A program made the position numbers and the translations under genes. From the NCBI GenBank assembly GCA_017883965.1, contig JAFNKG010000013.1, forward strand, positions 1-48,019: a DNA stretch of 48,019 nucleotides, given 5' to 3'. Below the pieces are notes generated by a model. That model made no database searches and was not told the DNA's origin. It worked only from the letters and a program-made list of their open reading frames with translations. Shown here piece after piece: positions 1 through 48,019 of the stretch. This stretch comes from Candidatus Methanophagales archaeon. GTDB taxonomy: Archaea > Halobacteriota > Syntropharchaeia > Alkanophagales > Methanospirareceae. Position 1 is the first letter of the stretch. Each line of letters starts with the position of its first letter.

Positions 1-1
1 T

Positions 2-64
2 ACTGGCGACGTGGGCGCAGCAAGGGTTCAACAGCTTCCAGATGTTGAGGTTGAAGCTAAGTAG
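2..64 (+). CDS. 3' end of an unidentified gene (partial)
   Basis: An open frame enters from the left edge and stops with TAG at 62-64, giving a 20-residue C-terminus that begins TGDVGAARV and ends VEVEAK. The composition is plausible for a protein tail, and the next gene starts about 50 bp downstream after an AT-rich gap. Too little is visible to name the product. The reading frame is inferred only from its openness. Confidence 0.4.
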   Translation, partial: TGDVGAARVQQLPDVEVEAK

Positions 65-109
65 CTAAACACATACACAACCTTTTAATCTAAATTCGTC
101 CAATTATTT

Positions 110-451
110 ATGCCCATGACTATACTTATAATTATGTTTGAGGAAAAATCGGTATTGGTGGATTTTTTTGGTGACACGCCCTTTATGAGGGTAATAGATT
201 TTTTAATAGAGAATATTGGCTACGACTACACGAAGACAGAGATTGCGAAAGGGTCAGGGATTGACTGGAGTACCCTTTCCAAAATGTTGGATAAGATGGA
301 ACGGTATGGGCTAATTGTATCGGTAAGAAAAGAAGGGGAGAAGTTATACATGCTAAATGAGAAAAATAGGTTGGTAAAAGATTTGCTAAGTCTGGAAATG
401 GATTTGATTGATGAACATTCTGAAGAAGAGATGGTTGTTCCTGTTAAATGA
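110..451 (+). CDS. Winged helix-turn-helix (MarR/ArsR-like) regulator
   Basis: A 113-residue (or 105-residue) small DNA-binding protein. The central part reads as a winged helix: FMRVIDFLIEN (first helix), KTEIAKGSGIDWSTLSKMLDKME (helix-turn-helix), then a wing IVSVRKEGEKLYMLN. The stretch FFGDTPFMRVIDFLIEN is typical of a group of small archaeal wHTH regulators. In-frame ATGs lie at 110, 116 and 134; the third (MFEEKSVLVDFFGD) fits the usual beginning of this family best, but 110 cannot be excluded. It stands alone, converging on the Clp1-like gene. The target is unknown; an antitoxin or local repressor role is possible but nothing nearby supports it. Confidence 0.75.
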   Translation: MPMTILIIMFEEKSVLVDFFGDTPFMRVIDFLIENIGYDYTKTEIAKGSGIDWSTLSKMLDKMERYGLIVSVRKEGEKLYMLNEKNRLVKDLLSLEMDLIDEHSEEEMVVPVK

Positions 452-498
452 AATACAAAATTACTTGCTGCCCGGGTTGATTTTGAAAAAATACAGGT

Positions 499-1476
499 TC
501 AACGATGTTTAAACCTTCTAAGAAGACATTTATTGATTATGCCCCAATCCCGTGGCTGATAAGAATTAAACTCTTTAAATCCTTCATTTACCCTTATTAG
601 CTTCACACTACCCGGTTTTATCCATTTTATTGTTATATCCTCTCCTGCACCAGCATCCACCGGAGTAAATACTACTGCCTTGCCTCGCTCATAATCCCGC
701 TTTCTCAATATCCCAAGCCCAAGAATTTCCTCACCTCCTCCTTTATCTTCATCCTCCTCTTCGTCTTTACTTTCGCATATTCTGCCGAAAAGCCCCAATA
801 TCCTGCCTTCTTCTGGAAGCCACTCTAAAATAGAAAGCGCAAAAACTCTGTCCTTAGCTGCTCTGAAATATTTATTATACGCCTCTTCACGCAGTGCTTT
901 TCGCTCTTCCCTCGTCCTGCTCATTGCTTCACTCGACATTCGTAGCCTGATGACCTCAAAAATTTTATTTAGATGCGGTAGGATATGCGCCAATTCACTG
1001 TTCTTTTCGATGGCAACAACAAAAGAAGGGTCAATCTCCTTTATTTCGAACATCTTAAACTTTAACCCATCTTCTCCTTCTATCCAGCCCGTTGAGTCCA
1101 CGAGTATAACGTCAGCATTTAGTTCTTTTGCTTTCTTCACACCCGCTGCTGCTCCTTTTACGCATTCTCGCATACACCCATTAGGCGATGTATTTCCAAC
1201 GAAATAGAGGCTGTGAAGAGACACTTCTGAGAGCTTTCTTATTCCCTTTTCCAGAATACCCATGCCTATGCAACACGGAGGTCCTATATCACTTTGACCC
1301 ACATCGGCATCCACAACAGCCACTTTTAGCCCCTGCTCATAAAGTCGGTTTGCAATAGAAGTAGCTGCGTAAGTCTTTCCCACGTCCACGCCACCGAGCA
1401 TGAACAGCGTTAACGGCTTTTGCTCTTGTCCTTGTCTTACCTTCACTTCTTCTTCAATAACTCGCAGATTCTTCAT
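499..1476 (-). CDS. Clp1/Grc3-type polynucleotide 5'-kinase
   Basis: A 325-residue P-loop protein of the Clp1/NOL9-Grc3 family, which phosphorylates 5'-hydroxyl ends of RNA (and sometimes DNA) and in archaea is thought to act in RNA processing. The Walker A motif GGVDVGKT is at residues 28-35, followed by VVDADVGQSDIGPP, the family's Walker B-like signature. The C-terminal third contains an acidic low-complexity loop (SKDEEEDEDKGGGEE) before a small beta domain. Length is close to archaeal single-domain kinases. It is divergent from UPF0147 across about 130 bp. Substrate preference cannot be read from sequence. Confidence 0.87.
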   Translation of the reverse strand: MKNLRVIEEEVKVRQGQEQKPLTLFMLGGVDVGKTYAATSIANRLYEQGLKVAVVDADVGQSDIGPPCCIGMGILEKGIRKLSEVSLHSLYFVGNTSPNGCMRECVKGAAAGVKKAKELNADVILVDSTGWIEGEDGLKFKMFEIKEIDPSFVVAIEKNSELAHILPHLNKIFEVIRLRMSSEAMSRTREERKALREEAYNKYFRAAKDRVFALSILEWLPEEGRILGLFGRICESKDEEEDEDKGGGEEILGLGILRKRDYERGKAVVFTPVDAGAGEDITIKWIKPGSVKLIRVNEGFKEFNSYQPRDWGIINKCLLRRFKHR

Positions 1477-1606
1477 CTTTGCATACTTATTTTAATCATT
1501 TATTTTTATTTTAGAGTAAAATATTTTTAGTGAAGAATCCTATTAAATTTTTACAAGTGTCCTTTCGTTTTGGTAGATAAGAAAAACATAGGCGGTGAAA
1601 GAACGA

Positions 1607-1876
1607 ATGGAAGGGGGAGATAAAGAAGAAATCATAAAGAAATGCACGGAGATGCTTGAAAAAATGATTGGTGATACTACGGTTCCGAGAAACATAAGGA
1701 AATCCGTGAGTGAAGTAAAAAATAAGCTGCTGAACGGCGATAAATCACTGGCAGTGAGAGCGGCAGCGGTTATTTCTGACCTGGAGGAGCTAACTACCAA
1801 TCCTAATATCCCTTCTCATACGAGGACGTTGGTGTGGAGCATAGTGAGTCAGTTAGAAACGGTTTCCGTGGAATGA
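1607..1876 (+). CDS. UPF0147 family protein
   Basis: An 89-residue, all-helical archaeal protein of the UPF0147 family (function unknown). The family core is clear: CTEMLEKMIGDTTVPRNIRK, then LLNGDKSLAVRAAAVISDLEE and NIPSHTRTLVWSIVSQLE. I chose ATG at 1607, which has a GGTGA purine-rich stretch about 8 nt upstream; an in-frame GTG at 1595 would add four residues that the family normally lacks. It lies 15 nt before the YchF-type NTPase gene, so the two are probably co-transcribed. Confidence 0.88.
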   Translation: MEGGDKEEIIKKCTEMLEKMIGDTTVPRNIRKSVSEVKNKLLNGDKSLAVRAAAVISDLEELTTNPNIPSHTRTLVWSIVSQLETVSVE

Positions 1877-1891
1877 TAGTTGAATAATGAA

Positions 1892-3106
1892 ATGATAACA
1901 ATAGCAATAGCGGGAAAGCCAAATTCTGGTAAATCTACCTTTTTTAAGGCTTCTACTCTCGCAGATGTTGAAATAGCCTCTTATCCATTCACCACTATAT
2001 CTCCTAATATAGGGATAGCATACGTGAGGGTAAAGTGCCCTTGTAAAGAAAAAGAGATCCAGCAGGGGATACCACCGGAAGGATGCGGGAATTGCATTGA
2101 TGGTCTTCGCTTCTTGCCCGTGGAGCTCATAGACGTTGCGGGACTGGTCAGAGGTGCACACGAAGGAAAAGGATTAGGAAACGAATTCTTAGACGAACTC
2201 AGGCAGGCAGAAGCGATGATACATGTCGTAGATGCATCAGGGGGCACAGATGCAGATGGTAATGTGGTGGAAATCGGGACTCATGATCCACTCGAAGACG
2301 TTAGTTTCTTCAAAAAAGAGTTGAATATGTGGGTGTACGGGATAATAAGCAGGAATTGGAGAAAACTGGAGAGAAAGGCGGAATTAGAAGGAACGAAGAT
2401 AGAGCGGTTGCTTTCTGAACAATTAGCCGGTGTTGGAGTAACCGAAGAGCAAATAAAGGCGGCTGTATTTGAATCCGACATCTCAGACAAGGCTAACATG
2501 AAGTCATGGAACGATGAGGACCTGAAAAATTTGGCGTTGCATATAATAAAAAGGAGCAAAAGGATGGTTATTGCGGCGAATAAAGCCGACATTGCACCTG
2601 AAGCGAACATAAAAAAACTGAGTGCTGGAAGGGAAGTAAAAAATGAAGAGTTGGTAATTCCGTGTTCCGCAGAGGCAGAACTTGCTTTGAGAACCGCAGC
2701 AAAGAACGACTTCATAAAATATCTGCCCGGAGATACCGATTTTCAGATTGCTCGTGAAGTCACGGAGAAGCAGAGAGAAGGACTGGAAAGGATAAGAAAA
2801 TTAATTCGTGCGTATGGCGGCACTGGAGTCCAGGATATTATAAATCGTGTGGTGTTTGATTTATTGGACTACGTAGTTGCGTATCCCGTGGAGGATGAGC
2901 ATAAGTTCAGTGATTCTGCGGGAAGAACCCTGCCGGATGCGTTTCTTTTGAAAAGAGGGAGCACAGCCCGGGACTTGGCATTCTCGGTTCATTCTGACAT
3001 CGGTAAGGGTTTTCTTTATGCGGTAGATGCAAGAACAAAACTCCGACTTGGTGAGAAATACGCATTGAAAAACGGTGATATAATAAGGGTGGTTTATACA
3101 AGATAA
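1892..3106 (+). CDS. ychF: YchF/Obg-like NTPase with TGS domain
   Basis: A 404-residue TRAFAC-class NTPase of the YchF/OLA1-related archaeal group (COG0012), probably ribosome-associated. The P-loop AGKPNSGKST is at the N-terminus, the G3 region is ELIDVAGLVRGAHEGKGLGNEF, and G4 is NKAD. A Cys-containing insert after the first strands (CPCKEKEIQQGIPPEGCGNC) is typical of archaeal members. The C-terminus is a TGS domain ending IRVVYTR. A TTG at 1880 is in frame, but ATG 1892 gives the canonical MITIAIAGKPN start. Family members in bacteria and eukaryotes can prefer ATP over GTP; which is used here is not known. Confidence 0.9.
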   Translation: MITIAIAGKPNSGKSTFFKASTLADVEIASYPFTTISPNIGIAYVRVKCPCKEKEIQQGIPPEGCGNCIDGLRFLPVELIDVAGLVRGAHEGKGLGNEFLDELRQAEAMIHVVDASGGTDADGNVVEIGTHDPLEDVSFFKKELNMWVYGIISRNWRKLERKAELEGTKIERLLSEQLAGVGVTEEQIKAAVFESDISDKANMKSWNDEDLKNLALHIIKRSKRMVIAANKADIAPEANIKKLSAGREVKNEELVIPCSAEAELALRTAAKNDFIKYLPGDTDFQIAREVTEKQREGLERIRKLIRAYGGTGVQDIINRVVFDLLDYVVAYPVEDEHKFSDSAGRTLPDAFLLKRGSTARDLAFSVHSDIGKGFLYAVDARTKLRLGEKYALKNGDIIRVVYTR

Positions 3107-3110
3107 AAAA

Positions 3111-3124
3111 GCTTTTATATATCC
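3111..3124 (+). promoter_or_regulatory. Archaeal BRE/TATA promoter
   Basis: GCTTTTATATATCC, preceded by AAAAAA, matches the BRE-TATA pattern seen at other starts in this window (for example 8531-8543). It lies 34-47 nt before the ATG at 3158, right after the stop of the YchF-type gene, so the two unknown genes downstream probably form a separate transcript. Confidence 0.55.
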
Positions 3125-3157
3125 TTATCTTGATAGCATAATGCAGAGGTATCGTAG

Positions 3158-3604
3158 ATGGGTAAGAAAAATATGATTACACGAGGTAAAATTGGACATG
3201 TCAAGTTATCTGATGAGACAGTAATCTCCATGAGAGTTACAATAGCAGATATAAGGGAAGGGATGCAAAAACCGGTTGGTCCTGACCTACACATCGCACA
3301 TAATATAATAATCGCAGCTGATTCTCCAAAGCCGCTGAAAGATAAAGTGATAGAAAAGCCATCATCTCCTCCTGATAGCTCTCATATCCAAAATTTAGAG
3401 ATATGGGAAATAATAGACATTATCGAATTTGAGAATGCTTTCGATGAATGTCAATATACAGCCACAGATGGACACACATATAGTGTTATCATAGAAATAG
3501 AGCCAACAATCGCCGCCAGGACTTTAGAATACAGGGATGACCTTGGGAATCCTGTATACTACCTACGCTGGGGAACTAAAATTTTAACGAAAATGGGAGA
3601 ATAA
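3158..3604 (+). CDS. Hypothetical protein, 148 aa
   Basis: I do not recognise this protein. It has a basic N-terminus (MGKKNMITRGKIGHVKL), a proline-rich linker near the middle (EKPSSPPDSS), and a C-terminal half rich in beta strands (CQYTATDGHTYSVIIEIEP, NPVYYLRWGTKI). No signal peptide, membrane segment or metal motif is apparent. It sits behind its own TATA-type promoter and 5 nt before another small unknown gene, suggesting a two-gene unit. Confidence 0.6.
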   Translation: MGKKNMITRGKIGHVKLSDETVISMRVTIADIREGMQKPVGPDLHIAHNIIIAADSPKPLKDKVIEKPSSPPDSSHIQNLEIWEIIDIIEFENAFDECQYTATDGHTYSVIIEIEPTIAARTLEYRDDLGNPVYYLRWGTKILTKMGE

Positions 3605-3609
3605 TAGTA

Positions 3610-3906
3610 ATGCTCAAGAGGCGGTGCACAAAACTCACTTCGTCTCCAATAGCGGATCAACATTTTGGGAATAGATACATAACACATGAAGTAATAAGAG
3701 CCATAGATTTTGATGATTTAAAGGATACGATACTCGAATACTACAAAAAGAGAAAGATAACGGAGGATGGAAGGCATGTTGGCCATGAAGGGTCAAGATA
3801 CCGTGTTCATATACCTGTTGAAAAAAATATGAAAATAAATGTAGTTGTTGAAGAAACTCCAGATTGCCTACTACCTGTAACGACTTGGCTTAAGAGTTTC
3901 CGTTAA
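3610..3906 (+). CDS. Hypothetical small protein, 98 aa
   Basis: Not recognised. The stretch DLKDTILEYYKKRKITEDGRH followed by GSRYRVHIPVEKNMKINVVVEE suggests a small alpha/beta fold, and the basic helix plus His/Arg residues would be compatible with a small nuclease or toxin-like protein, but this is speculation. It follows the 148-aa gene by 5 nt and its last 36 bp overlap the 3' end of the convergent DUF2283-like gene. Confidence 0.5.
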   Translation: MLKRRCTKLTSSPIADQHFGNRYITHEVIRAIDFDDLKDTILEYYKKRKITEDGRHVGHEGSRYRVHIPVEKNMKINVVVEETPDCLLPVTTWLKSFR

Positions 3907-4200
3907 CCTTTTAACAACGTTTTTATCATCAAATAGTATTTCAATACCTGCCAAATCACGACCAGAGAAGCTCACCAGAGCAAGGGCATCTGATTCAAGC
4001 GTTTCCTCCTCGATAGAACCAAAGTTTATAAGTAAGGATCCAACTCGCTCATTGAAATCAATATATGCAGGGAGAGGGCTTTTAACTTTAACTTCATCAG
4101 TACCTTTACTACCACCAGCTAAACTTTCCTGAAGTCCCTGATCTATCACTCCTCGACTTTTTGTGTCCCTAAGCCCAAGTTCAACTAACACTTCCGCCAT
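3871..4200 (-). CDS. DUF2283-like protein, 109 aa
   Basis: The C-terminal half (PAYIDFNERVGSLLINFG, then ALVSFSGRDLAGIEILFDD) follows the DUF2283 layout, in which a strand with a Tyr/Asp motif is followed by a second ending in GIEIL. The N-terminal 45 residues are not part of that domain and carry a Gly/Ser/Lys-rich linker. DUF2283 proteins are small and uncharacterised and are often near toxin-antitoxin genes. The gene converges with, and overlaps, the 98-aa gene. Confidence 0.55.
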   Translation of the reverse strand: MAEVLVELGLRDTKSRGVIDQGLQESLAGGSKGTDEVKVKSPLPAYIDFNERVGSLLINFGSIEEETLESDALALVSFSGRDLAGIEILFDDKNVVKRLTETLKPSRYR

Positions 4201-4292
4201 GTTTCCTTTTATCTCTATAATTATAATAAGTGATAATCAACTTAAAAACTTTTACTTTTTGCTTTTTAAAAAGAAAGTTTTATTCTAAAATT

Positions 4293-5090
4293 ATGGGGAT
4301 AACGAAGAAAGTGTGGATAGATTACAGGGACAAGAGTAAGATGGACCTGAAGGAGCCGATAGCAATAGTGGGCTCATCCGGGCTAAGGTCCGTTGGTAAA
4401 ATTGCAGTAGATATGCTTGTGGAGAAATTACATCCCCGATTATTTGCCGAACTCTATTCATACGGTTTCCCGGGCATTTATTACGGGGCTTCTTATCTCG
4501 GCGTGCCCAGCGGCGTGGGTGTAAAAGTGGCAAAAGGCAATGTAGTGGAACTTCCAAGAGCGGAATTTTATATTCTTGAAAATGAAAACCAGAGCCAGGA
4601 CATTATAATAACAAGAGGTTATCAGGCTTCTGATGCTCTTAATCAATACGCGGTCGCTGATAAAGTCACGGATTTATTCGCGGAGTTACGGGTGAAAAGG
4701 GTGATTTCGCTTGGTGCGCAGGTAATAGAAGAGGGGATAAGAGGCTGTGCAACCGACCTGGACTTATTGGAAGAGCTGTATAAATACGAAATTAAGAAGA
4801 CAACTGTAGATAGATTTATAGGCTTTTCCGGGCTCGTGGTTGCAATAGGACGGATGAAGGGGCTGAAAGGCGTTTGTTTATTCGCAAATACGGCACAGAA
4901 TTTAGCAGACCCTGAATATCCGGATTTAAATGCGACGAAGGAATTATTGGAAAAATTAGGTGAGATATTGGGAATCAGGGTTGATACATCAGATTTAGAA
5001 GAAAAAAGGGGAGTAGAAAAGGGGCTGATAGAAGAGAGGAAAGAAAAAGGAAGAGAGAGGGAGAGAGAAGAACTGCGTGGATACGTGTGA
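4293..5090 (+). CDS. PAC2 family (proteasome assembly chaperone-like) protein
   Basis: A protein of about 265 residues of the archaeal PAC2 family (COG2047 type), related to eukaryotic proteasome assembly chaperones. Recognisable stretches are PIAIVGSSGLRSVGKIAVDML near the N-terminus, ELYSYGFPGIYYG, VEDP-like VVELPRAEFYIL, IITRGYQASD, and the C-terminal FANTAQNLADPEYPDLNATKELLEKLGEILG. ATG 4293 gives the conserved beginning MGITKKVWIDYRD; starting at 4230 would add 21 residues unlike the family. The last 30 residues are a highly charged Arg/Glu tail. It is probably co-transcribed with elp3, 13 nt downstream. Confidence 0.82.
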   Translation: MGITKKVWIDYRDKSKMDLKEPIAIVGSSGLRSVGKIAVDMLVEKLHPRLFAELYSYGFPGIYYGASYLGVPSGVGVKVAKGNVVELPRAEFYILENENQSQDIIITRGYQASDALNQYAVADKVTDLFAELRVKRVISLGAQVIEEGIRGCATDLDLLEELYKYEIKKTTVDRFIGFSGLVVAIGRMKGLKGVCLFANTAQNLADPEYPDLNATKELLEKLGEILGIRVDTSDLEEKRGVEKGLIEERKEKGREREREELRGYV

Positions 5091-5103
5091 ATTATGAGGC
5101 GCA

Positions 5104-6660
5104 ATGGCAACAGATACGAATGCATACGAGAACGCATGCAGGGAGATAGCAGATGTCGTAGCGGAAAGTGGAATAACCGAAATAGAGAGCATAAATAAGT
5201 TAAAGAAGGAAATAAGCCGGAAATATGGGCTGAGTAGCATTCCGAGGAATTCAGATGTGCTGAAATTAAGCCGGGATGAATTAAAAGAGCGGTTAAAGCG
5301 GAAGAGAATGCGAACCGCTTCAGGCGTTGCACCTGTTGCTGTGATGACCGCTCCTTATTACTGTCCGCATGGAAGGTGCATAATGTGTCCTGGTGGTCCG
5401 TTCTCCGATTTCGAGTCGCCGCAGAGTTATATAGGTAGGGAGCCTGCGGCTATCCGAGCGGCTCAACATGGTTTCGAGCCCTACGAGCAAGTGAAAGCGA
5501 GGCTATATCAAATAGAGGAAATAGGACACGATTTCGAGAAGGTTGAGTTGATATTGATGGGTGGCACGCTAACTGCGAGACCTCTGGATTATCAAAGAGG
5601 GTTTGTGAGAGGGTGCTTGGAGGCGATGAAGGAGTTTGGAGAAGTGCGAGGGCGAGAGATAAGAAACACGGGCATTACTTTCGAGACGAGACCGGATTAT
5701 GCGAAGGAAAAAGAAATAGACCGGATGCTGGAAATGGGCGCTACTAAAGTCGAGTTGGGCGTGCAGCACGTCAATAACGAGATTTTGGAGAACATAGAGA
5801 GGGGGCATTCGGTAGAAGATTCGATAGAGGCGAACAGGAAAGTGCGGGACAGTGCGTTAAAAGTAGGTTTTCATCTGATGCTCGGCTTGCCTGGCTCTAC
5901 TCCGGAAGACGATAAAAAAATGTTTGAGCGTATCTTCCATGACTCGAACTTCAAGCCGGATTATTTGAAGATATATCCCACGCTGGTAGTAAAAGGGACG
6001 AAGTTGTATGAACTGTGGAAAAGGGGCGAGTATGCACCGATTTATGAGGAAGAAGCGATTGATATAATCGCTTATGCAAAACGGATAATTCCGAGGTGGG
6101 TGAGGATACAAAGGATACAGCGAGACATTCCTGCGCAGCACATAGAAGCGGGCGTGAAGAAGAGTAATTTAAGGCAATTAGCGAAGGAACGGCTGCACGA
6201 GATGGGCGATAAATGCCAGTGTATAAGGTGCAGGGAAGTGGGGCTTTCGCGTTTGGCAGGACGAATTGCCGATGAAAGTAATATAAAATTTTTATCCGAG
6301 AGATACGAGGCGTGCAAAGGTACGGAATATTTCCTTTATTACGAAGACGTGGAGAATGACATTTTAATTGCGCTTTTGAGGTTGCGATTTCCATACGAGC
6401 CACACAGGGAGGAGTTGAAGCACGCTGCTCTGGTTCGCGACCTGCACGTGTATGGCGAACTGGTCGGTTTGGGCGAGAGGAAAGCGCATAGCTGGCAGCA
6501 TCGCGGCTACGGTGCACGGTTGTTGAAGCAAGCGGAGGAAATAGCGGTTGATAATGAATACCGGAAAATAGCGGTGATGAGCGGGATTGGCGTGCGAGAA
6601 TATTATGCGCGGGTTGGCTACATGCGTGAGGGACCGTTTATGGTGAAATGGCTTTCTTAA
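5104..6660 (+). CDS. elp3: Elp3 tRNA U34 modification enzyme (radical SAM + GNAT)
   Basis: A 518-residue Elp3, which uses acetyl-CoA and radical SAM chemistry to install carboxymethyl-type modifications on wobble uridine 34 of tRNA. The radical SAM cysteines are in YYCPHGRCIMCPGG (about C87, C92, C95, a CX4CX2C spacing typical of Elp3). Further landmarks are GGTLTARP, TFETRPDYA, VELGVQHV and FHLMLGLPGSTPEDD. The C-terminal GNAT domain carries HRGYGARLLKQAEEIA and ends in YYARVGY. Length matches archaeal Elp3. A GAGG precedes the ATG. No other Elongator subunit is nearby, as expected in archaea, where Elp3 acts alone. Confidence 0.95.
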   Translation: MATDTNAYENACREIADVVAESGITEIESINKLKKEISRKYGLSSIPRNSDVLKLSRDELKERLKRKRMRTASGVAPVAVMTAPYYCPHGRCIMCPGGPFSDFESPQSYIGREPAAIRAAQHGFEPYEQVKARLYQIEEIGHDFEKVELILMGGTLTARPLDYQRGFVRGCLEAMKEFGEVRGREIRNTGITFETRPDYAKEKEIDRMLEMGATKVELGVQHVNNEILENIERGHSVEDSIEANRKVRDSALKVGFHLMLGLPGSTPEDDKKMFERIFHDSNFKPDYLKIYPTLVVKGTKLYELWKRGEYAPIYEEEAIDIIAYAKRIIPRWVRIQRIQRDIPAQHIEAGVKKSNLRQLAKERLHEMGDKCQCIRCREVGLSRLAGRIADESNIKFLSERYEACKGTEYFLYYEDVENDILIALLRLRFPYEPHREELKHAALVRDLHVYGELVGLGERKAHSWQHRGYGARLLKQAEEIAVDNEYRKIAVMSGIGVREYYARVGYMREGPFMVKWLS

Positions 6661-6676
6661 AAGATTTTCTTTGGAA

Positions 6677-6743
6677 AAAAGGTTTATCAAAAGAAACCTT
6701 TTAAAAGGCAATCTTTCTTTTAAAAAAGAACCTTTTTAAGGTT
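6677..6743 (+). terminator. Tandem A/T-rich hairpins after elp3
   Basis: Two inverted repeats follow elp3: AAAAGGTTT/AAACCTTTT (6677-6685 with 6694-6702) and AACCTT/AAGGTT (6729-6734 with 6738-6743), separated by T-rich sequence. They could terminate or stabilise the elp3 transcript. The remaining gap to 6860 shows no convincing gene on either strand. Confidence 0.4.
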
Positions 6744-6860
6744 TAAATCATTAAATCACATAGCGTTATGACAGTTGCTTCTTGTTTGGATTTGAAAAAC
6801 GTGCTTTAAGCACTTGTTTTTTCTATATGTCCCTTAGATGTGTTATTTCTGCTTAAACTC

Positions 6861-6870
6861 TTTTATAATT
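6861..6870 (+). promoter_or_regulatory. TATA box of the small membrane protein gene
   Basis: TTTTATAATT lies about 28-37 nt upstream of the ATG at 6898, the spacing expected for a short-leader archaeal transcript; an AGGAAG sequence sits between it and the start codon. Confidence 0.4.
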
Positions 6871-6897
6871 CCTTTGAGAACCAACTAACAGGAAGAA

Positions 6898-7143
6898 ATG
6901 ATGAGAGATTTTATGGAATTTCTTGGGCTTGCAATTCTTGTAACTTTCACTTCCATTATTATATCAATTTCAATCTTCTCTCAAGGCGCATTGGTTTATT
7001 ATTATGAGCCAAACAAGATCGTCTGGATTGTCGAAGTGCTTCTGGGAATTTGTGGCGTTGTAGTTGGTATCAGGAGAATCAAAGAATGTTTATCCAGACT
7101 ACATGGGAGTTTTGTTTCTACTGTAAAGAAAAGGATAGGATAA
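6898..7143 (+). CDS. Small two-helix membrane protein, 81 aa
   Basis: Unrecognised. Residues 6-30 (FLGLAILVTFTSIIISISIFS) and about 42-60 (IVWIVEVLLGICGVVVGI) are hydrophobic helices, separated by a short Tyr-rich turn (ALVYYYEPNK). The C-terminus is basic (RRIKECLSRLHG, VKKRIG), suggesting a cytoplasmic tail. AGGAAG 4 nt upstream of the doubled ATG and a TATA-like box support expression. It stands alone between elp3 and the convergent gatD. Confidence 0.55.
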   Translation: MMRDFMEFLGLAILVTFTSIIISISIFSQGALVYYYEPNKIVWIVEVLLGICGVVVGIRRIKECLSRLHGSFVSTVKKRIG

Positions 7144-7194
7144 TAGAAAAACATCATGCCTTCTTTTAAATTAGCTTATATTGAATGTATGGCT

Positions 7195-8499
7195 TTACGA
7201 ACTACTGATACTTACTTTCGTTCTTCTTCCACGTATCTCCCCTGCGACGTTCTCGTGCATCAAGCGTCGCACTTCTTCCATATCAGTAGTCTGACCCAGA
7301 ACCCACATCAACTTAACCAGAGCAGTTTCCGGCAACATATCCTCGCCCTCTATTATTCCAGCATGAAGTAAATCGCGACCGGTATCGTACACCCTGTCAC
7401 AAATTGTCCCGTATAAACATTGCGAAGTCGCCACTACGGGTATGCCACGTTTTATCGCGCTCGCCACGCTGGGAATCCACTCCGCAGATACATGTCCTAA
7501 TCCTGTTCCTTCCAATACAATGCCCTTGTAGCCCTGCGCTATGAAGAACTCGAGTATTGCAGGGTCAGCACCGGGATAGAATTTTATGAGACAGCATTTC
7601 TCCTCAAACCTATCTCTCAGCTCTAATTCATTCTCACCCCTCTTCTTATAATCGGAGAAGAACTCAAGCCTTATTTCTTCTACACTGCTCGCATCATAAT
7701 ACACCTTTCCTATTGGAACGTCGTTTACCGATTGAAAAGCGTCACGTGCAGAGGTGTGCATCTTCCTCACTTTCGTGCCACGATGAATGAAAGAGAAATC
7801 GTCAGAGGTGTTACCATGCATTACAACCACGACTTCCGCAAGGTCGCTGCATGCAACTTTTGCTGCGCATATCGCATTCATTGCCGCATCGCTGGAAGGG
7901 CGGTCTGAGCTGCGTTGCGAACCAACGAGAACGACGGGCACGGGAGTTTGCAGCATGAAAGAGAGTGCAGCGGCGGTATAGCCCATCGTATCAGTGCCAT
8001 GCGTGACGATTATACCTTCCGCACCGTTTTTTATCTCGTTATAGACCTCTGCTGCGAGTTTACGCCAGTATTCGGCACGCATATTCTCGCTAAGTATGCT
8101 GTAAACTACTTTTCCGCGGATTTTCGCTATTTCGCCCAATTCCGGGATTGCCTCAAGTATATCTTCAGTGGAGAATTGAGGCGAAACCGCACCAGTTCTG
8201 TAATCCACTTTAGAAGCAATTGTGCCGCCGGTGGAAAGAATGGACAAAATAGGTAAACCTTCTTTTACTTTTCCTATCTGCTTTCCTTCCGTTGTCCCTT
8301 CTTTTAATACTTCAGCCCTGCTTATAACCTCTATCTCTGCATTTTCCGGCCGTATGCCAATATTGTAGCCGCTATCGAGTTTTATAGCAATATTTCTTGA
8401 CGCCGTTGGCATTACAATGCCTTCGTAAACGACAACGCCACTATCGGTTTCCTTCTTTATCCTTATGCGGTCGCCTTCACCAAAGCCGAGTTTTTGCAT
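7195..8499 (-). CDS. gatD: Glu-tRNA(Gln) amidotransferase subunit D
   Basis: A 434-residue GatD, the asparaginase-like subunit that releases ammonia from glutamine for the archaeal GatDE enzyme making Gln-tRNA(Gln). The N-terminal small beta domain ([25 protein letters not shown]) is characteristic of GatD rather than free asparaginase. The asparaginase core shows STGGTIAS and VTHGTDTM, holding the two catalytic threonines, then [15 protein letters not shown]. Start: ATG 8499 rather than TTG 8502. The partner gatE is not in the window. It is divergent from an unknown gene across a shared TATA-like region. Confidence 0.94.
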
Positions 8500-8530
8500 C
8501 AAAAGAATATCTCTGATGAAAAAATAAAAA

Positions 8531-8543
8531 GGCTTATATATCC
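8531..8543 (+). promoter_or_regulatory. BRE/TATA promoter, possibly bidirectional
   Basis: GGCTTATATATCC preceded by AAAAA resembles the promoter at 3111-3124. It lies in the gap between gatD (minus, start 8499) and the 134-aa gene (plus, start 8597). Its TATATA core is nearly symmetric, so it might serve both directions. Confidence 0.5.
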
Positions 8544-8596
8544 AACTTCAAAACTATTTTTTGAGGCATGAAGAATAAGAAGATAGGGGGAATAAA

Positions 8597-9001
8597 ATGA
8601 GCGGGCAAACATCTGATGCGAATGTAAAAGGGGACAAAATCAATGTCTTCAAAATAGGAAATCTGTGGTGCTTCAAATATTTCTTCGGTGACCGTGAAAT
8701 CTTTATGGGTTTATCTGAATACTACAACCGAGAGAAATACCGATTTGAGCTTAAAAACGTTGAAGAGAGGAATAAAGTGATGAAATATCTTGAGGAGAAT
8801 GGGTTTGAAACCGTCCCGATTGAGGACACGTCTGAATATACCGTGAAGATAGACAGATTTAAGAAGTATGCGCCAATTCTGAAGAATTCGATTGATTCCA
8901 CAGAAAGAGAAAAGGATAGAGTATTTGTAATGAAGGATTTGGCGTCTGTGGAGGAAGCGATAGCGAAGGGCGCGGAGAAGAGTTCTGATACAGCCTCCTA
9001 A
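8597..9001 (+). CDS. Conserved archaeal hypothetical protein, 134 aa
   Basis: No named domain recognised, although the pattern KINVFKIGNLWCFKYFFGDREIF, then RYRFELKNVEERN-like helices, YTVKIDRFKKYAPILKNSI and VFVMKDLASVEEAI recalls uncharacterised proteins of methanogens. It is soluble, with mixed alpha/beta composition. A GGGGG run about 6 nt before the ATG is a good ribosome binding site, and a strong TATA-type promoter sits 54 nt upstream. It converges with the membrane-protein gene at 9014. Confidence 0.65.
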   Translation: MSGQTSDANVKGDKINVFKIGNLWCFKYFFGDREIFMGLSEYYNREKYRFELKNVEERNKVMKYLEENGFETVPIEDTSEYTVKIDRFKKYAPILKNSIDSTEREKDRVFVMKDLASVEEAIAKGAEKSSDTAS

Positions 9002-9013
9002 AAATCCTAAAAC

Positions 9014-9526
9014 TCATTTCTCGCCTTTTAACAATTCTTTCGCATGTTTTATGCCATCCCATCTTGTGAGTTCTTTTATATAACCCACTCTTACCTCCTC
9101 TTTATCCTTTTGACTCAGATACTTCTCCAATCTATCGAATTCAGCAGACCCAGGAGCTAGAAATAAACATTGCTGTTTTAGATAATCATTTGATAAAGAC
9201 GAATTCAATAATTTAGTTTGAATCCACACTTTTTTACTTCTAAGGCGGGATTGCATTCCCTCTATTATCGCCTCTCTAAAGCGTGAAAATATATCCCGAA
9301 TGTTAATTCCTTCGCCCCCTATTTCAATGATTAAATTTTGAAGGACTATCGGAAATAATAGCGGAGTTAAAAAAGCTATTACGAACCTATTAGCTATATT
9401 GAGCAAATTAAGCGTGAATAGTATTTCCAGAATGACGATAGAGAAGAACATCCTTATCACATAGTGGAACCAAAAAGGTTTTACCAGTAGAAAATCAAAT
9501 CGCCTTAGTTCAATATAAAAGTCCAT
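9014..9526 (-). CDS. Hypothetical membrane-anchored protein, 170 aa
   Basis: Unrecognised. Residues about 20-65 form two hydrophobic helices (FHYVIRMFFSIVILEILFTL and VIAFLTPLLFPIVLQNLIIEI); the remaining ~100 residues are charged and helical (RFREAIIEGMQSRLRSKK, FDRLEKYLSQKDKEEVRVGYIKEL) and probably cytoplasmic. It lies on the same strand as a small wHTH gene 66 nt upstream, so the two may be one unit. Confidence 0.5.
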   Translation of the reverse strand: MDFYIELRRFDFLLVKPFWFHYVIRMFFSIVILEILFTLNLLNIANRFVIAFLTPLLFPIVLQNLIIEIGGEGINIRDIFSRFREAIIEGMQSRLRSKKVWIQTKLLNSSLSNDYLKQQCLFLAPGSAEFDRLEKYLSQKDKEEVRVGYIKELTRWDGIKHAKELLKGEK

Positions 9527-9592
9527 TAAATCCCAACATATAAGAGTAACACTGATAGCCCGATGTAACTGAGTTCTGTTAGAATTACCATC

Positions 9593-9838
9593 TTAAATCA
9601 GCTTATTTTTCCTAATATTTTTCATCGTTCTCATTCCTTCAAGAGTAATACCGTAAAATCCTGCTTCTTGTCTTACGAAGTTTGCGTTCTCAAGCTCTCT
9701 TAGTGCTTCCTCTACTTCTTCCATCTCAATTCCAGTTTCAACGGATATTTCCAAAGGGGAAGAAATATTGGCAGGTTGTTCAATAACACGAAGAGTTTCT
9801 ATCTTCTTTGGGTCTTTTAAAATCTCCTTGATTTCCAT
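9593..9838 (-). CDS. Small winged-helix regulator, 81 aa
   Basis: The pattern KKIETLRVIEQPANISSPLEI, SVETGIEMEEVEEALRELENANFV, then YGITLEGMRTMKN matches a compact winged-helix DNA-binding domain with little else. Such stand-alone archaeal wHTH proteins usually regulate a neighbour. The hypothetical membrane gene just downstream on the same strand is the obvious candidate, but this is inference. Confidence 0.6.
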   Translation of the reverse strand: MEIKEILKDPKKIETLRVIEQPANISSPLEISVETGIEMEEVEEALRELENANFVRQEAGFYGITLEGMRTMKNIRKNKLI

Positions 9839-9905
9839 GTTTGGTCGTTTGTATTTTATATATAAAATCTTTTAGTGATAATATTTTAATCCTATAAGCT
9901 CTGCC

Positions 9906-10970
9906 CTACTCTTTCCCAATCACAAAAACCTCTCCTTCCTTCTCCTCTTTCTCCACCCCAAATCCAACATCCAAAAACTTCTTCGTCACGTACATGTTTG
10001 TTTCGAGATGCTTTGTCACTTCGCGAACCTTCATCTCCGATTTGCCATCCGCAAGCGCAATATAAGGAATAAGCTGGTCAGCCAGGTGGACTTCAACAGT
10101 CGAAACCGATCCCAATTCTTTTATGACGTTTCTCGCTGCTTCTTCACCAACGAGTTCCGCCCTTTTTCCTCGTTCTCCTAATGCACTGCCACTTTTGTAT
10201 CCACGCCAGAGCGTTATGCCACTGCCTGTCGTCCTCTTACCATCATTCTCTATCTCTGTTTTTATCTCGGTATCGTATACCCTCTCATTCAATATCCTTT
10301 CCGCAGCTTTCGCCTGTCTTTCTACCACGTGCGCTGGAAGACCACAGGAATGAGAAACGCCTTTTATGATTCCTTCTCTTTCGTTCTCCTTAAAAACAAT
10401 TCCTTTCAAGTAAGCCCTTACAGGGCTTGCGGGGTCGTGGGGCAGAGCCCCACAATGCGAAGGAGTTATTCTCGCTTCTACTAACCCACCACCCTTTGGA
10501 TAATAACCCCTCCTCTTCATGTCTATTTGCACATCACAGCCCATCTCTTGAATGGCTTTGAGAAACACATTAGTGTAAAAATCAATCGGAGGAGACCATT
10601 TTACGTCTGTTCCACCCTTTATACGCACTTTCGTTGGTTCATCAGCAAAAAGCGCAACTGGAATAAGACATTGTAATAGCAACGTTATGCTTCCCGCAGT
10701 GCCGATGTCTATTTCTCCTTCAAATCCTTTTAACGCCGCAGGTGCGAATTTTAACTGCGTAGAACGCAGCCCCAGCCCTTCCGTTCTACCACCGGACAGT
10801 TTCTCTACCGCTTTCACCGCATGCAAATGCTGTGCGGCAAGCCCGGGCTTTGGTCTATTCGCCCTTATGTTTTTTATTTCTACTTCTTTTCCCGTTATTG
10901 CCGCAAGTGCGATTGCAGTCCTTATTATCTGCCCGCCACCTTCGCCAAATGAGCCGTCTATCTCAATCAT
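9906..10970 (-). CDS. rtcA: RNA 3'-terminal phosphate cyclase
   Basis: A 354-residue RtcA, which converts RNA 3'-phosphates to 2',3'-cyclic phosphates through an adenylylated histidine. Clear landmarks are the N-terminal IDGSFGEGGGQIIRTAIALA, RANRPKPGLAAQHLHAVKA, GTAGSITLLLQCLIPVAL, WSPPIDFYTNVFLKAIQEMG and the C-terminal HLADQLIPYIALADG, holding the nucleotidyl-transfer histidine. ATG 10970 gives the canonical MIEIDGSFGEGGG; an upstream TTG at 10991 would add only a Lys-rich stub. It follows map by about 30 nt on the same strand, so it is likely co-transcribed. Confidence 0.94.
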   Translation of the reverse strand: MIEIDGSFGEGGGQIIRTAIALAAITGKEVEIKNIRANRPKPGLAAQHLHAVKAVEKLSGGRTEGLGLRSTQLKFAPAALKGFEGEIDIGTAGSITLLLQCLIPVALFADEPTKVRIKGGTDVKWSPPIDFYTNVFLKAIQEMGCDVQIDMKRRGYYPKGGGLVEARITPSHCGALPHDPASPVRAYLKGIVFKENEREGIIKGVSHSCGLPAHVVERQAKAAERILNERVYDTEIKTEIENDGKRTTGSGITLWRGYKSGSALGERGKRAELVGEEAARNVIKELGSVSTVEVHLADQLIPYIALADGKSEMKVREVTKHLETNMYVTKKFLDVGFGVEKEEKEGEVFVIGKE

Positions 10971-11002
10971 AAAACTTTCTTTCTTTTTCAAAGAAAGAAC
11001 CT

Positions 11003-11896
11003 TTACAAAGAAAGTTTGGTGGTAACTTCACAACCATCCTTTTTCACGATTACCGTATGTTCTGCTTGCGAAATTAACCCCTTCTCTTCTTCTCTCAACA
11101 CGGGATACTCTCTTAATGCACCAGTGTTTTTCAAAGTTCGGAGTGCTAAATCAAGCCGCTCTCTTGGCAGCCATCGCTTGGCGAACGGCAACCCTTGATA
11201 ATTCTTTATTTCCTCCAACAGCTTCTTCGCCTCTCTCAACCTAACCGGCTTCGCTTTTGTCAGGCTGTATATCTCCGGATTACCGCTTTCTACTACTTTA
11301 CCCGTACCGTCAGTTGCAAACGGCTCTATCGCAACAACGTCGTTCTCCTTTAATATCACTCCATGCTCATACCTTACATTAGGAATTGTGGGCGGAGCAT
11401 GCGAATTGTATCTTATGAGACCATGTCCACTCAGATTAACCACGGGTTTATATCCCTGCCCTCTTATGGTATTCTCGATTACTTCTCCTATCTCAACGGT
11501 GCTTACGCCATCACGAATTATCTTTATCGCCTCGTTTAACGCCGCTTCTGATGCTCTCACCAGCGCATCGCAGTTGCCACTTAAATCCACTGTCACAGCG
11601 CTATCCCCAATATAACCGTCTATATGAACGCCGATGTCTATCTTCACGAGGTCAGTGCCAAAAACAGTCTCGTCGTCTATCGAAGGAGTAGCATGTGCCG
11701 CTTCCTCGTTCCTCGATATATTACAGGGGAATGCAGGTTCCGCACCCTTTTCCCTTATGCTGGTCTCGACGAATTCCGCAACTTCTAATAACAAACTTCC
11801 TTCCTTTACCTTTCCTATTGCTTCTTCTCTTATCTCTGCCAGAATCCTTCCTGCACTTCTATAATTATCTAATACGCTTTCTATATCCTCTTCCAT
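11003..11896 (-). CDS. map: Methionine aminopeptidase, type II
   Basis: A 297-residue archaeal type II enzyme that removes initiator methionine from nascent proteins. Metal-ligand regions of the pita-bread fold are visible: VKIDIGVHIDGYIGDSAVTVDL (two Asp ligands), SGHGLIRYNSHAPPTIPNV (His ligand), VVAIEPFATDGTGKV (Glu ligand) and the C-terminal ISQAEHTVIVKKDG (second Glu nearby). The alpha-helical insertion typical of type II sits before the last strands. Length is normal for archaeal Map. Confidence 0.94.
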   Translation of the reverse strand: MEEDIESVLDNYRSAGRILAEIREEAIGKVKEGSLLLEVAEFVETSIREKGAEPAFPCNISRNEEAAHATPSIDDETVFGTDLVKIDIGVHIDGYIGDSAVTVDLSGNCDALVRASEAALNEAIKIIRDGVSTVEIGEVIENTIRGQGYKPVVNLSGHGLIRYNSHAPPTIPNVRYEHGVILKENDVVAIEPFATDGTGKVVESGNPEIYSLTKAKPVRLREAKKLLEEIKNYQGLPFAKRWLPRERLDLALRTLKNTGALREYPVLREEEKGLISQAEHTVIVKKDGCEVTTKLSL

Positions 11897-11987
11897 TTTT
11901 ATTACTCCAATCGTTCTTATTTCTTCTTTTATTTTTCTTATCTTTTCTCTACTTTCTGCTTAAACTTAAATGTTACCACGCCAACGC

Positions 11988-12632
11988 TCATACCACTTCT
12001 ATTTCTCTCCTCACTTCATTCTCCAGGTCCAGGCCTTCAAATACCGAAAGCCTTTTCAGATACCAGGAGCAAGGCGCTTTCTTCTCTCTTAACTCCGATT
12101 CCGCAAGATTTACCATTATCACTGTAAAATCCAAATCCACTTTCCCTCCTCCTTCCCTTTTTACCCACATATCAAAGCTCTCGTATCGTTTAGATGAGAT
12201 GAAACGCATAAAATAATGCTTGTAGTTATGAAGTTCCCACTCCTCTACTTCTACGCCCAGTCGAGAGAACTCAGCGGGATGTGTTAAATGAAGTTCCTCT
12301 GGATATACCATCGGCTTATAATTTATCCTCGTCTTGAGAAACCCGCCAGTGTCTCTCGCTACCACCTCATATTTTTTCGCAATGCCTTCATGCACGATAA
12401 GCGCGGAATAAAAAGGCTTATTGTCTGCCGAGCCTCTAAAATTCGATACTACGTCAAAAGGTATCGTTTCTCTTGCTATGAGTCCCGTTTCAGCGAATAT
12501 TTTATGAAGTGTATCAGGGCTTTCCCCGACTCGTATTTCTATTACCACCCCTATTGTATATAGAGGACGAAGAGAAGAGCCGTAGTTCTTCAATTCTTTT
12601 ACTCTTACGCTCTTTTGTTTGGTTATGAGCAT
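11988..12632 (-). CDS. Hypothetical protein, 214 aa
   Basis: Unrecognised soluble protein. Mixed alpha/beta composition, with VVIEIRVGESPDTLHKIFAETG, a beta-rich middle (FYSALIVHEGIAKKYEVVARD), and aromatic-rich segments (WELHNYKHYFMRFISSKRYESFDMWVKR). No cysteine motif, signal peptide or membrane helix. It is upstream of map on the same strand with a gap of about 90 nt, so it may belong to the map-rtcA transcript. The phrase FDVVSNFRGSADNKPFYSALI may mark a ligand pocket, but I cannot assign one. Confidence 0.6.
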   Translation of the reverse strand: MLITKQKSVRVKELKNYGSSLRPLYTIGVVIEIRVGESPDTLHKIFAETGLIARETIPFDVVSNFRGSADNKPFYSALIVHEGIAKKYEVVARDTGGFLKTRINYKPMVYPEELHLTHPAEFSRLGVEVEEWELHNYKHYFMRFISSKRYESFDMWVKREGGGKVDLDFTVIMVNLAESELREKKAPCSWYLKRLSVFEGLDLENEVRREIEVV

Positions 12633-12704
12633 TTTTTCCGATTTATAGATAAGTGTATTATTAATCTAATATTAACCGCTGGGAGACAAAGTAAAGGACC
12701 AAAA

Positions 12705-12782
12705 GTGCAGGCTTGGAAAAGGGAAATAAAAGATTTAATTGGAATAAAAAGCCCATTAGATAGTTTGTTTGAGAAAGAGTGA
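12705..12782 (+). other. Possible coding remnant upstream of the PIN locus
   Basis: An open frame entering from about 12640 and ending TGA at 12780-12782 encodes a charged helix-like segment (VQAWKREIKDLIGIKSPLDS ending FEKE). There is no convincing start codon other than GTG 12705. It may be the tail of a lost gene. I see no similarity to a named family. Confidence 0.2.
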
Positions 12783-12799
12783 GGAGGAGGCGTGAAAGG

Positions 12800-12949
12800 A
12801 TGAGCGGAAGGGAAATCGGTGAGATATGTGGTTCATCCAGAGGGATGTATATACGCAATATTGCGGATATAATACCAAATTGGAGTGATATATGCAGTAC
12901 TGCGGATATACCGGAGTTATGTGGCATTGCTTTTCTAACTTCATGGTAA
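12800..12949 (+). CDS. Possible 49-aa ORF upstream of the PIN gene
   Basis: ATG at 12800 is preceded by a strong GGAGGAGG (12782-12789), and the frame runs to TAA at 12947-12949. The peptide contains two related segments, YIRNIADIIP and DICSTADIPE, which are the translation of the two palindromic DNA sites described separately. So the ORF may be fortuitous over operator DNA, or a leader peptide for the toxin operon. No family recognised. Confidence 0.25.
   Translation: MSGREIGEICGSSRGMYIRNIADIIPNWSDICSTADIPELCGIAFLTSW
12848..12910. promoter_or_regulatory. Two palindromic operator-like sites
   Basis: CGCAATATTGCG (12854-12865) and GCAGTACTGC (12894-12903) are perfect palindromes with matching flanks (ATATA-C upstream and GGATATA downstream), their centres about 39 bp apart. 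They lie about 75-130 bp upstream of the PIN-domain gene and 45 bp or more before its TATA-like CTATAATA (12953-12960). The layout suits cooperative binding by a dimeric regulator, perhaps toxin-antitoxin autoregulation; this is inferred. Confidence 0.45.
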
Positions 12950-12982
12950 AGACTATAATATCGCAATGCCATTTATGGGAAT

Positions 12983-13438
12983 ATGGAAAAGGTGGAAGTG
13001 TATTTGGATACAACAGTTCCAAGTGCATACTATGATGACCGGGCTCCAGACAGAAAACGGCTCACGAGAGTTTTCTGGGCTGAGCGTTTGCCAAATTTCA
13101 AGCCCGTAATTTCTAATATCGTTTTATCAGAAATTAGCGATACACCGGATGAAAAAAAGCGGAGAAAAATGGAAGAGCTCGTGGAAGGATTTGAAGTGCT
13201 TGTTTTCAATGAAGAAGCGGATGAATTGGCAGGCGAATATGTCGAAAAAGGTGTCTTTCCAGAAAAATACGCCTCTGATGCCAACCATATTGCCATTGCA
13301 GTAGTGAAGGGGGTTGAATATTTTGTGAGCTGGAATTTCAAGCATATTGTCAAGGTAAGCACACGCAGAGCAGTAAATCTTTTTAATACCTTAATGGGAT
13401 ATGAAATAATTGAGATTGTGGCACCACCGGAATTATAG
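12983..13438 (+). CDS. PIN-domain protein (probable VapC-like toxin)
   Basis: A 151-residue PIN-domain ribonuclease-like protein. The first acidic residue is in VEVYLDTTVPSAYYDD. ISNIVLSEISDTPD holds the conserved Glu after strand 2, and YASDANHIAIAVVKGVEYFVSWNFKHI carries the later Asp/His and the closing strand with WNFKH, typical of VapC-related PIN proteins. ATG 12983 has a TATA-like element about 25 nt upstream, suggesting a nearly leaderless message. The partner gene begins 13 nt downstream. A toxin role is inferred from family and gene arrangement, not demonstrated. Confidence 0.8.
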   Translation: MEKVEVYLDTTVPSAYYDDRAPDRKRLTRVFWAERLPNFKPVISNIVLSEISDTPDEKKRRKMEELVEGFEVLVFNEEADELAGEYVEKGVFPEKYASDANHIAIAVVKGVEYFVSWNFKHIVKVSTRRAVNLFNTLMGYEIIEIVAPPEL

Positions 13439-13451
13439 GGGGTGATATTTT

Positions 13452-13637
13452 ATGAAGAAGCTAACAGAAAGCGAAAGGGAGCAGCTCTGGGAGGAAGTCA
13501 GAAGGGAATTCCCTGACGATGAAATGATGCAGGAAATTCATTATGTGCGCTTGTTACATCATTACCTGACAGAAAATCTTTCACGGAAAGAGCGTATCCA
13601 GTTTTATAAGGATATAGGGAAAGAATATGCTCCTTAA
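13452..13637 (+). CDS. Small partner of the PIN protein (putative antitoxin)
   Basis: A 61-residue, very charged, probably helical protein (LTESEREQLWEEVRREFPDD, then IHYVRLLHHYLTENLSRKERIQFYK). It lies 13 nt after the PIN gene with a strong GGGGGTGAT ribosome site, and small proteins of this kind are found directly downstream of PIN toxins in archaea and bacteria. The order toxin-then-antitoxin is the reverse of classic vapBC. No DNA-binding motif is evident, so repression of the palindromic sites may need another protein. Confidence 0.65.
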   Translation: MKKLTESEREQLWEEVRREFPDDEMMQEIHYVRLLHHYLTENLSRKERIQFYKDIGKEYAP

Positions 13638-13646
13638 TAGGCAACG

Positions 13647-13735
13647 TCAGATAACACAGCATATAACGCTGCGGGCTTACGCCCTTGCCCTTCGGGACAT
13701 TGCCTCCGGCAACATCGTATATGCTGGAAAGGTTA
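13647..13735. repeat. Multi-hairpin palindromic element after the PIN locus
   Basis: An outer inverted repeat pairs ATAAC..CAGCATATAACG (13651-13668) with CGTATATGCTG..GTTAT (13716-13735). Inside are three small hairpins: GGGC-TTAC-GCCC, CCC-TTC-GGG and TTGCC-TCC-GGCAA. The GC-rich core contrasts with the AT-rich surroundings. The cloverleaf-like layout resembles a non-autonomous mobile palindromic repeat; it is not a tRNA (no anticodon or T-arm features). Confidence 0.5.
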
Positions 13736-13812
13736 TATGAAATTGCTTGTCTGATAAGTATAGGTATGTAGAAGGGGGTAAATAAGAAAGTATACACTCT
13801 GTGTCGGTATTT

Positions 13813-15867
13813 TTATCTCATGCATTGCCCCAACGCCTCTTCCTTTATCTTCTTGGCTCGCTTAGTTCCAACGCCGGGAACTCTTTCCAACAGCGCCAGG
13901 TCGGCTTTTGCTACTTCTACCGGATTCCTGAAGCCTGCAGAATACAATCCGCGTGCTATCACCCTCCCAACGCCTCTTATTGTTACCAATCCGAGCAAAT
14001 CTGTTTTAACACCATACCTAATCCTGTCCTTTAACCCGCTTAGTCTCGCATACATGTTCTCATCCCGAAGATGCTCAGCCATCCTCGACCCCGCATAAGC
14101 TATCCATTCCAGAACATATATATTGTTGTGAATCTCACCCGGATATGTCCCAAACCGCTCCTTCAGCTCCGGATACGTGAACTCGTCTATCCATGCATGT
14201 GCAACGATAGCATTACCCAATGCACGTGCGCAACAATACACCCATTCGAGGTTATCACTAAGGCTGCTGCTTGCTATTTCCATCGCATCCTTCACGTTCA
14301 GCGGAACAATTTCCTCACATTTAGATAAAAGAAGCAGGAGGTCAAAATCCGATACTCGCCCTCTCTTATCCATCTCGCTTAAAACTTTTATCCCTTCTTT
14401 CAGTTCCAGTGCCGAGTTCGTGGATAGATACAGCCTTGAAGAAAGAGTGCCGAATTTTGTAGCCCTTATTTTATCACCGTCCAGCTCTATAAACCCTTCT
14501 CTTGATAGTTCCACCAGTATGTCGTCCATCTCTTCTTTCACGAGTTCCATTTCATCAGTATTTTGATGCGCATAGAAGGTGCTGTCAAGAAATTCGAGGA
14601 TTCGGTCCATACGATGCGCACCACCGACAATGGTTGCGAGAACCTGCTCTGTCATTGTTTCTGCCGAAAACTGCGATTCTATCCGTTCTAATTCGCCATG
14701 TATATAAAAACGCTCTATCTCCTCGAACTCATTCTCGCTTTTCGCCACTATTATCCCCGTTCCATACGCATCGTGTTCCGGTCTTCCTGCACGACCAAAT
14801 ACCTGCTTTACCCAGAATACGGGCATCGGCTCAATCCCCCTTCCAAGCGTGAAGAACCTATAATTCCGGATTAAAACCATTTTTGCAGGCAAAGAGACCC
14901 CCATTGCTAAAGTGGGCGTGCAGCATATCACCTTCAATATCCTGTCTCTGAAACTGTCTTCTATTGCTCTTCTCTGCTCTGGGTGCAGCCACGAGTTATG
15001 ATAGGCAACGCCGCATCTAACCATCTCCGTAAGGTCGTCCACACCAATGTCCACGCGCTCTGCGAGCTCGTTCAACTCTTCCTTCGCCATTTTCAACCGT
15101 GCTGCGATTTTTCGCGAAAAAGATGCCGAACCTCTTTTCGTATTTACAAAAACAAGAACTTGTGAACCTTCTTTTACCTCCTCTACCACTCGCTCTATTA
15201 TCTCCCTATCGTCCTTTGCCAGAAATACCTCCTCCTTTAAGGGAACAGGTCGCCATTCGGATTTTATTACGGATGCATGCAGCCATTTTCCAAACTCCTC
15301 TACGTTTGATATGGTTGCAGATAAAGCGATCACCCGCGCCGAAGGATTAAAACTCATGAACCTTGCCATTGCTCCTTCTAACCTCGGACCTCTTTTCTCA
15401 TCTCCTATTACATGCGCCTCATCCACAACCACAACTGAAATCTTTCTTAACCAGGAAGGCTTTAACCTCGTGAGTGAATCCAGCTTTTCCAGCGTGAGAA
15501 GTATGATGTCGTATCTTTCAAGATATCTGGAAGAGCTTTCATAATCGCCGGTTGATATGCCAACTTTTGCAACAGAGCTGTATTTATCCTTAAAATTCTG
15601 ATATTTCTCGTATGCCAGCGCATTCAGAGGCACGACGTAAAGGCATTTCCCCGAATCCCGCAAAATCGAATTTAACATCACCAATTCTGCTAACAGCGTT
15701 TTACCACTTGCCGTAGGCGACGCTATAACGAAATTCTTGTTATTATCGAGCAAGCCTGCCTTTATCGCTTCTTCCTGCGGTGGATACAACTCTAAATCGC
15801 TATCGCCGACAATAGGCTCCAGTTCGGTTCCCAGGTTTAAGTCGGATAACTTCATTTTCGGAATCAA
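13813..15867 (-). CDS. hel308: Hel308-type DNA helicase (Ski2-like)
   Basis: A 684-residue superfamily 2 helicase of the archaeal Hel308/Hjm group, which unwinds lagging strands at stalled forks with 3'-5' polarity. Motifs in order: Q-motif region YPPQEEAIKAGL, motif I ASPTASGKTLLAE, motif II DEAH, motif III SATISN, motif IV-V region TPTLAMGVSLPAKMVLIRNY, and motif VI QVFGRAGRPEHDAYG. The C-terminal helix-hairpin-helix domain shows IRGVGRVIARGLYSAG and ERVPGVGTKRAKKIKEEA. Length agrees with the family. It is divergent from the eL43 gene across 87 bp. Confidence 0.92.
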   Translation of the reverse strand: MIPKMKLSDLNLGTELEPIVGDSDLELYPPQEEAIKAGLLDNNKNFVIASPTASGKTLLAELVMLNSILRDSGKCLYVVPLNALAYEKYQNFKDKYSSVAKVGISTGDYESSSRYLERYDIILLTLEKLDSLTRLKPSWLRKISVVVVDEAHVIGDEKRGPRLEGAMARFMSFNPSARVIALSATISNVEEFGKWLHASVIKSEWRPVPLKEEVFLAKDDREIIERVVEEVKEGSQVLVFVNTKRGSASFSRKIAARLKMAKEELNELAERVDIGVDDLTEMVRCGVAYHNSWLHPEQRRAIEDSFRDRILKVICCTPTLAMGVSLPAKMVLIRNYRFFTLGRGIEPMPVFWVKQVFGRAGRPEHDAYGTGIIVAKSENEFEEIERFYIHGELERIESQFSAETMTEQVLATIVGGAHRMDRILEFLDSTFYAHQNTDEMELVKEEMDDILVELSREGFIELDGDKIRATKFGTLSSRLYLSTNSALELKEGIKVLSEMDKRGRVSDFDLLLLLSKCEEIVPLNVKDAMEIASSSLSDNLEWVYCCARALGNAIVAHAWIDEFTYPELKERFGTYPGEIHNNIYVLEWIAYAGSRMAEHLRDENMYARLSGLKDRIRYGVKTDLLGLVTIRGVGRVIARGLYSAGFRNPVEVAKADLALLERVPGVGTKRAKKIKEEALGQCMR

Positions 15868-15954
15868 TCAATAAATATATATTACTTCAACCCTTCCTAA
15901 AAAGAAAAGTTTATTTGTGAGAATCTCTATAATCTTCTGGTTATAAAACGAAAA

Positions 15955-16299
15955 ATGGCAAGGAAGCAGAAAAGAAAGAAGGGGCGAAAAACGAAATCCG
16001 CAGGTAGGTTTGGCGTGCGATACGGGCGAAAAATAAGAAAAGCAGTTGCAGCGGTAGAAGAGCGGACAAAAGCATTGCATAACTGCCCAAAATGTGAAAG
16101 GAAGTCAGTGTCAAGAATAGGCACGGGGATATGGAAATGTGCAAAATGCGGCTACACTTTCACCGGCGGGACCTATATCCCTCAGACGCCATTGGGGATA
16201 GCAGCACAGAGGGCAATTAAGAGGCTGGCAGAAAGAGGTGTGGAAATAGACATGGGAAGAGAGGAAGAGACGGAAGTAGAGGGTGTGGTAGAGGAGTGA
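15955..16299 (+). CDS. rpl37ae: 50S ribosomal protein eL43 (L37Ae)
   Basis: A 114-residue eL43, a zinc-ribbon protein of the large ribosomal subunit. The basic N-terminus is followed by [21 protein letters not shown] and the C4 zinc ribbon [30 protein letters not shown] longer than usual acidic C-terminal tail ([15 protein letters not shown]) follows the core. It leads a gene string with rpoP and pcc1, an arrangement common in archaea. Confidence 0.96.
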
Positions 16300-16315
16300 G
16301 GTGAATAAGCAAAGT

Positions 16316-16459
16316 ATGGGATACTATTGCTTGAGGTGTAAAAGGTATGTGGAAATAAACGTCTCTGGATATCAGGGTGTAAGATGTCCTTACTGTGGAT
16401 ACAGAGCACTGCGAAAAGGAAGACCGGAAGTGGTAGTGAAAACAGTAAAAGCAGAATGA
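16316..16459 (+). CDS. rpoP: RNA polymerase subunit P (Rpo12)
   Basis: A short gene between eL43 and pcc1, encoding 47 residues. The zinc-binding pattern [12 protein letters not shown]...[16 protein letters not shown] is that of Rpo12/Rpb12, the small subunit that helps assemble the archaeal RNA polymerase core. ATG 16316 gives the family's usual MGYYCLRC start, with GGTGA 11 nt upstream. GTG 16301, two bases after the eL43 stop, would add five residues and is the alternative. Confidence 0.9.
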
Positions 16460-16478
16460 AAGCAAACTTTTTGGATTC

Positions 16479-16495
16479 AACCTTTTTTAAAGGTT
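16479..16495. terminator. AACCTTT/AAAGGTT hairpin between rpoP and pcc1
   Basis: A 7-bp inverted repeat with a TTT loop, AACCTTTTTTAAAGGTT, lies 20 nt after rpoP and 20 nt before pcc1. Copies of the CAAACTTT sequence flank it. It may separate the two transcripts or be an operator. A near-identical arm sequence lies downstream of elp3. Confidence 0.35.
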
Positions 16496-16514
16496 TGTTG
16501 ATCAAACTTTCCTA

Positions 16515-16790
16515 ATGGTTGAAATGAAAATCGAAGCGGAATTTGAGTTAGAAGATGAGGAAGAGATAGTAAAAACGGTATATGCGTCCATAAAAGAGGA
16601 GAGAGATATAGAAAAAGATAAAAGACGCTCCTTTGTTGACATCGCCTTTAAAGGGACTAAATTAAGCGTGTGTATATGCGGTGATGATATAATAAGCGTG
16701 AGGGCAGCGGCGAATACCTGGCTTCGATTGTTAAAAATAGCAGAGGAAATGGTGCAAGTGGTGAGAGAATGCGATATTCATCGTTTATGA
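16515..16790 (+). CDS. pcc1: KEOPS complex subunit Pcc1
   Basis: A 91-residue Pcc1, the dimerisation subunit of KEOPS, which makes the universal t6A37 modification of tRNA. The pattern is typical: KIEAEFELEDEEEIVKTVYASIKEE, RSFVDIAFKGTKLSVCICGDDIISVRAAANTWLRLLKIAEEM. Position after eL43 and rpoP is the usual archaeal context. Its stop overlaps the start of a 53-aa membrane protein gene (ATGA), where prefoldin beta is often found in other archaea. Confidence 0.88.
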   Translation: MVEMKIEAEFELEDEEEIVKTVYASIKEERDIEKDKRRSFVDIAFKGTKLSVCICGDDIISVRAAANTWLRLLKIAEEMVQVVRECDIHRL

Positions 16791-16948
16791 GCGGGATACC
16801 GGCACTGGTGTTTCTATTGCTTATTATCCTCATCCTTTTAGGCGTATTATGGCTGATAATTAAACTCTTACCTTATATCATCATAACAATTGTAATTTTG
16901 ATTTTAATCCTTGGTTTACTGTATTTTCTATGGAAGATTTTCAGTTAA
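16787..16948 (+). CDS. Small hydrophobic membrane protein, 53 aa
   Basis: ATG at 16787 overlaps the pcc1 stop in an ATGA junction, implying translational coupling. Apart from the first seven residues and a central KLLP turn, the whole protein is hydrophobic: residues 8-25 (VFLLLIILILLGVLWLII) and 30-49 (YIIITIVILILILGLLYFLW) form two membrane helices. No family recognised. The position in a conserved translation/tRNA-modification cluster makes a real gene more likely than chance. Confidence 0.55.
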   Translation: MSGIPALVFLLLIILILLGVLWLIIKLLPYIIITIVILILILGLLYFLWKIFS

Positions 16949-16962
16949 GAATACTAGAATTC

Positions 16963-18177
16963 TTATTCATACCTCACCGCTTCCACGGGACTCATCTTTG
17001 ACGCCTTCCTCGCCGGGTACAACCCCGATAGGACACCCACGAGCATTGCAACCGCAACACCACCGAGTAGAACTTCTGGTTTCACAATCGCTGCAATTTC
17101 CACGTCAAGTGCAGTCTGCAGTCCGAAACTCATAGCATGCGCGCCAATAACACCGAAGATACAACCAAAAACGCCTCCTATTGCGCTCACCACACCTACT
17201 TCGAGCAGAAAAAGAGAAAGAATATTCCTGTTTTTTGCTCCTATCGCTTTCATCACGCCTATCTCATGCGTCCGCTCCATCACGGACATTAGCATCGTGT
17301 TCATGATCACCAGAGAAGCAACGATAAGCGATATAGAAGTGATGGCAAGTAAAACCACTTGTATTGTCCCGAAAATGAATTCTAACTGCTCTACTGCGCT
17401 TCCCATCGTCATTGCAGACGTAAAATCGTCAAGCTTGTGATTATCATCTATGCGCTCCTCTATTTCTGCCGCTATCTCCTCCGCATCCGCTATGTTCCTT
17501 ACCCTGACAAAGATGATTGAAATATCATCGTTATCGAGAATAGTCATCGCATCCCGTGTCGTTACGTATATCTGCGAATCCACATCAGACCTGAATCCAC
17601 CCTGCTTTTCCAATACTCCAACAACCCTGAATTTGCTCCCGTTTATCGTGAGCCGGTCATTAACGCCAATCTCATCACTAAAATAATCATACGCGATGCT
17701 GTACCCGATTTCACATGCCTTGTGGTCGTTATCCCGCAACTCGCGTCCCGTCGTTCCTCCCCCGTCGTCACCTCCTTCTTCCAGCTTCACCGTCTCGCCA
17801 AAGACCGCACCCATATCCCGTGGTTCAATACCAACAACCTCCACCCTGAACGTCTCACCTCGGTATTCTATGTCTTCCGTCACGCCTCTCATCGCTACAG
17901 CCTCTTTTACACCCCCGATCCGTTTCACCGCTTCCAAATCACGGTCGGTAAAGCTGCCAAATGCGCCGAAGCTGCCAAATTCCATACTCATCGGTGTTAC
18001 CATAATAACATCTGCCATCTCAATGAGTTCTGCCGTAATTGACTCCTGCATACCGTAGCCAATGGAAATCAATGCGATTACCGCACCTATGCCCACCGTA
18101 ATACCCAGTATCGTCAGTACCGAACGACCTTTTCGCTCCCTTATGTTCCGATATACCAGTGAAAATACATCCCCCAT
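16963..18177 (-). CDS. ABC transporter permease (MacB/FtsX type), copy 2
   Basis: A 404-residue permease with the MacB topology: an N-terminal helix after ERKGRSVLTILGITVGIGAVIALIS, a large extracytoplasmic domain (about residues 45-275), and three C-terminal helices, with the signature MLMSVMERTHEIGVMKAIGAKNRNILSLFLLE between them. It ends ARKASKMSPVEAVRYE. The start overlaps the stop of the preceding permease by one base. The two permeases are clear paralogues, their C-terminal thirds nearly identical in pattern, so the transporter may be a heterodimer. The substrate is unknown. Confidence 0.87.
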   Translation of the reverse strand: MGDVFSLVYRNIRERKGRSVLTILGITVGIGAVIALISIGYGMQESITAELIEMADVIMVTPMSMEFGSFGAFGSFTDRDLEAVKRIGGVKEAVAMRGVTEDIEYRGETFRVEVVGIEPRDMGAVFGETVKLEEGGDDGGGTTGRELRDNDHKACEIGYSIAYDYFSDEIGVNDRLTINGSKFRVVGVLEKQGGFRSDVDSQIYVTTRDAMTILDNDDISIIFVRVRNIADAEEIAAEIEERIDDNHKLDDFTSAMTMGSAVEQLEFIFGTIQVVLLAITSISLIVASLVIMNTMLMSVMERTHEIGVMKAIGAKNRNILSLFLLEVGVVSAIGGVFGCIFGVIGAHAMSFGLQTALDVEIAAIVKPEVLLGGVAVAMLVGVLSGLYPARKASKMSPVEAVRYE

Positions 18178-19367
18178 TATTCATACCTCACCGCTTCGAC
18201 TGGACTCATTTTCGACGCCTTCCTCGCGGGATAGAACCCTGATAGAACGCCCACAACCATTGCAACCGTCATGCCGCCAAACAGAACCATGGGTTTCACC
18301 ACTGCAGTCATTTCTATGCCAATTGCCGTGCCTGCACCGAGACTCATGACTTTTGCCACCACAACACCAAGGCTGCAGCCAGTCACACCACCTACAAAGC
18401 TCACCAGACTCGATTCTAATAAGAAAAGGGTGAGAACATCCCTGCTTTTCGCGCCTATCGCTTTCATCACACCGATCTCATGCGTCCGCTCCATCACAGA
18501 CATCAACATCGTGTTCATGATGCCAATGGATGCGACAACGAGTGCGATTGCCGCTATACTCACCAATACGCCTCGTATAATATTAAAAACGGTTCCTATT
18601 AGTTCGAGCGCGCTTCCCATCGTCATTGCATTGGTGAAATCATCAAGCCCATGATTATCATTTATCGCTTCCTCGATCTCCTCTGCTATCTCTTCGGCAT
18701 CAGCGATATTATAGACCCTCACCATGATGTATTTTACCTCATCTGTCTGCAGAACCTCCTTTGAAGTACGCAACGTGAGAAAAATATGCGGATCGACATC
18801 AGCGGCATACAGCGTGCTTGCCTTTTCAAAAATGCCAACCACAATGAATTTCTCACCATTTATTACTAATTTATCGTTGACGTGTATGACTTCATCGAAG
18901 AAGTCATTGGCTACCCGGTCTCCAATGACGCACCCTTTATAATCATTCTCTCTAAGCCATCTCCCTTCTTTGAGCCCAACAGGCTCCACATAGAAGCTCC
19001 CCAGCTCTTTGGTATCACCGCCGAGTACAAAAATGGGTGTTCGTTCGTTCCGATACTCCACTTCCGCAGCGTCGTACGTCATTGCTGATACGTCCTTTAT
19101 GCCGCCTATCCGCTGCAAGTCGTTCACGTCCCTATCGGTAAAACTCCCTTTTTCCACATATCCATGCCCGCTTATTTCTCCTGGCATCACCGATATCATA
19201 TCTGCCATCTTCGTCAGTTCCCCTGTTATCGCCTCTTCCATGCCATAGCCAACGCTCATCAAAGAAACAATCGCCGCTATGCCCACGGCAATGCCCAGCA
19301 CGGTGAGTATCGAACGAGCTCTTCTCTCCCTTATGCTCCGGTACGCCATAAGAAACTTATCTCTCAT
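18177..19367 (-). CDS. ABC transporter permease (MacB/FtsX type), copy 1
   Basis: A 396-residue MacB-like permease. It begins YRSIRERRARSILTVLGIAVGIAAIVSLMSVGYGMEEAI (helix 1), carries a periplasm-side domain to about residue 270, then three helices around IGIMNTMLMSVMERTHEIGVMKAIGAKSRDVL. It begins 3 nt after the ATPase gene on the same strand. MacB-type pumps use ATP-driven movement of the outer domain (mechanotransmission) rather than true transmembrane passage; that applies to the family and is not shown here. Confidence 0.87.
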   Translation of the reverse strand: MRDKFLMAYRSIRERRARSILTVLGIAVGIAAIVSLMSVGYGMEEAITGELTKMADMISVMPGEISGHGYVEKGSFTDRDVNDLQRIGGIKDVSAMTYDAAEVEYRNERTPIFVLGGDTKELGSFYVEPVGLKEGRWLRENDYKGCVIGDRVANDFFDEVIHVNDKLVINGEKFIVVGIFEKASTLYAADVDPHIFLTLRTSKEVLQTDEVKYIMVRVYNIADAEEIAEEIEEAINDNHGLDDFTNAMTMGSALELIGTVFNIIRGVLVSIAAIALVVASIGIMNTMLMSVMERTHEIGVMKAIGAKSRDVLTLFLLESSLVSFVGGVTGCSLGVVVAKVMSLGAGTAIGIEMTAVVKPMVLFGGMTVAMVVGVLSGFYPARKASKMSPVEAVRYE

Positions 19368-19370
19368 TGC

Positions 19371-20033
19371 TTAATCAAGCACCTTTCCGTCTCGCATCCT
19401 TTTTGTTCTCCCTGCACGGGCTGCAATCTCCGCATCGTGCGTTACCACGATTATCGTCCGACCTTCACGATTCAAACCTTCTAAAATGTCCATTATTACA
19501 TTTCCCGCTTCGGTATCCACGTTTCCTGTTGGCTCATCGCCAATGATAATTTCCGGGTCGTTAGAAAGCGCGCGTGCAATCGCCATCCGCTGCTGCTCAC
19601 CACCGCTCAACTCTGAAGGTTTATGATCTACGCGGTCTTCAAGTCCGACCTTTGCAAGCAACTCCTCTGCTCTCTTCAACCTCGTTTCTCGACCTACACC
19701 CGCGAAGAACATGGGAAGTGCAACGTTTTCTAACGCATTTAACGTATGGATGAGATTAAACTGCTGGAATATGAATCCTATTTTCTCCCTTCGTATCTCT
19801 GCAAGTTTGTTCTCGCTTAGCATACCGGTATCTATATCATCTATGAAGATCGCACCGCTCGTTGGTTTATCCAGACAGCCCATCATATTGAGGAGAGTGG
19901 ACTTGCCCGAGCCCGATGGTCCTGCTATGGCAATGAACTCACCATCCTGTATCTCTAAATTCACATCTCGCAGTGCTTGAACCTCCACCTCTCCCATCCG
20001 GTAAACCTTCGTCAGATTTTCAGTGCGAATCAT
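19371..20033 (-). CDS. ABC transporter ATP-binding protein (LolD/MacB type)
   Basis: A 220-residue ATPase. Motifs in order: Walker A GPSGSGKST (about residues 35-43), Q-loop GFIFQQFNLIHTLNALENV, ABC signature LSGGEQQRMAIARAL, Walker B EIIIGDEPTGNVD and switch His in VVTHDAE. It energises the two downstream permeases. It follows the exported-protein gene by 17 nt within one operon. Confidence 0.93.
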   Translation of the reverse strand: MIRTENLTKVYRMGEVEVQALRDVNLEIQDGEFIAIAGPSGSGKSTLLNMMGCLDKPTSGAIFIDDIDTGMLSENKLAEIRREKIGFIFQQFNLIHTLNALENVALPMFFAGVGRETRLKRAEELLAKVGLEDRVDHKPSELSGGEQQRMAIARALSNDPEIIIGDEPTGNVDTEAGNVIMDILEGLNREGRTIIVVTHDAEIAARAGRTKRMRDGKVLD

Positions 20034-20050
20034 TTATTATTCTTAGCCTT

Positions 20051-21373
20051 TCACCTTCCTCTCTTTCGCTTTACCGCAACTCGCACCAACACAGCGACAA
20101 AGAAGATAATTCCAAGCAGTGCAACAAAGAACAAAGGGTTCGGTAACCCACTCTTCTGCGGTTCTTTTACGTCTATATGCACCTCGTAACCCTGGGTTTC
20201 ATATCTCCTGTCAGTGTCCATATCTCGAAATAGCAGTTTGAAAGGTATCCCGGTATCCCCAATGCGCAAGTCGTTGGTATAGACATCAAAAGAAGCAGAA
20301 AAGACGTCCCCTACTTCCATATCCCCGATAAAATATTCTGAAGGTAATATTCTGAATCCTTCTATCGCTGGCACCACGGATACCGCTTTAATATCCTTCG
20401 TCATTCCATTAGCGACGTCAAAGTCTATCTTTGCAACGTCACCTTTGAAAACGGATTCAGGCGCATTCACCAGGATAAGCTTAACATCTGAGCTATTCTT
20501 TACCAATACAGACGATTTAAGTTCGTTGTGATGCAAATTATCACCGTTTTTGTATGTAACCTCAAAAGAGAACTCTATATTTTGATTGAACTTTTCTAAA
20601 TTTTGTTGCGTCAAAATATTCTTTAAAGTTTGAAGCGTGAAATTCACCTCCTTTTTTTTATACGCCGCTAAATCACCTATGAATATTCGCTCTGGCGTGA
20701 ATTCCAACCCATCGCTCTTTGATTTCACGAGCACATTCACACCACTTACTGAATTTGGTCTGTTATTCGCCACCACTATCCCCATCTGCTTTGACTCGCT
20801 GAGCGAAATCTCCGAAGGGATGTCCTTCTCAAGTATTTCCACTTCACTGCTGTCCACTTTCACTGGAATTGGGAATCTCACATTTTTGATTTTGAAATCC
20901 CCCACTTCCGGGCAATCCACTTCTATGTACACTTCAGGGAAATAAGTGCCATCACGGACATAGGCAGTGGCTTTTATTGGTATAGAGATTGTTATGCTCT
21001 CGCCAGGTCCTAAAGCACCAACGTTGTAGTATTCAGAGCGTTGAAAATCTTCTTCCTGCCATTCTATGTCTTTGCTTCTGCTACTCAGCCGTATGGTTTC
21101 TATTTCTGCACTTAATGCCGTCGTAGTTTCAGTAAGAAGATCTTTAGAAGTCGAAATCACGGATGATTTCGTGTCCATGTTTTTTATGGTTAGCGTAATA
21201 GTGCCGGTGTCGCCGGGCATCAAGACTTCAGGCATCACTGTGTAATTGGAAATCATAACGGCAGGACCCTCGGCTGCGGATGCTGTGGCTGTCACAAGGA
21301 GTAATAAAGAGACAGCAGTCAAAAGCGTTGCAATGAAAGCTCTGGTTTTTTTTCTTTTTTCTTTCATTTTCAT
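20051..21373 (-). CDS. Exported COG1361-like surface protein of an ABC operon
   Basis: A 440-residue exported protein. The N-terminus is a signal peptide (KKTRAFIATLLTAVSLLLLVTATASAAEG), followed by repeated beta-sandwich segments of CARDB/S-layer-like type (for example VMPEVLMPGDTGTITLTIKN and ESVFKGDVAKIDFDVANGMTKDI). A C-terminal helix with basic stop-transfer, LFFVALLGIIFFVAVLVRVAVKRKRGR, anchors it. This layout (COG1361 protein with COG1136 ATPase and COG0577 permeases) recurs in archaeal genomes. A role in binding substrate outside the membrane, replacing MacA, is inference. The start overlaps the upstream regulator stop by 4 bp. Confidence 0.78.
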   Translation of the reverse strand: MKMKEKRKKTRAFIATLLTAVSLLLLVTATASAAEGPAVMISNYTVMPEVLMPGDTGTITLTIKNMDTKSSVISTSKDLLTETTTALSAEIETIRLSSRSKDIEWQEEDFQRSEYYNVGALGPGESITISIPIKATAYVRDGTYFPEVYIEVDCPEVGDFKIKNVRFPIPVKVDSSEVEILEKDIPSEISLSESKQMGIVVANNRPNSVSGVNVLVKSKSDGLEFTPERIFIGDLAAYKKKEVNFTLQTLKNILTQQNLEKFNQNIEFSFEVTYKNGDNLHHNELKSSVLVKNSSDVKLILVNAPESVFKGDVAKIDFDVANGMTKDIKAVSVVPAIEGFRILPSEYFIGDMEVGDVFSASFDVYTNDLRIGDTGIPFKLLFRDMDTDRRYETQGYEVHIDVKEPQKSGLPNPLFFVALLGIIFFVAVLVRVAVKRKRGR

Positions 21374-21903
21374 CGCTCCTTTATATCACCCCCTATATCT
21401 ATTGAGATTCTTTTTGCCAATTCTCCTATATCCGTTACATCTACGTTCATCTCATTTATATGGTCAATTATTTTGGGAAACAGGATAAAAGCGAGGCTCA
21501 ATTTCTTATATTCGCCTATGATTGAGCGAAAAGATTCTTTCACCTTTTCATCCTTGATTCTATCTGAATGCTCAGACAGGAGTTCAATCAACAGCTTTAT
21601 CCTGCTCTCATATATTCGCCCCATTAGTTCACCAAAACTCGTGGCTAAAGAGGAGTTAATGGAATAGAGGTTTTCTCTGCTACTCCTATTTACTTCAACC
21701 ACGGTTCTCTCTTCCATTCCCTGCAAACATTGACTGATCAATCCCCTGCTAAGACCAGTGCCTTCTTCTATCTCCTTCTGCGTTACGGGGCAGGACTTAA
21801 AGAGTAAAAAGCCCCAAACACGCCCTACGGATTCTCCCATGCCGCATTGCTTCCCCACCTTCGCGAATGAATCTAACACTTTTTGCATCGCCGCAGCGCC
21901 CAT
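21370..21903 (-). CDS. GbsR/MarR-type transcriptional regulator
   Basis: A 177-residue regulator. After an N-terminal helix (QKVLDSFAKVGKQCGMGESVGRVWGFLLFKSCPVT) comes a winged helix: KEIEEGTGLSRGLISQCLQGMEERTVVEVNRSSRENLYSIN. The C-terminal half is helical and likely dimerises. GRVWGFLLF followed by this HTH is the GbsR pattern. It is the first gene of the ABC operon behind a clear TATA-type promoter, so it most likely controls the operon itself. Confidence 0.78.
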   Translation of the reverse strand: MGAAAMQKVLDSFAKVGKQCGMGESVGRVWGFLLFKSCPVTQKEIEEGTGLSRGLISQCLQGMEERTVVEVNRSSRENLYSINSSLATSFGELMGRIYESRIKLLIELLSEHSDRIKDEKVKESFRSIIGEYKKLSLAFILFPKIIDHINEMNVDVTDIGELAKRISIDIGGDIKER

Positions 21904-21945
21904 CTTTGCATCACTATTTTTATTTTTTACTAAAATATAAAATTA

Positions 21946-21963
21946 GTACTATATAAAGCTTTC
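21946..21963 (-). promoter_or_regulatory. BRE/TATA promoter of the ABC operon
   Basis: On the minus strand GAAAGCTTTATATAGTAC lies about 45-60 nt before the regulator start at 21903. It matches the AAAGCTTTATATA pattern of other promoters here. The remaining gap to 22026 shows no gene. Confidence 0.55.
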
Positions 21964-22026
21964 AAAATAGAAGTGTGTCTTGGAGTTTCGTGAACCCAGT
22001 CCGTGTTCCTGCATGAAATCTCTTAC

Positions 22027-22560
22027 TTAGCTATTCTTACTGTTTTTCTCCTCTTTACTTCTTACGCTTACTTTTACACGCTTCTTAAGAACCGGAACTA
22101 ACCGTTTTATTTCTATCTCGCCCCCCTTCTCCATCTTATATTCGTTAATAGGCATATTTGGAGATTTTCCATTCACTTCATATACATAAAAACCCCCTTC
22201 ATTGTCTATTGATGCAATGAACTCTTTATCCCCTATTTTCTTTATCCCTACTCCTGCAACTTCCTTTAACGCATCCAATATGCTTGCCCCCCCCAGAATT
22301 TCTATTTCATAATCCTCGCTAAAAGCCTCCATCGCTTCATACAGCTTCTCCTTATTCACCATTAACACATGCGTCTTACCGAATTTTTTAATTTTCACCA
22401 GCTCCGCATCCTCTAAAATTCTTACGTGCTTCGCTGCAACAGGCACTGATATACCTACTGCTTTTGCTAACCCTGATATATGATAAATGCCCTCCATCGA
22501 AAGCTTCAACATCTTCAACCTCGTTTTACTGCCCAACGCTTTGAATATATTTTCTTTCAT
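22027..22560 (-). CDS. ArsR-type regulator with C-terminal beta domain
   Basis: A 177-residue regulator. The N-terminal 70 residues are an ArsR winged helix: FKALGSKTRLKMLKLSMEGIYHISGLAKAVGISVPVAAKHVRILEDAELV. The next 90 residues are a separate domain beginning ILGGASILDALKEVAGVGI and containing FIASIDNEGGFYVYEVNGKS, which resembles a DUF4430/ligand-binding-like beta fold. It lies 20 nt downstream of the ADP-ribosylglycohydrolase gene on the same strand, so the pair is probably one operon. The effector is unknown. Confidence 0.75.
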   Translation of the reverse strand: MKENIFKALGSKTRLKMLKLSMEGIYHISGLAKAVGISVPVAAKHVRILEDAELVKIKKFGKTHVLMVNKEKLYEAMEAFSEDYEIEILGGASILDALKEVAGVGIKKIGDKEFIASIDNEGGFYVYEVNGKSPNMPINEYKMEKGGEIEIKRLVPVLKKRVKVSVRSKEEKNSKNS

Positions 22561-22580
22561 CTCCGTTTACCATCTCTTAT

Positions 22581-23516
22581 TCATCCAAATTTAACACGAT
22601 ACAACTCTTCTCCCAACCACCTTATATAACTCTTACCTTTTTCCCCTTCTTCTAACTTCTCCACCCACTCTTCTGGAATTGCCCCTTCGCCGTAATAAGC
22701 ACCGCTTATCGCTCCCGCCATCGCTCCTATGGTGTCTGTATCGCCACCCAAACTCACCGCATAGACAACGCAGTCCTTAAAATTGTCGAATCGAAGAAAA
22801 GAGTAAATAGCGGTAGGCACGGAGTTAAAAGCCACTTCTCCGTTACCCAATTCCGAGATTATCTCCTTTTTATTCGCTTCTTTATCCAAAAGCATCTCTA
22901 TTTTTCTTATCTTCTCCTTATACACTTCATTTTTAACAAACTCTTTCAGTCCGAGCAGCATACCTTCTTTTTGTCCACGCACCGCTAAAGCGATGGAGAA
23001 AGCCTGCAAAGCCGCTCCTTCTTTGCCAAGCTCGTGAGAATGTGTGATATGGCTTGATTTATAAGCTATTTCCCTCAACACATCTGCATTATCATAATAA
23101 AGGATTCCCACAGGGGCGATTCGCATTGCCGCACCATTTCCATACGAACCTTTTCCACCAAACAGTTTTTTAGACGCCTCTTCCCAGCTCTCACCCTCGC
23201 TTATCCTTCTTAAAGCCTCCTTAGACCCTGGACCGTATCCCCTTCTTGCATCGTAATTCCGGATGAACTTAAGTGCCATATCCGAACCATTGAAGCCTTT
23301 ATTCTCTATTAATGATTCCGCAACTCCTATCATCGTCTCCGTGTCGTCCGTGTAGCGACCGTAAATCATTTCCCACCCCTTTCCATCGCTATACACCGAA
23401 CTTACCCGCTCCATGTTATACCCTTCCACAGGAGCGCCTAATGCGTCTCCTACGGCACTTCCTATTAGCGCACCAGTAAATTTAGATTTCAGGTCTACAT
23501 TCAAAGTTTCTTTCAA
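22581..23516 (-). CDS. ADP-ribosylglycohydrolase family protein
   Basis: About 311 residues, an ADP-ribosylglycohydrolase (DraG/ARH fold) that removes ADP-ribose from proteins or metabolites using two Mg ions. Metal-site regions are KFTGALIGSAVGDALGAPVEG, the Thr-Asp-Asp of RYTDDTETMIGVAESL, and VSLGGDTDTIGAMAGAISGAYYG (GGDTDT motif). SYGNGAAMRIAPVG is also family-typical. A GTG at 23561 would overlap the divergent apgM start and the shared TATA element, so I prefer TTG at 23516 or 23504, just before the conserved LKSKFTGALIG. The target protein is unknown. Confidence 0.85.
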   Translation of the reverse strand: MKETLNVDLKSKFTGALIGSAVGDALGAPVEGYNMERVSSVYSDGKGWEMIYGRYTDDTETMIGVAESLIENKGFNGSDMALKFIRNYDARRGYGPGSKEALRRISEGESWEEASKKLFGGKGSYGNGAAMRIAPVGILYYDNADVLREIAYKSSHITHSHELGKEGAALQAFSIALAVRGQKEGMLLGLKEFVKNEVYKEKIRKIEMLLDKEANKKEIISELGNGEVAFNSVPTAIYSFLRFDNFKDCVVYAVSLGGDTDTIGAMAGAISGAYYGEGAIPEEWVEKLEEGEKGKSYIRWLGEELYRVKFG

Positions 23517-23519
23517 AGT

Positions 23520-23534
23520 TCCTTTATAAATATA
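23520..23534. promoter_or_regulatory. Shared divergent TATA element, draG-like/apgM
   Basis: CCTTTATAAATATAG lies about 25 nt before the apgM ATG (23554), right for a leaderless message. On the other strand its complement CTATATTTATAAAGG precedes the TTG starts of the ADP-ribosylglycohydrolase gene. The element argues against the upstream GTG start for the latter. Confidence 0.45.
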
Positions 23535-23553
23535 GTAGATTAATAAATATTCA

Positions 23554-24789
23554 ATGACCACAAAGTCAAGCTATGATAAAAATAAAGTGATATTGTTGGT
23601 ATACGATGGTCTTGGAGACCGGCCATCCATGAATGGAAAGACGCCCTTACAAGCTGCCAATACGCCTTATATGGATGAAATAAGTGAAGAGGGAATAAAT
23701 GGGTTGATGGACGTAATATCGCCGGGAATAGTGCCAGGAAGCGATACTGCACATCTTTCAATCCTTGGTTACGACCCTTACAAGTATTATCCGGGCAGGG
23801 GTGTGTTTGAAGCGCTTGGTGCTGATATGGAATTGGATAAGGGAGATGTTGCATTCAGGGCTAATTTCGCTACCGTGGATGAAAAAATGAAGGTCATAGA
23901 TAGAAGAGCAGGTAGAAAAGGGAGTAAAGAACTGGCAGAAACGCTAAACGGGCTTGAAATAGAAGGCATTAAGATATTCCTGAAGAATACCACGGAGCAT
24001 AGATGTGCAGTGGTAATGAAAGGTGAAAATCTGTCCAGATACGTCTCAGATGTGGACACGCATGAAGCGGGTGGCATTGTAAAAGAATGCAAACCGCTTA
24101 AAGAAGGCGAGGATGAGAAGAAGACCGCAACCATCACAAATGAATTTGTCAGGATGAGTTATGAGATACTAAATGAGCATCCGGTAAATGAGGAAAGGAG
24201 ACGGAGGGGGGAACCGCCTGCGAATATAATTTTGCTGAGAGGTGCGGGCAGCTATGAGAAAGTGCTTTCGATGAAAGAAAAATTCGGATTTAGCGCTGCC
24301 TGCATAGCAGGTGCTTCGCTTTATAAAGGCGTTGCGAAATACATTGGTATGGATGTTATTCCGGTCGAAGGTGCGACAGGCAAGGCTGATACGAACTTGA
24401 ATAATAAGGCAGAAACTGCTTTGCATGCGTTGGAGAAGCACGATTTCGTTTTTGTTCATGTGAAGGGCACTGACAACAATGGACATGATGGCGACTTCGA
24501 GGGGAAGAAAGAAATGATTTCGAGGATAGATAAAGAGCTTGTAGCACGGATAAAAGATGCTGATGCCTATATTGCCATTACTGCCGACCATAGCACGCCC
24601 GTATCAATAAAAAGACATAGCAGTGACCCTGTTCCCGTGGTTATAAAAGGTGAAGGGGTAAGAAAAGACGAGGTAAATAAATTCGATGAGGTTTCTGTTG
24701 CTTCAGGTGCGTTGGGCAGGATAAGAGGTATTGATTTGGTGCCGATATTGTCGGATTTTATGGGTTATTATACGATGTACGGGACGTGA
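23554..24789 (+). CDS. apgM: 2,3-bisphosphoglycerate-independent phosphoglycerate mutase (archaeal)
   Basis: A 411-residue archaeal cofactor-independent phosphoglycerate mutase, interconverting 3- and 2-phosphoglycerate in glycolysis/gluconeogenesis. It belongs to the alkaline phosphatase superfamily: the N-terminal metal-binding Asp is in LLVYDGLGDRPS, the catalytic Ser in VPGSDTAHLSILGYDP, and later ligands in FVHVKGTDNNGHDGDF and ITADHSTPVSIKRHSSDPVPV. Length matches the family. The start codon lies about 25 nt after a TATA element. Confidence 0.93.
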   Translation: MTTKSSYDKNKVILLVYDGLGDRPSMNGKTPLQAANTPYMDEISEEGINGLMDVISPGIVPGSDTAHLSILGYDPYKYYPGRGVFEALGADMELDKGDVAFRANFATVDEKMKVIDRRAGRKGSKELAETLNGLEIEGIKIFLKNTTEHRCAVVMKGENLSRYVSDVDTHEAGGIVKECKPLKEGEDEKKTATITNEFVRMSYEILNEHPVNEERRRRGEPPANIILLRGAGSYEKVLSMKEKFGFSAACIAGASLYKGVAKYIGMDVIPVEGATGKADTNLNNKAETALHALEKHDFVFVHVKGTDNNGHDGDFEGKKEMISRIDKELVARIKDADAYIAITADHSTPVSIKRHSSDPVPVVIKGEGVRKDEVNKFDEVSVASGALGRIRGIDLVPILSDFMGYYTMYGT

Positions 24790-24800
24790 AAAATTTTTCC

Positions 24801-26057
24801 TCACGTCCCCAACTCCCATGACCCAAGATATTTTCTCTGCTCTTCCGTTAGTTCCTCTATCTCCACGCCCATTGACTTCAGCTTTAACAAAGCCACTTCC
24901 TCGTCTATCTCCTTCGGCACTGGATATACCTCCTTACGCAGGTTCTCGTAATTCTCTACAATATACCTCACGCACAATGCCTGGTTTGCGAAACTCATGT
25001 CCATAACCTCCGGAGGATGCCCGTATGCCGCGGTGAGATTCACAATTCGACCTTCGGAAAGTAAATATAGATTTCTGCCATTTTTTAGCCTGTATTCAAC
25101 CACATTTTCTTTTATCGCCTTTTTCTCCACCGCCATTCCTTCCAAGTCGTTTACGTTTATCTCGACATTAAAATGACCTGTATTGGCGAGAATTGCACCT
25201 TCTTTCATCAACTCGATATGCTCGCGCCTTATAACAGAAATATCGCCGGTAGCAGTGATAAAGAGGTCACCGATTTTCGCCGCTTCCCGCATTGGCATCA
25301 CCCTGTATCCATCCATAACTGCCTCCAGTGCTTTCCTTGGGTTTGCTTCAACTACTATCACGTTCGAACCAAGCCCTCTTGCTCTTAACGCCACTCCTCG
25401 TCCACACCAGCCATAGCCTGCTACTACCACGACTCTGCCAGCGAGAAGAAGATTCGTCGCATTCATTATCCCGTGTATGGTTGATTGCCCCGTGCCATAT
25501 CGGTTATCAAACATCATCTTCGTCTCTGCATCGTTAACCGCAATTACCGGGAAGCCCAACTTGTTTTCTTTCGCTCTTGCGTGATGCCTTATAACGCCAG
25601 TAGTTGTCTCTTCGCATGCACCCTTTACGGTTTTCATCAACTCTTCACGCTTTGTATGAATCATTGTAATAGCATCGCCACCGTCATCAAGTAACACCGC
25701 AGGTTCTATCCCAAGTGCTTTGTCCATACACTCATAATACTCCTCCTCGTTCTCACCCCTGAATGCGTATGTCCTCATTCCAGACGAAGCCAAAGCGGCC
25801 GCTATGTCGTCCTGAGTAGAGAGTGGATTGGCGGCAGTAAGCGCAACTTCTGCACCTCCTGCTCTTAGTGTCAAGATAAGATTCGCCGTTTCCACCGTGA
25901 CATGTAAGCATGCCATTATATTTACGTTTTCCAATGGCTTCTCACGCTCGTATCTCGCTCTTATCATGCTCAAAACAGGCATTCGCCCCTTAACCCACTC
26001 TATCCTCTTCTTTCCGCCTTCTGCAAGGTTTATGTCCTTTACTATATAATCGTTCAT
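24801..26057 (-). CDS. ahcY: S-adenosylhomocysteine hydrolase
   Basis: A 418-residue adenosylhomocysteinase, which cleaves SAH after methyl transfer. The substrate-site regions are [26 protein letters not shown] and [12 protein letters not shown]; the middle shows [28 protein letters not shown]. The NAD-binding Rossmann motif is [21 protein letters not shown]. The C-terminus is the conserved lid ([10 protein letters not shown]...[22 protein letters not shown]). It is shorter than eukaryotic forms, as usual in archaea. Some archaeal relatives prefer S-inosylhomocysteine; sequence alone does not decide. Convergent with apgM. Confidence 0.94.
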
Positions 26058-26096
26058 CTGACCACCTTCATCTTATATTTGCTGAACCGATGGGTT

Positions 26097-26110
26097 CTAC
26101 TATATAAAAA
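26097..26110 (-). promoter_or_regulatory. TATA box of ahcY
   Basis: On the minus strand GGTTTTTATATAGT lies about 40-53 nt before the ahcY ATG at 26057. In the same gap, CTTATAAAGTATAA (26124-26137) is the likely plus-strand TATA of rpoF, about 48 nt before its ATG. Confidence 0.45.
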
Positions 26111-26184
26111 CCTTTTTATTTTCTTATAAAGTATAACGAGAAGTAAAGGCGAGTGGGTAAAGGAGAAAAGGGGAAAAGGGAAGA

Positions 26185-26565
26185 ATGATAGTAAAAGAGA
26201 TAATTAATGAGGTAGTTTTGACGCTTGCAGAAGCTAAAGAAATATTGAGTGCTCTGAGGACAAGTGGGGAAGTAAAGAAAAAGGAAGAGGGGAAGGAAGA
26301 GGAGAATGAGGAGGAGATAAGGTATGAGAGAAGAAAAGCCTTTGAGCATACAACAAAGTTTGCTAAACTTGGAGCGAAAGAGTCGAGGGCTCTTATAAAC
26401 GAGCTTTTAGGATTGGCAAAAATGAAAGAGGAGATAGCGGTAAGGATTGTTGATTTGATGCCGAGGAGCAAAAATGAGGTGCGGGCAATATATGCGAAGG
26501 AAAGATTTACGCTTACAGAAGAGAACATAGAAAAAATACTCGATTGCGTTGCAAAGTATGAATGA
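26185..26565 (+). CDS. rpoF: RNA polymerase subunit F (Rpo4)
   Basis: A 126-residue Rpo4, which with Rpo7 forms the stalk of archaeal RNA polymerase. Pattern: NEVVLTLAEAKEILSALRTSGEV, AFEHTTKFAKLGAKESRALINELLGL, and the C-terminal HRDC-like PRSKNEVRAIYAKERFTLTEENIEKILDCVAKY. An acidic insert (KKKEEGKEEENEEEIRYER) separates the first two parts. Its stop overlaps the next gene's ATG (ATGA), as common for rpoF-DUF655 pairs in archaea. Confidence 0.92.
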   Translation: MIVKEIINEVVLTLAEAKEILSALRTSGEVKKKEEGKEEENEEEIRYERRKAFEHTTKFAKLGAKESRALINELLGLAKMKEEIAVRIVDLMPRSKNEVRAIYAKERFTLTEENIEKILDCVAKYE

Positions 26566-27212
26566 TTGAAGCAGAGGTTGAACCCATGGGGGAGGAAGAA
26601 GGGATGAAAGAGTATGAAAAAAGGGGTAGGATAGAGAAGGGAAGGGATGGTGGAAGGGAAAAGAAACGAGAGACGCATGCTCAAGTTCTCGATTACTTAC
26701 CCTACGGACATCCTGATGACTCTCGACCGGTATATCAGAAGAAGCCACTTGTTCAGGCTATTGGCGAGGATAAGTTCATCTTAATGGAGCTTTCACCAAA
26801 GAAGGATAAAATTCCTGCGGCGTATGACCGGGTATATATAGGAGAAGGGGAGCGGGAGGTAATAGACCATGTAACCAAGAGGTTGAAATATAAGGAATTA
26901 ACGCCGACTGCGAAGATAGAACTGCCTCATGTATTAGAGCGAATAGTAAAAGAGGATGAGAAAAGGTTCATACATGCATTCAACGAAGCAAAGCCTATCA
27001 CCACGAGATTAAATACTCTTGATTTGCTGCCCGGGATAGGGAAGAAATTGATGTGGGCGATATTGGAAGAGAGGAAGAAAGAACCGTTTTCCGACTTTGA
27101 AGACCTCACAAAAAGAGTTAAAGGACTTCATCATCCTGAAAAGATAATTGCAAAGCGAATAGAAGATGAGATAATGGAGGAGAATATGAAATACAAAATT
27201 TTTACATTGTGA
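26562..27212 (+). CDS. DUF655 family protein
   Basis: A 216-residue DUF655 protein (COG1491), a predicted RNA/DNA-binding protein with an OB-like part and a helix-hairpin-helix. The family start is THAQVLDYLPYGHPDDSRPVY, then VQAIGEDKFILMELSPKKD, and the HhH segment LDLLPGIGKKLMWAILEERKKEPFSDFEDL. The first 40 residues are an additional charged tail. In most archaea this gene lies between rpoF and ksgA (rRNA dimethyltransferase); here ksgA is replaced by hdrA, joined through an overlapping GTGA. Confidence 0.9.
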   Translation: MIEAEVEPMGEEEGMKEYEKRGRIEKGRDGGREKKRETHAQVLDYLPYGHPDDSRPVYQKKPLVQAIGEDKFILMELSPKKDKIPAAYDRVYIGEGEREVIDHVTKRLKYKELTPTAKIELPHVLERIVKEDEKRFIHAFNEAKPITTRLNTLDLLPGIGKKLMWAILEERKKEPFSDFEDLTKRVKGLHHPEKIIAKRIEDEIMEENMKYKIFTL

Positions 27213-29194
27213 AGCATCTCAAAGATATGAAAAGGATTGCTCCTCGCATAGGTGTTTATATCTGCCATTGTGGTGTGAACATAGCAGCGACGGTGAAGGT
27301 TAAAGAGGTTGTGGAGTTTGCAAAAGAGTTACATTGCGTGGTCATTGCGAGGGATTACCAGTATATGTGCTCGGACCCGGGTCAGGAGTTGATAAAGACC
27401 GATATAAGGGAGCAGGGATTGAACAGAGTTATTGTTGCCTCTTGCTCTCCGAGGATGCATGAGCCTACATTCAGAAATACCTGTGAAGATGCGGGTGTGA
27501 ATCCATACTGTTTTGAGATGGCGAACATAAGGGAACAGTGTGCATGGGTTCATTCTGGCGAAGAAGCTACCGGGAAGGCAAAGGATTTAGTGGCTTCGGC
27601 AGTCAGTAAAGTGGCATTGTTAGAGCCTTTAGAGAGAAAAAAAGTCGGTGTTATACCAAGAGCGCTGGTGATAGGCGGGGGTGTATCAGGGATTTATGCC
27701 GCTCTGGAGATTGCGGATAAAGGATTTGAAACGTATTTGGTAGAGAAAGAGCCTTCTATTGGCGGACACATGGCTCAACTTGATAAGACATTCCCGACCT
27801 TGGATTGCTCTGCTTGCATTCTCACGCCGAAGATGGTGGAAGTCGAAAGACACAAGAATATCCAGCTACTCGCTTATTCGGAGGTGAAGGAAGTAAATGG
27901 ATACATCGGGAACTATAAGGTGAAGATAAGGAAGAGACCGCGTTACGTGGATGAGGATAAATGCACGGGCTGTGGTGAATGTGCAAATGCGTGCCTGCTT
28001 CGTGGAAAAGTCGCAAATGAATTTGACGTAGGATTAGCGAGCAGGAGTGCGATATACGTTCCTTTTCCACAGGCGGTTCCCTTGATATACACCGTAGATG
28101 CAGATCGTTGTATATATACAACGAAAGGGAAATGCGGAAAATATCCTGCATGCGCGGAGGCATGTCTCGCAGATGCGATTGATTTCGAGCAGAAGGAGGA
28201 AGAGATAGAAGTAGAAGTAGGGACGATTGTAGTTGCAACAGGATATGGACTGTTTGATCCAGTAGAAAAACGGGAGTATGGCTATAAATACGATGAGGTT
28301 CTAACCGGATTAGAATTTGAAAGGTTTTCGGTTGCTTCAGGTCCTACTGGCGGGAAGATTCTAATAAACGGTAAGGAGCCGAAAGAAGTGGTTTTCATCT
28401 CTTGTGTGGGTTCTCGGTCTCATGAGAAGGGTGAACATGAATACTGTTCTCGTGTGTGCTGCATGTATATAGCGAAACAGGCGCATCTGGTAAGAGAAAA
28501 AATTCCTGATGCGAGGGTGAAGATAATATACAATGACGTGAGGGCGTATGGGAAAGGGTTTGAGGAGTTTTATGACCGTGTGAAGGAGGAGGGAGTGGAA
28601 TACATAAGAAAAGAGCTTGAAGACGTGGTGGAGGTGATAAAAAGAAGTGACGAGGATGAGAAAGTAGTGGTAAGAACGATAAGCGAGGGCGAAGAGATAG
28701 AAATAGAGGCGGATTTGGTGGTCATGGCAAATGCAATCGTGCCAAGAAAGGATGCAGATGAACTCGCTAAAATATTGAAGATAACGAGAAGTGCAGATGG
28801 CTTTTTCTTAGAGGCACATCCCAAGCTCCGTCCCTTAGATACATTCACTGATGGTATTTTCATCGCTGGATGCTGTCAATCACCAAAAGATATTCCTGAT
28901 AGCGTTGCACAGGCGGTTGGTGCGGCAATTAAAGCTTCGATACCTTTAATAATGGGCGAAGTGGAGATAGAGCCGCTTGTAGCGAGTATAAATGAGGGAG
29001 TTTGCGTGAGTTGTAGAACATGTGAAGAAATCTGCCCTTTTGATGCGCTTTCTCTCGAAGAGGGTGTGATGAATGTAAATGAGGTGATATGCAAAGGATG
29101 TGGTGCTTGCGGGTCCGCATGTCCATCAGGAGCAATTTCAATGGTGCACTTCAAAGATGAGCAGATATTTGCACAGATAGAGGCGATGGTGTGA
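27209..29194 (+). CDS. hdrA: Heterodisulfide reductase subunit A (HdrA), copy 1
   Basis: A 661-residue HdrA, the flavin and iron-sulfur subunit that in methanogens bifurcates electrons for CoM-S-S-CoB reduction. In order: the N-terminal domain with IGVYICHCGVNIA; a thioredoxin-reductase-like FAD domain with VIGGGVSGIYAALEIA (about residue 153) and GGHMAQLDKTFPTLDCSACILTPKM; an inserted ferredoxin part with CTGCGECANAC and a second Cys set RCIYTTKGKCGKYPACAEAC; and a C-terminal two-cluster ferredoxin (CVSCRTCEEICPFDA, CKGCGACGSACPSGA). GTG 27209 overlaps the DUF655 stop; ATG 27227 is an alternative. Two bases separate it from the second hdrA. No hdrB or hdrC is in the window. Confidence 0.93.
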   Translation: MKHLKDMKRIAPRIGVYICHCGVNIAATVKVKEVVEFAKELHCVVIARDYQYMCSDPGQELIKTDIREQGLNRVIVASCSPRMHEPTFRNTCEDAGVNPYCFEMANIREQCAWVHSGEEATGKAKDLVASAVSKVALLEPLERKKVGVIPRALVIGGGVSGIYAALEIADKGFETYLVEKEPSIGGHMAQLDKTFPTLDCSACILTPKMVEVERHKNIQLLAYSEVKEVNGYIGNYKVKIRKRPRYVDEDKCTGCGECANACLLRGKVANEFDVGLASRSAIYVPFPQAVPLIYTVDADRCIYTTKGKCGKYPACAEACLADAIDFEQKEEEIEVEVGTIVVATGYGLFDPVEKREYGYKYDEVLTGLEFERFSVASGPTGGKILINGKEPKEVVFISCVGSRSHEKGEHEYCSRVCCMYIAKQAHLVREKIPDARVKIIYNDVRAYGKGFEEFYDRVKEEGVEYIRKELEDVVEVIKRSDEDEKVVVRTISEGEEIEIEADLVVMANAIVPRKDADELAKILKITRSADGFFLEAHPKLRPLDTFTDGIFIAGCCQSPKDIPDSVAQAVGAAIKASIPLIMGEVEIEPLVASINEGVCVSCRTCEEICPFDALSLEEGVMNVNEVICKGCGACGSACPSGAISMVHFKDEQIFAQIEAMV

Positions 29195-29195
29195 T

Positions 29196-32100
29196 ATGAA
29201 AATAGGCGTTTATGTGTGTCATTGTGGAACGAACATAGCAGCAACGGTGGATGTGAAGGAGATAACGGAGTTTGCGGAGAATCTACCCAATGTCTCTATT
29301 GCACGCGATTACGTTTATATGTGCTCAGACCCGGGTCAGGAGCTGATAAAGAAGGATATTCAGGATGCGAATCTTGACAGGGTGGTCATTGCTTCTTGCT
29401 CACCGAGAATGCACGAAGTTACTTTCCGGAGGGCATGCGAGGAAGCGGGATTGAATGCGTATTGCATGGAGATGGCAAACATAAGGGAGCAGTGCAGTTG
29501 GGTTCATTCTGATAAAGGAAAGGCGACAGAGAAAGCAAAGGAGCTGGTGGCGAGTGCAGTTGCAAAAGCATCGTTATTACAGCCTTTGGAACCGATGTGC
29601 GTGGGAGTAACACCTTCTGCATTGGTAATAGGCGGGGGTATAGCGGGGATACAAAGTGCATTAGATATTGCAGATGCAGGTTTTCAGGTGTATCTGGTAG
29701 AAAGGGAGCCATCCGTAGGTGGGCACATGGCACAGCTTGATAAGACCTTTCCAACTCTGGATTGTTCTGCTTGCGTGCTCACACCGAAGATGGTGAATGT
29801 AGCTCGCCATAAGAACATCGAGCTGATTACTTATGCGGAGGTGGAGAGTGTAGAAGGCTATGTGGGTAATTTCAGGGTGAGGGTAAAGAAGAAGCCTCGT
29901 TACGTGGAGGAGGATAAATGCACGGGCTGCGGAGAATGTGCAAATGTATGCCCGGTTAAAGATATCGTTCCTAATGATTTCGATTTGGGGTTATCAAAAA
30001 GAGGAGCGGTATACATTCCATTTCCTCAAGCTATTCCTCTGGTGTACACAATTGATAAAATAGAGGGGACACCACCATGTAGATTGGGATGTCCAGCAAA
30101 TGTGAATGTGCAGGGTTATGTTGCTTTAATCGCTCAGGGTAGATACAAAGAAGCACTTGATTTGATACGTGAAGAAAATCCTTTAGCCGCTCTTTGTGGA
30201 CATGTATGCCCGCATCCGTGTGAGGCAGAATGCAATCGAGGAGAATTTAACGAACCGATTGCAATAGCGGCGTTGAAACGATTTGTGGCAGACCACAACC
30301 ACATTGACATTGAAGTTGATTATGAGGATGCGGATGAGAATGGAACTGGAGAAGAGAATAAGGAGAAAGAGGAGGAAAGGGAGGAGAAGATTGCGATTAT
30401 TGGCTCAGGTCCGGCAGGTCTAACTGCAGCTTATTATCTTGCGAAGAGCGGGTATTCGGTGACAATTTTTGAAAAATTGCCAGTTCCAGGAGGAATGCTC
30501 GCTGCCGGAATACCAGAGTACAGGTTACCAAGGGATGTTTTGAAAAAGGAGATAGACTACATCAAGCGAGGAGGGGACAGCAGTGGGAAAATAGGAATAG
30601 AAACAGGCATGGAGATAGACAAAGAAGGTTTTGAAAAACTTAGAAAAGAATACAATGCTATATTCGTTTCCGTAGGTGCGGATAAGAGCAGAGAGTTCGG
30701 TATTGAGGGTGAGAAGCAGGAGGGTGTAGTTCATGGTGTTGATTTCCTTCGTGAACTGAATCTTGGTAATGAAGTGGAAATAGGTAAGAAAGTGGCAGTA
30801 ATAGGCGGTGGAAACGTAGCGATAGATGCTGCGAGATGTGCATTGCGGTTGGGTTCTGACGTGACCATTGTGTATAGAAGGTCGAGAGAGGAGATGCCGG
30901 CAAGGGACGAGGAGATAACCGATGCAGAGGAGGAAGGCGTGAAAATTGCTTATTTAGCGAATCCGACTAAAATCATTGGTGATGAGGCTGATAAAGTGCG
31001 AGGTATGGAATGTATAAGGATGGAATTAGGAGAACCGGATGAATCCGGGAGACGGAGACCCATACCTGTTGAAGGCACAGAATTTGTAATGGATGCGGAT
31101 ACGGTAATACTGGCAATAGGTCAGCAATCGGAGCTTGGATTCCTCGAAGGAAGCGGTATAGAGACCGATGCCAAAAGGAAACTGATTAAAGTAGATGAAA
31201 ATGGGAGAACAAATGTAGAAGGGGTATTTGCAAGTGGTGATGCCGTAACAGGACCTGCAACGGTGATAGATGCGATTGCGGGAGGGAAGAGAGCGGCAGA
31301 GGCAATTGATGGATATCTGCGGGGAGAGTCATTGCCAGAGTCCGTGGAAGAAGAAAAGGAGAAGATAGGAATAGAGGAGATAAAAGCACGGCTACAGGAG
31401 TTAGAGGAGAAGAAAAGGAAGAGTATGCCAGAACTCCCGATTGAAGGGAGAAGGCACAGTTTTGAAGAGGTTGAACTTGGATTTACGGAGGAAATGGCAG
31501 TAGAAGAGGCGAAGAGATGTTTGAGGTGCGGAATTTGTGCAGATTGCAGGCTTTGTGAGAAGGTATGCGAGGCAGATGCGATAAATCATGATATGAAAGA
31601 GGAAGTGGTCGAATTAGAAGCAGGGGCGATAATAGCAGCAACGGGTTATGATTTATTTGACGCTTCTTTAGAGCCGAATTATGGATATGAGTATGACGAG
31701 GTAATAACTGGCTTGGAGTTTGAGAGGCTTTGTAACGCTTCGGGTCCGACAGAGGGGAGGATAGAACTAAATGGTAAGGAGCCGAAAGAGGTGGTTTTCA
31801 TAAGCTGCGTAGGGTCGAGGGAGAAAGAGGTAGAGGGGGGAAAAGGAAATGAATACTGCTCTCGTGTATGCTGCATGTATGTTGCGAAACAGGCGCATTT
31901 GGCGAAAGAACGTATACCGGATGCAAATGTAACCGTGTTCTATACGGATGTGAGAGCGTTTGGTAAAGGATTTGAGGAATTCTGCTGGCGAGTGAAAGAG
32001 GAGGGGGTTAATTACATAAGAAGGGAGTTAGCAGATACGATAAAAGTGGAGAAGGATGAGAATGGAAAGTTGAGCGTGAAAACGACAAGTAACGGGCATT

Positions 32101-32675
32101 CAATGGAAAAGGAGGCAGACCTTGTAGTGCTCGCAACCGGCATTGTTCCACGGAAGGACGTTCTCGAGTTTGCAAAAAAGCTGAAGATAACGCAAAGTGG
32201 TGATAGATTCTTCCTTGAGGCACATCCAAAACTTCGACCGATGGATACGCTTACCGAAGGTATTTTTATCGCTGGCTGTTGCCAATCGCCAAAGGATATT
32301 CCTGATAGTGTTGCACAGGCATCGGCAGTGGCATCGCGGGTCTGCAGTATCTTATCCAGGGATTATATAGCGGTGGAGCCGATAATAGCGGAAGTAAACG
32401 AAGCGGTTTGCATCGGCTGTGGTTCTTGCGAGGAAATTTGTCCCTTCGGTGCGATAGAGTTAAAAGAAGAGGAGAGACAGTTTGAGGAAATCATGTTACG
32501 AACGAGGAAATCGCATGTGAACCCGGCGCTTTGCAAAGGTTGTGGCGCTTGCATTCCCGAATGTCCCGTCGGTGCGATGAGACAAAAGCACTTCACATCT
32601 GCACAGATAGAGGCGATGTTGAGGGGAGTTGGTGTAGTGGAGTATGGAGAGAAATCGTCAACATTTAATATTTAG
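29196..32675 (+). CDS. hdrA: HdrA with an inserted GltD-like NAD(P)H oxidoreductase module
   Basis: An 1159-residue fusion. Residues 1-290 match HdrA copy 1: IGVYVCHCG, FAD motif VIGGGIAGIQSALDIA (about 145), and Fe-S motif CTGCGECANVCPV (about 241). At about 290 the second inserted-cluster region is interrupted by a whole GltD-type module: N-terminal Fe-S helix domain CRLGCPANVNVQGYVALIAQG and CGHVCPHPCEAECNRG, FAD Rossmann IIGSGPAGLTAAYYLAKSGY (about 400), and NAD(P)H Rossmann VIGGGNVAIDAARCALRLG (about 534). HdrA resumes near 775 with CLRCGICADCRLCEKVCEADA and runs to a two-cluster C-terminal ferredoxin (about 1071 and 1113). One protein could thus join NAD(P)H to Hdr electron flow; the direction is unknown. 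Confidence 0.9.
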   Translation: MKIGVYVCHCGTNIAATVDVKEITEFAENLPNVSIARDYVYMCSDPGQELIKKDIQDANLDRVVIASCSPRMHEVTFRRACEEAGLNAYCMEMANIREQCSWVHSDKGKATEKAKELVASAVAKASLLQPLEPMCVGVTPSALVIGGGIAGIQSALDIADAGFQVYLVEREPSVGGHMAQLDKTFPTLDCSACVLTPKMVNVARHKNIELITYAEVESVEGYVGNFRVRVKKKPRYVEEDKCTGCGECANVCPVKDIVPNDFDLGLSKRGAVYIPFPQAIPLVYTIDKIEGTPPCRLGCPANVNVQGYVALIAQGRYKEALDLIREENPLAALCGHVCPHPCEAECNRGEFNEPIAIAALKRFVADHNHIDIEVDYEDADENGTGEENKEKEEEREEKIAIIGSGPAGLTAAYYLAKSGYSVTIFEKLPVPGGMLAAGIPEYRLPRDVLKKEIDYIKRGGDSSGKIGIETGMEIDKEGFEKLRKEYNAIFVSVGADKSREFGIEGEKQEGVVHGVDFLRELNLGNEVEIGKKVAVIGGGNVAIDAARCALRLGSDVTIVYRRSREEMPARDEEITDAEEEGVKIAYLANPTKIIGDEADKVRGMECIRMELGEPDESGRRRPIPVEGTEFVMDADTVILAIGQQSELGFLEGSGIETDAKRKLIKVDENGRTNVEGVFASGDAVTGPATVIDAIAGGKRAAEAIDGYLRGESLPESVEEEKEKIGIEEIKARLQELEEKKRKSMPELPIEGRRHSFEEVELGFTEEMAVEEAKRCLRCGICADCRLCEKVCEADAINHDMKEEVVELEAGAIIAATGYDLFDASLEPNYGYEYDEVITGLEFERLCNASGPTEGRIELNGKEPKEVVFISCVGSREKEVEGGKGNEYCSRVCCMYVAKQAHLAKERIPDANVTVFYTDVRAFGKGFEEFCWRVKEEGVNYIRRELADTIKVEKDENGKLSVKTTSNGHSMEKEADLVVLATGIVPRKDVLEFAKKLKITQSGDRFFLEAHPKLRPMDTLTEGIFIAGCCQSPKDIPDSVAQASAVASRVCSILSRDYIAVEPIIAEVNEAVCIGCGSCEEICPFGAIELKEEERQFEEIMLRTRKSHVNPALCKGCGACIPECPVGAMRQKHFTSAQIEAMLRGVGVVEYGEKSSTFNI

Positions 32676-32683
32676 ACACAGAT

Positions 32684-32771
32684 TTGCGGAATGAAAAGGT
32701 CTTACGCAAATAACGTTATGCAGCAAGCAGTGGGGTTTTGGAAGATTAATGGTAAATATGTATTCTTTAAA
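32684..32771. repeat. 88-bp direct repeat, copy A
   Basis: Begins TTGCGGAATGAAAAGGTCTT and contains the palindrome ATAACGTTAT; the second copy at 33814-33901 differs at a handful of positions. An ATG at 32691 opens a 43-codon frame (to 32822) beginning MKRSYANNVMQQAVGFWK. In the second copy the frame stays open for 35 codons. Whether these are peptides or chance is unclear. The flanking sequence to 32880 holds nothing else I can name. Confidence 0.6.
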
Positions 32772-32887
32772 AATTACACCACTATTGCCAAATATTTTTC
32801 AAATATTTGTAAAAAATTTTGAATTAATAATAATCTTTAAATTATGATCATGTCAAAACATATATAGATAATTACAGTATGATGAAT

Positions 32888-32924
32888 CGTTCAAAATTGA
32901 ACGGATCCGAAAGTTTTTTTTAGC
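32888..32924 (+). promoter_or_regulatory. Hairpin and T-run upstream of MPSGK copy 1
   Basis: CGTTCAA-AA-TTGAACG (32888-32903), a 7-bp stem, is followed 11-18 nt later by a run of eight to nine T. Next come a strong AAAGGAGGTGAG ribosome site and ATG 32945. A TATA-like CATATATAGATAA lies near 32868. The arrangement could be a terminator of an upstream transcript or an attenuator/operator of the small gene. Confidence 0.35.
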
Positions 32925-32944
32925 AAAAGGAGGTGAGAATAAAA

Positions 32945-32977
32945 ATGGAAGAAGAAAAAAAACGTGGGCATGGCTAA
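32945..32977 (+). other. Leader ORF of MPSGK copy 1 (10 codons)
   Basis: ATG 32945, behind the strong GGAGG site, encodes MEEEKKRGHG and stops with TAA at 32975-32977, overlapping the main start as TAATG. Reading the eight-A run with a -1 slip (A AAA AAA followed by C) would instead continue as MEEEKKTWAWLMPSGK, as in copy 3, where the frames are fused. Translational coupling or slippage are both possible. Confidence 0.45.
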
Positions 32978-33201
32978 TGCCGAGCGGGAAAATATATAAG
33001 ATAGTGACAAAACCAGAGGACGGAACGATAAAAGTCTACAATCCAGATGGAAAGTTGGTGAGGAGTGAAGAGAAAATAACTGAAGAGGAGGTAAGCCTCA
33101 TTGAGAAAAACTTTCTCGAAACCGTAGCGGCAATGGTAGGAGCGAAGGAAAAGGAAGAAGAAACTGAAGATAATCTTGAGACTGCGATGTATATACGATA
33201 A
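32977..33201 (+). CDS. MPSGK-family small protein, copy 1
   Basis: A 74-residue protein of a family I do not recognise, with three copies in the window. The N-terminal half is beta-like (PSGKIYKIVTKPEDGTIKVY, NPDGKLVRSEE); the C-terminal half is a charged helix (EEEVSLIEKNFLETVAAMVGAKEKEEE). It has no signal peptide, membrane helix or Cys motif. The K-I-Y-K...I-K-V-Y-N-P-D-G-K pattern suggests a small beta hairpin with a dimerising helix. It is followed by the long inverted-repeat element also found after copy 2. Confidence 0.6.
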   Translation: MPSGKIYKIVTKPEDGTIKVYNPDGKLVRSEEKITEEEVSLIEKNFLETVAAMVGAKEKEEETEDNLETAMYIR

Positions 33202-33240
33202 GATAAGAAGTAACTGCTCAATCTTCGGTTGCCTTATAGA

Positions 33241-33328
33241 TTCCAAATGGGTGCATTACGCGTTTCTTACGGGGTTGCCTTACCCACACTTAGGCATGTT
33301 TCCCTCCACAGTAATGCACCCTTTGGAA
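33241..33328. repeat. Long-stem inverted-repeat element, copy 1
   Basis: TTCCAAATGGGTGCATTAC (33241-33259) pairs with GTAATGCACCCTTTGGAA (33311-33328): 18 bp with one bulged T. The ~50-nt loop contains GTTGCCTTACCCACA. The second copy (43016-43107) preserves the stem through G:U-compatible changes. It may be a structured RNA in the 3' region of the small gene or a MITE-like DNA element. From 33366 on the sequence no longer matches copy 2. Confidence 0.6.
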
Positions 33329-33421
33329 TTTTTCGATACAGAATTTTTGAGGAGCTGATTATTGTAAAGGGGACATGTATTAAGAGTTTGTGGTTTAAAT
33401 TCTAAACACTAAATTCGAGAT

Positions 33422-33490
33422 CTAAATTAGGACAATACCTAATATTTCTATCTTATAACCCTGCATGTTTCCAGTTGTCGTTACTATCAT
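33422..33490 (-). pseudogene. UPF0145 (YbjQ) gene remnant
   Basis: On the minus strand GGAGGTGATAAA precedes ATG 33490, and the frame reads MIVTTTGNMQGYKIEILGIV before stopping at 33422. This matches the N-terminus of UPF0145/YbjQ proteins (MIITTT..VEG..I.EYLGIV), which normally run about 105 residues. Only the first ~20 codons remain, so the gene was cut, probably at the junction with the duplicated block ending near 33360. Confidence 0.55.
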
Positions 33491-33528
33491 TTTATCACCT
33501 CCAATTTCTTTCTTTTCGTTTAATCGAT

Positions 33529-33765
33529 TTACCAAACACTACGCATATAATTGAATTCAAATTCATCCACCTTTTCAGACGGCAATCCAAGGTTAATAAA
33601 CATATCCTTGAAAACACCTCTATATTCCTCTTCTGGGATTTCCTCTCTCACGTCAAGTTTAATCTGAAGATTTACGCCTCCCAGCCTGTCAATTTTAATC
33701 GTATATTCATGCCCTTTATCTCGATGAATTATTCTTACATTTTGGACAATGTAAGGTATGAGGTA
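33529..33765 (-). pseudogene. 5'-truncated gene remnant
   Basis: A minus-strand frame ending TAA at 33529 reads as real protein: RIIHRDKGHEYTIKIDRLGG, then LDVREEIPEEEYRGVFKDMF and GLPSEKVDEFEFNYMRSVW. No ATG or TTG lies in frame upstream before the stop beside the 88-bp repeat, so the 5' end seems lost. It was apparently in an operon with the UPF0145 remnant 38 nt downstream. The family is unknown. Confidence 0.45.
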
Positions 33766-33813
33766 TAGGAGAAAGTTAGTTGAATACGTGGAAGTGGAAA
33801 GCGAGGGTAAATG

Positions 33814-33901
33814 TTGCGGAATGAAAAGGTCTTACGCAAATAACGTTATGCAGCAAGCAGCGGGGTTTTGGAAGACTAATGATAAAAGTGTATTCTATAA
33901 A
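33814..33901. repeat. 88-bp direct repeat, copy B
   Basis: Second copy of the element at 32684-32771, same orientation, 1130 bp away. It abuts the truncated gene remnant on its left, consistent with recombination between copies or an insertion having removed the gene's 5' end. Downstream to 33998 a minus-strand 22-codon frame (33930-33998) is present but unassignable. Confidence 0.6.
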
Positions 33902-33975
33902 GATTCAACTCTCTCTGGAGTCCCTTGAACTACTCTGCATCACCTCTGGTGTCAAGTTTATCAACACCAATTACC

Positions 33976-34161
33976 CTATTTTTTTCTACTCCTGCCATGT
34001 TCCTTTAATTTAAGGGGGTTACTTAAAAAACTTCCATAATTATAAAATTTTTTATCAATTATTTGTAATTTTTGTTGAATATAATTGAAAAAAATAGCCA
34101 GATTACTCATGTGACACAAGAGCACGTGAACTTCCTCTATTAAGCTACCTTCGATTTTCAT
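33976..34161 (-). pseudogene. Decayed ArsR-type regulator
   Basis: The first 20 residues, MKIEGSLIEEVHVLLCHMSN, align with the start of the intact ArsR-type regulator at 45346 (MKNEYSLVKEVHMLLHPMRY). After that the frame loses the winged-helix pattern and becomes low-complexity (KLQIIDKKFYNYGSFLSN). A good TATA-type promoter still sits upstream. I read this as a truncated paralogue; a short functional peptide is less likely. Confidence 0.45.
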
Positions 34162-34185
34162 GCTAAATTTCGGTAGCTGAAAACC

Positions 34186-34198
34186 AGTATATAAATTT
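34186..34198 (-). promoter_or_regulatory. TATA box before the ArsR remnant
   Basis: On the minus strand AAAAATTTATATACT lies about 25-37 nt before ATG 34161, the normal archaeal distance. The same AT-rich block precedes the divergent sensor kinase gene, whose GGAGG site and ATG 34271 follow. Confidence 0.4.
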
Positions 34199-34270
34199 TT
34201 CGCTTTTTTATTTTTTAAAAAGATAATGTTATATCACTTATACGACATAAAAAAGTTTGGAGGATATGAT

Positions 34271-35686
34271 ATGAAGAAAAAGAGATTGGAAGAAGGGGAA
34301 TTGCATAAAATAGCCGTTCTTGGATCCTTGCTTTTTATCTGTCTGCTGGCAACTTATTATTCTCATTTTATTTTAAAAATCGAAATTATCTTTACGCATC
34401 TCTTCTATGTGCCGATAATCCTTGCGGGTTTGTGGTGGTCACGCAAGGGCATAATGGTTGCGGTATTCCTTGCTCTGCTGCTGTTAGTTTCACATGCTCT
34501 AAGCCCGCTTGGGACCTTCACATGGACTGATGTAGCGCGAGCTTCCATGTTTATGGTAGTCGGGACGGTGGTTGCCCTCCTGAATGAAAAGAGGCACATA
34601 CTGGAGGATAAACTGCGGGCATACAGCAAGACCCTGGAGCAGAAGGTGGGGGAGCGCACGAAGGAACTCAGAGAATCCGAGGAGAGATACAAGGGCATAT
34701 TTGAAACGGTCCCTGCATCAATAATCTTGAGCGATATGCATGGTCAAATAGTCGATATTAATCCGTATCCTATAACTCTCATCGCTAAGGGTAAGACCCC
34801 CAGAGAAGACTTCATTGGGAAAAATATTGTAACAAACCCAACTATTGTGAATGCCGGTCTTTCGGAGACCTATAAAAGAGTGCTTGAAGGAGAACCTTTT
34901 GATCAAAAGGACATGTATTTTCCCATCCTACCGACGGGAACAGATGGCTATTTCAATGTGAAGGGAGTGCCCCTTTTAAAAAACGGTGAGGTGATTGGTG
35001 CCATCATAATGCATGAAGACATCACCGAGCGCAAGCGGATGGATGAGCAAATCAAAGCTTCGCTAAAAGAGAAAGAAGAGCTTCTGAAGGAAATTCACCA
35101 CCGTGTGAAAAACAATCTCCAGATCATTTCCAGCCTGCTTGATTTGAGCAGCATGCGAAGCAGTAATGCGGCTGTTGATTTATTTACCGACGCCCGTGCC
35201 AAAATCCACACGATGGCTCTTATTCATTCACAACTCTACCGAAGCGACCGATTTGATCAAATAGACATGGAGAACCATATCCGTGAACTGACCGACTTCC
35301 TGTCGCAGATCTATGCATCGAGATTGATTACCCCCGTTATTGAAAGCTCCAGCGTTTACCTTTCTATAACCCAAGCTATCCCCTGCGCCCTTGTCTTGAA
35401 CGAACTGATTTCCAATGCCTACAAACATGCCTTCAGGGAGGGGCAAAAAGGGACAGTTAAAATTTCCATGCAGAGGTCAGCAGAGGACACGATTTTTATG
35501 AGAGTCAAAGATGACGGTATCGGTATCCCGGAAGAAGTTGACATTTATAAAACTGAGAGCCTGGGTCTAAAGTTGGTCAGAAATTTGGTTCAGAAACAAC
35601 TGAAGGGGGAAATAGAAGTTAAAAGGGATAATGGTACAGAATTTATAATAGAATTTAAACATATTCGTGAAACATGCCTGAAATAA
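34271..35686 (+). CDS. Membrane sensor histidine kinase (PAS, HisKA_2)
   Basis: A 471-residue sensor kinase. Residues about 10-110 form a multi-helix membrane domain (VLGSLLFICLLATYYSHFIL, THLFYVPIILAGLWWSRKGI, VAVFLALLLLVSHAL) shared with two other sensors in the window. A short coiled coil leads to a PAS domain (ERYKGIFETVPASIILSDMHG) and a HisKA_2 dimerisation domain with LLKEIHHRVKNNLQIISSLLDL, the His being the likely phospho-acceptor. The HATPase follows with LNELISNAYKHAF and VKDDGIGIPEE. ATG 34271 has GGAGG 7 nt upstream; the earlier ATG 34226 lacks one. It overlaps the receiver gene by 13 bp, so the two are a likely cognate pair. Confidence 0.88.
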   Translation: MKKKRLEEGELHKIAVLGSLLFICLLATYYSHFILKIEIIFTHLFYVPIILAGLWWSRKGIMVAVFLALLLLVSHALSPLGTFTWTDVARASMFMVVGTVVALLNEKRHILEDKLRAYSKTLEQKVGERTKELRESEERYKGIFETVPASIILSDMHGQIVDINPYPITLIAKGKTPREDFIGKNIVTNPTIVNAGLSETYKRVLEGEPFDQKDMYFPILPTGTDGYFNVKGVPLLKNGEVIGAIIMHEDITERKRMDEQIKASLKEKEELLKEIHHRVKNNLQIISSLLDLSSMRSSNAAVDLFTDARAKIHTMALIHSQLYRSDRFDQIDMENHIRELTDFLSQIYASRLITPVIESSSVYLSITQAIPCALVLNELISNAYKHAFREGQKGTVKISMQRSAEDTIFMRVKDDGIGIPEEVDIYKTESLGLKLVRNLVQKQLKGEIEVKRDNGTEFIIEFKHIRETCLK

Positions 35687-36546
35687 TGGTGGTAGACGAT
35701 GAGGTCGTCATAACTACGCAATTGGAGGAACTTCTGACTTCCATGGGATACGAGGTCGTAGGGACGCCTTCTTCAGGGGAAGAAGCGGTAGAGATGGCAA
35801 GACGCCTCAGACCCGATTTAATCCTGATGGATATTGTTATGCCGGGGAAGTTGGACGGTATTGATGCCGCCAAAACAATTAAAGCAGAACTGGATATTCC
35901 GACTATATTTCTGACCGGTTATGCCGACGATAAATTTGTAAGAAGGGCGAAAAATGTAGAGCCCTTTGGATATATCGTCAAGCCCTTTCAAGACGCTGAA
36001 CTGCGAGCCACGATAGAAATTGCTCTTTATAAAAAAGAACTGGAGAGGAAGTTACAGGCATCAGAAGAACAGTTCAAAGCCATCGTTGAGAACTCTGTTG
36101 ATGAAATCATGATGATTGACAAAGACGGCAGGTATTTAGTGATTAATACCTGCGCTGCGTCAACTGCTGGCTTAAAACCCGAGGATATGGTTAATAAGAC
36201 ACTCTGGGAGCTGTTTCCAAAAGAACAGGCGGATAATCTTTTTGAACCGTGTAAACAGGTGTTCGCCTCAAAAAAGGCAACTTCGCGAATAATTCATCAT
36301 AGAAGTGTTTTAGGTAGAGGATTTAAATGGGTTCACAGTATTATTGCACCAGTGCTTAGTGAAAATAAGGATGTTGAGGCAGTTGTAATTATCTCCAGAG
36401 ACATTACCAGGCAGAAAGAAATGGAGCTGAAATTAAAGGAGACTGCTTCCCAGCTTACAAGCATTATGGATTCTGCAACTGAGTATATACTTGCTGCATA
36501 CGCGCTCAATAAAAAGTTGATTTCCGAGAGGCATTTTGAGGAATAA
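35674..36546 (+). CDS. Receiver-PAS response protein, C-terminally truncated
   Basis: 290 residues. The receiver domain has the acidic pocket VVDDE (D8, D9), phospho-acceptor D53 in LILMDIVMPGKLDG, and the later Thr/Lys in FLTGYADD and YIVKPF. After a coiled coil comes a PAS domain (EEQFKAIVENSVDEIMMIDKDG to IISRDITRQKEME). A second PAS seems to begin (LTSIMDSATEYILAAYALNKKLIS) but stops after a few residues, so an output kinase or further PAS has probably been lost. It has no DNA-binding domain and is translationally linked to the preceding kinase. Confidence 0.82.
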   Translation: MPEIMVVDDEVVITTQLEELLTSMGYEVVGTPSSGEEAVEMARRLRPDLILMDIVMPGKLDGIDAAKTIKAELDIPTIFLTGYADDKFVRRAKNVEPFGYIVKPFQDAELRATIEIALYKKELERKLQASEEQFKAIVENSVDEIMMIDKDGRYLVINTCAASTAGLKPEDMVNKTLWELFPKEQADNLFEPCKQVFASKKATSRIIHHRSVLGRGFKWVHSIIAPVLSENKDVEAVVIISRDITRQKEMELKLKETASQLTSIMDSATEYILAAYALNKKLISERHFEE

Positions 36547-36628
36547 GACGAGCACAGTTGTTTAGTTAACTACAAGATTACACAGATTTTCACGAGAGGA
36601 CAATTGAAGATGCAAGATGCAAGTCAAA

Positions 36629-36677
36629 CCTGTATCCTGTATCCGGCATCCTGTATCCTGTATCCTGTATCCGGCAT
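36629..36677. repeat. Heptanucleotide tandem repeat (7 units)
   Basis: Seven 7-bp units in a row: CCTGTAT twice, CCGGCAT, CCTGTAT three times, CCGGCAT. It lies between the truncated receiver gene and the 3' end of the recombinase gene, in a gap (36547-36708) with no gene. The two unit types are interspersed, which suggests expansion of a composite unit by slippage. Confidence 0.8.
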
Positions 36678-36708
36678 CATATTCTTGTGTTAAGCGAAAC
36701 GAAGAACC

Positions 36709-38364
36709 TTAGAATTTTTCACCACATTTCGGGCAGTATTTCCAATCGTGGGATAGTGTTTCTCCGCAGTTATCGCAGGTTGTAAATCCTGCTCTCTTTC
36801 CGCATTTGGGACATATTTCCCAGTTCTTCTCCAGTTCCATTCCGCAGTTTGTGCATTTGTAAACTAGGTACTTATTTAGTCCCCCTTCTTCCAGTAACGG
36901 CATCAGCCAATTTTCACATCTCCTGTTGATTTCTTCTCTAATATGTTCTCTGAGGCTTTTTAGCAACTTTGAATCCTTTATGATATCACCCTCGTTGCTA
37001 AGATTATGCAATTCTATGAAGCTATTAAGTAAAGAATTAGCTCGGATGTCGAATATCTCTGCAATTTCTTTGAGCATTTCCACTTTCGGAACAGCAGGTC
37101 CTAATCTATCTTCGATTTTTTCACGCATCTTTTGCTCCTTCTCTTCCAATACCTGCGTCATCTGCCTTTCATATCTCGTGTCAATTTCTTCTCTAATATA
37201 ATCTCTGAAGTCTTTTAGCAACTTTTGGTCCTTTTCGATGTCACTCTCATTGCTAAGATTACGTAATTCCATGAATCTATCCATTAAATAATCAAATCTA
37301 ATCTCGAATGTCTCCGCAATTTCTTTGAGCATTTCCACTTTCGAGCACGCTGAGCCATCTTCAATTTTTACACTCATCTCACTTATGCTCAAGAATGGTT
37401 CTACTTTCCTGTATTCCTCTTTCAGTTCCTCATCAGATGGTCCATAGTATGCTCCTTCAAATTTCAGCCTATGCCCTATTATGTACTCAACAAGGTCCGG
37501 AGGGACTCCAGAATTCCGGCAGATAGTAGAAAAGCTTTTTCGCAAGGCATGTGCTCCGGCAATATTTATGGTGCTCCTTTTCAGCTCTTCCACATCAACT
37601 ACGCCAGCTCTTCTTGCTAAGTCCCTAAATACAATCCCTAATCCTATATTAGTCAATCTTTCGCACTTTCTCTTATCATAAACCCTTTCGCTGATAAATA
37701 GTGGAGAATCAAGCTTTAGCATTTCTGCGGGAATATATCGCGTCCCCATTTCTCTATCGTGAAGGTATAACTTCAGAGCTTCAATCGCATCATGCCCTAT
37801 ACAGGTCTTGTAATCAATCCCCTCCTTTTGACGAACAACCTGGATCACCAAAGGCTCTTCTCCTTTCTTTAAACCTTCTTTCACATCTCCATAATCGAGA
37901 CTTAGTAATGTCGAGGTATCAAACCCACCCTGGAACATCATCAGTACGATCGCTCTGTCTCTCAAATTCTTACAGCAATTGACCATCTTTTTTACGTCTT
38001 CAGCCCTGAGTACTCGCCTTATGTTTTCCTTTTTTACTCTTGATGCAGGAAGCCTGAGTGGTCCTAAAGGGAAGCCATTGTCTCGGTAGAATGCCCTAAC
38101 CGCCGTGATACAAACGTGAGCAGTGCCTACGGATAATTTCTTCTCCTTTTTCAGCCAATCATAGAACTTTCTCACTTCTATATCAACTCTTTCTCGTTCC
38201 CTTGGGGATTTCTTCACGTTTTCCTCTATCTCATCTATCAATTCCTTTGGTTGTAAGTTTCTGAATTCGCAATACTTTTTCAATCCTGAGATGTAATTCC
38301 GCCTTGTGTTTTCACTCTTTCCTGCCAAAGGCGCCATTGCTTCTTCTGTTTCTACCATCTTCAT
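36709..38364 (-). CDS. Tyrosine recombinase with duplicated helical module and zinc ribbons
   Basis: A 551-residue integrase-like protein. Residues about 15-105 are a SAM-like core-binding domain (NTRRNYISGLKKYCEFRN). The catalytic domain has GAHALRKSFSTICRNSG (HxLR), VEYIIGHR, and tyrosines in FEGAYYGPSDEELKEEYRKV. At the usual Arg I site the sequence is GGFDTSTLLSLDYGDV, with Asp where Arg is expected. Then come two tandem ~65-residue copies of a module starting KVEMLKEIAE, and two C-terminal zinc ribbons (YKCTNCGMELEKNWEICPKC, TTCDNCGETLSHDWKYCPKC). It may be an accessory or inactive recombinase, or belong to an archaeal subgroup with altered active site. Confidence 0.82.
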   Translation of the reverse strand: MKMVETEEAMAPLAGKSENTRRNYISGLKKYCEFRNLQPKELIDEIEENVKKSPRERERVDIEVRKFYDWLKKEKKLSVGTAHVCITAVRAFYRDNGFPLGPLRLPASRVKKENIRRVLRAEDVKKMVNCCKNLRDRAIVLMMFQGGFDTSTLLSLDYGDVKEGLKKGEEPLVIQVVRQKEGIDYKTCIGHDAIEALKLYLHDREMGTRYIPAEMLKLDSPLFISERVYDKRKCERLTNIGLGIVFRDLARRAGVVDVEELKRSTINIAGAHALRKSFSTICRNSGVPPDLVEYIIGHRLKFEGAYYGPSDEELKEEYRKVEPFLSISEMSVKIEDGSACSKVEMLKEIAETFEIRFDYLMDRFMELRNLSNESDIEKDQKLLKDFRDYIREEIDTRYERQMTQVLEEKEQKMREKIEDRLGPAVPKVEMLKEIAEIFDIRANSLLNSFIELHNLSNEGDIIKDSKLLKSLREHIREEINRRCENWLMPLLEEGGLNKYLVYKCTNCGMELEKNWEICPKCGKRAGFTTCDNCGETLSHDWKYCPKCGEKF

Positions 38365-38388
38365 TTATTTATAAAGGGTTTCTCATAT

Positions 38389-38408
38389 GCTTAAATATAT
38401 CCTATATA
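38389..38408 (+). promoter_or_regulatory. BRE/TATA promoter of the chemoreceptor gene
   Basis: GCTTAAATATATCC matches the promoter pattern seen at 3111 and 8531. It implies a ~95-nt leader before the ATG at 38520, ending in AAAGGAGGTGA. On the other strand the same AT block could serve the recombinase gene 30 nt away. Confidence 0.45.
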
Positions 38409-38519
38409 GACAATACTCCAGAGAGAGTTAGTGCAAGGAATAAACAACACACTCGATGCCCTGTCTTTGAACGGTCTGCCGTAAGGTATGAAAACAAAAA
38501 GGAGGTGAATGGGAAAAAA

Positions 38520-40082
38520 ATGAAACTGGGAAACATGAAAGTTGGACCGAAACTGTTTCTGGGCTTTGGCCTCGTGCTGGTATTGACGGCAGCGCTGGGA
38601 ATAGTTGCAATTACGCAAATAGGCGTCATGCAAGAGGAAAATGAAGTGACAGAAAGAGCGGCAGAGATGAAAGTGCAAATGAAAACGGTCAGGCAACAGG
38701 AAAAGAACTTTATAATGAGAGAGGACCAGGAGAGCATTGACAATAACAAAGATGCCGTAGCGAAAATAAAGAGCCTGGTAGCCGAGCTTGAAGCAATGGA
38801 GGAGGAAACCGGGGAAGGCAGAGCGGCAATAGATGAAGTCAAAAGAACAATTCCGACGTATGAGAGTGCCTTTGCTCAGCTTATAGCAATTACAAAAAGC
38901 AGAAACGAGGATCTGGCGGCTTGCGAAGAGCATGCGCGCGAGATAGAGAGTGAGATAAAAGCCAGTTCAGCCCACCATGAGGAGCAGGACGACATGATGC
39001 TCGAGCTGCTAGCTATCAGGCGAGCGGAAAAGAACTACGTACTGCGTGAGGACGAGAAATACATTACACAGGTAGCTGAGCTCCTGAACTCCTTGAAGGC
39101 AGAAGCCGATGCAGCGGCGATTACGGGAGCTGAAAAGAGTGCAATCAAAGGCGCGGCAGATGAGTATCATGAGCATTTCTCTATATACGTAAGCACGTTG
39201 GCTGAGTCTAATGCGCTCCAGGCTACGGATGGTCCATTGGTGCAGTCAGGGCGTGCGATAGACGCAGCGGCAACCACACTACTTGAGCATGCACATGAAG
39301 GAGCAGAAGAGGCAGCCTCAACAGCCACTATGCTAGTAATATCATTTATCGTCGCAGCGATCGCAGTCGGCGTAGGAATCGCACTTGTCGTTACCAAATC
39401 AATCACCGGACCAGTTGGTGAAGTGGTAAAGGTCGTGAAGGATTTTGCGGCTGGTAAACTCGCCACCAGAGCGAAAGCAAAAGCGTCAGGCGAGCTCCTG
39501 GAAATGACTAACACCTTGAATCAGTTCGGAGAGGAGTTGCAGGAGATTATCAAAGACATCGGTAAAGTAACAGGGGACATGGCAGGAGGGAACTTGAGCA
39601 CAGAGTTCGCCGCCGAGACACCCGGGGAATTCAATGCGATAAAGGACAACCTCAACAAGGCTATCGAGAGTTTATTGGGTATTATAAAAGAGATCGCTAA
39701 AATAACAGGGGACATGGCATCAGGGAACCTAGGCACAGAGTTCGTCGCCGAGACACCCGGAGAATTCAATGTGATACGGGAGAACCTCGACAAGGCTAAT
39801 GATAGTTTATCGGATTTGATCGCAGAGCTGCGAGGCGCAGTGGAGAACGTTGCAGCGATAGGCAAAGAATCTTCTTCTTCCGTCCAGCGGGTGAATTCAG
39901 GTATGCAGCAGATATCTTCAGCATCGCAGCAAATATCAAAGGGTGCGCAGGAAACTTCGAGCACCGTTAACGAATCGGCAAAGGAGGTTAAGGATACGAA
40001 CGCGGTATTACAGCAGGTGCAGTCACATGCAGAGGAATCAAATAAGTTCGCGCGGAGAGTGCGGACAGTGCAAAAGAGATGA
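38520..40082 (+). CDS. Methyl-accepting chemotaxis protein, N-terminal part (frameshifted)
   Basis: 520 residues up to a premature stop. TM1 is [20 protein letters not shown]. The outer domain has two related helical halves ([16 protein letters not shown] and [16 protein letters not shown]), the pattern of a four-helix HBM-type sensor. TM2 is [25 protein letters not shown]-like repeats follow, with [20 protein letters not shown] and [20 protein letters not shown] as tandem copies, then the first signalling helix. At 40050-40054 GCGCG carries an apparent extra CG; the frame then reads RRVRTVQKR and stops. Start ATG 38520, with GGAGG upstream; longer frames overlap the recombinase gene. Confidence 0.8.
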
Positions 40083-40519
40083 ATGAAATGGCTAAGAAAT
40101 CAGCAGAAGGGATGAAGGAAATACAGGATGCTATCAGTGACACCGTAGCCATAATAAAAAACCTGGGCGGTTCGTTAGAGGAAGTAGGAAAGACTACCGA
40201 TGTGATAGAGGGCATCGCAGAGCAAACGAATCTGTTAGCTTTGAATGCTGCAATAGAAGCTGCACGTGCCGGAGAACACGGGCGGGGCTTTGCTGTCGTT
40301 GCCGAAGAAGTTAGAAAACTGGCAGAGAACTCAAAGAAGATTGCAAGTTCAGCAGAAGAGAGTGCATCGTCATCAAAACAAAGCTCTGCAGCCGTAGAAC
40401 AGCAAACGGCATCCGTGGAACAGCTCAGCGCTGGTATCCAGAAACTTGCGGAAATCTCTGAGCAAGCAGCAGAGATGATTGCCAAATTTAAATTGAAGGT
40501 GGGCGAAGCCAAGAAATAA
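40079..40519 (+). CDS. Methyl-accepting chemotaxis protein, C-terminal part
   Basis: 146 residues that continue the chemoreceptor in another frame. Reading back past the ATG, this frame gives [12 protein letters not shown], joining smoothly to HAEESNKFA of the upstream part. It contains the whole CheA/CheW-binding hairpin tip ([36 protein letters not shown]) and the return helix ending [12 protein letters not shown]. Alone it lacks a sensor and membrane anchor. A sequencing error, true mutation, or recoding are the options. No cheA or cheW is in the window. Confidence 0.8.
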
Positions 40520-40532
40520 AAAGGAAGAAAAA

Positions 40533-41288
40533 ATGGATGAAAAGGATAGAACAGAAGGGAATGGAATGGTAAAGAAAATAGATGAAGGAGAAAGGCAAGT
40601 GTTTTGGGATTCAGAACTCGAGCTAAACGCTTTTCAGAGGGACGCACTCCGCGAGCTTGGCAGCATCGCCTCGTGTCATGCAGTAACGTCTCTGGCAGAG
40701 ATAACGGGATTGACAATAAATATTAAAGTGCCAACTGTGGAAGTCGTGTCGATAGAGAATACGGAAAAACTGATAGAAGCAGAGAAAATAGTTGCAGGAA
40801 ATTTCGTTCAGCTTGACGGTGGATTTTCCGGCTACTTACAGGTTCTGTTTCCAGAGAGAAGCGCTTTCCGTCTTGTTGACATTCTCATGGGCAGGATGCC
40901 CGGTGAGACGAAAAACATAGAAACAGAAATGGAGGAATCGGCGTTAATGGAAACAGGTAACATATTAGCTTCTTCGTTCTGCAGTGCCATTGCGGACTTT
41001 CTCCAGTTTCCTCTGATGCCTTCTCCACCATCTTTTGCTTTTGATATGATGGGTGCAATGGTGGAAAGCGCAATAATAGCAATGGTACAAGCACAAGAAA
41101 CTGAGCACTTCATCCTGTTCAAGTGCAATTTTCAGGAAGAAGCGAATGCAATCTACGGCTATATCTTGCTGTTTCCACTCCAGGACAGTCTAAAAGACAT
41201 ACTATCTTCGCTTGAGGCAGTAGCGGTGAAAGAAAAGGTTATGGAGTCAGAAAAGAAGATAAGGGGGAAAGAAAATGAGTGTGCCTAG
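40533..41288 (+). CDS. CheC-family phosphatase-like protein
   Basis: A 251-residue protein with the CheC/CheX/FliY fold, which dephosphorylates CheY-P or binds CheD in chemotaxis. CheC active sites follow [D/S]xxxExxN. The second site is intact in SALMETGNILASSFCSAIADFL with a Pro at the right distance. The first reads DALRELGSIASCHAVTSLAE, with Ser in place of Asn, and is probably inactive. It sits 13 nt after the chemoreceptor fragment, and its last 14 bp overlap the next sensor gene, so the three are one unit. Confidence 0.75.
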   Translation: MDEKDRTEGNGMVKKIDEGERQVFWDSELELNAFQRDALRELGSIASCHAVTSLAEITGLTINIKVPTVEVVSIENTEKLIEAEKIVAGNFVQLDGGFSGYLQVLFPERSAFRLVDILMGRMPGETKNIETEMEESALMETGNILASSFCSAIADFLQFPLMPSPPSFAFDMMGAMVESAIIAMVQAQETEHFILFKCNFQEEANAIYGYILLFPLQDSLKDILSSLEAVAVKEKVMESEKKIRGKENECA

Positions 41289-42681
41289 CAAAATTCATAC
41301 TATCCCGTTGGTGAGCTCTACTCGACGAATAAAATTTGAAGGACGAGAAGAAAAATACAAAGTTACGGTAATGGCTATTATTTTAGCTGGCGCTTGCCTT
41401 CTTACGTATTATTTTCATGTGATACTTGGAACTGGCACTGTTTTTACCCACCTCTTTTATATTCCAATTATTTTAGCATCTTTTTGGTGGGGAAAAAAGG
41501 GTTTAGTTGTGGCTATATTTTTAGCGCTATTCCTGATTTATAGCCACATTTACCTTAGATTGGGTGTAGAAACTGCCAATGATTATTTTCGAGCTATAGC
41601 CTTTATAGCTGTTGGCTTTGTAGTTGCTACGTTAAGTGAGCGGATTGAGAAGGCGAAGGCAATCAAACTTGCCTACGCAGAACTCGATCAGATATTCAAC
41701 ACCGTAGCTAACGGGCTGCGTCTGATTGATAAAGACTTCAACGTGCTTCGAGTTAACGAGACATTTTTGACTCTATCAGGCATAAGCAGAGATGAAGCGA
41801 TGAGCAAAAAGTGCCATGAGGTATTTCACAGCTACCTGTGTTATACTCCCGGTTGTCCGCTGACTCAGATTCTCGGTGGTGAGGGTGGTGAGGAGCGTGT
41901 TGAATGTGAAGTAGAAAAAGAACGCAACGACGGCACTCGAGTCCCAGGCATTTTGACAGCAAATCCCTTTCGGGAACCTGATGGCAAACTGATTGGCATT
42001 GTTGAAGATTTTATGGACATTTCCGAACTCAAACATGCGGAGCAGTCGCTGCGGAAAGCACATGACGAACTGGAACTTCGAGTAAAGGAACGTACCGCCG
42101 AACTGGAGGAAGCAAACGAACTGCTGAAGCGAGAAATCCGCAAGCGTAAAGAAGCAGTAAAAAGAGTAAAAAACCTTGAACTACCTGCGTTGCATAGATT
42201 ATTCAAGCCGGGTAAATGCTATTTGATTATTGAGGAAAAACCAGACACGAGTCTCAAATTGTTCAAAAAACTGCTTGAATACGAGTTTAAAGGGCTGCTC
42301 ATAACAAGGATTCATCCTTCGCACGTTCGCGAGGAATACAATATGAAGGATGTACCGATAATCTGGCTAACACATGCCAAGGGAGAAAACCATGTTGTTC
42401 CGACAAACATAGCACAGTTGAACATAGCAGTAAAAGATTTTGCGGAAAATGGCGTTGAGGGCGTAATCATGCTGGAAGGTTTAGAATATCTCATTGACCA
42501 GAACGGATTTGAGTTTGTTCTTCGTTTCGTCGAATCGCAGACAGACATTCTCTCGACAAGCGAGTGTCGTTTGATAATGCCATTCGATGCGCTGGCAGTG
42601 AATGAAGTGGAATTGCATCGGTTGGAGCGGGGAGTAAATGTGATGAATGCTAAAGAGGTGGAAGTGCTTGTTCTGGATTAA
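41275..42681 (+). CDS. Membrane sensor with PAS and DUF835 output domain
   Basis: A 468-residue protein. The membrane domain (about residues 25-125: GACLLTYYFHVILGTGTVFTHLF, IILASFWWGKKGLVVAIFLALFL) matches that of the other two sensors. Next is a PAS domain (LDQIFNTVANGLRLIDKDFN) with a Cys/His cluster, KKCHEVFHSYLCYTPGCPL, then a coiled coil. The last 160 residues are DUF835: GKCYLIIEEKPDTSLKLFKKLL, DVPIIWLTHAKGE, VIMLEGLEYLIDQNGFEFVLRFVE. There is no kinase domain. DUF835 is an archaeal signalling domain of unknown activity. The PAS-coding DNA is nearly identical to that of the kinase at 43136. Confidence 0.85.
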   Translation: MSVPSKIHTIPLVSSTRRIKFEGREEKYKVTVMAIILAGACLLTYYFHVILGTGTVFTHLFYIPIILASFWWGKKGLVVAIFLALFLIYSHIYLRLGVETANDYFRAIAFIAVGFVVATLSERIEKAKAIKLAYAELDQIFNTVANGLRLIDKDFNVLRVNETFLTLSGISRDEAMSKKCHEVFHSYLCYTPGCPLTQILGGEGGEERVECEVEKERNDGTRVPGILTANPFREPDGKLIGIVEDFMDISELKHAEQSLRKAHDELELRVKERTAELEEANELLKREIRKRKEAVKRVKNLELPALHRLFKPGKCYLIIEEKPDTSLKLFKKLLEYEFKGLLITRIHPSHVREEYNMKDVPIIWLTHAKGENHVVPTNIAQLNIAVKDFAENGVEGVIMLEGLEYLIDQNGFEFVLRFVESQTDILSTSECRLIMPFDALAVNEVELHRLERGVNVMNAKEVEVLVLD

Positions 42682-42717
42682 TTCGTTTAATTCTCGAACA
42701 TGCGGAATGAGGTAAAA

Positions 42718-42750
42718 ATGGAAGAAGAAAAAGAAAAAATTTGGGCCTAG
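42718..42750 (+). other. Leader ORF of MPSGK copy 2 ending in TAG
   Basis: ATG 42718 encodes MEEEKEKIWA and stops at TAG 42748-42750; one codon later, in the same frame, is the main ATG 42754. In copy 3 the corresponding codons are TGG CTA, so a TGG-to-TAG change splits what is otherwise one frame. Readthrough would give one fused protein. Confidence 0.45.
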
Positions 42751-42753
42751 CGA

Positions 42754-42984
42754 ATGCCGAGCGGGAAAATATATAAGGTAGTGACAAAACCAGAGGAGGG
42801 AACGATAAAAGTCTACAATCCAGATGGAAAGTTGGTGAGCAAAGATGAAAAACTGAGCAAAGAGGCAGTGAGTCTCATTGAGAAAATCTTTCTCGAAAAC
42901 GTGGCAGCAATGGTAGGAGCGATGGAAAAGGAAAAAGGAAATGGAACTGAAGAAAATCTTGAGACTGCGATGTATATACGATAA
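42754..42984 (+). CDS. MPSGK-family small protein, copy 2
   Basis: 76 residues, highly similar to copies 1 and 3: PSGKIYKVVTKPEEGTIKVY, PDGKLVSKDEKLSKEAVSLIEKIF, then a Lys/Glu/Gly-rich tail ending TAMYIR. It lies 72 nt after the DUF835 sensor gene and about 150 nt before a sensor kinase gene, with the long-stem element in between. The leader ORF just upstream carries the only obvious spacing for initiation (GCGGAATGAGGTAAAAATG). Confidence 0.6.
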   Translation: MPSGKIYKVVTKPEEGTIKVYNPDGKLVSKDEKLSKEAVSLIEKIFLENVAAMVGAMEKEKGNGTEENLETAMYIR

Positions 42985-43015
42985 GAAGTAACTGCTCAAT
43001 CTTCGGTTGCCTTAT

Positions 43016-43107
43016 AAATTCCAAATGGGTGCGTTACGCGTTTCTTAGAAGTTGCCTTACCCACAGGCTCCATGTTTGCCTCCTCAGTAATGCACCCTTT
43101 GGAATTT
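43016..43107. repeat. Long-stem inverted-repeat element, copy 2
   Basis: AAATTCCAAATGGGTGCGTTAC (written in two parts: 43016-43027, 43028-43037) pairs with 43087-43107, which ends ACCCTTTGGAATTT: about 21 bp with one bulged T and one G:U-type position. The loop shares CGCGTTTCTTA and GTTGCCTTACCCACA with copy 1. It lies between the small gene and the kinase start at 43136, so as RNA it would be in the kinase 5' leader. Confidence 0.6.
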
Positions 43108-43135
43108 TTCGAGAGAGAATTTTTGAGGAGCTGTG

Positions 43136-44587
43136 ATGGGAATAAAAATTGAAGGACGAGAGGAAAAATACAAAATTATTGTAATGGCTACCCTTTTAGC
43201 TGATGCTTGCCTTCTCACGTATTATTTTCATGCGCTACGTGGAATCGGCACAGTTTTTACCCACTTCTTTTATATTCCAATTATTTTAGCATCGCTGTGG
43301 TGGAAAAGAAAAGGTTTAGTTGTGGCTATATTTTTAGCGGTATTCCTGATTTGCAGCCACATTTTCCTTAGATTGGGTGTAGAGGCTACCAATGATTGTC
43401 TTCGAGCTATTGCCTTTATAGGTATTGGCTTTACAGTTGCTACGTTAAGTGAGCGGATTGAGAAAGCGAAGGCAATCAAACTTGCCTACGCAGAACTCGA
43501 TCAGATATTCAACACCGTAGCTAACGGGCTGCGTCTGATTGATAAAGACTTCAACGTGCTTCGAGTTAACGAGACATTTTCGACTCTATCAGGCATAAGC
43601 AGATATGAAGCGATGAGCAAAAAGTGCCATGAGGTATTTCACAGCCACCTGTGTCATACTCCCGGTTGTCCGCTGACTCTGATTCTCGGTGGTGAGGAGC
43701 GCGTTGAATGTGAAGTAGAAAAAGAACGTAACGACGGCACCAGAATCCCTGGCTTTTTGACGGTAACTCCCTTTTGGGGACATGATGACAGACTTATTGG
43801 CATTGTTGAAGATTTTATGGACATTACCGAACGCAAGCGTGCGGAGAAGGAACGTGAGCACCTTATAAAAGAGCTTGAAGATAAGAACGCCGATATGGAG
43901 AGGTTCACTTACACGGTCTCTCACGACTTAAGGTCGCCACTTTTTACCATTCAGGGTTTTGCTAATGTGCTACGAGAGGATTTGAAACGGAATGAGAGAG
44001 AAAAAGTGGAAGACAATTTGAAGTTCATAGAAAACGCCGCTACAAAGATGGACCACCTTTTGAGTGCGACACTGGAACTCTCCCGCATCGGTCGTGTGGC
44101 TAATCCGTCAGAAGATGTGCCTTTTGGAGAAATTATTCAAGAGGCACGGGAGCAAACGGCAGAACAAATAAAATCGAGCGGGGTTGAACTATCAGTGGCT
44201 GAGGACTTCCCTGCTGTTTACGTGGACCGCATGAGGCTGGTCGAGGTGCTGGTGAACCTGATTGCGAACAGCATAAATTACATGGGTGAGCAATCACATC
44301 CAAAAATAGACATTGATTATCGTGTAGATGGCGAAGAAACAGTGTTTTTTCTGAAGGATAATGGTATAGGAATAGACAAGAGCCAGCACGAGAAGGTGTT
44401 CGAACTGTTTTACAAAGTGGATAAAAGTAGCAAGGGAACAGGTGCAGGTCTCGCCATCGTGAAACGAATAATCGAGGTGCATGGAGGTCGTATGTGGATA
44501 GAATCAGAGAAGGGTAAAGGGTGCACGGTTTGTTTTACCATACCCAAAATTGGAAAAAAGAGGGATAAAACATGGCAGAATATTTAA
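43136..44587 (+). CDS. Membrane sensor histidine kinase (PAS, HisKA)
   Basis: A 483-residue kinase. The membrane domain (VMATLLADACLLTYYFHALRG, THFFYIPIILASLWWKRKGLVVAIFLAVFLICSHI) and the PAS with KKCHEVFHSHLCHTPGCPL are close copies of the DUF835 sensor. The HisKA domain has FTYTVSHDLRSPLFTIQGFANVL with the phospho-accepting His. The HATPase shows NLIANSINYM (N box), LKDNGIGIDKSQH (G1) and GTGAGLAIVKRIIEVHGGRMWIES (G2). GAGGAG precedes ATG 43136. It overlaps the receiver gene by 16 bp, implying a cognate pair. Confidence 0.9.
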   Translation: MGIKIEGREEKYKIIVMATLLADACLLTYYFHALRGIGTVFTHFFYIPIILASLWWKRKGLVVAIFLAVFLICSHIFLRLGVEATNDCLRAIAFIGIGFTVATLSERIEKAKAIKLAYAELDQIFNTVANGLRLIDKDFNVLRVNETFSTLSGISRYEAMSKKCHEVFHSHLCHTPGCPLTLILGGEERVECEVEKERNDGTRIPGFLTVTPFWGHDDRLIGIVEDFMDITERKRAEKEREHLIKELEDKNADMERFTYTVSHDLRSPLFTIQGFANVLREDLKRNEREKVEDNLKFIENAATKMDHLLSATLELSRIGRVANPSEDVPFGEIIQEAREQTAEQIKSSGVELSVAEDFPAVYVDRMRLVEVLVNLIANSINYMGEQSHPKIDIDYRVDGEETVFFLKDNGIGIDKSQHEKVFELFYKVDKSSKGTGAGLAIVKRIIEVHGGRMWIESEKGKGCTVCFTIPKIGKKRDKTWQNI

Positions 44588-45003
44588 ATTCTGTGCGGAT
44601 ACGGGTTTTGCATGTGGATGACGAACCAGCGCATTTGGAGCTAACGAAATTATTCTTGAAAAGGGAAGCAAAAGACGATTTTGAAATCTCCAGTCTGCTT
44701 TCCGCAGAAGAGGCGTTGGCTAAACTTGAAAGGGACCCTTTTGATGTTATTATTGCAGATTATGATATGCCGGTAATGGATGGAATAGAATTGTTGGAAG
44801 AAGTGAGGAGAACGGTAGGTGATATACCCTTCATTCTTTTCAGCGGGATGGCGGAACCAGAAACTGTCGATGAAGCTTTGGAAAAGGGTGCAGACAGATA
44901 CATTACGAAGAGCGGCGATCTCGCCACTCAGTGCAATGAATTGGCACATGCTATCCGAGAGTTAGTGAAGGAGGGAGATGAGAAGGAGGTGGCAATAGTT
45001 TAA
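44572..45003 (+). CDS. Stand-alone receiver-domain response regulator
   Basis: A 143-residue CheY-like receiver. Acidic pocket HVDDE (D16, D17), phospho-acceptor D63 in VIIADYDMPVMDG, then FILFSGM and YITKSGD with the conserved Ser and Lys. There is no output domain, so it probably acts by protein contact or a phosphorelay. The start overlaps the kinase stop region by 16 bp. It is probably the target of the kinase, and could also be a substrate of the nearby CheC-like protein. Confidence 0.9.
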   Translation: MAEYLNSVRIRVLHVDDEPAHLELTKLFLKREAKDDFEISSLLSAEEALAKLERDPFDVIIADYDMPVMDGIELLEEVRRTVGDIPFILFSGMAEPETVDEALEKGADRYITKSGDLATQCNELAHAIRELVKEGDEKEVAIV

Positions 45004-45023
45004 AATGCGGAATGCTGTAAAAA

Positions 45024-45335
45024 ATGGAAGAAGAAAAAACGTGGGCTTGGCTAATGCCGAGTGGGAAAACATATAAGGTAGTGACAAAACCAGAGGACGG
45101 AGGAACGATAAAAGTCTACAATCCAGATGGGAAGTTGGTGAGTAAAGAAGAAAAACTGAGCAAAGAGGCAGTGAGTCTCATTGAGAAAAAATTTCTCAAA
45201 ACCGTAGCGGCAAAGGTAGGAGCGAAGGAAATGGAAAAAGGAAAAGGAACTGAAGATAATTCGGAGATAGCGATGTATAATACGATAAGAAGTAACTGCT
45301 CAATATCAGGTGGACTTATAAATTCCAAACTCTAA
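45024..45335 (+). CDS. MPSGK-family small protein, copy 3 (fused leader)
   Basis: 103 residues, starting MEEEKTWAWLMPSGKTYKVV, so the leader and core are one frame here. A Gly is inserted in the hairpin (EDGGTIKVYNPDGK). A one-base insertion near the end (TATAATACG against TATATACG in copies 1 and 2) skips the usual stop and adds a C-terminal tail (NTIRSNCSISGGLINSKL) translated from what is untranslated DNA in the other copies. It is followed 10 nt later by an ArsR-type regulator gene rather than a sensor. Confidence 0.62.
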   Translation: MEEEKTWAWLMPSGKTYKVVTKPEDGGTIKVYNPDGKLVSKEEKLSKEAVSLIEKKFLKTVAAKVGAKEMEKGKGTEDNSEIAMYNTIRSNCSISGGLINSKL

Positions 45336-45345
45336 ACCAGCATCC

Positions 45346-45666
45346 ATGAAAAACGAATATAGTTTAGTAAAGGAAGTTCACATGCTCTTGCATCCGATGA
45401 GGTATAGGATTTTGGAGCTGCTTGCTGAGAAGCCGATGCACATAAATGAGATAAGTAAAGCGTTGAGAGAAGAAAGGCGACTCATTTCTTACCATCTAGT
45501 TACTTTAGAGGAATATGGATTCTTGAACAGTAATTACGAAATATCTGAACAGCCGAAGTCAAAGGGAAAAGCGGTAAAGAAATACAGGATGACAGAGAAA
45601 GTGGAAGAAGTGATTTGGTCTTCTACGGTTGCACTGCTTCACACCATGGGGAAAGTGGAGGAATGA
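45346..45666 (+). CDS. ArsR-family winged-helix regulator
   Basis: A 106-residue ArsR-type regulator: MKNEYSLVKEVHMLLHPMRYRILELLAEKPMHINEISKALREERRLISYHLVTLEEYGFL is a complete winged helix, followed by a basic wing (SKGKAVKKYRMTEKVEE) and a short C-terminal dimerisation helix. It has no obvious metal-binding Cys. It is 10 nt from the third MPSGK gene, so they are likely co-transcribed. A decayed relative lies at 33976-34161. Confidence 0.82.
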   Translation: MKNEYSLVKEVHMLLHPMRYRILELLAEKPMHINEISKALREERRLISYHLVTLEEYGFLNSNYEISEQPKSKGKAVKKYRMTEKVEEVIWSSTVALLHTMGKVEE

Positions 45667-45803
45667 TTTCAGAGCTTAAACCTACATCCTCTGCGTTCTC
45701 CGTGAACTCTGCGGTTAATCTGACAATGTCAAGTTAGATTCAAATAATATAAAAACACTCATAATCATGTGTTGATGAATAGAATCAACGAGATGAGAAA
45801 GAG

Positions 45804-46994
45804 ATGTATGCAACGAGAATAAGTTCCCTGCCCTCGTATCTTTTCGCGGAAATAGATGATAGGAAGAAGGAAGCTAAGAAGAAGGGTGTGGATATAATAG
45901 ACTTGGGTGTTGGTGACCCGGATTTGCCAACGCCTCAGCACGTAGTAGATGCGATTTGCCACGCAGCAAAAAACCCTTTGAATCACAGGTATCCATCTTA
46001 CGAAGGAATGCTCTCTTTCCGTGAAGCAGTAGCCGCATGGTATAAGCAGAGGAAGCAATTGAGTTTAGACGCAGAGGATGAAGTTCTAACTTTGATAGGG
46101 TCAAAGGAAGGGATAGCACATTCAGCATTCGCTTTTTTAGACCCGGGTGATATTGCTCTTGTCCCTGACCCTGCATACCCGGTATATAAAAATGCAACGA
46201 TATTGGCGAATGGCATTCCGCATTCGGTTCCTTTAACGGAAGAGAACGAATTTAAGCCAGACCTGGAAAGCATAGATAGCGAGGTGGCGAGGAAAGCAAA
46301 AATCATGTTCTTAAATTATCCAAATAATCCCACTGCCGCAACGGTTGAAAAATCGTTCTTTAAAGAGGTTGTGGATTTCGCGCTCGACCACGCCATCATA
46401 GTTCTTCATGATAACCCTTACTCTGAACTGACTTTCGATGGATACGAAGCGCCGAGTTTTATGGCTGTTGATGCCGCAAAGGAGGTGGGCATCGAATTTA
46501 ACTCGCTATCCAAGACATATAACATGACCGGGTGGCGAATAGGCTTCGCAGTAGGGAATTCCGAGATATTAAAAGGTCTGAGGCTTGTGAAAACCAACGT
46601 GGATTCCGGGGCATTCCAGGCAGTTCAGGTAGCGGGAATAACCGCGTTAACAGGTTCACAAGAATGTGTAAAGAGTAACGTGGAAGTTTATAGAGAAAGA
46701 AGAGATATTCTAATTGATGGGTTGAGGTCTGCGGGACTGGAAATGAAAAAGCCAAAAGCTACTTTCTATCTCTGGGCAAAGATAAGTGTCCCGGTTCCCG
46801 AAGTTAGAAAAATCTCTTCCTCTATCTCCTCCTCTATTCAGTTCTCCATGTTCTTGCTGGAACGCGCAGGAGTAGTTGTAACACCGGGAATAGGGTTCGG
46901 CGAGCGTGGCGAAGGTTTTGTTCGGTTTTCTCTTTGTGTGAGTGCGGAAAGGATAAAGGAAGCGTGTGAAAGGATTAAAGGACTTGATTTTTGA
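45804..46994 (+). CDS. dapL: LL-diaminopimelate aminotransferase-like (class I PLP)
   Basis: A 396-residue class I/II aminotransferase. Substrate-side start [20 protein letters not shown] and [19 protein letters not shown], cofactor-binding [25 protein letters not shown], and [13 protein letters not shown], and the PLP lysine in [19 protein letters not shown]. The pattern fits archaeal DapL-type enzymes, which make LL-diaminopimelate for lysine synthesis directly from tetrahydrodipicolinate. A related aspartate or other aminotransferase activity cannot be excluded. No other lysine genes are in the window. A TATA-like TAATATAAAAAC lies about 50 nt upstream. Confidence 0.82.
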
Positions 46995-47044
46995 TATAAG
47001 AATCCTACTGACAGAATAGAATTTCTTCTTTAATTCAAAAAGAC

Positions 47045-47791
47045 TTAGTGTCCCACCTCCATTAAATCATAATTTTCTTGAGGAGTTCTAAACGTAAGTA
47101 GTTCTTCAACTGTCCATATGTGATCGGTAATCCCCGCTGCCATCATAGGAGTCCTCTGCATCCACTTCCTCCGCTCCTCATCCACTCTAACCCGTAATCC
47201 TTTATGTGTCTTTACAAGATGGTAATATCCGAAGTAGATATGCAAGGATGCCCTTAACAAGTCCTTTTTCTTGGAGAATCCCAGTGTTTTCCTCGTTAGC
47301 CTCCTGTTCCGCTCTCTCATTGTGAGATTGTTCCGCTCGACGAAAGAGATGTTGATCTGATTGCTAACCGGGGATCTCTCTATCGCCTCCAGAACCTTAT
47401 TTACGTCGCCGAATACGACTTCTGTATTTACCTCTACGACTTTGCCCTTTCTTCTCTTCTTCTTGACCTTGGCATACTTCAGATCTGGGCGGGGGATAAT
47501 CTTCGGTTTTCTTGGTCTTCCTCTCTTCCCTGTTCTTTTTACTTCTTCTCTTATGCCATATGCCTTTAGAATGGCATTTTCATAATGGTTCAGGTCATCG
47601 CTGGTGAACAGGGGGATCGTGTCATCCGTTCTCTCTTTTATCATCTCCAGGAGCTGGTCTGCCTCTTTCTGTCCCCTCTTTCCTACTATAAATCCGACCA
47701 CAACCTTGTTTCGGGGATCGAATGCGACCCATATCCATGCATCTCCGAACTCCTGGAGAATCTTCTCAATCCTATCTAAATTCTTTTCTTT
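47045..47791 (-). CDS. IS1-type transposase, C-terminal (catalytic) frame
   Basis: About 248 codons open in this frame, beginning KEKNLDRIEKILQEFGDAWIWVAFDP and continuing VVGFIVGKRGQKEADQLLEMI, TSDDLNHYENAIL and SFVERNNLTMRERNRRLTRKTLGFSKKKD, the typical DDE end of IS1-like transposases. A basic insert (GKRGRPRKPK, KVKKKRRKGKVVEV) lies in the middle. There is no good start codon; a GTG at 47701 would omit the start of the catalytic domain. Expression probably depends on a -1 shift from the upstream frame at 47788-47793. Confidence 0.78.
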   Translation of the reverse strand, partial: KEKNLDRIEKILQEFGDAWIWVAFDPRNKVVVGFIVGKRGQKEADQLLEMIKERTDDTIPLFTSDDLNHYENAILKAYGIREEVKRTGKRGRPRKPKIIPRPDLKYAKVKKKRRKGKVVEVNTEVVFGDVNKVLEAIERSPVSNQINISFVERNNLTMRERNRRLTRKTLGFSKKKDLLRASLHIYFGYYHLVKTHKGLRVRVDEERRKWMQRTPMMAAGITDHIWTVEELLTFRTPQENYDLMEVGH

Positions 47792-48019
47792 TTAAAAACG
47801 AAACTCCAGAGCTCATCCAATTGGCATTCATCGAGGTGATACTCTTGCATCAGATATTCTGTTACCTTCTCCATGTGTTCCCCAACACGTTCTATCACAG
47901 ATCCAACGGTGTCTTTGTTCACTCCGACGATGCGAGCGGTTGCACGAACGCCGTTCCCCTCTCCGAGGCATTTTACGATCTGATAGACCTTCTCCTCTTT
48001 CAGCTTGCAGTTGAAGAGC
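47776..48019 (-). CDS. IS1-type transposase, N-terminal (HTH) frame, partial
   Basis: The frame enters from the right edge and ends at TAG 47776-47778. It reads LKEEKVYQIVKCLGEGNGVRATARIVGVNKDTVGSVIERV, an HTH of IS1 InsA type, then YHLDECQLDELWSFVFKKKRI. In relatives this runs straight into the catalytic frame (DELWSFV.KK.KNL). The AAA-AAG codons at 47788-47793 are a plausible slip site. Without a shift only the DNA-binding part would be made. Confidence 0.72.
   Translation of the reverse strand, partial: LFNCKLKEEKVYQIVKCLGEGNGVRATARIVGVNKDTVGSVIERVGEHMEKVTEYLMQEYHLDECQLDELWSFVFKKKRI

Follow-up and report, generated by a model that had tools for sequence, protein, structure and literature searches.

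The arginine of box I, Arg I, counts among the residues that define tyrosine recombinases, and a protein without it is readily taken to have lost its function. The stretch of DNA considered here (the window, 48,019 nucleotides, contig C29 of a 2.48-Mb ANME-1 genome) carries on its minus strand an intact ORF of 551 amino acids (36709..38364, stop codon included) whose product resembles such a recombinase and has an aspartate in the Arg I column. Is this protein broken, has it been turned to another purpose, or does it perform the usual reaction with a rearranged active site? A sequence-only reading had offered a regulator or a recombinase with shifted chemistry, and shifted chemistry is the better of these two options, as both the arginine and the acid look relocated and not lost. 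The gene appears to be functional and not broken, an unusual representative of an enzyme kind already known, and we hold it fairly probable, from the residue patterns described below, that it encodes an arginine-relocated, competent, chromosomally resident tyrosine recombinase.

The identity of the protein was recognized correctly from the letters alone. Starting with ATG, the ORF encodes an N-terminal core-binding (SAM-like) domain (residues 12-95, 38080..38331, minus strand, as are all features of the protein given below; Pfam PF13495 Phage_int_SAM_4, 1.6e-6) followed by a catalytic domain (residues 118-299 by Pfam and on to about Y306, 37468..38013; PF00589 Phage_integrase, 3.1e-11, 43.8 bits for a cut-off of 27.1). 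No arm-binding model appears among the best 25 of its 30 Pfam matches. The signature residues K, HxxR, H/W and Y of the superfamily all align: Lys180, the catalytic lysine of the hairpin (37825..37827), His272 and Arg II within H272-A-L-R275 (37540..37551), His298 of the GHR motif G297-H298-R299 (37471..37473) and Tyr306, the predicted nucleophile (37447..37449), which is 100% conserved in the Arg-I-less and canonical groups alike. The HxLR, GHR and Tyr motifs had accordingly been reported as kept. In box I, GGFDTSTLLSLDYGDV (GGFDTSTL), the alignment places Asp149 (37918..37920) where the canonical arginine is expected, and Thr152 (37909..37911) in the column of the catalytic glutamate or aspartate.

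Beyond Tyr306 and before the zinc ribbons sit two helical modules, predicted as helices by AF2 with modest confidence, whose DNA copies (37142..37343 for the first, 36887..37088 for the second) share 79% identity across 202 nt in a DNA self-comparison. The tandem duplication perceived earlier is therefore real, with 43 of 80 residues identical at an offset of 85, although the period is 85 residues instead of the 65 first given. The paralogue P0002 and the homologue in genome G001, which belongs to the same genus, have a single module, so the second module of the window protein looks, on sequence, like a local duplication. The protein ends in the two zinc ribbons already suspected, matched by Pfam as a double zinc ribbon (DZR, 4.3e-9; residues 504-548, 36721..36855). 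Compared with its two closest homologues, the gene has a dN/dS of 0.25-0.27; it is under purifying selection and the protein is constrained, which shows that the ORF is not a chance one.

The survey of archaeal relatives suggested by the sequence-only reading reveals that the absence of Arg I extends to a whole clade, which spans ANME-1, Archaeoglobales- and Methanosarcina-type genomes as well as methanogen viruses. Of the phylum's 392 genomes, a search with a family profile detected members in 81 at 1e-12, the weaker matches including canonical enzymes. Family matches were aligned with a PF00589 sample from 60 genomes, identical proteins being merged first; the canonical sample was of our own choosing (30 loci and 40 further regions drawn from the PF00589 matches, a subset of them all). 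Of the resulting 141 distinct recombinases, 78 have Arg in the Arg I column, 25 Gly, 13 Ser, 12 Asp and 6 Ala, and the seven with a gap there were left out of the counts. Six added phage proteins bring the totals to 61 without Arg I and 79 with it, the latter including a canonical match from an Acinetobacter phage (GLRLAEL). The column reads G, S, A or D in all 61 clade proteins, complete virus integrases among them, which rules out chance or misalignment at box I; the clade-wide absence likewise rules out a loss limited to the window gene. In a tree of 76 representatives inferred with columns 149 and 178 excluded, a single branch separates all 34 Arg-I-less proteins from the other 42 (SH-aLRT 90). 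Moreover, 49 of the 53 complete clade members read R-K-H-R-H-Y at positions 178/180/272/275/298/306. The window protein belongs to the clade as we define it, by G, S, A or D in the box I arginine column together with an arginine two residues before the hairpin lysine (K-2). This box I-altered archaeal clade is ordinary in kind and unusual in detail; we found no description of it in the open-licence literature, including passages of PMC8371274, which is weak evidence of absence.

What, then, could fill the place of Arg I? The candidate is Arg178 (37831..37833). All 58 clade members that have the hairpin lysine carry an arginine at K-2, compared with 10 of 72 Arg-I-bearing relatives, proteins lacking that lysine (3 of 61 in the clade, 7 of 79 canonical) being excluded from this count; among representatives at 60% identity the figures are 33/33 versus 3/43. 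A Fisher p-value computed from such counts should not be taken as a true probability, because the clade amounts to a single event. Counted by alignment column, R178 is present in 31/31 clade representatives versus 1/42 canonical ones, the sharpest contrast of any charged residue in the catalytic domain. The structure prediction that had been called for agrees as far as position is concerned. The AF2 model has a mean pLDDT of 79.8, with values above 90 in most of the catalytic blocks, and its best structural matches are XerA, the integron integrase IntI4 and Cre. In it, strand beta2 covers residues 172-178 in a block of pLDDT 97 and ends with R178, close to K180 in the following turn. Side chains two positions apart in a strand (i and i+2) lie on one side of it, so that of R178 should point where the catalytic lysine does, and hence presumably toward the phosphate.

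From these patterns, R178 very probably takes over the function of Arg I. Nevertheless, the association of the K-2 arginine with the loss of Arg I amounts to one change on the tree, and R178 could therefore owe its fixation to common descent and not to any replacement of Arg I; some canonical enzymes, the ten counted above, carry both arginines. It is also conceivable, though quite improbable, that a different conserved arginine occupies the pocket, R204 of the YLxxR helix or R135 of the RD[KR]A motif being the likeliest. R204 does occur in 97% of clade representatives versus 30% of canonical ones, but it is found in enzymes that have Arg I as well, no more than 22 of 32 representatives retain R135, and the contrast is sharpest at R178.

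A second arginine location has a precedent. In IntCTnDOT integrases the catalytic arginine is found in one of two places, and the downstream arginine of IntDOT, whose box I arginine is absent, was shown biochemically to substitute for it (section 11 of PMC8138268); the archaeal clade shares the missing box I arginine, with R178 as the candidate replacement. The IntCTnDOT subgroup differs in belonging to Bacteroidetes elements, in having an arm-binding domain and in its weak conservation of Arg I, which is present in NBU1, whereas no member of the archaeal clade seen here has it. The IntDOT residues concerned are, as we take it, S259, R285 and K287, in which case R285 and K287 would define the same K-2 place. 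The sequence-only reading had stated that a model showing a conserved arginine elsewhere, typical of an active subgroup, would count against it; by sequence such an arginine appears to exist, given that R178 is fixed in the clade, that integrases of excising viruses fall within it and that IntDOT offers a parallel.

The aspartate itself may find its explanation in a second residue. The catalytic septet includes an acid three residues past Arg I, E176 in Cre (Table 3 of PMC10516654). Clade proteins with Asp149 have Thr at position 152 in 12 of 12 cases, while those without Asp149 have E or D there in 43 of 44, the sole exception (L022) carrying Ala and Gln. This pairing suggests that D149, one helical turn away, plausibly stands in for the acid lost at 152; if it does, the aspartate is a second relocation and not a chemical opposite of Arg I. 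We thus propose a catalytic septet that would be complete, with two residues moved. The role of Arg I would be carried by R178 on beta2, two residues before Lys180, with both side chains on a common face close to the scissile phosphate. In the subclade to which the window protein belongs, the acid would have shifted backward by a helical turn to the position that Arg I vacated, leaving Thr in its own. Together with K180, H272, R275, H298 and Y306, these residues could support DNA cleavage and rejoining through the usual 3'-phosphotyrosine route. Here, in an ANME-1 genome, the putative enzyme is a chromosomal resident in which the recombinase is joined to helical modules and a double zinc ribbon, and its gene lies head-to-head with a chemoreceptor gene; the window copy, if active, would act on a nearby chromosomal site.

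Known relatives offer several points of comparison. The five distinct methanogen-virus integrases that we found all lack Arg I (Gly in psiM100 and psiM2, Ala in MSTV1, Ser in vir080 and vir075) and all have an arginine at K-2. Like the window protein, they keep K, H, Arg II and Tyr and extend in a C-terminal tail past the catalytic domain; unlike it, they are virus-borne, retain E or D at 152 without the D149/T152 swap, and show no zinc ribbons. Three of the five, those of MSTV1, vir080 and vir075, have K, R and R, respectively, in the H298 column, and in the MSTV1 integrase the Arg I column is directly followed by two arginines (CARRET). The excised form of MSTV1 was detected by PCR, and excision at its att sites was ascribed by the authors to the virus integrase (PMC12134362); the annotation of the MSTV1 record contains one recombinase. 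In psiM100, the annotated attL and attR cores are identical to each other over 17 bp (at 1514 and 30295), and the stretch that they bound has a single annotated integrase. Virus integrases of the Arg-I-less clade, in MSTV1 and psiM100, thus excise or integrate. XerA (Pyrococcus 4a8e, Thermoplasma 5hxy) has the same fold and domain order as the window protein, and 4a8e is the best structural match (Z 21.0 over 261 residues, rmsd 8.8), but XerA has Arg I and a glycine at K-2, and the window protein scores 81.9 bits with the XerA model NF040815 of NCBIfam, below the equivalog cut-off of 220.

The window copy lies in no recognizable mobile element, and neither an att site nor an inverted repeat nor an excised form of it came to light. 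There is no tRNA gene in the window and one among the 25 loci scanned around relatives (L073), and Rfam gave no match in 30000-48019. Searches for viral homologues of the window-type subfamily returned none in viral contigs and none in phages at 1e-5; a mobile-element context for the window copy was consequently dropped. Viral contigs likewise yielded no homologue of the paralogue P0005 or of a Methanosarcina-type member, and plasmids no match to the latter, while the psiM100 integrase matched 32 plasmid records, weakly, bacterial where listed. Four paralogues occur in the same genome. P0002, on contig C75, is 85% identical over query residues 3-358, has one short module and also reads D in the Arg I column; P0003 (contig C10) is 45% identical and reads G, the shorter P0004 (C38) reads A, and P0005 (C63), which by ORF reading lies among phage-like genes, reads S. 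Another Arg-I-less integrase, at L011:3840-5009, which has Ser in the Arg I column, YLRD instead of HxLR and GW instead of GH, is located near portal- and capsid-like genes.

The recombinase gene shares an upstream region of 155 bp (38365..38519) with a divergent methyl-accepting chemotaxis protein gene on the plus strand (38520..40519; Pfam HAMP and MCPsignal). The same divergent layout recurs on contig C75 and on contig C3 of G001, and the sequence before the chemoreceptor start is conserved among the three pairs. The chemoreceptor gene of the window is split into two ORFs by a frameshift near 40080, reflecting either an assembly error or real decay, and lacks the PAS domains of its counterpart on C75.

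This arrangement lends itself to another reading, according to which the protein is now a DNA-binding regulator that keeps the fold and, bound to the 155 bp between the two divergent genes, controls its own expression and that of the chemoreceptor without cutting, its zinc ribbons and helical modules serving protein contacts. Its head-to-head pairing with the chemoreceptor gene, stable in two places of the window genome and in G001, fits such a role, as do the lack of a mobile-element context and the head-to-head pairing of a sister subfamily with a second, truncated mcrA. Furthermore, repressors of this fold exist: MrpR/YopR and SroF of SPbeta-like phages appear among the structural matches (Z 12-13), and MrpR has lost Arg I. 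The resemblance ends at the active site, however. MrpR has N254 and V291 in the His places and V257/R258 in that of Arg II, and keeps 3 of 7 catalytic residues (Table 3 of PMC10516654), most having been lost in repressors of this type, while the window protein retains His, Arg and His there, with five residues in place and two candidate replacements. So strict a retention of Y306 and R275 would not be expected of a pure regulator, and we regard this role as possible but doubtful. That the gene is instead what is left of an integrated element and is decaying into a pseudogene seems highly improbable. The frameshifted chemoreceptor gene and a related fragment on contig C15 of G024, which lacks its first part, could be taken to point that way, but the ORF is uninterrupted, its dN/dS is that of a constrained gene and the catalytic residues outside box I are all kept. 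The G024 fragment (L118:764-1240), which is of the window type and misses the N-terminal half, still adjoins a chemoreceptor gene. The reading of an arginine-relocated recombinase remains the one that we favour.

A further suggestion of the sequence-only reading, that the recombinase was responsible for the duplication of nearby cassettes, found no support. Two adjacent PAS proteins at 41275-44587 have N-terminal DNA that is 87% identical and different ends, DUF835 in one and a histidine kinase in the other, and their tandem PAS cassettes (41327-41626 and 43140-43439) are 87% identical; the pair represents a duplicated cassette whose output domains have been exchanged. A repeat of roughly 430 bp is present in three copies in the window (32940-33357, 42700-43140 and 45005-45329). 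Its copies flank the duplicated cassettes, and it recurs between signalling genes, in the window as well as on contigs C75, C59, C65 and C106. As candidate sites of the recombinase these repeats were dropped because they hold a small ORF of about 75 residues and because, on C59, the repeat ORF lies beside a chemoreceptor where the family search found no family recombinase. Ordinary homologous recombination would suffice to account for the duplication.

The sister subfamily, to which P0003 belongs, has a different partner. In ten ANME-1 genomes its gene lies head-to-head, at about 40 bp, with a second mcrA that misses its first 94-95 codons. The truncated mcrA loci are L009:1-1133 and L114:2-1375 in the window genome (G000), and L013, L014, L015, L018, L019, L048, L253, L257 and L262; a TATA-like CCTTTTTATAYAGGC stands at the recombinase/mcrA junction in most copies seen. 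In all seven comparable genomes (G000, G001, G013, G015, G023, G032 and G137; the comparison for G033 gave no alignment), the truncated mcrA has its closest match in the intact copy from the same genome, with 93-99% nucleotide identity versus 74-94% to others, the margin in G000 being narrow (94.05% to its own versus 93.64% to that of G001). This closeness suggests gene conversion, and an old insertion at mcrA followed by such conversion may account for the locus. The sister recombinases at L009:1134-2447 and L015:393-1709, from genera g1 and g4, have a dS of 0.20 while the adjoining truncated mcrA are only about 80% identical, a hint that the recombinase may have passed from one lineage to another. 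After the former comes a gene (L009:2467-3402) with a MarR-like N-terminus, by reading, and DUF2124, and a window protein at 21373-21903 resembles that N-terminus alone. It is tempting to imagine that ANME-1 domesticated arginine-relocated integrases with zinc ribbons, each set head-to-head with a key gene, a chemoreceptor gene in the window and the truncated mcrA in the sister subfamily, that it still switches or reshuffles by site-specific DNA changes. We think this unlikely; were it true, such exchange would have left its trace in the near-identity of truncated and intact mcrA.

Annotation rules that rely on box I will label enzymes of this kind as dead. A whole archaeal clade without Arg I, including the integrases of excising viruses, with one fixed candidate replacement and a linked acid swap, constitutes a clean natural test of how far an active site can be moved, and suggests that the second arginine location of IntDOT is no oddity of Bacteroidetes. 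Finally, the resident zinc-ribbon members of ANME-1 pose a separate question, which concerns regulation in methane-oxidising archaea.
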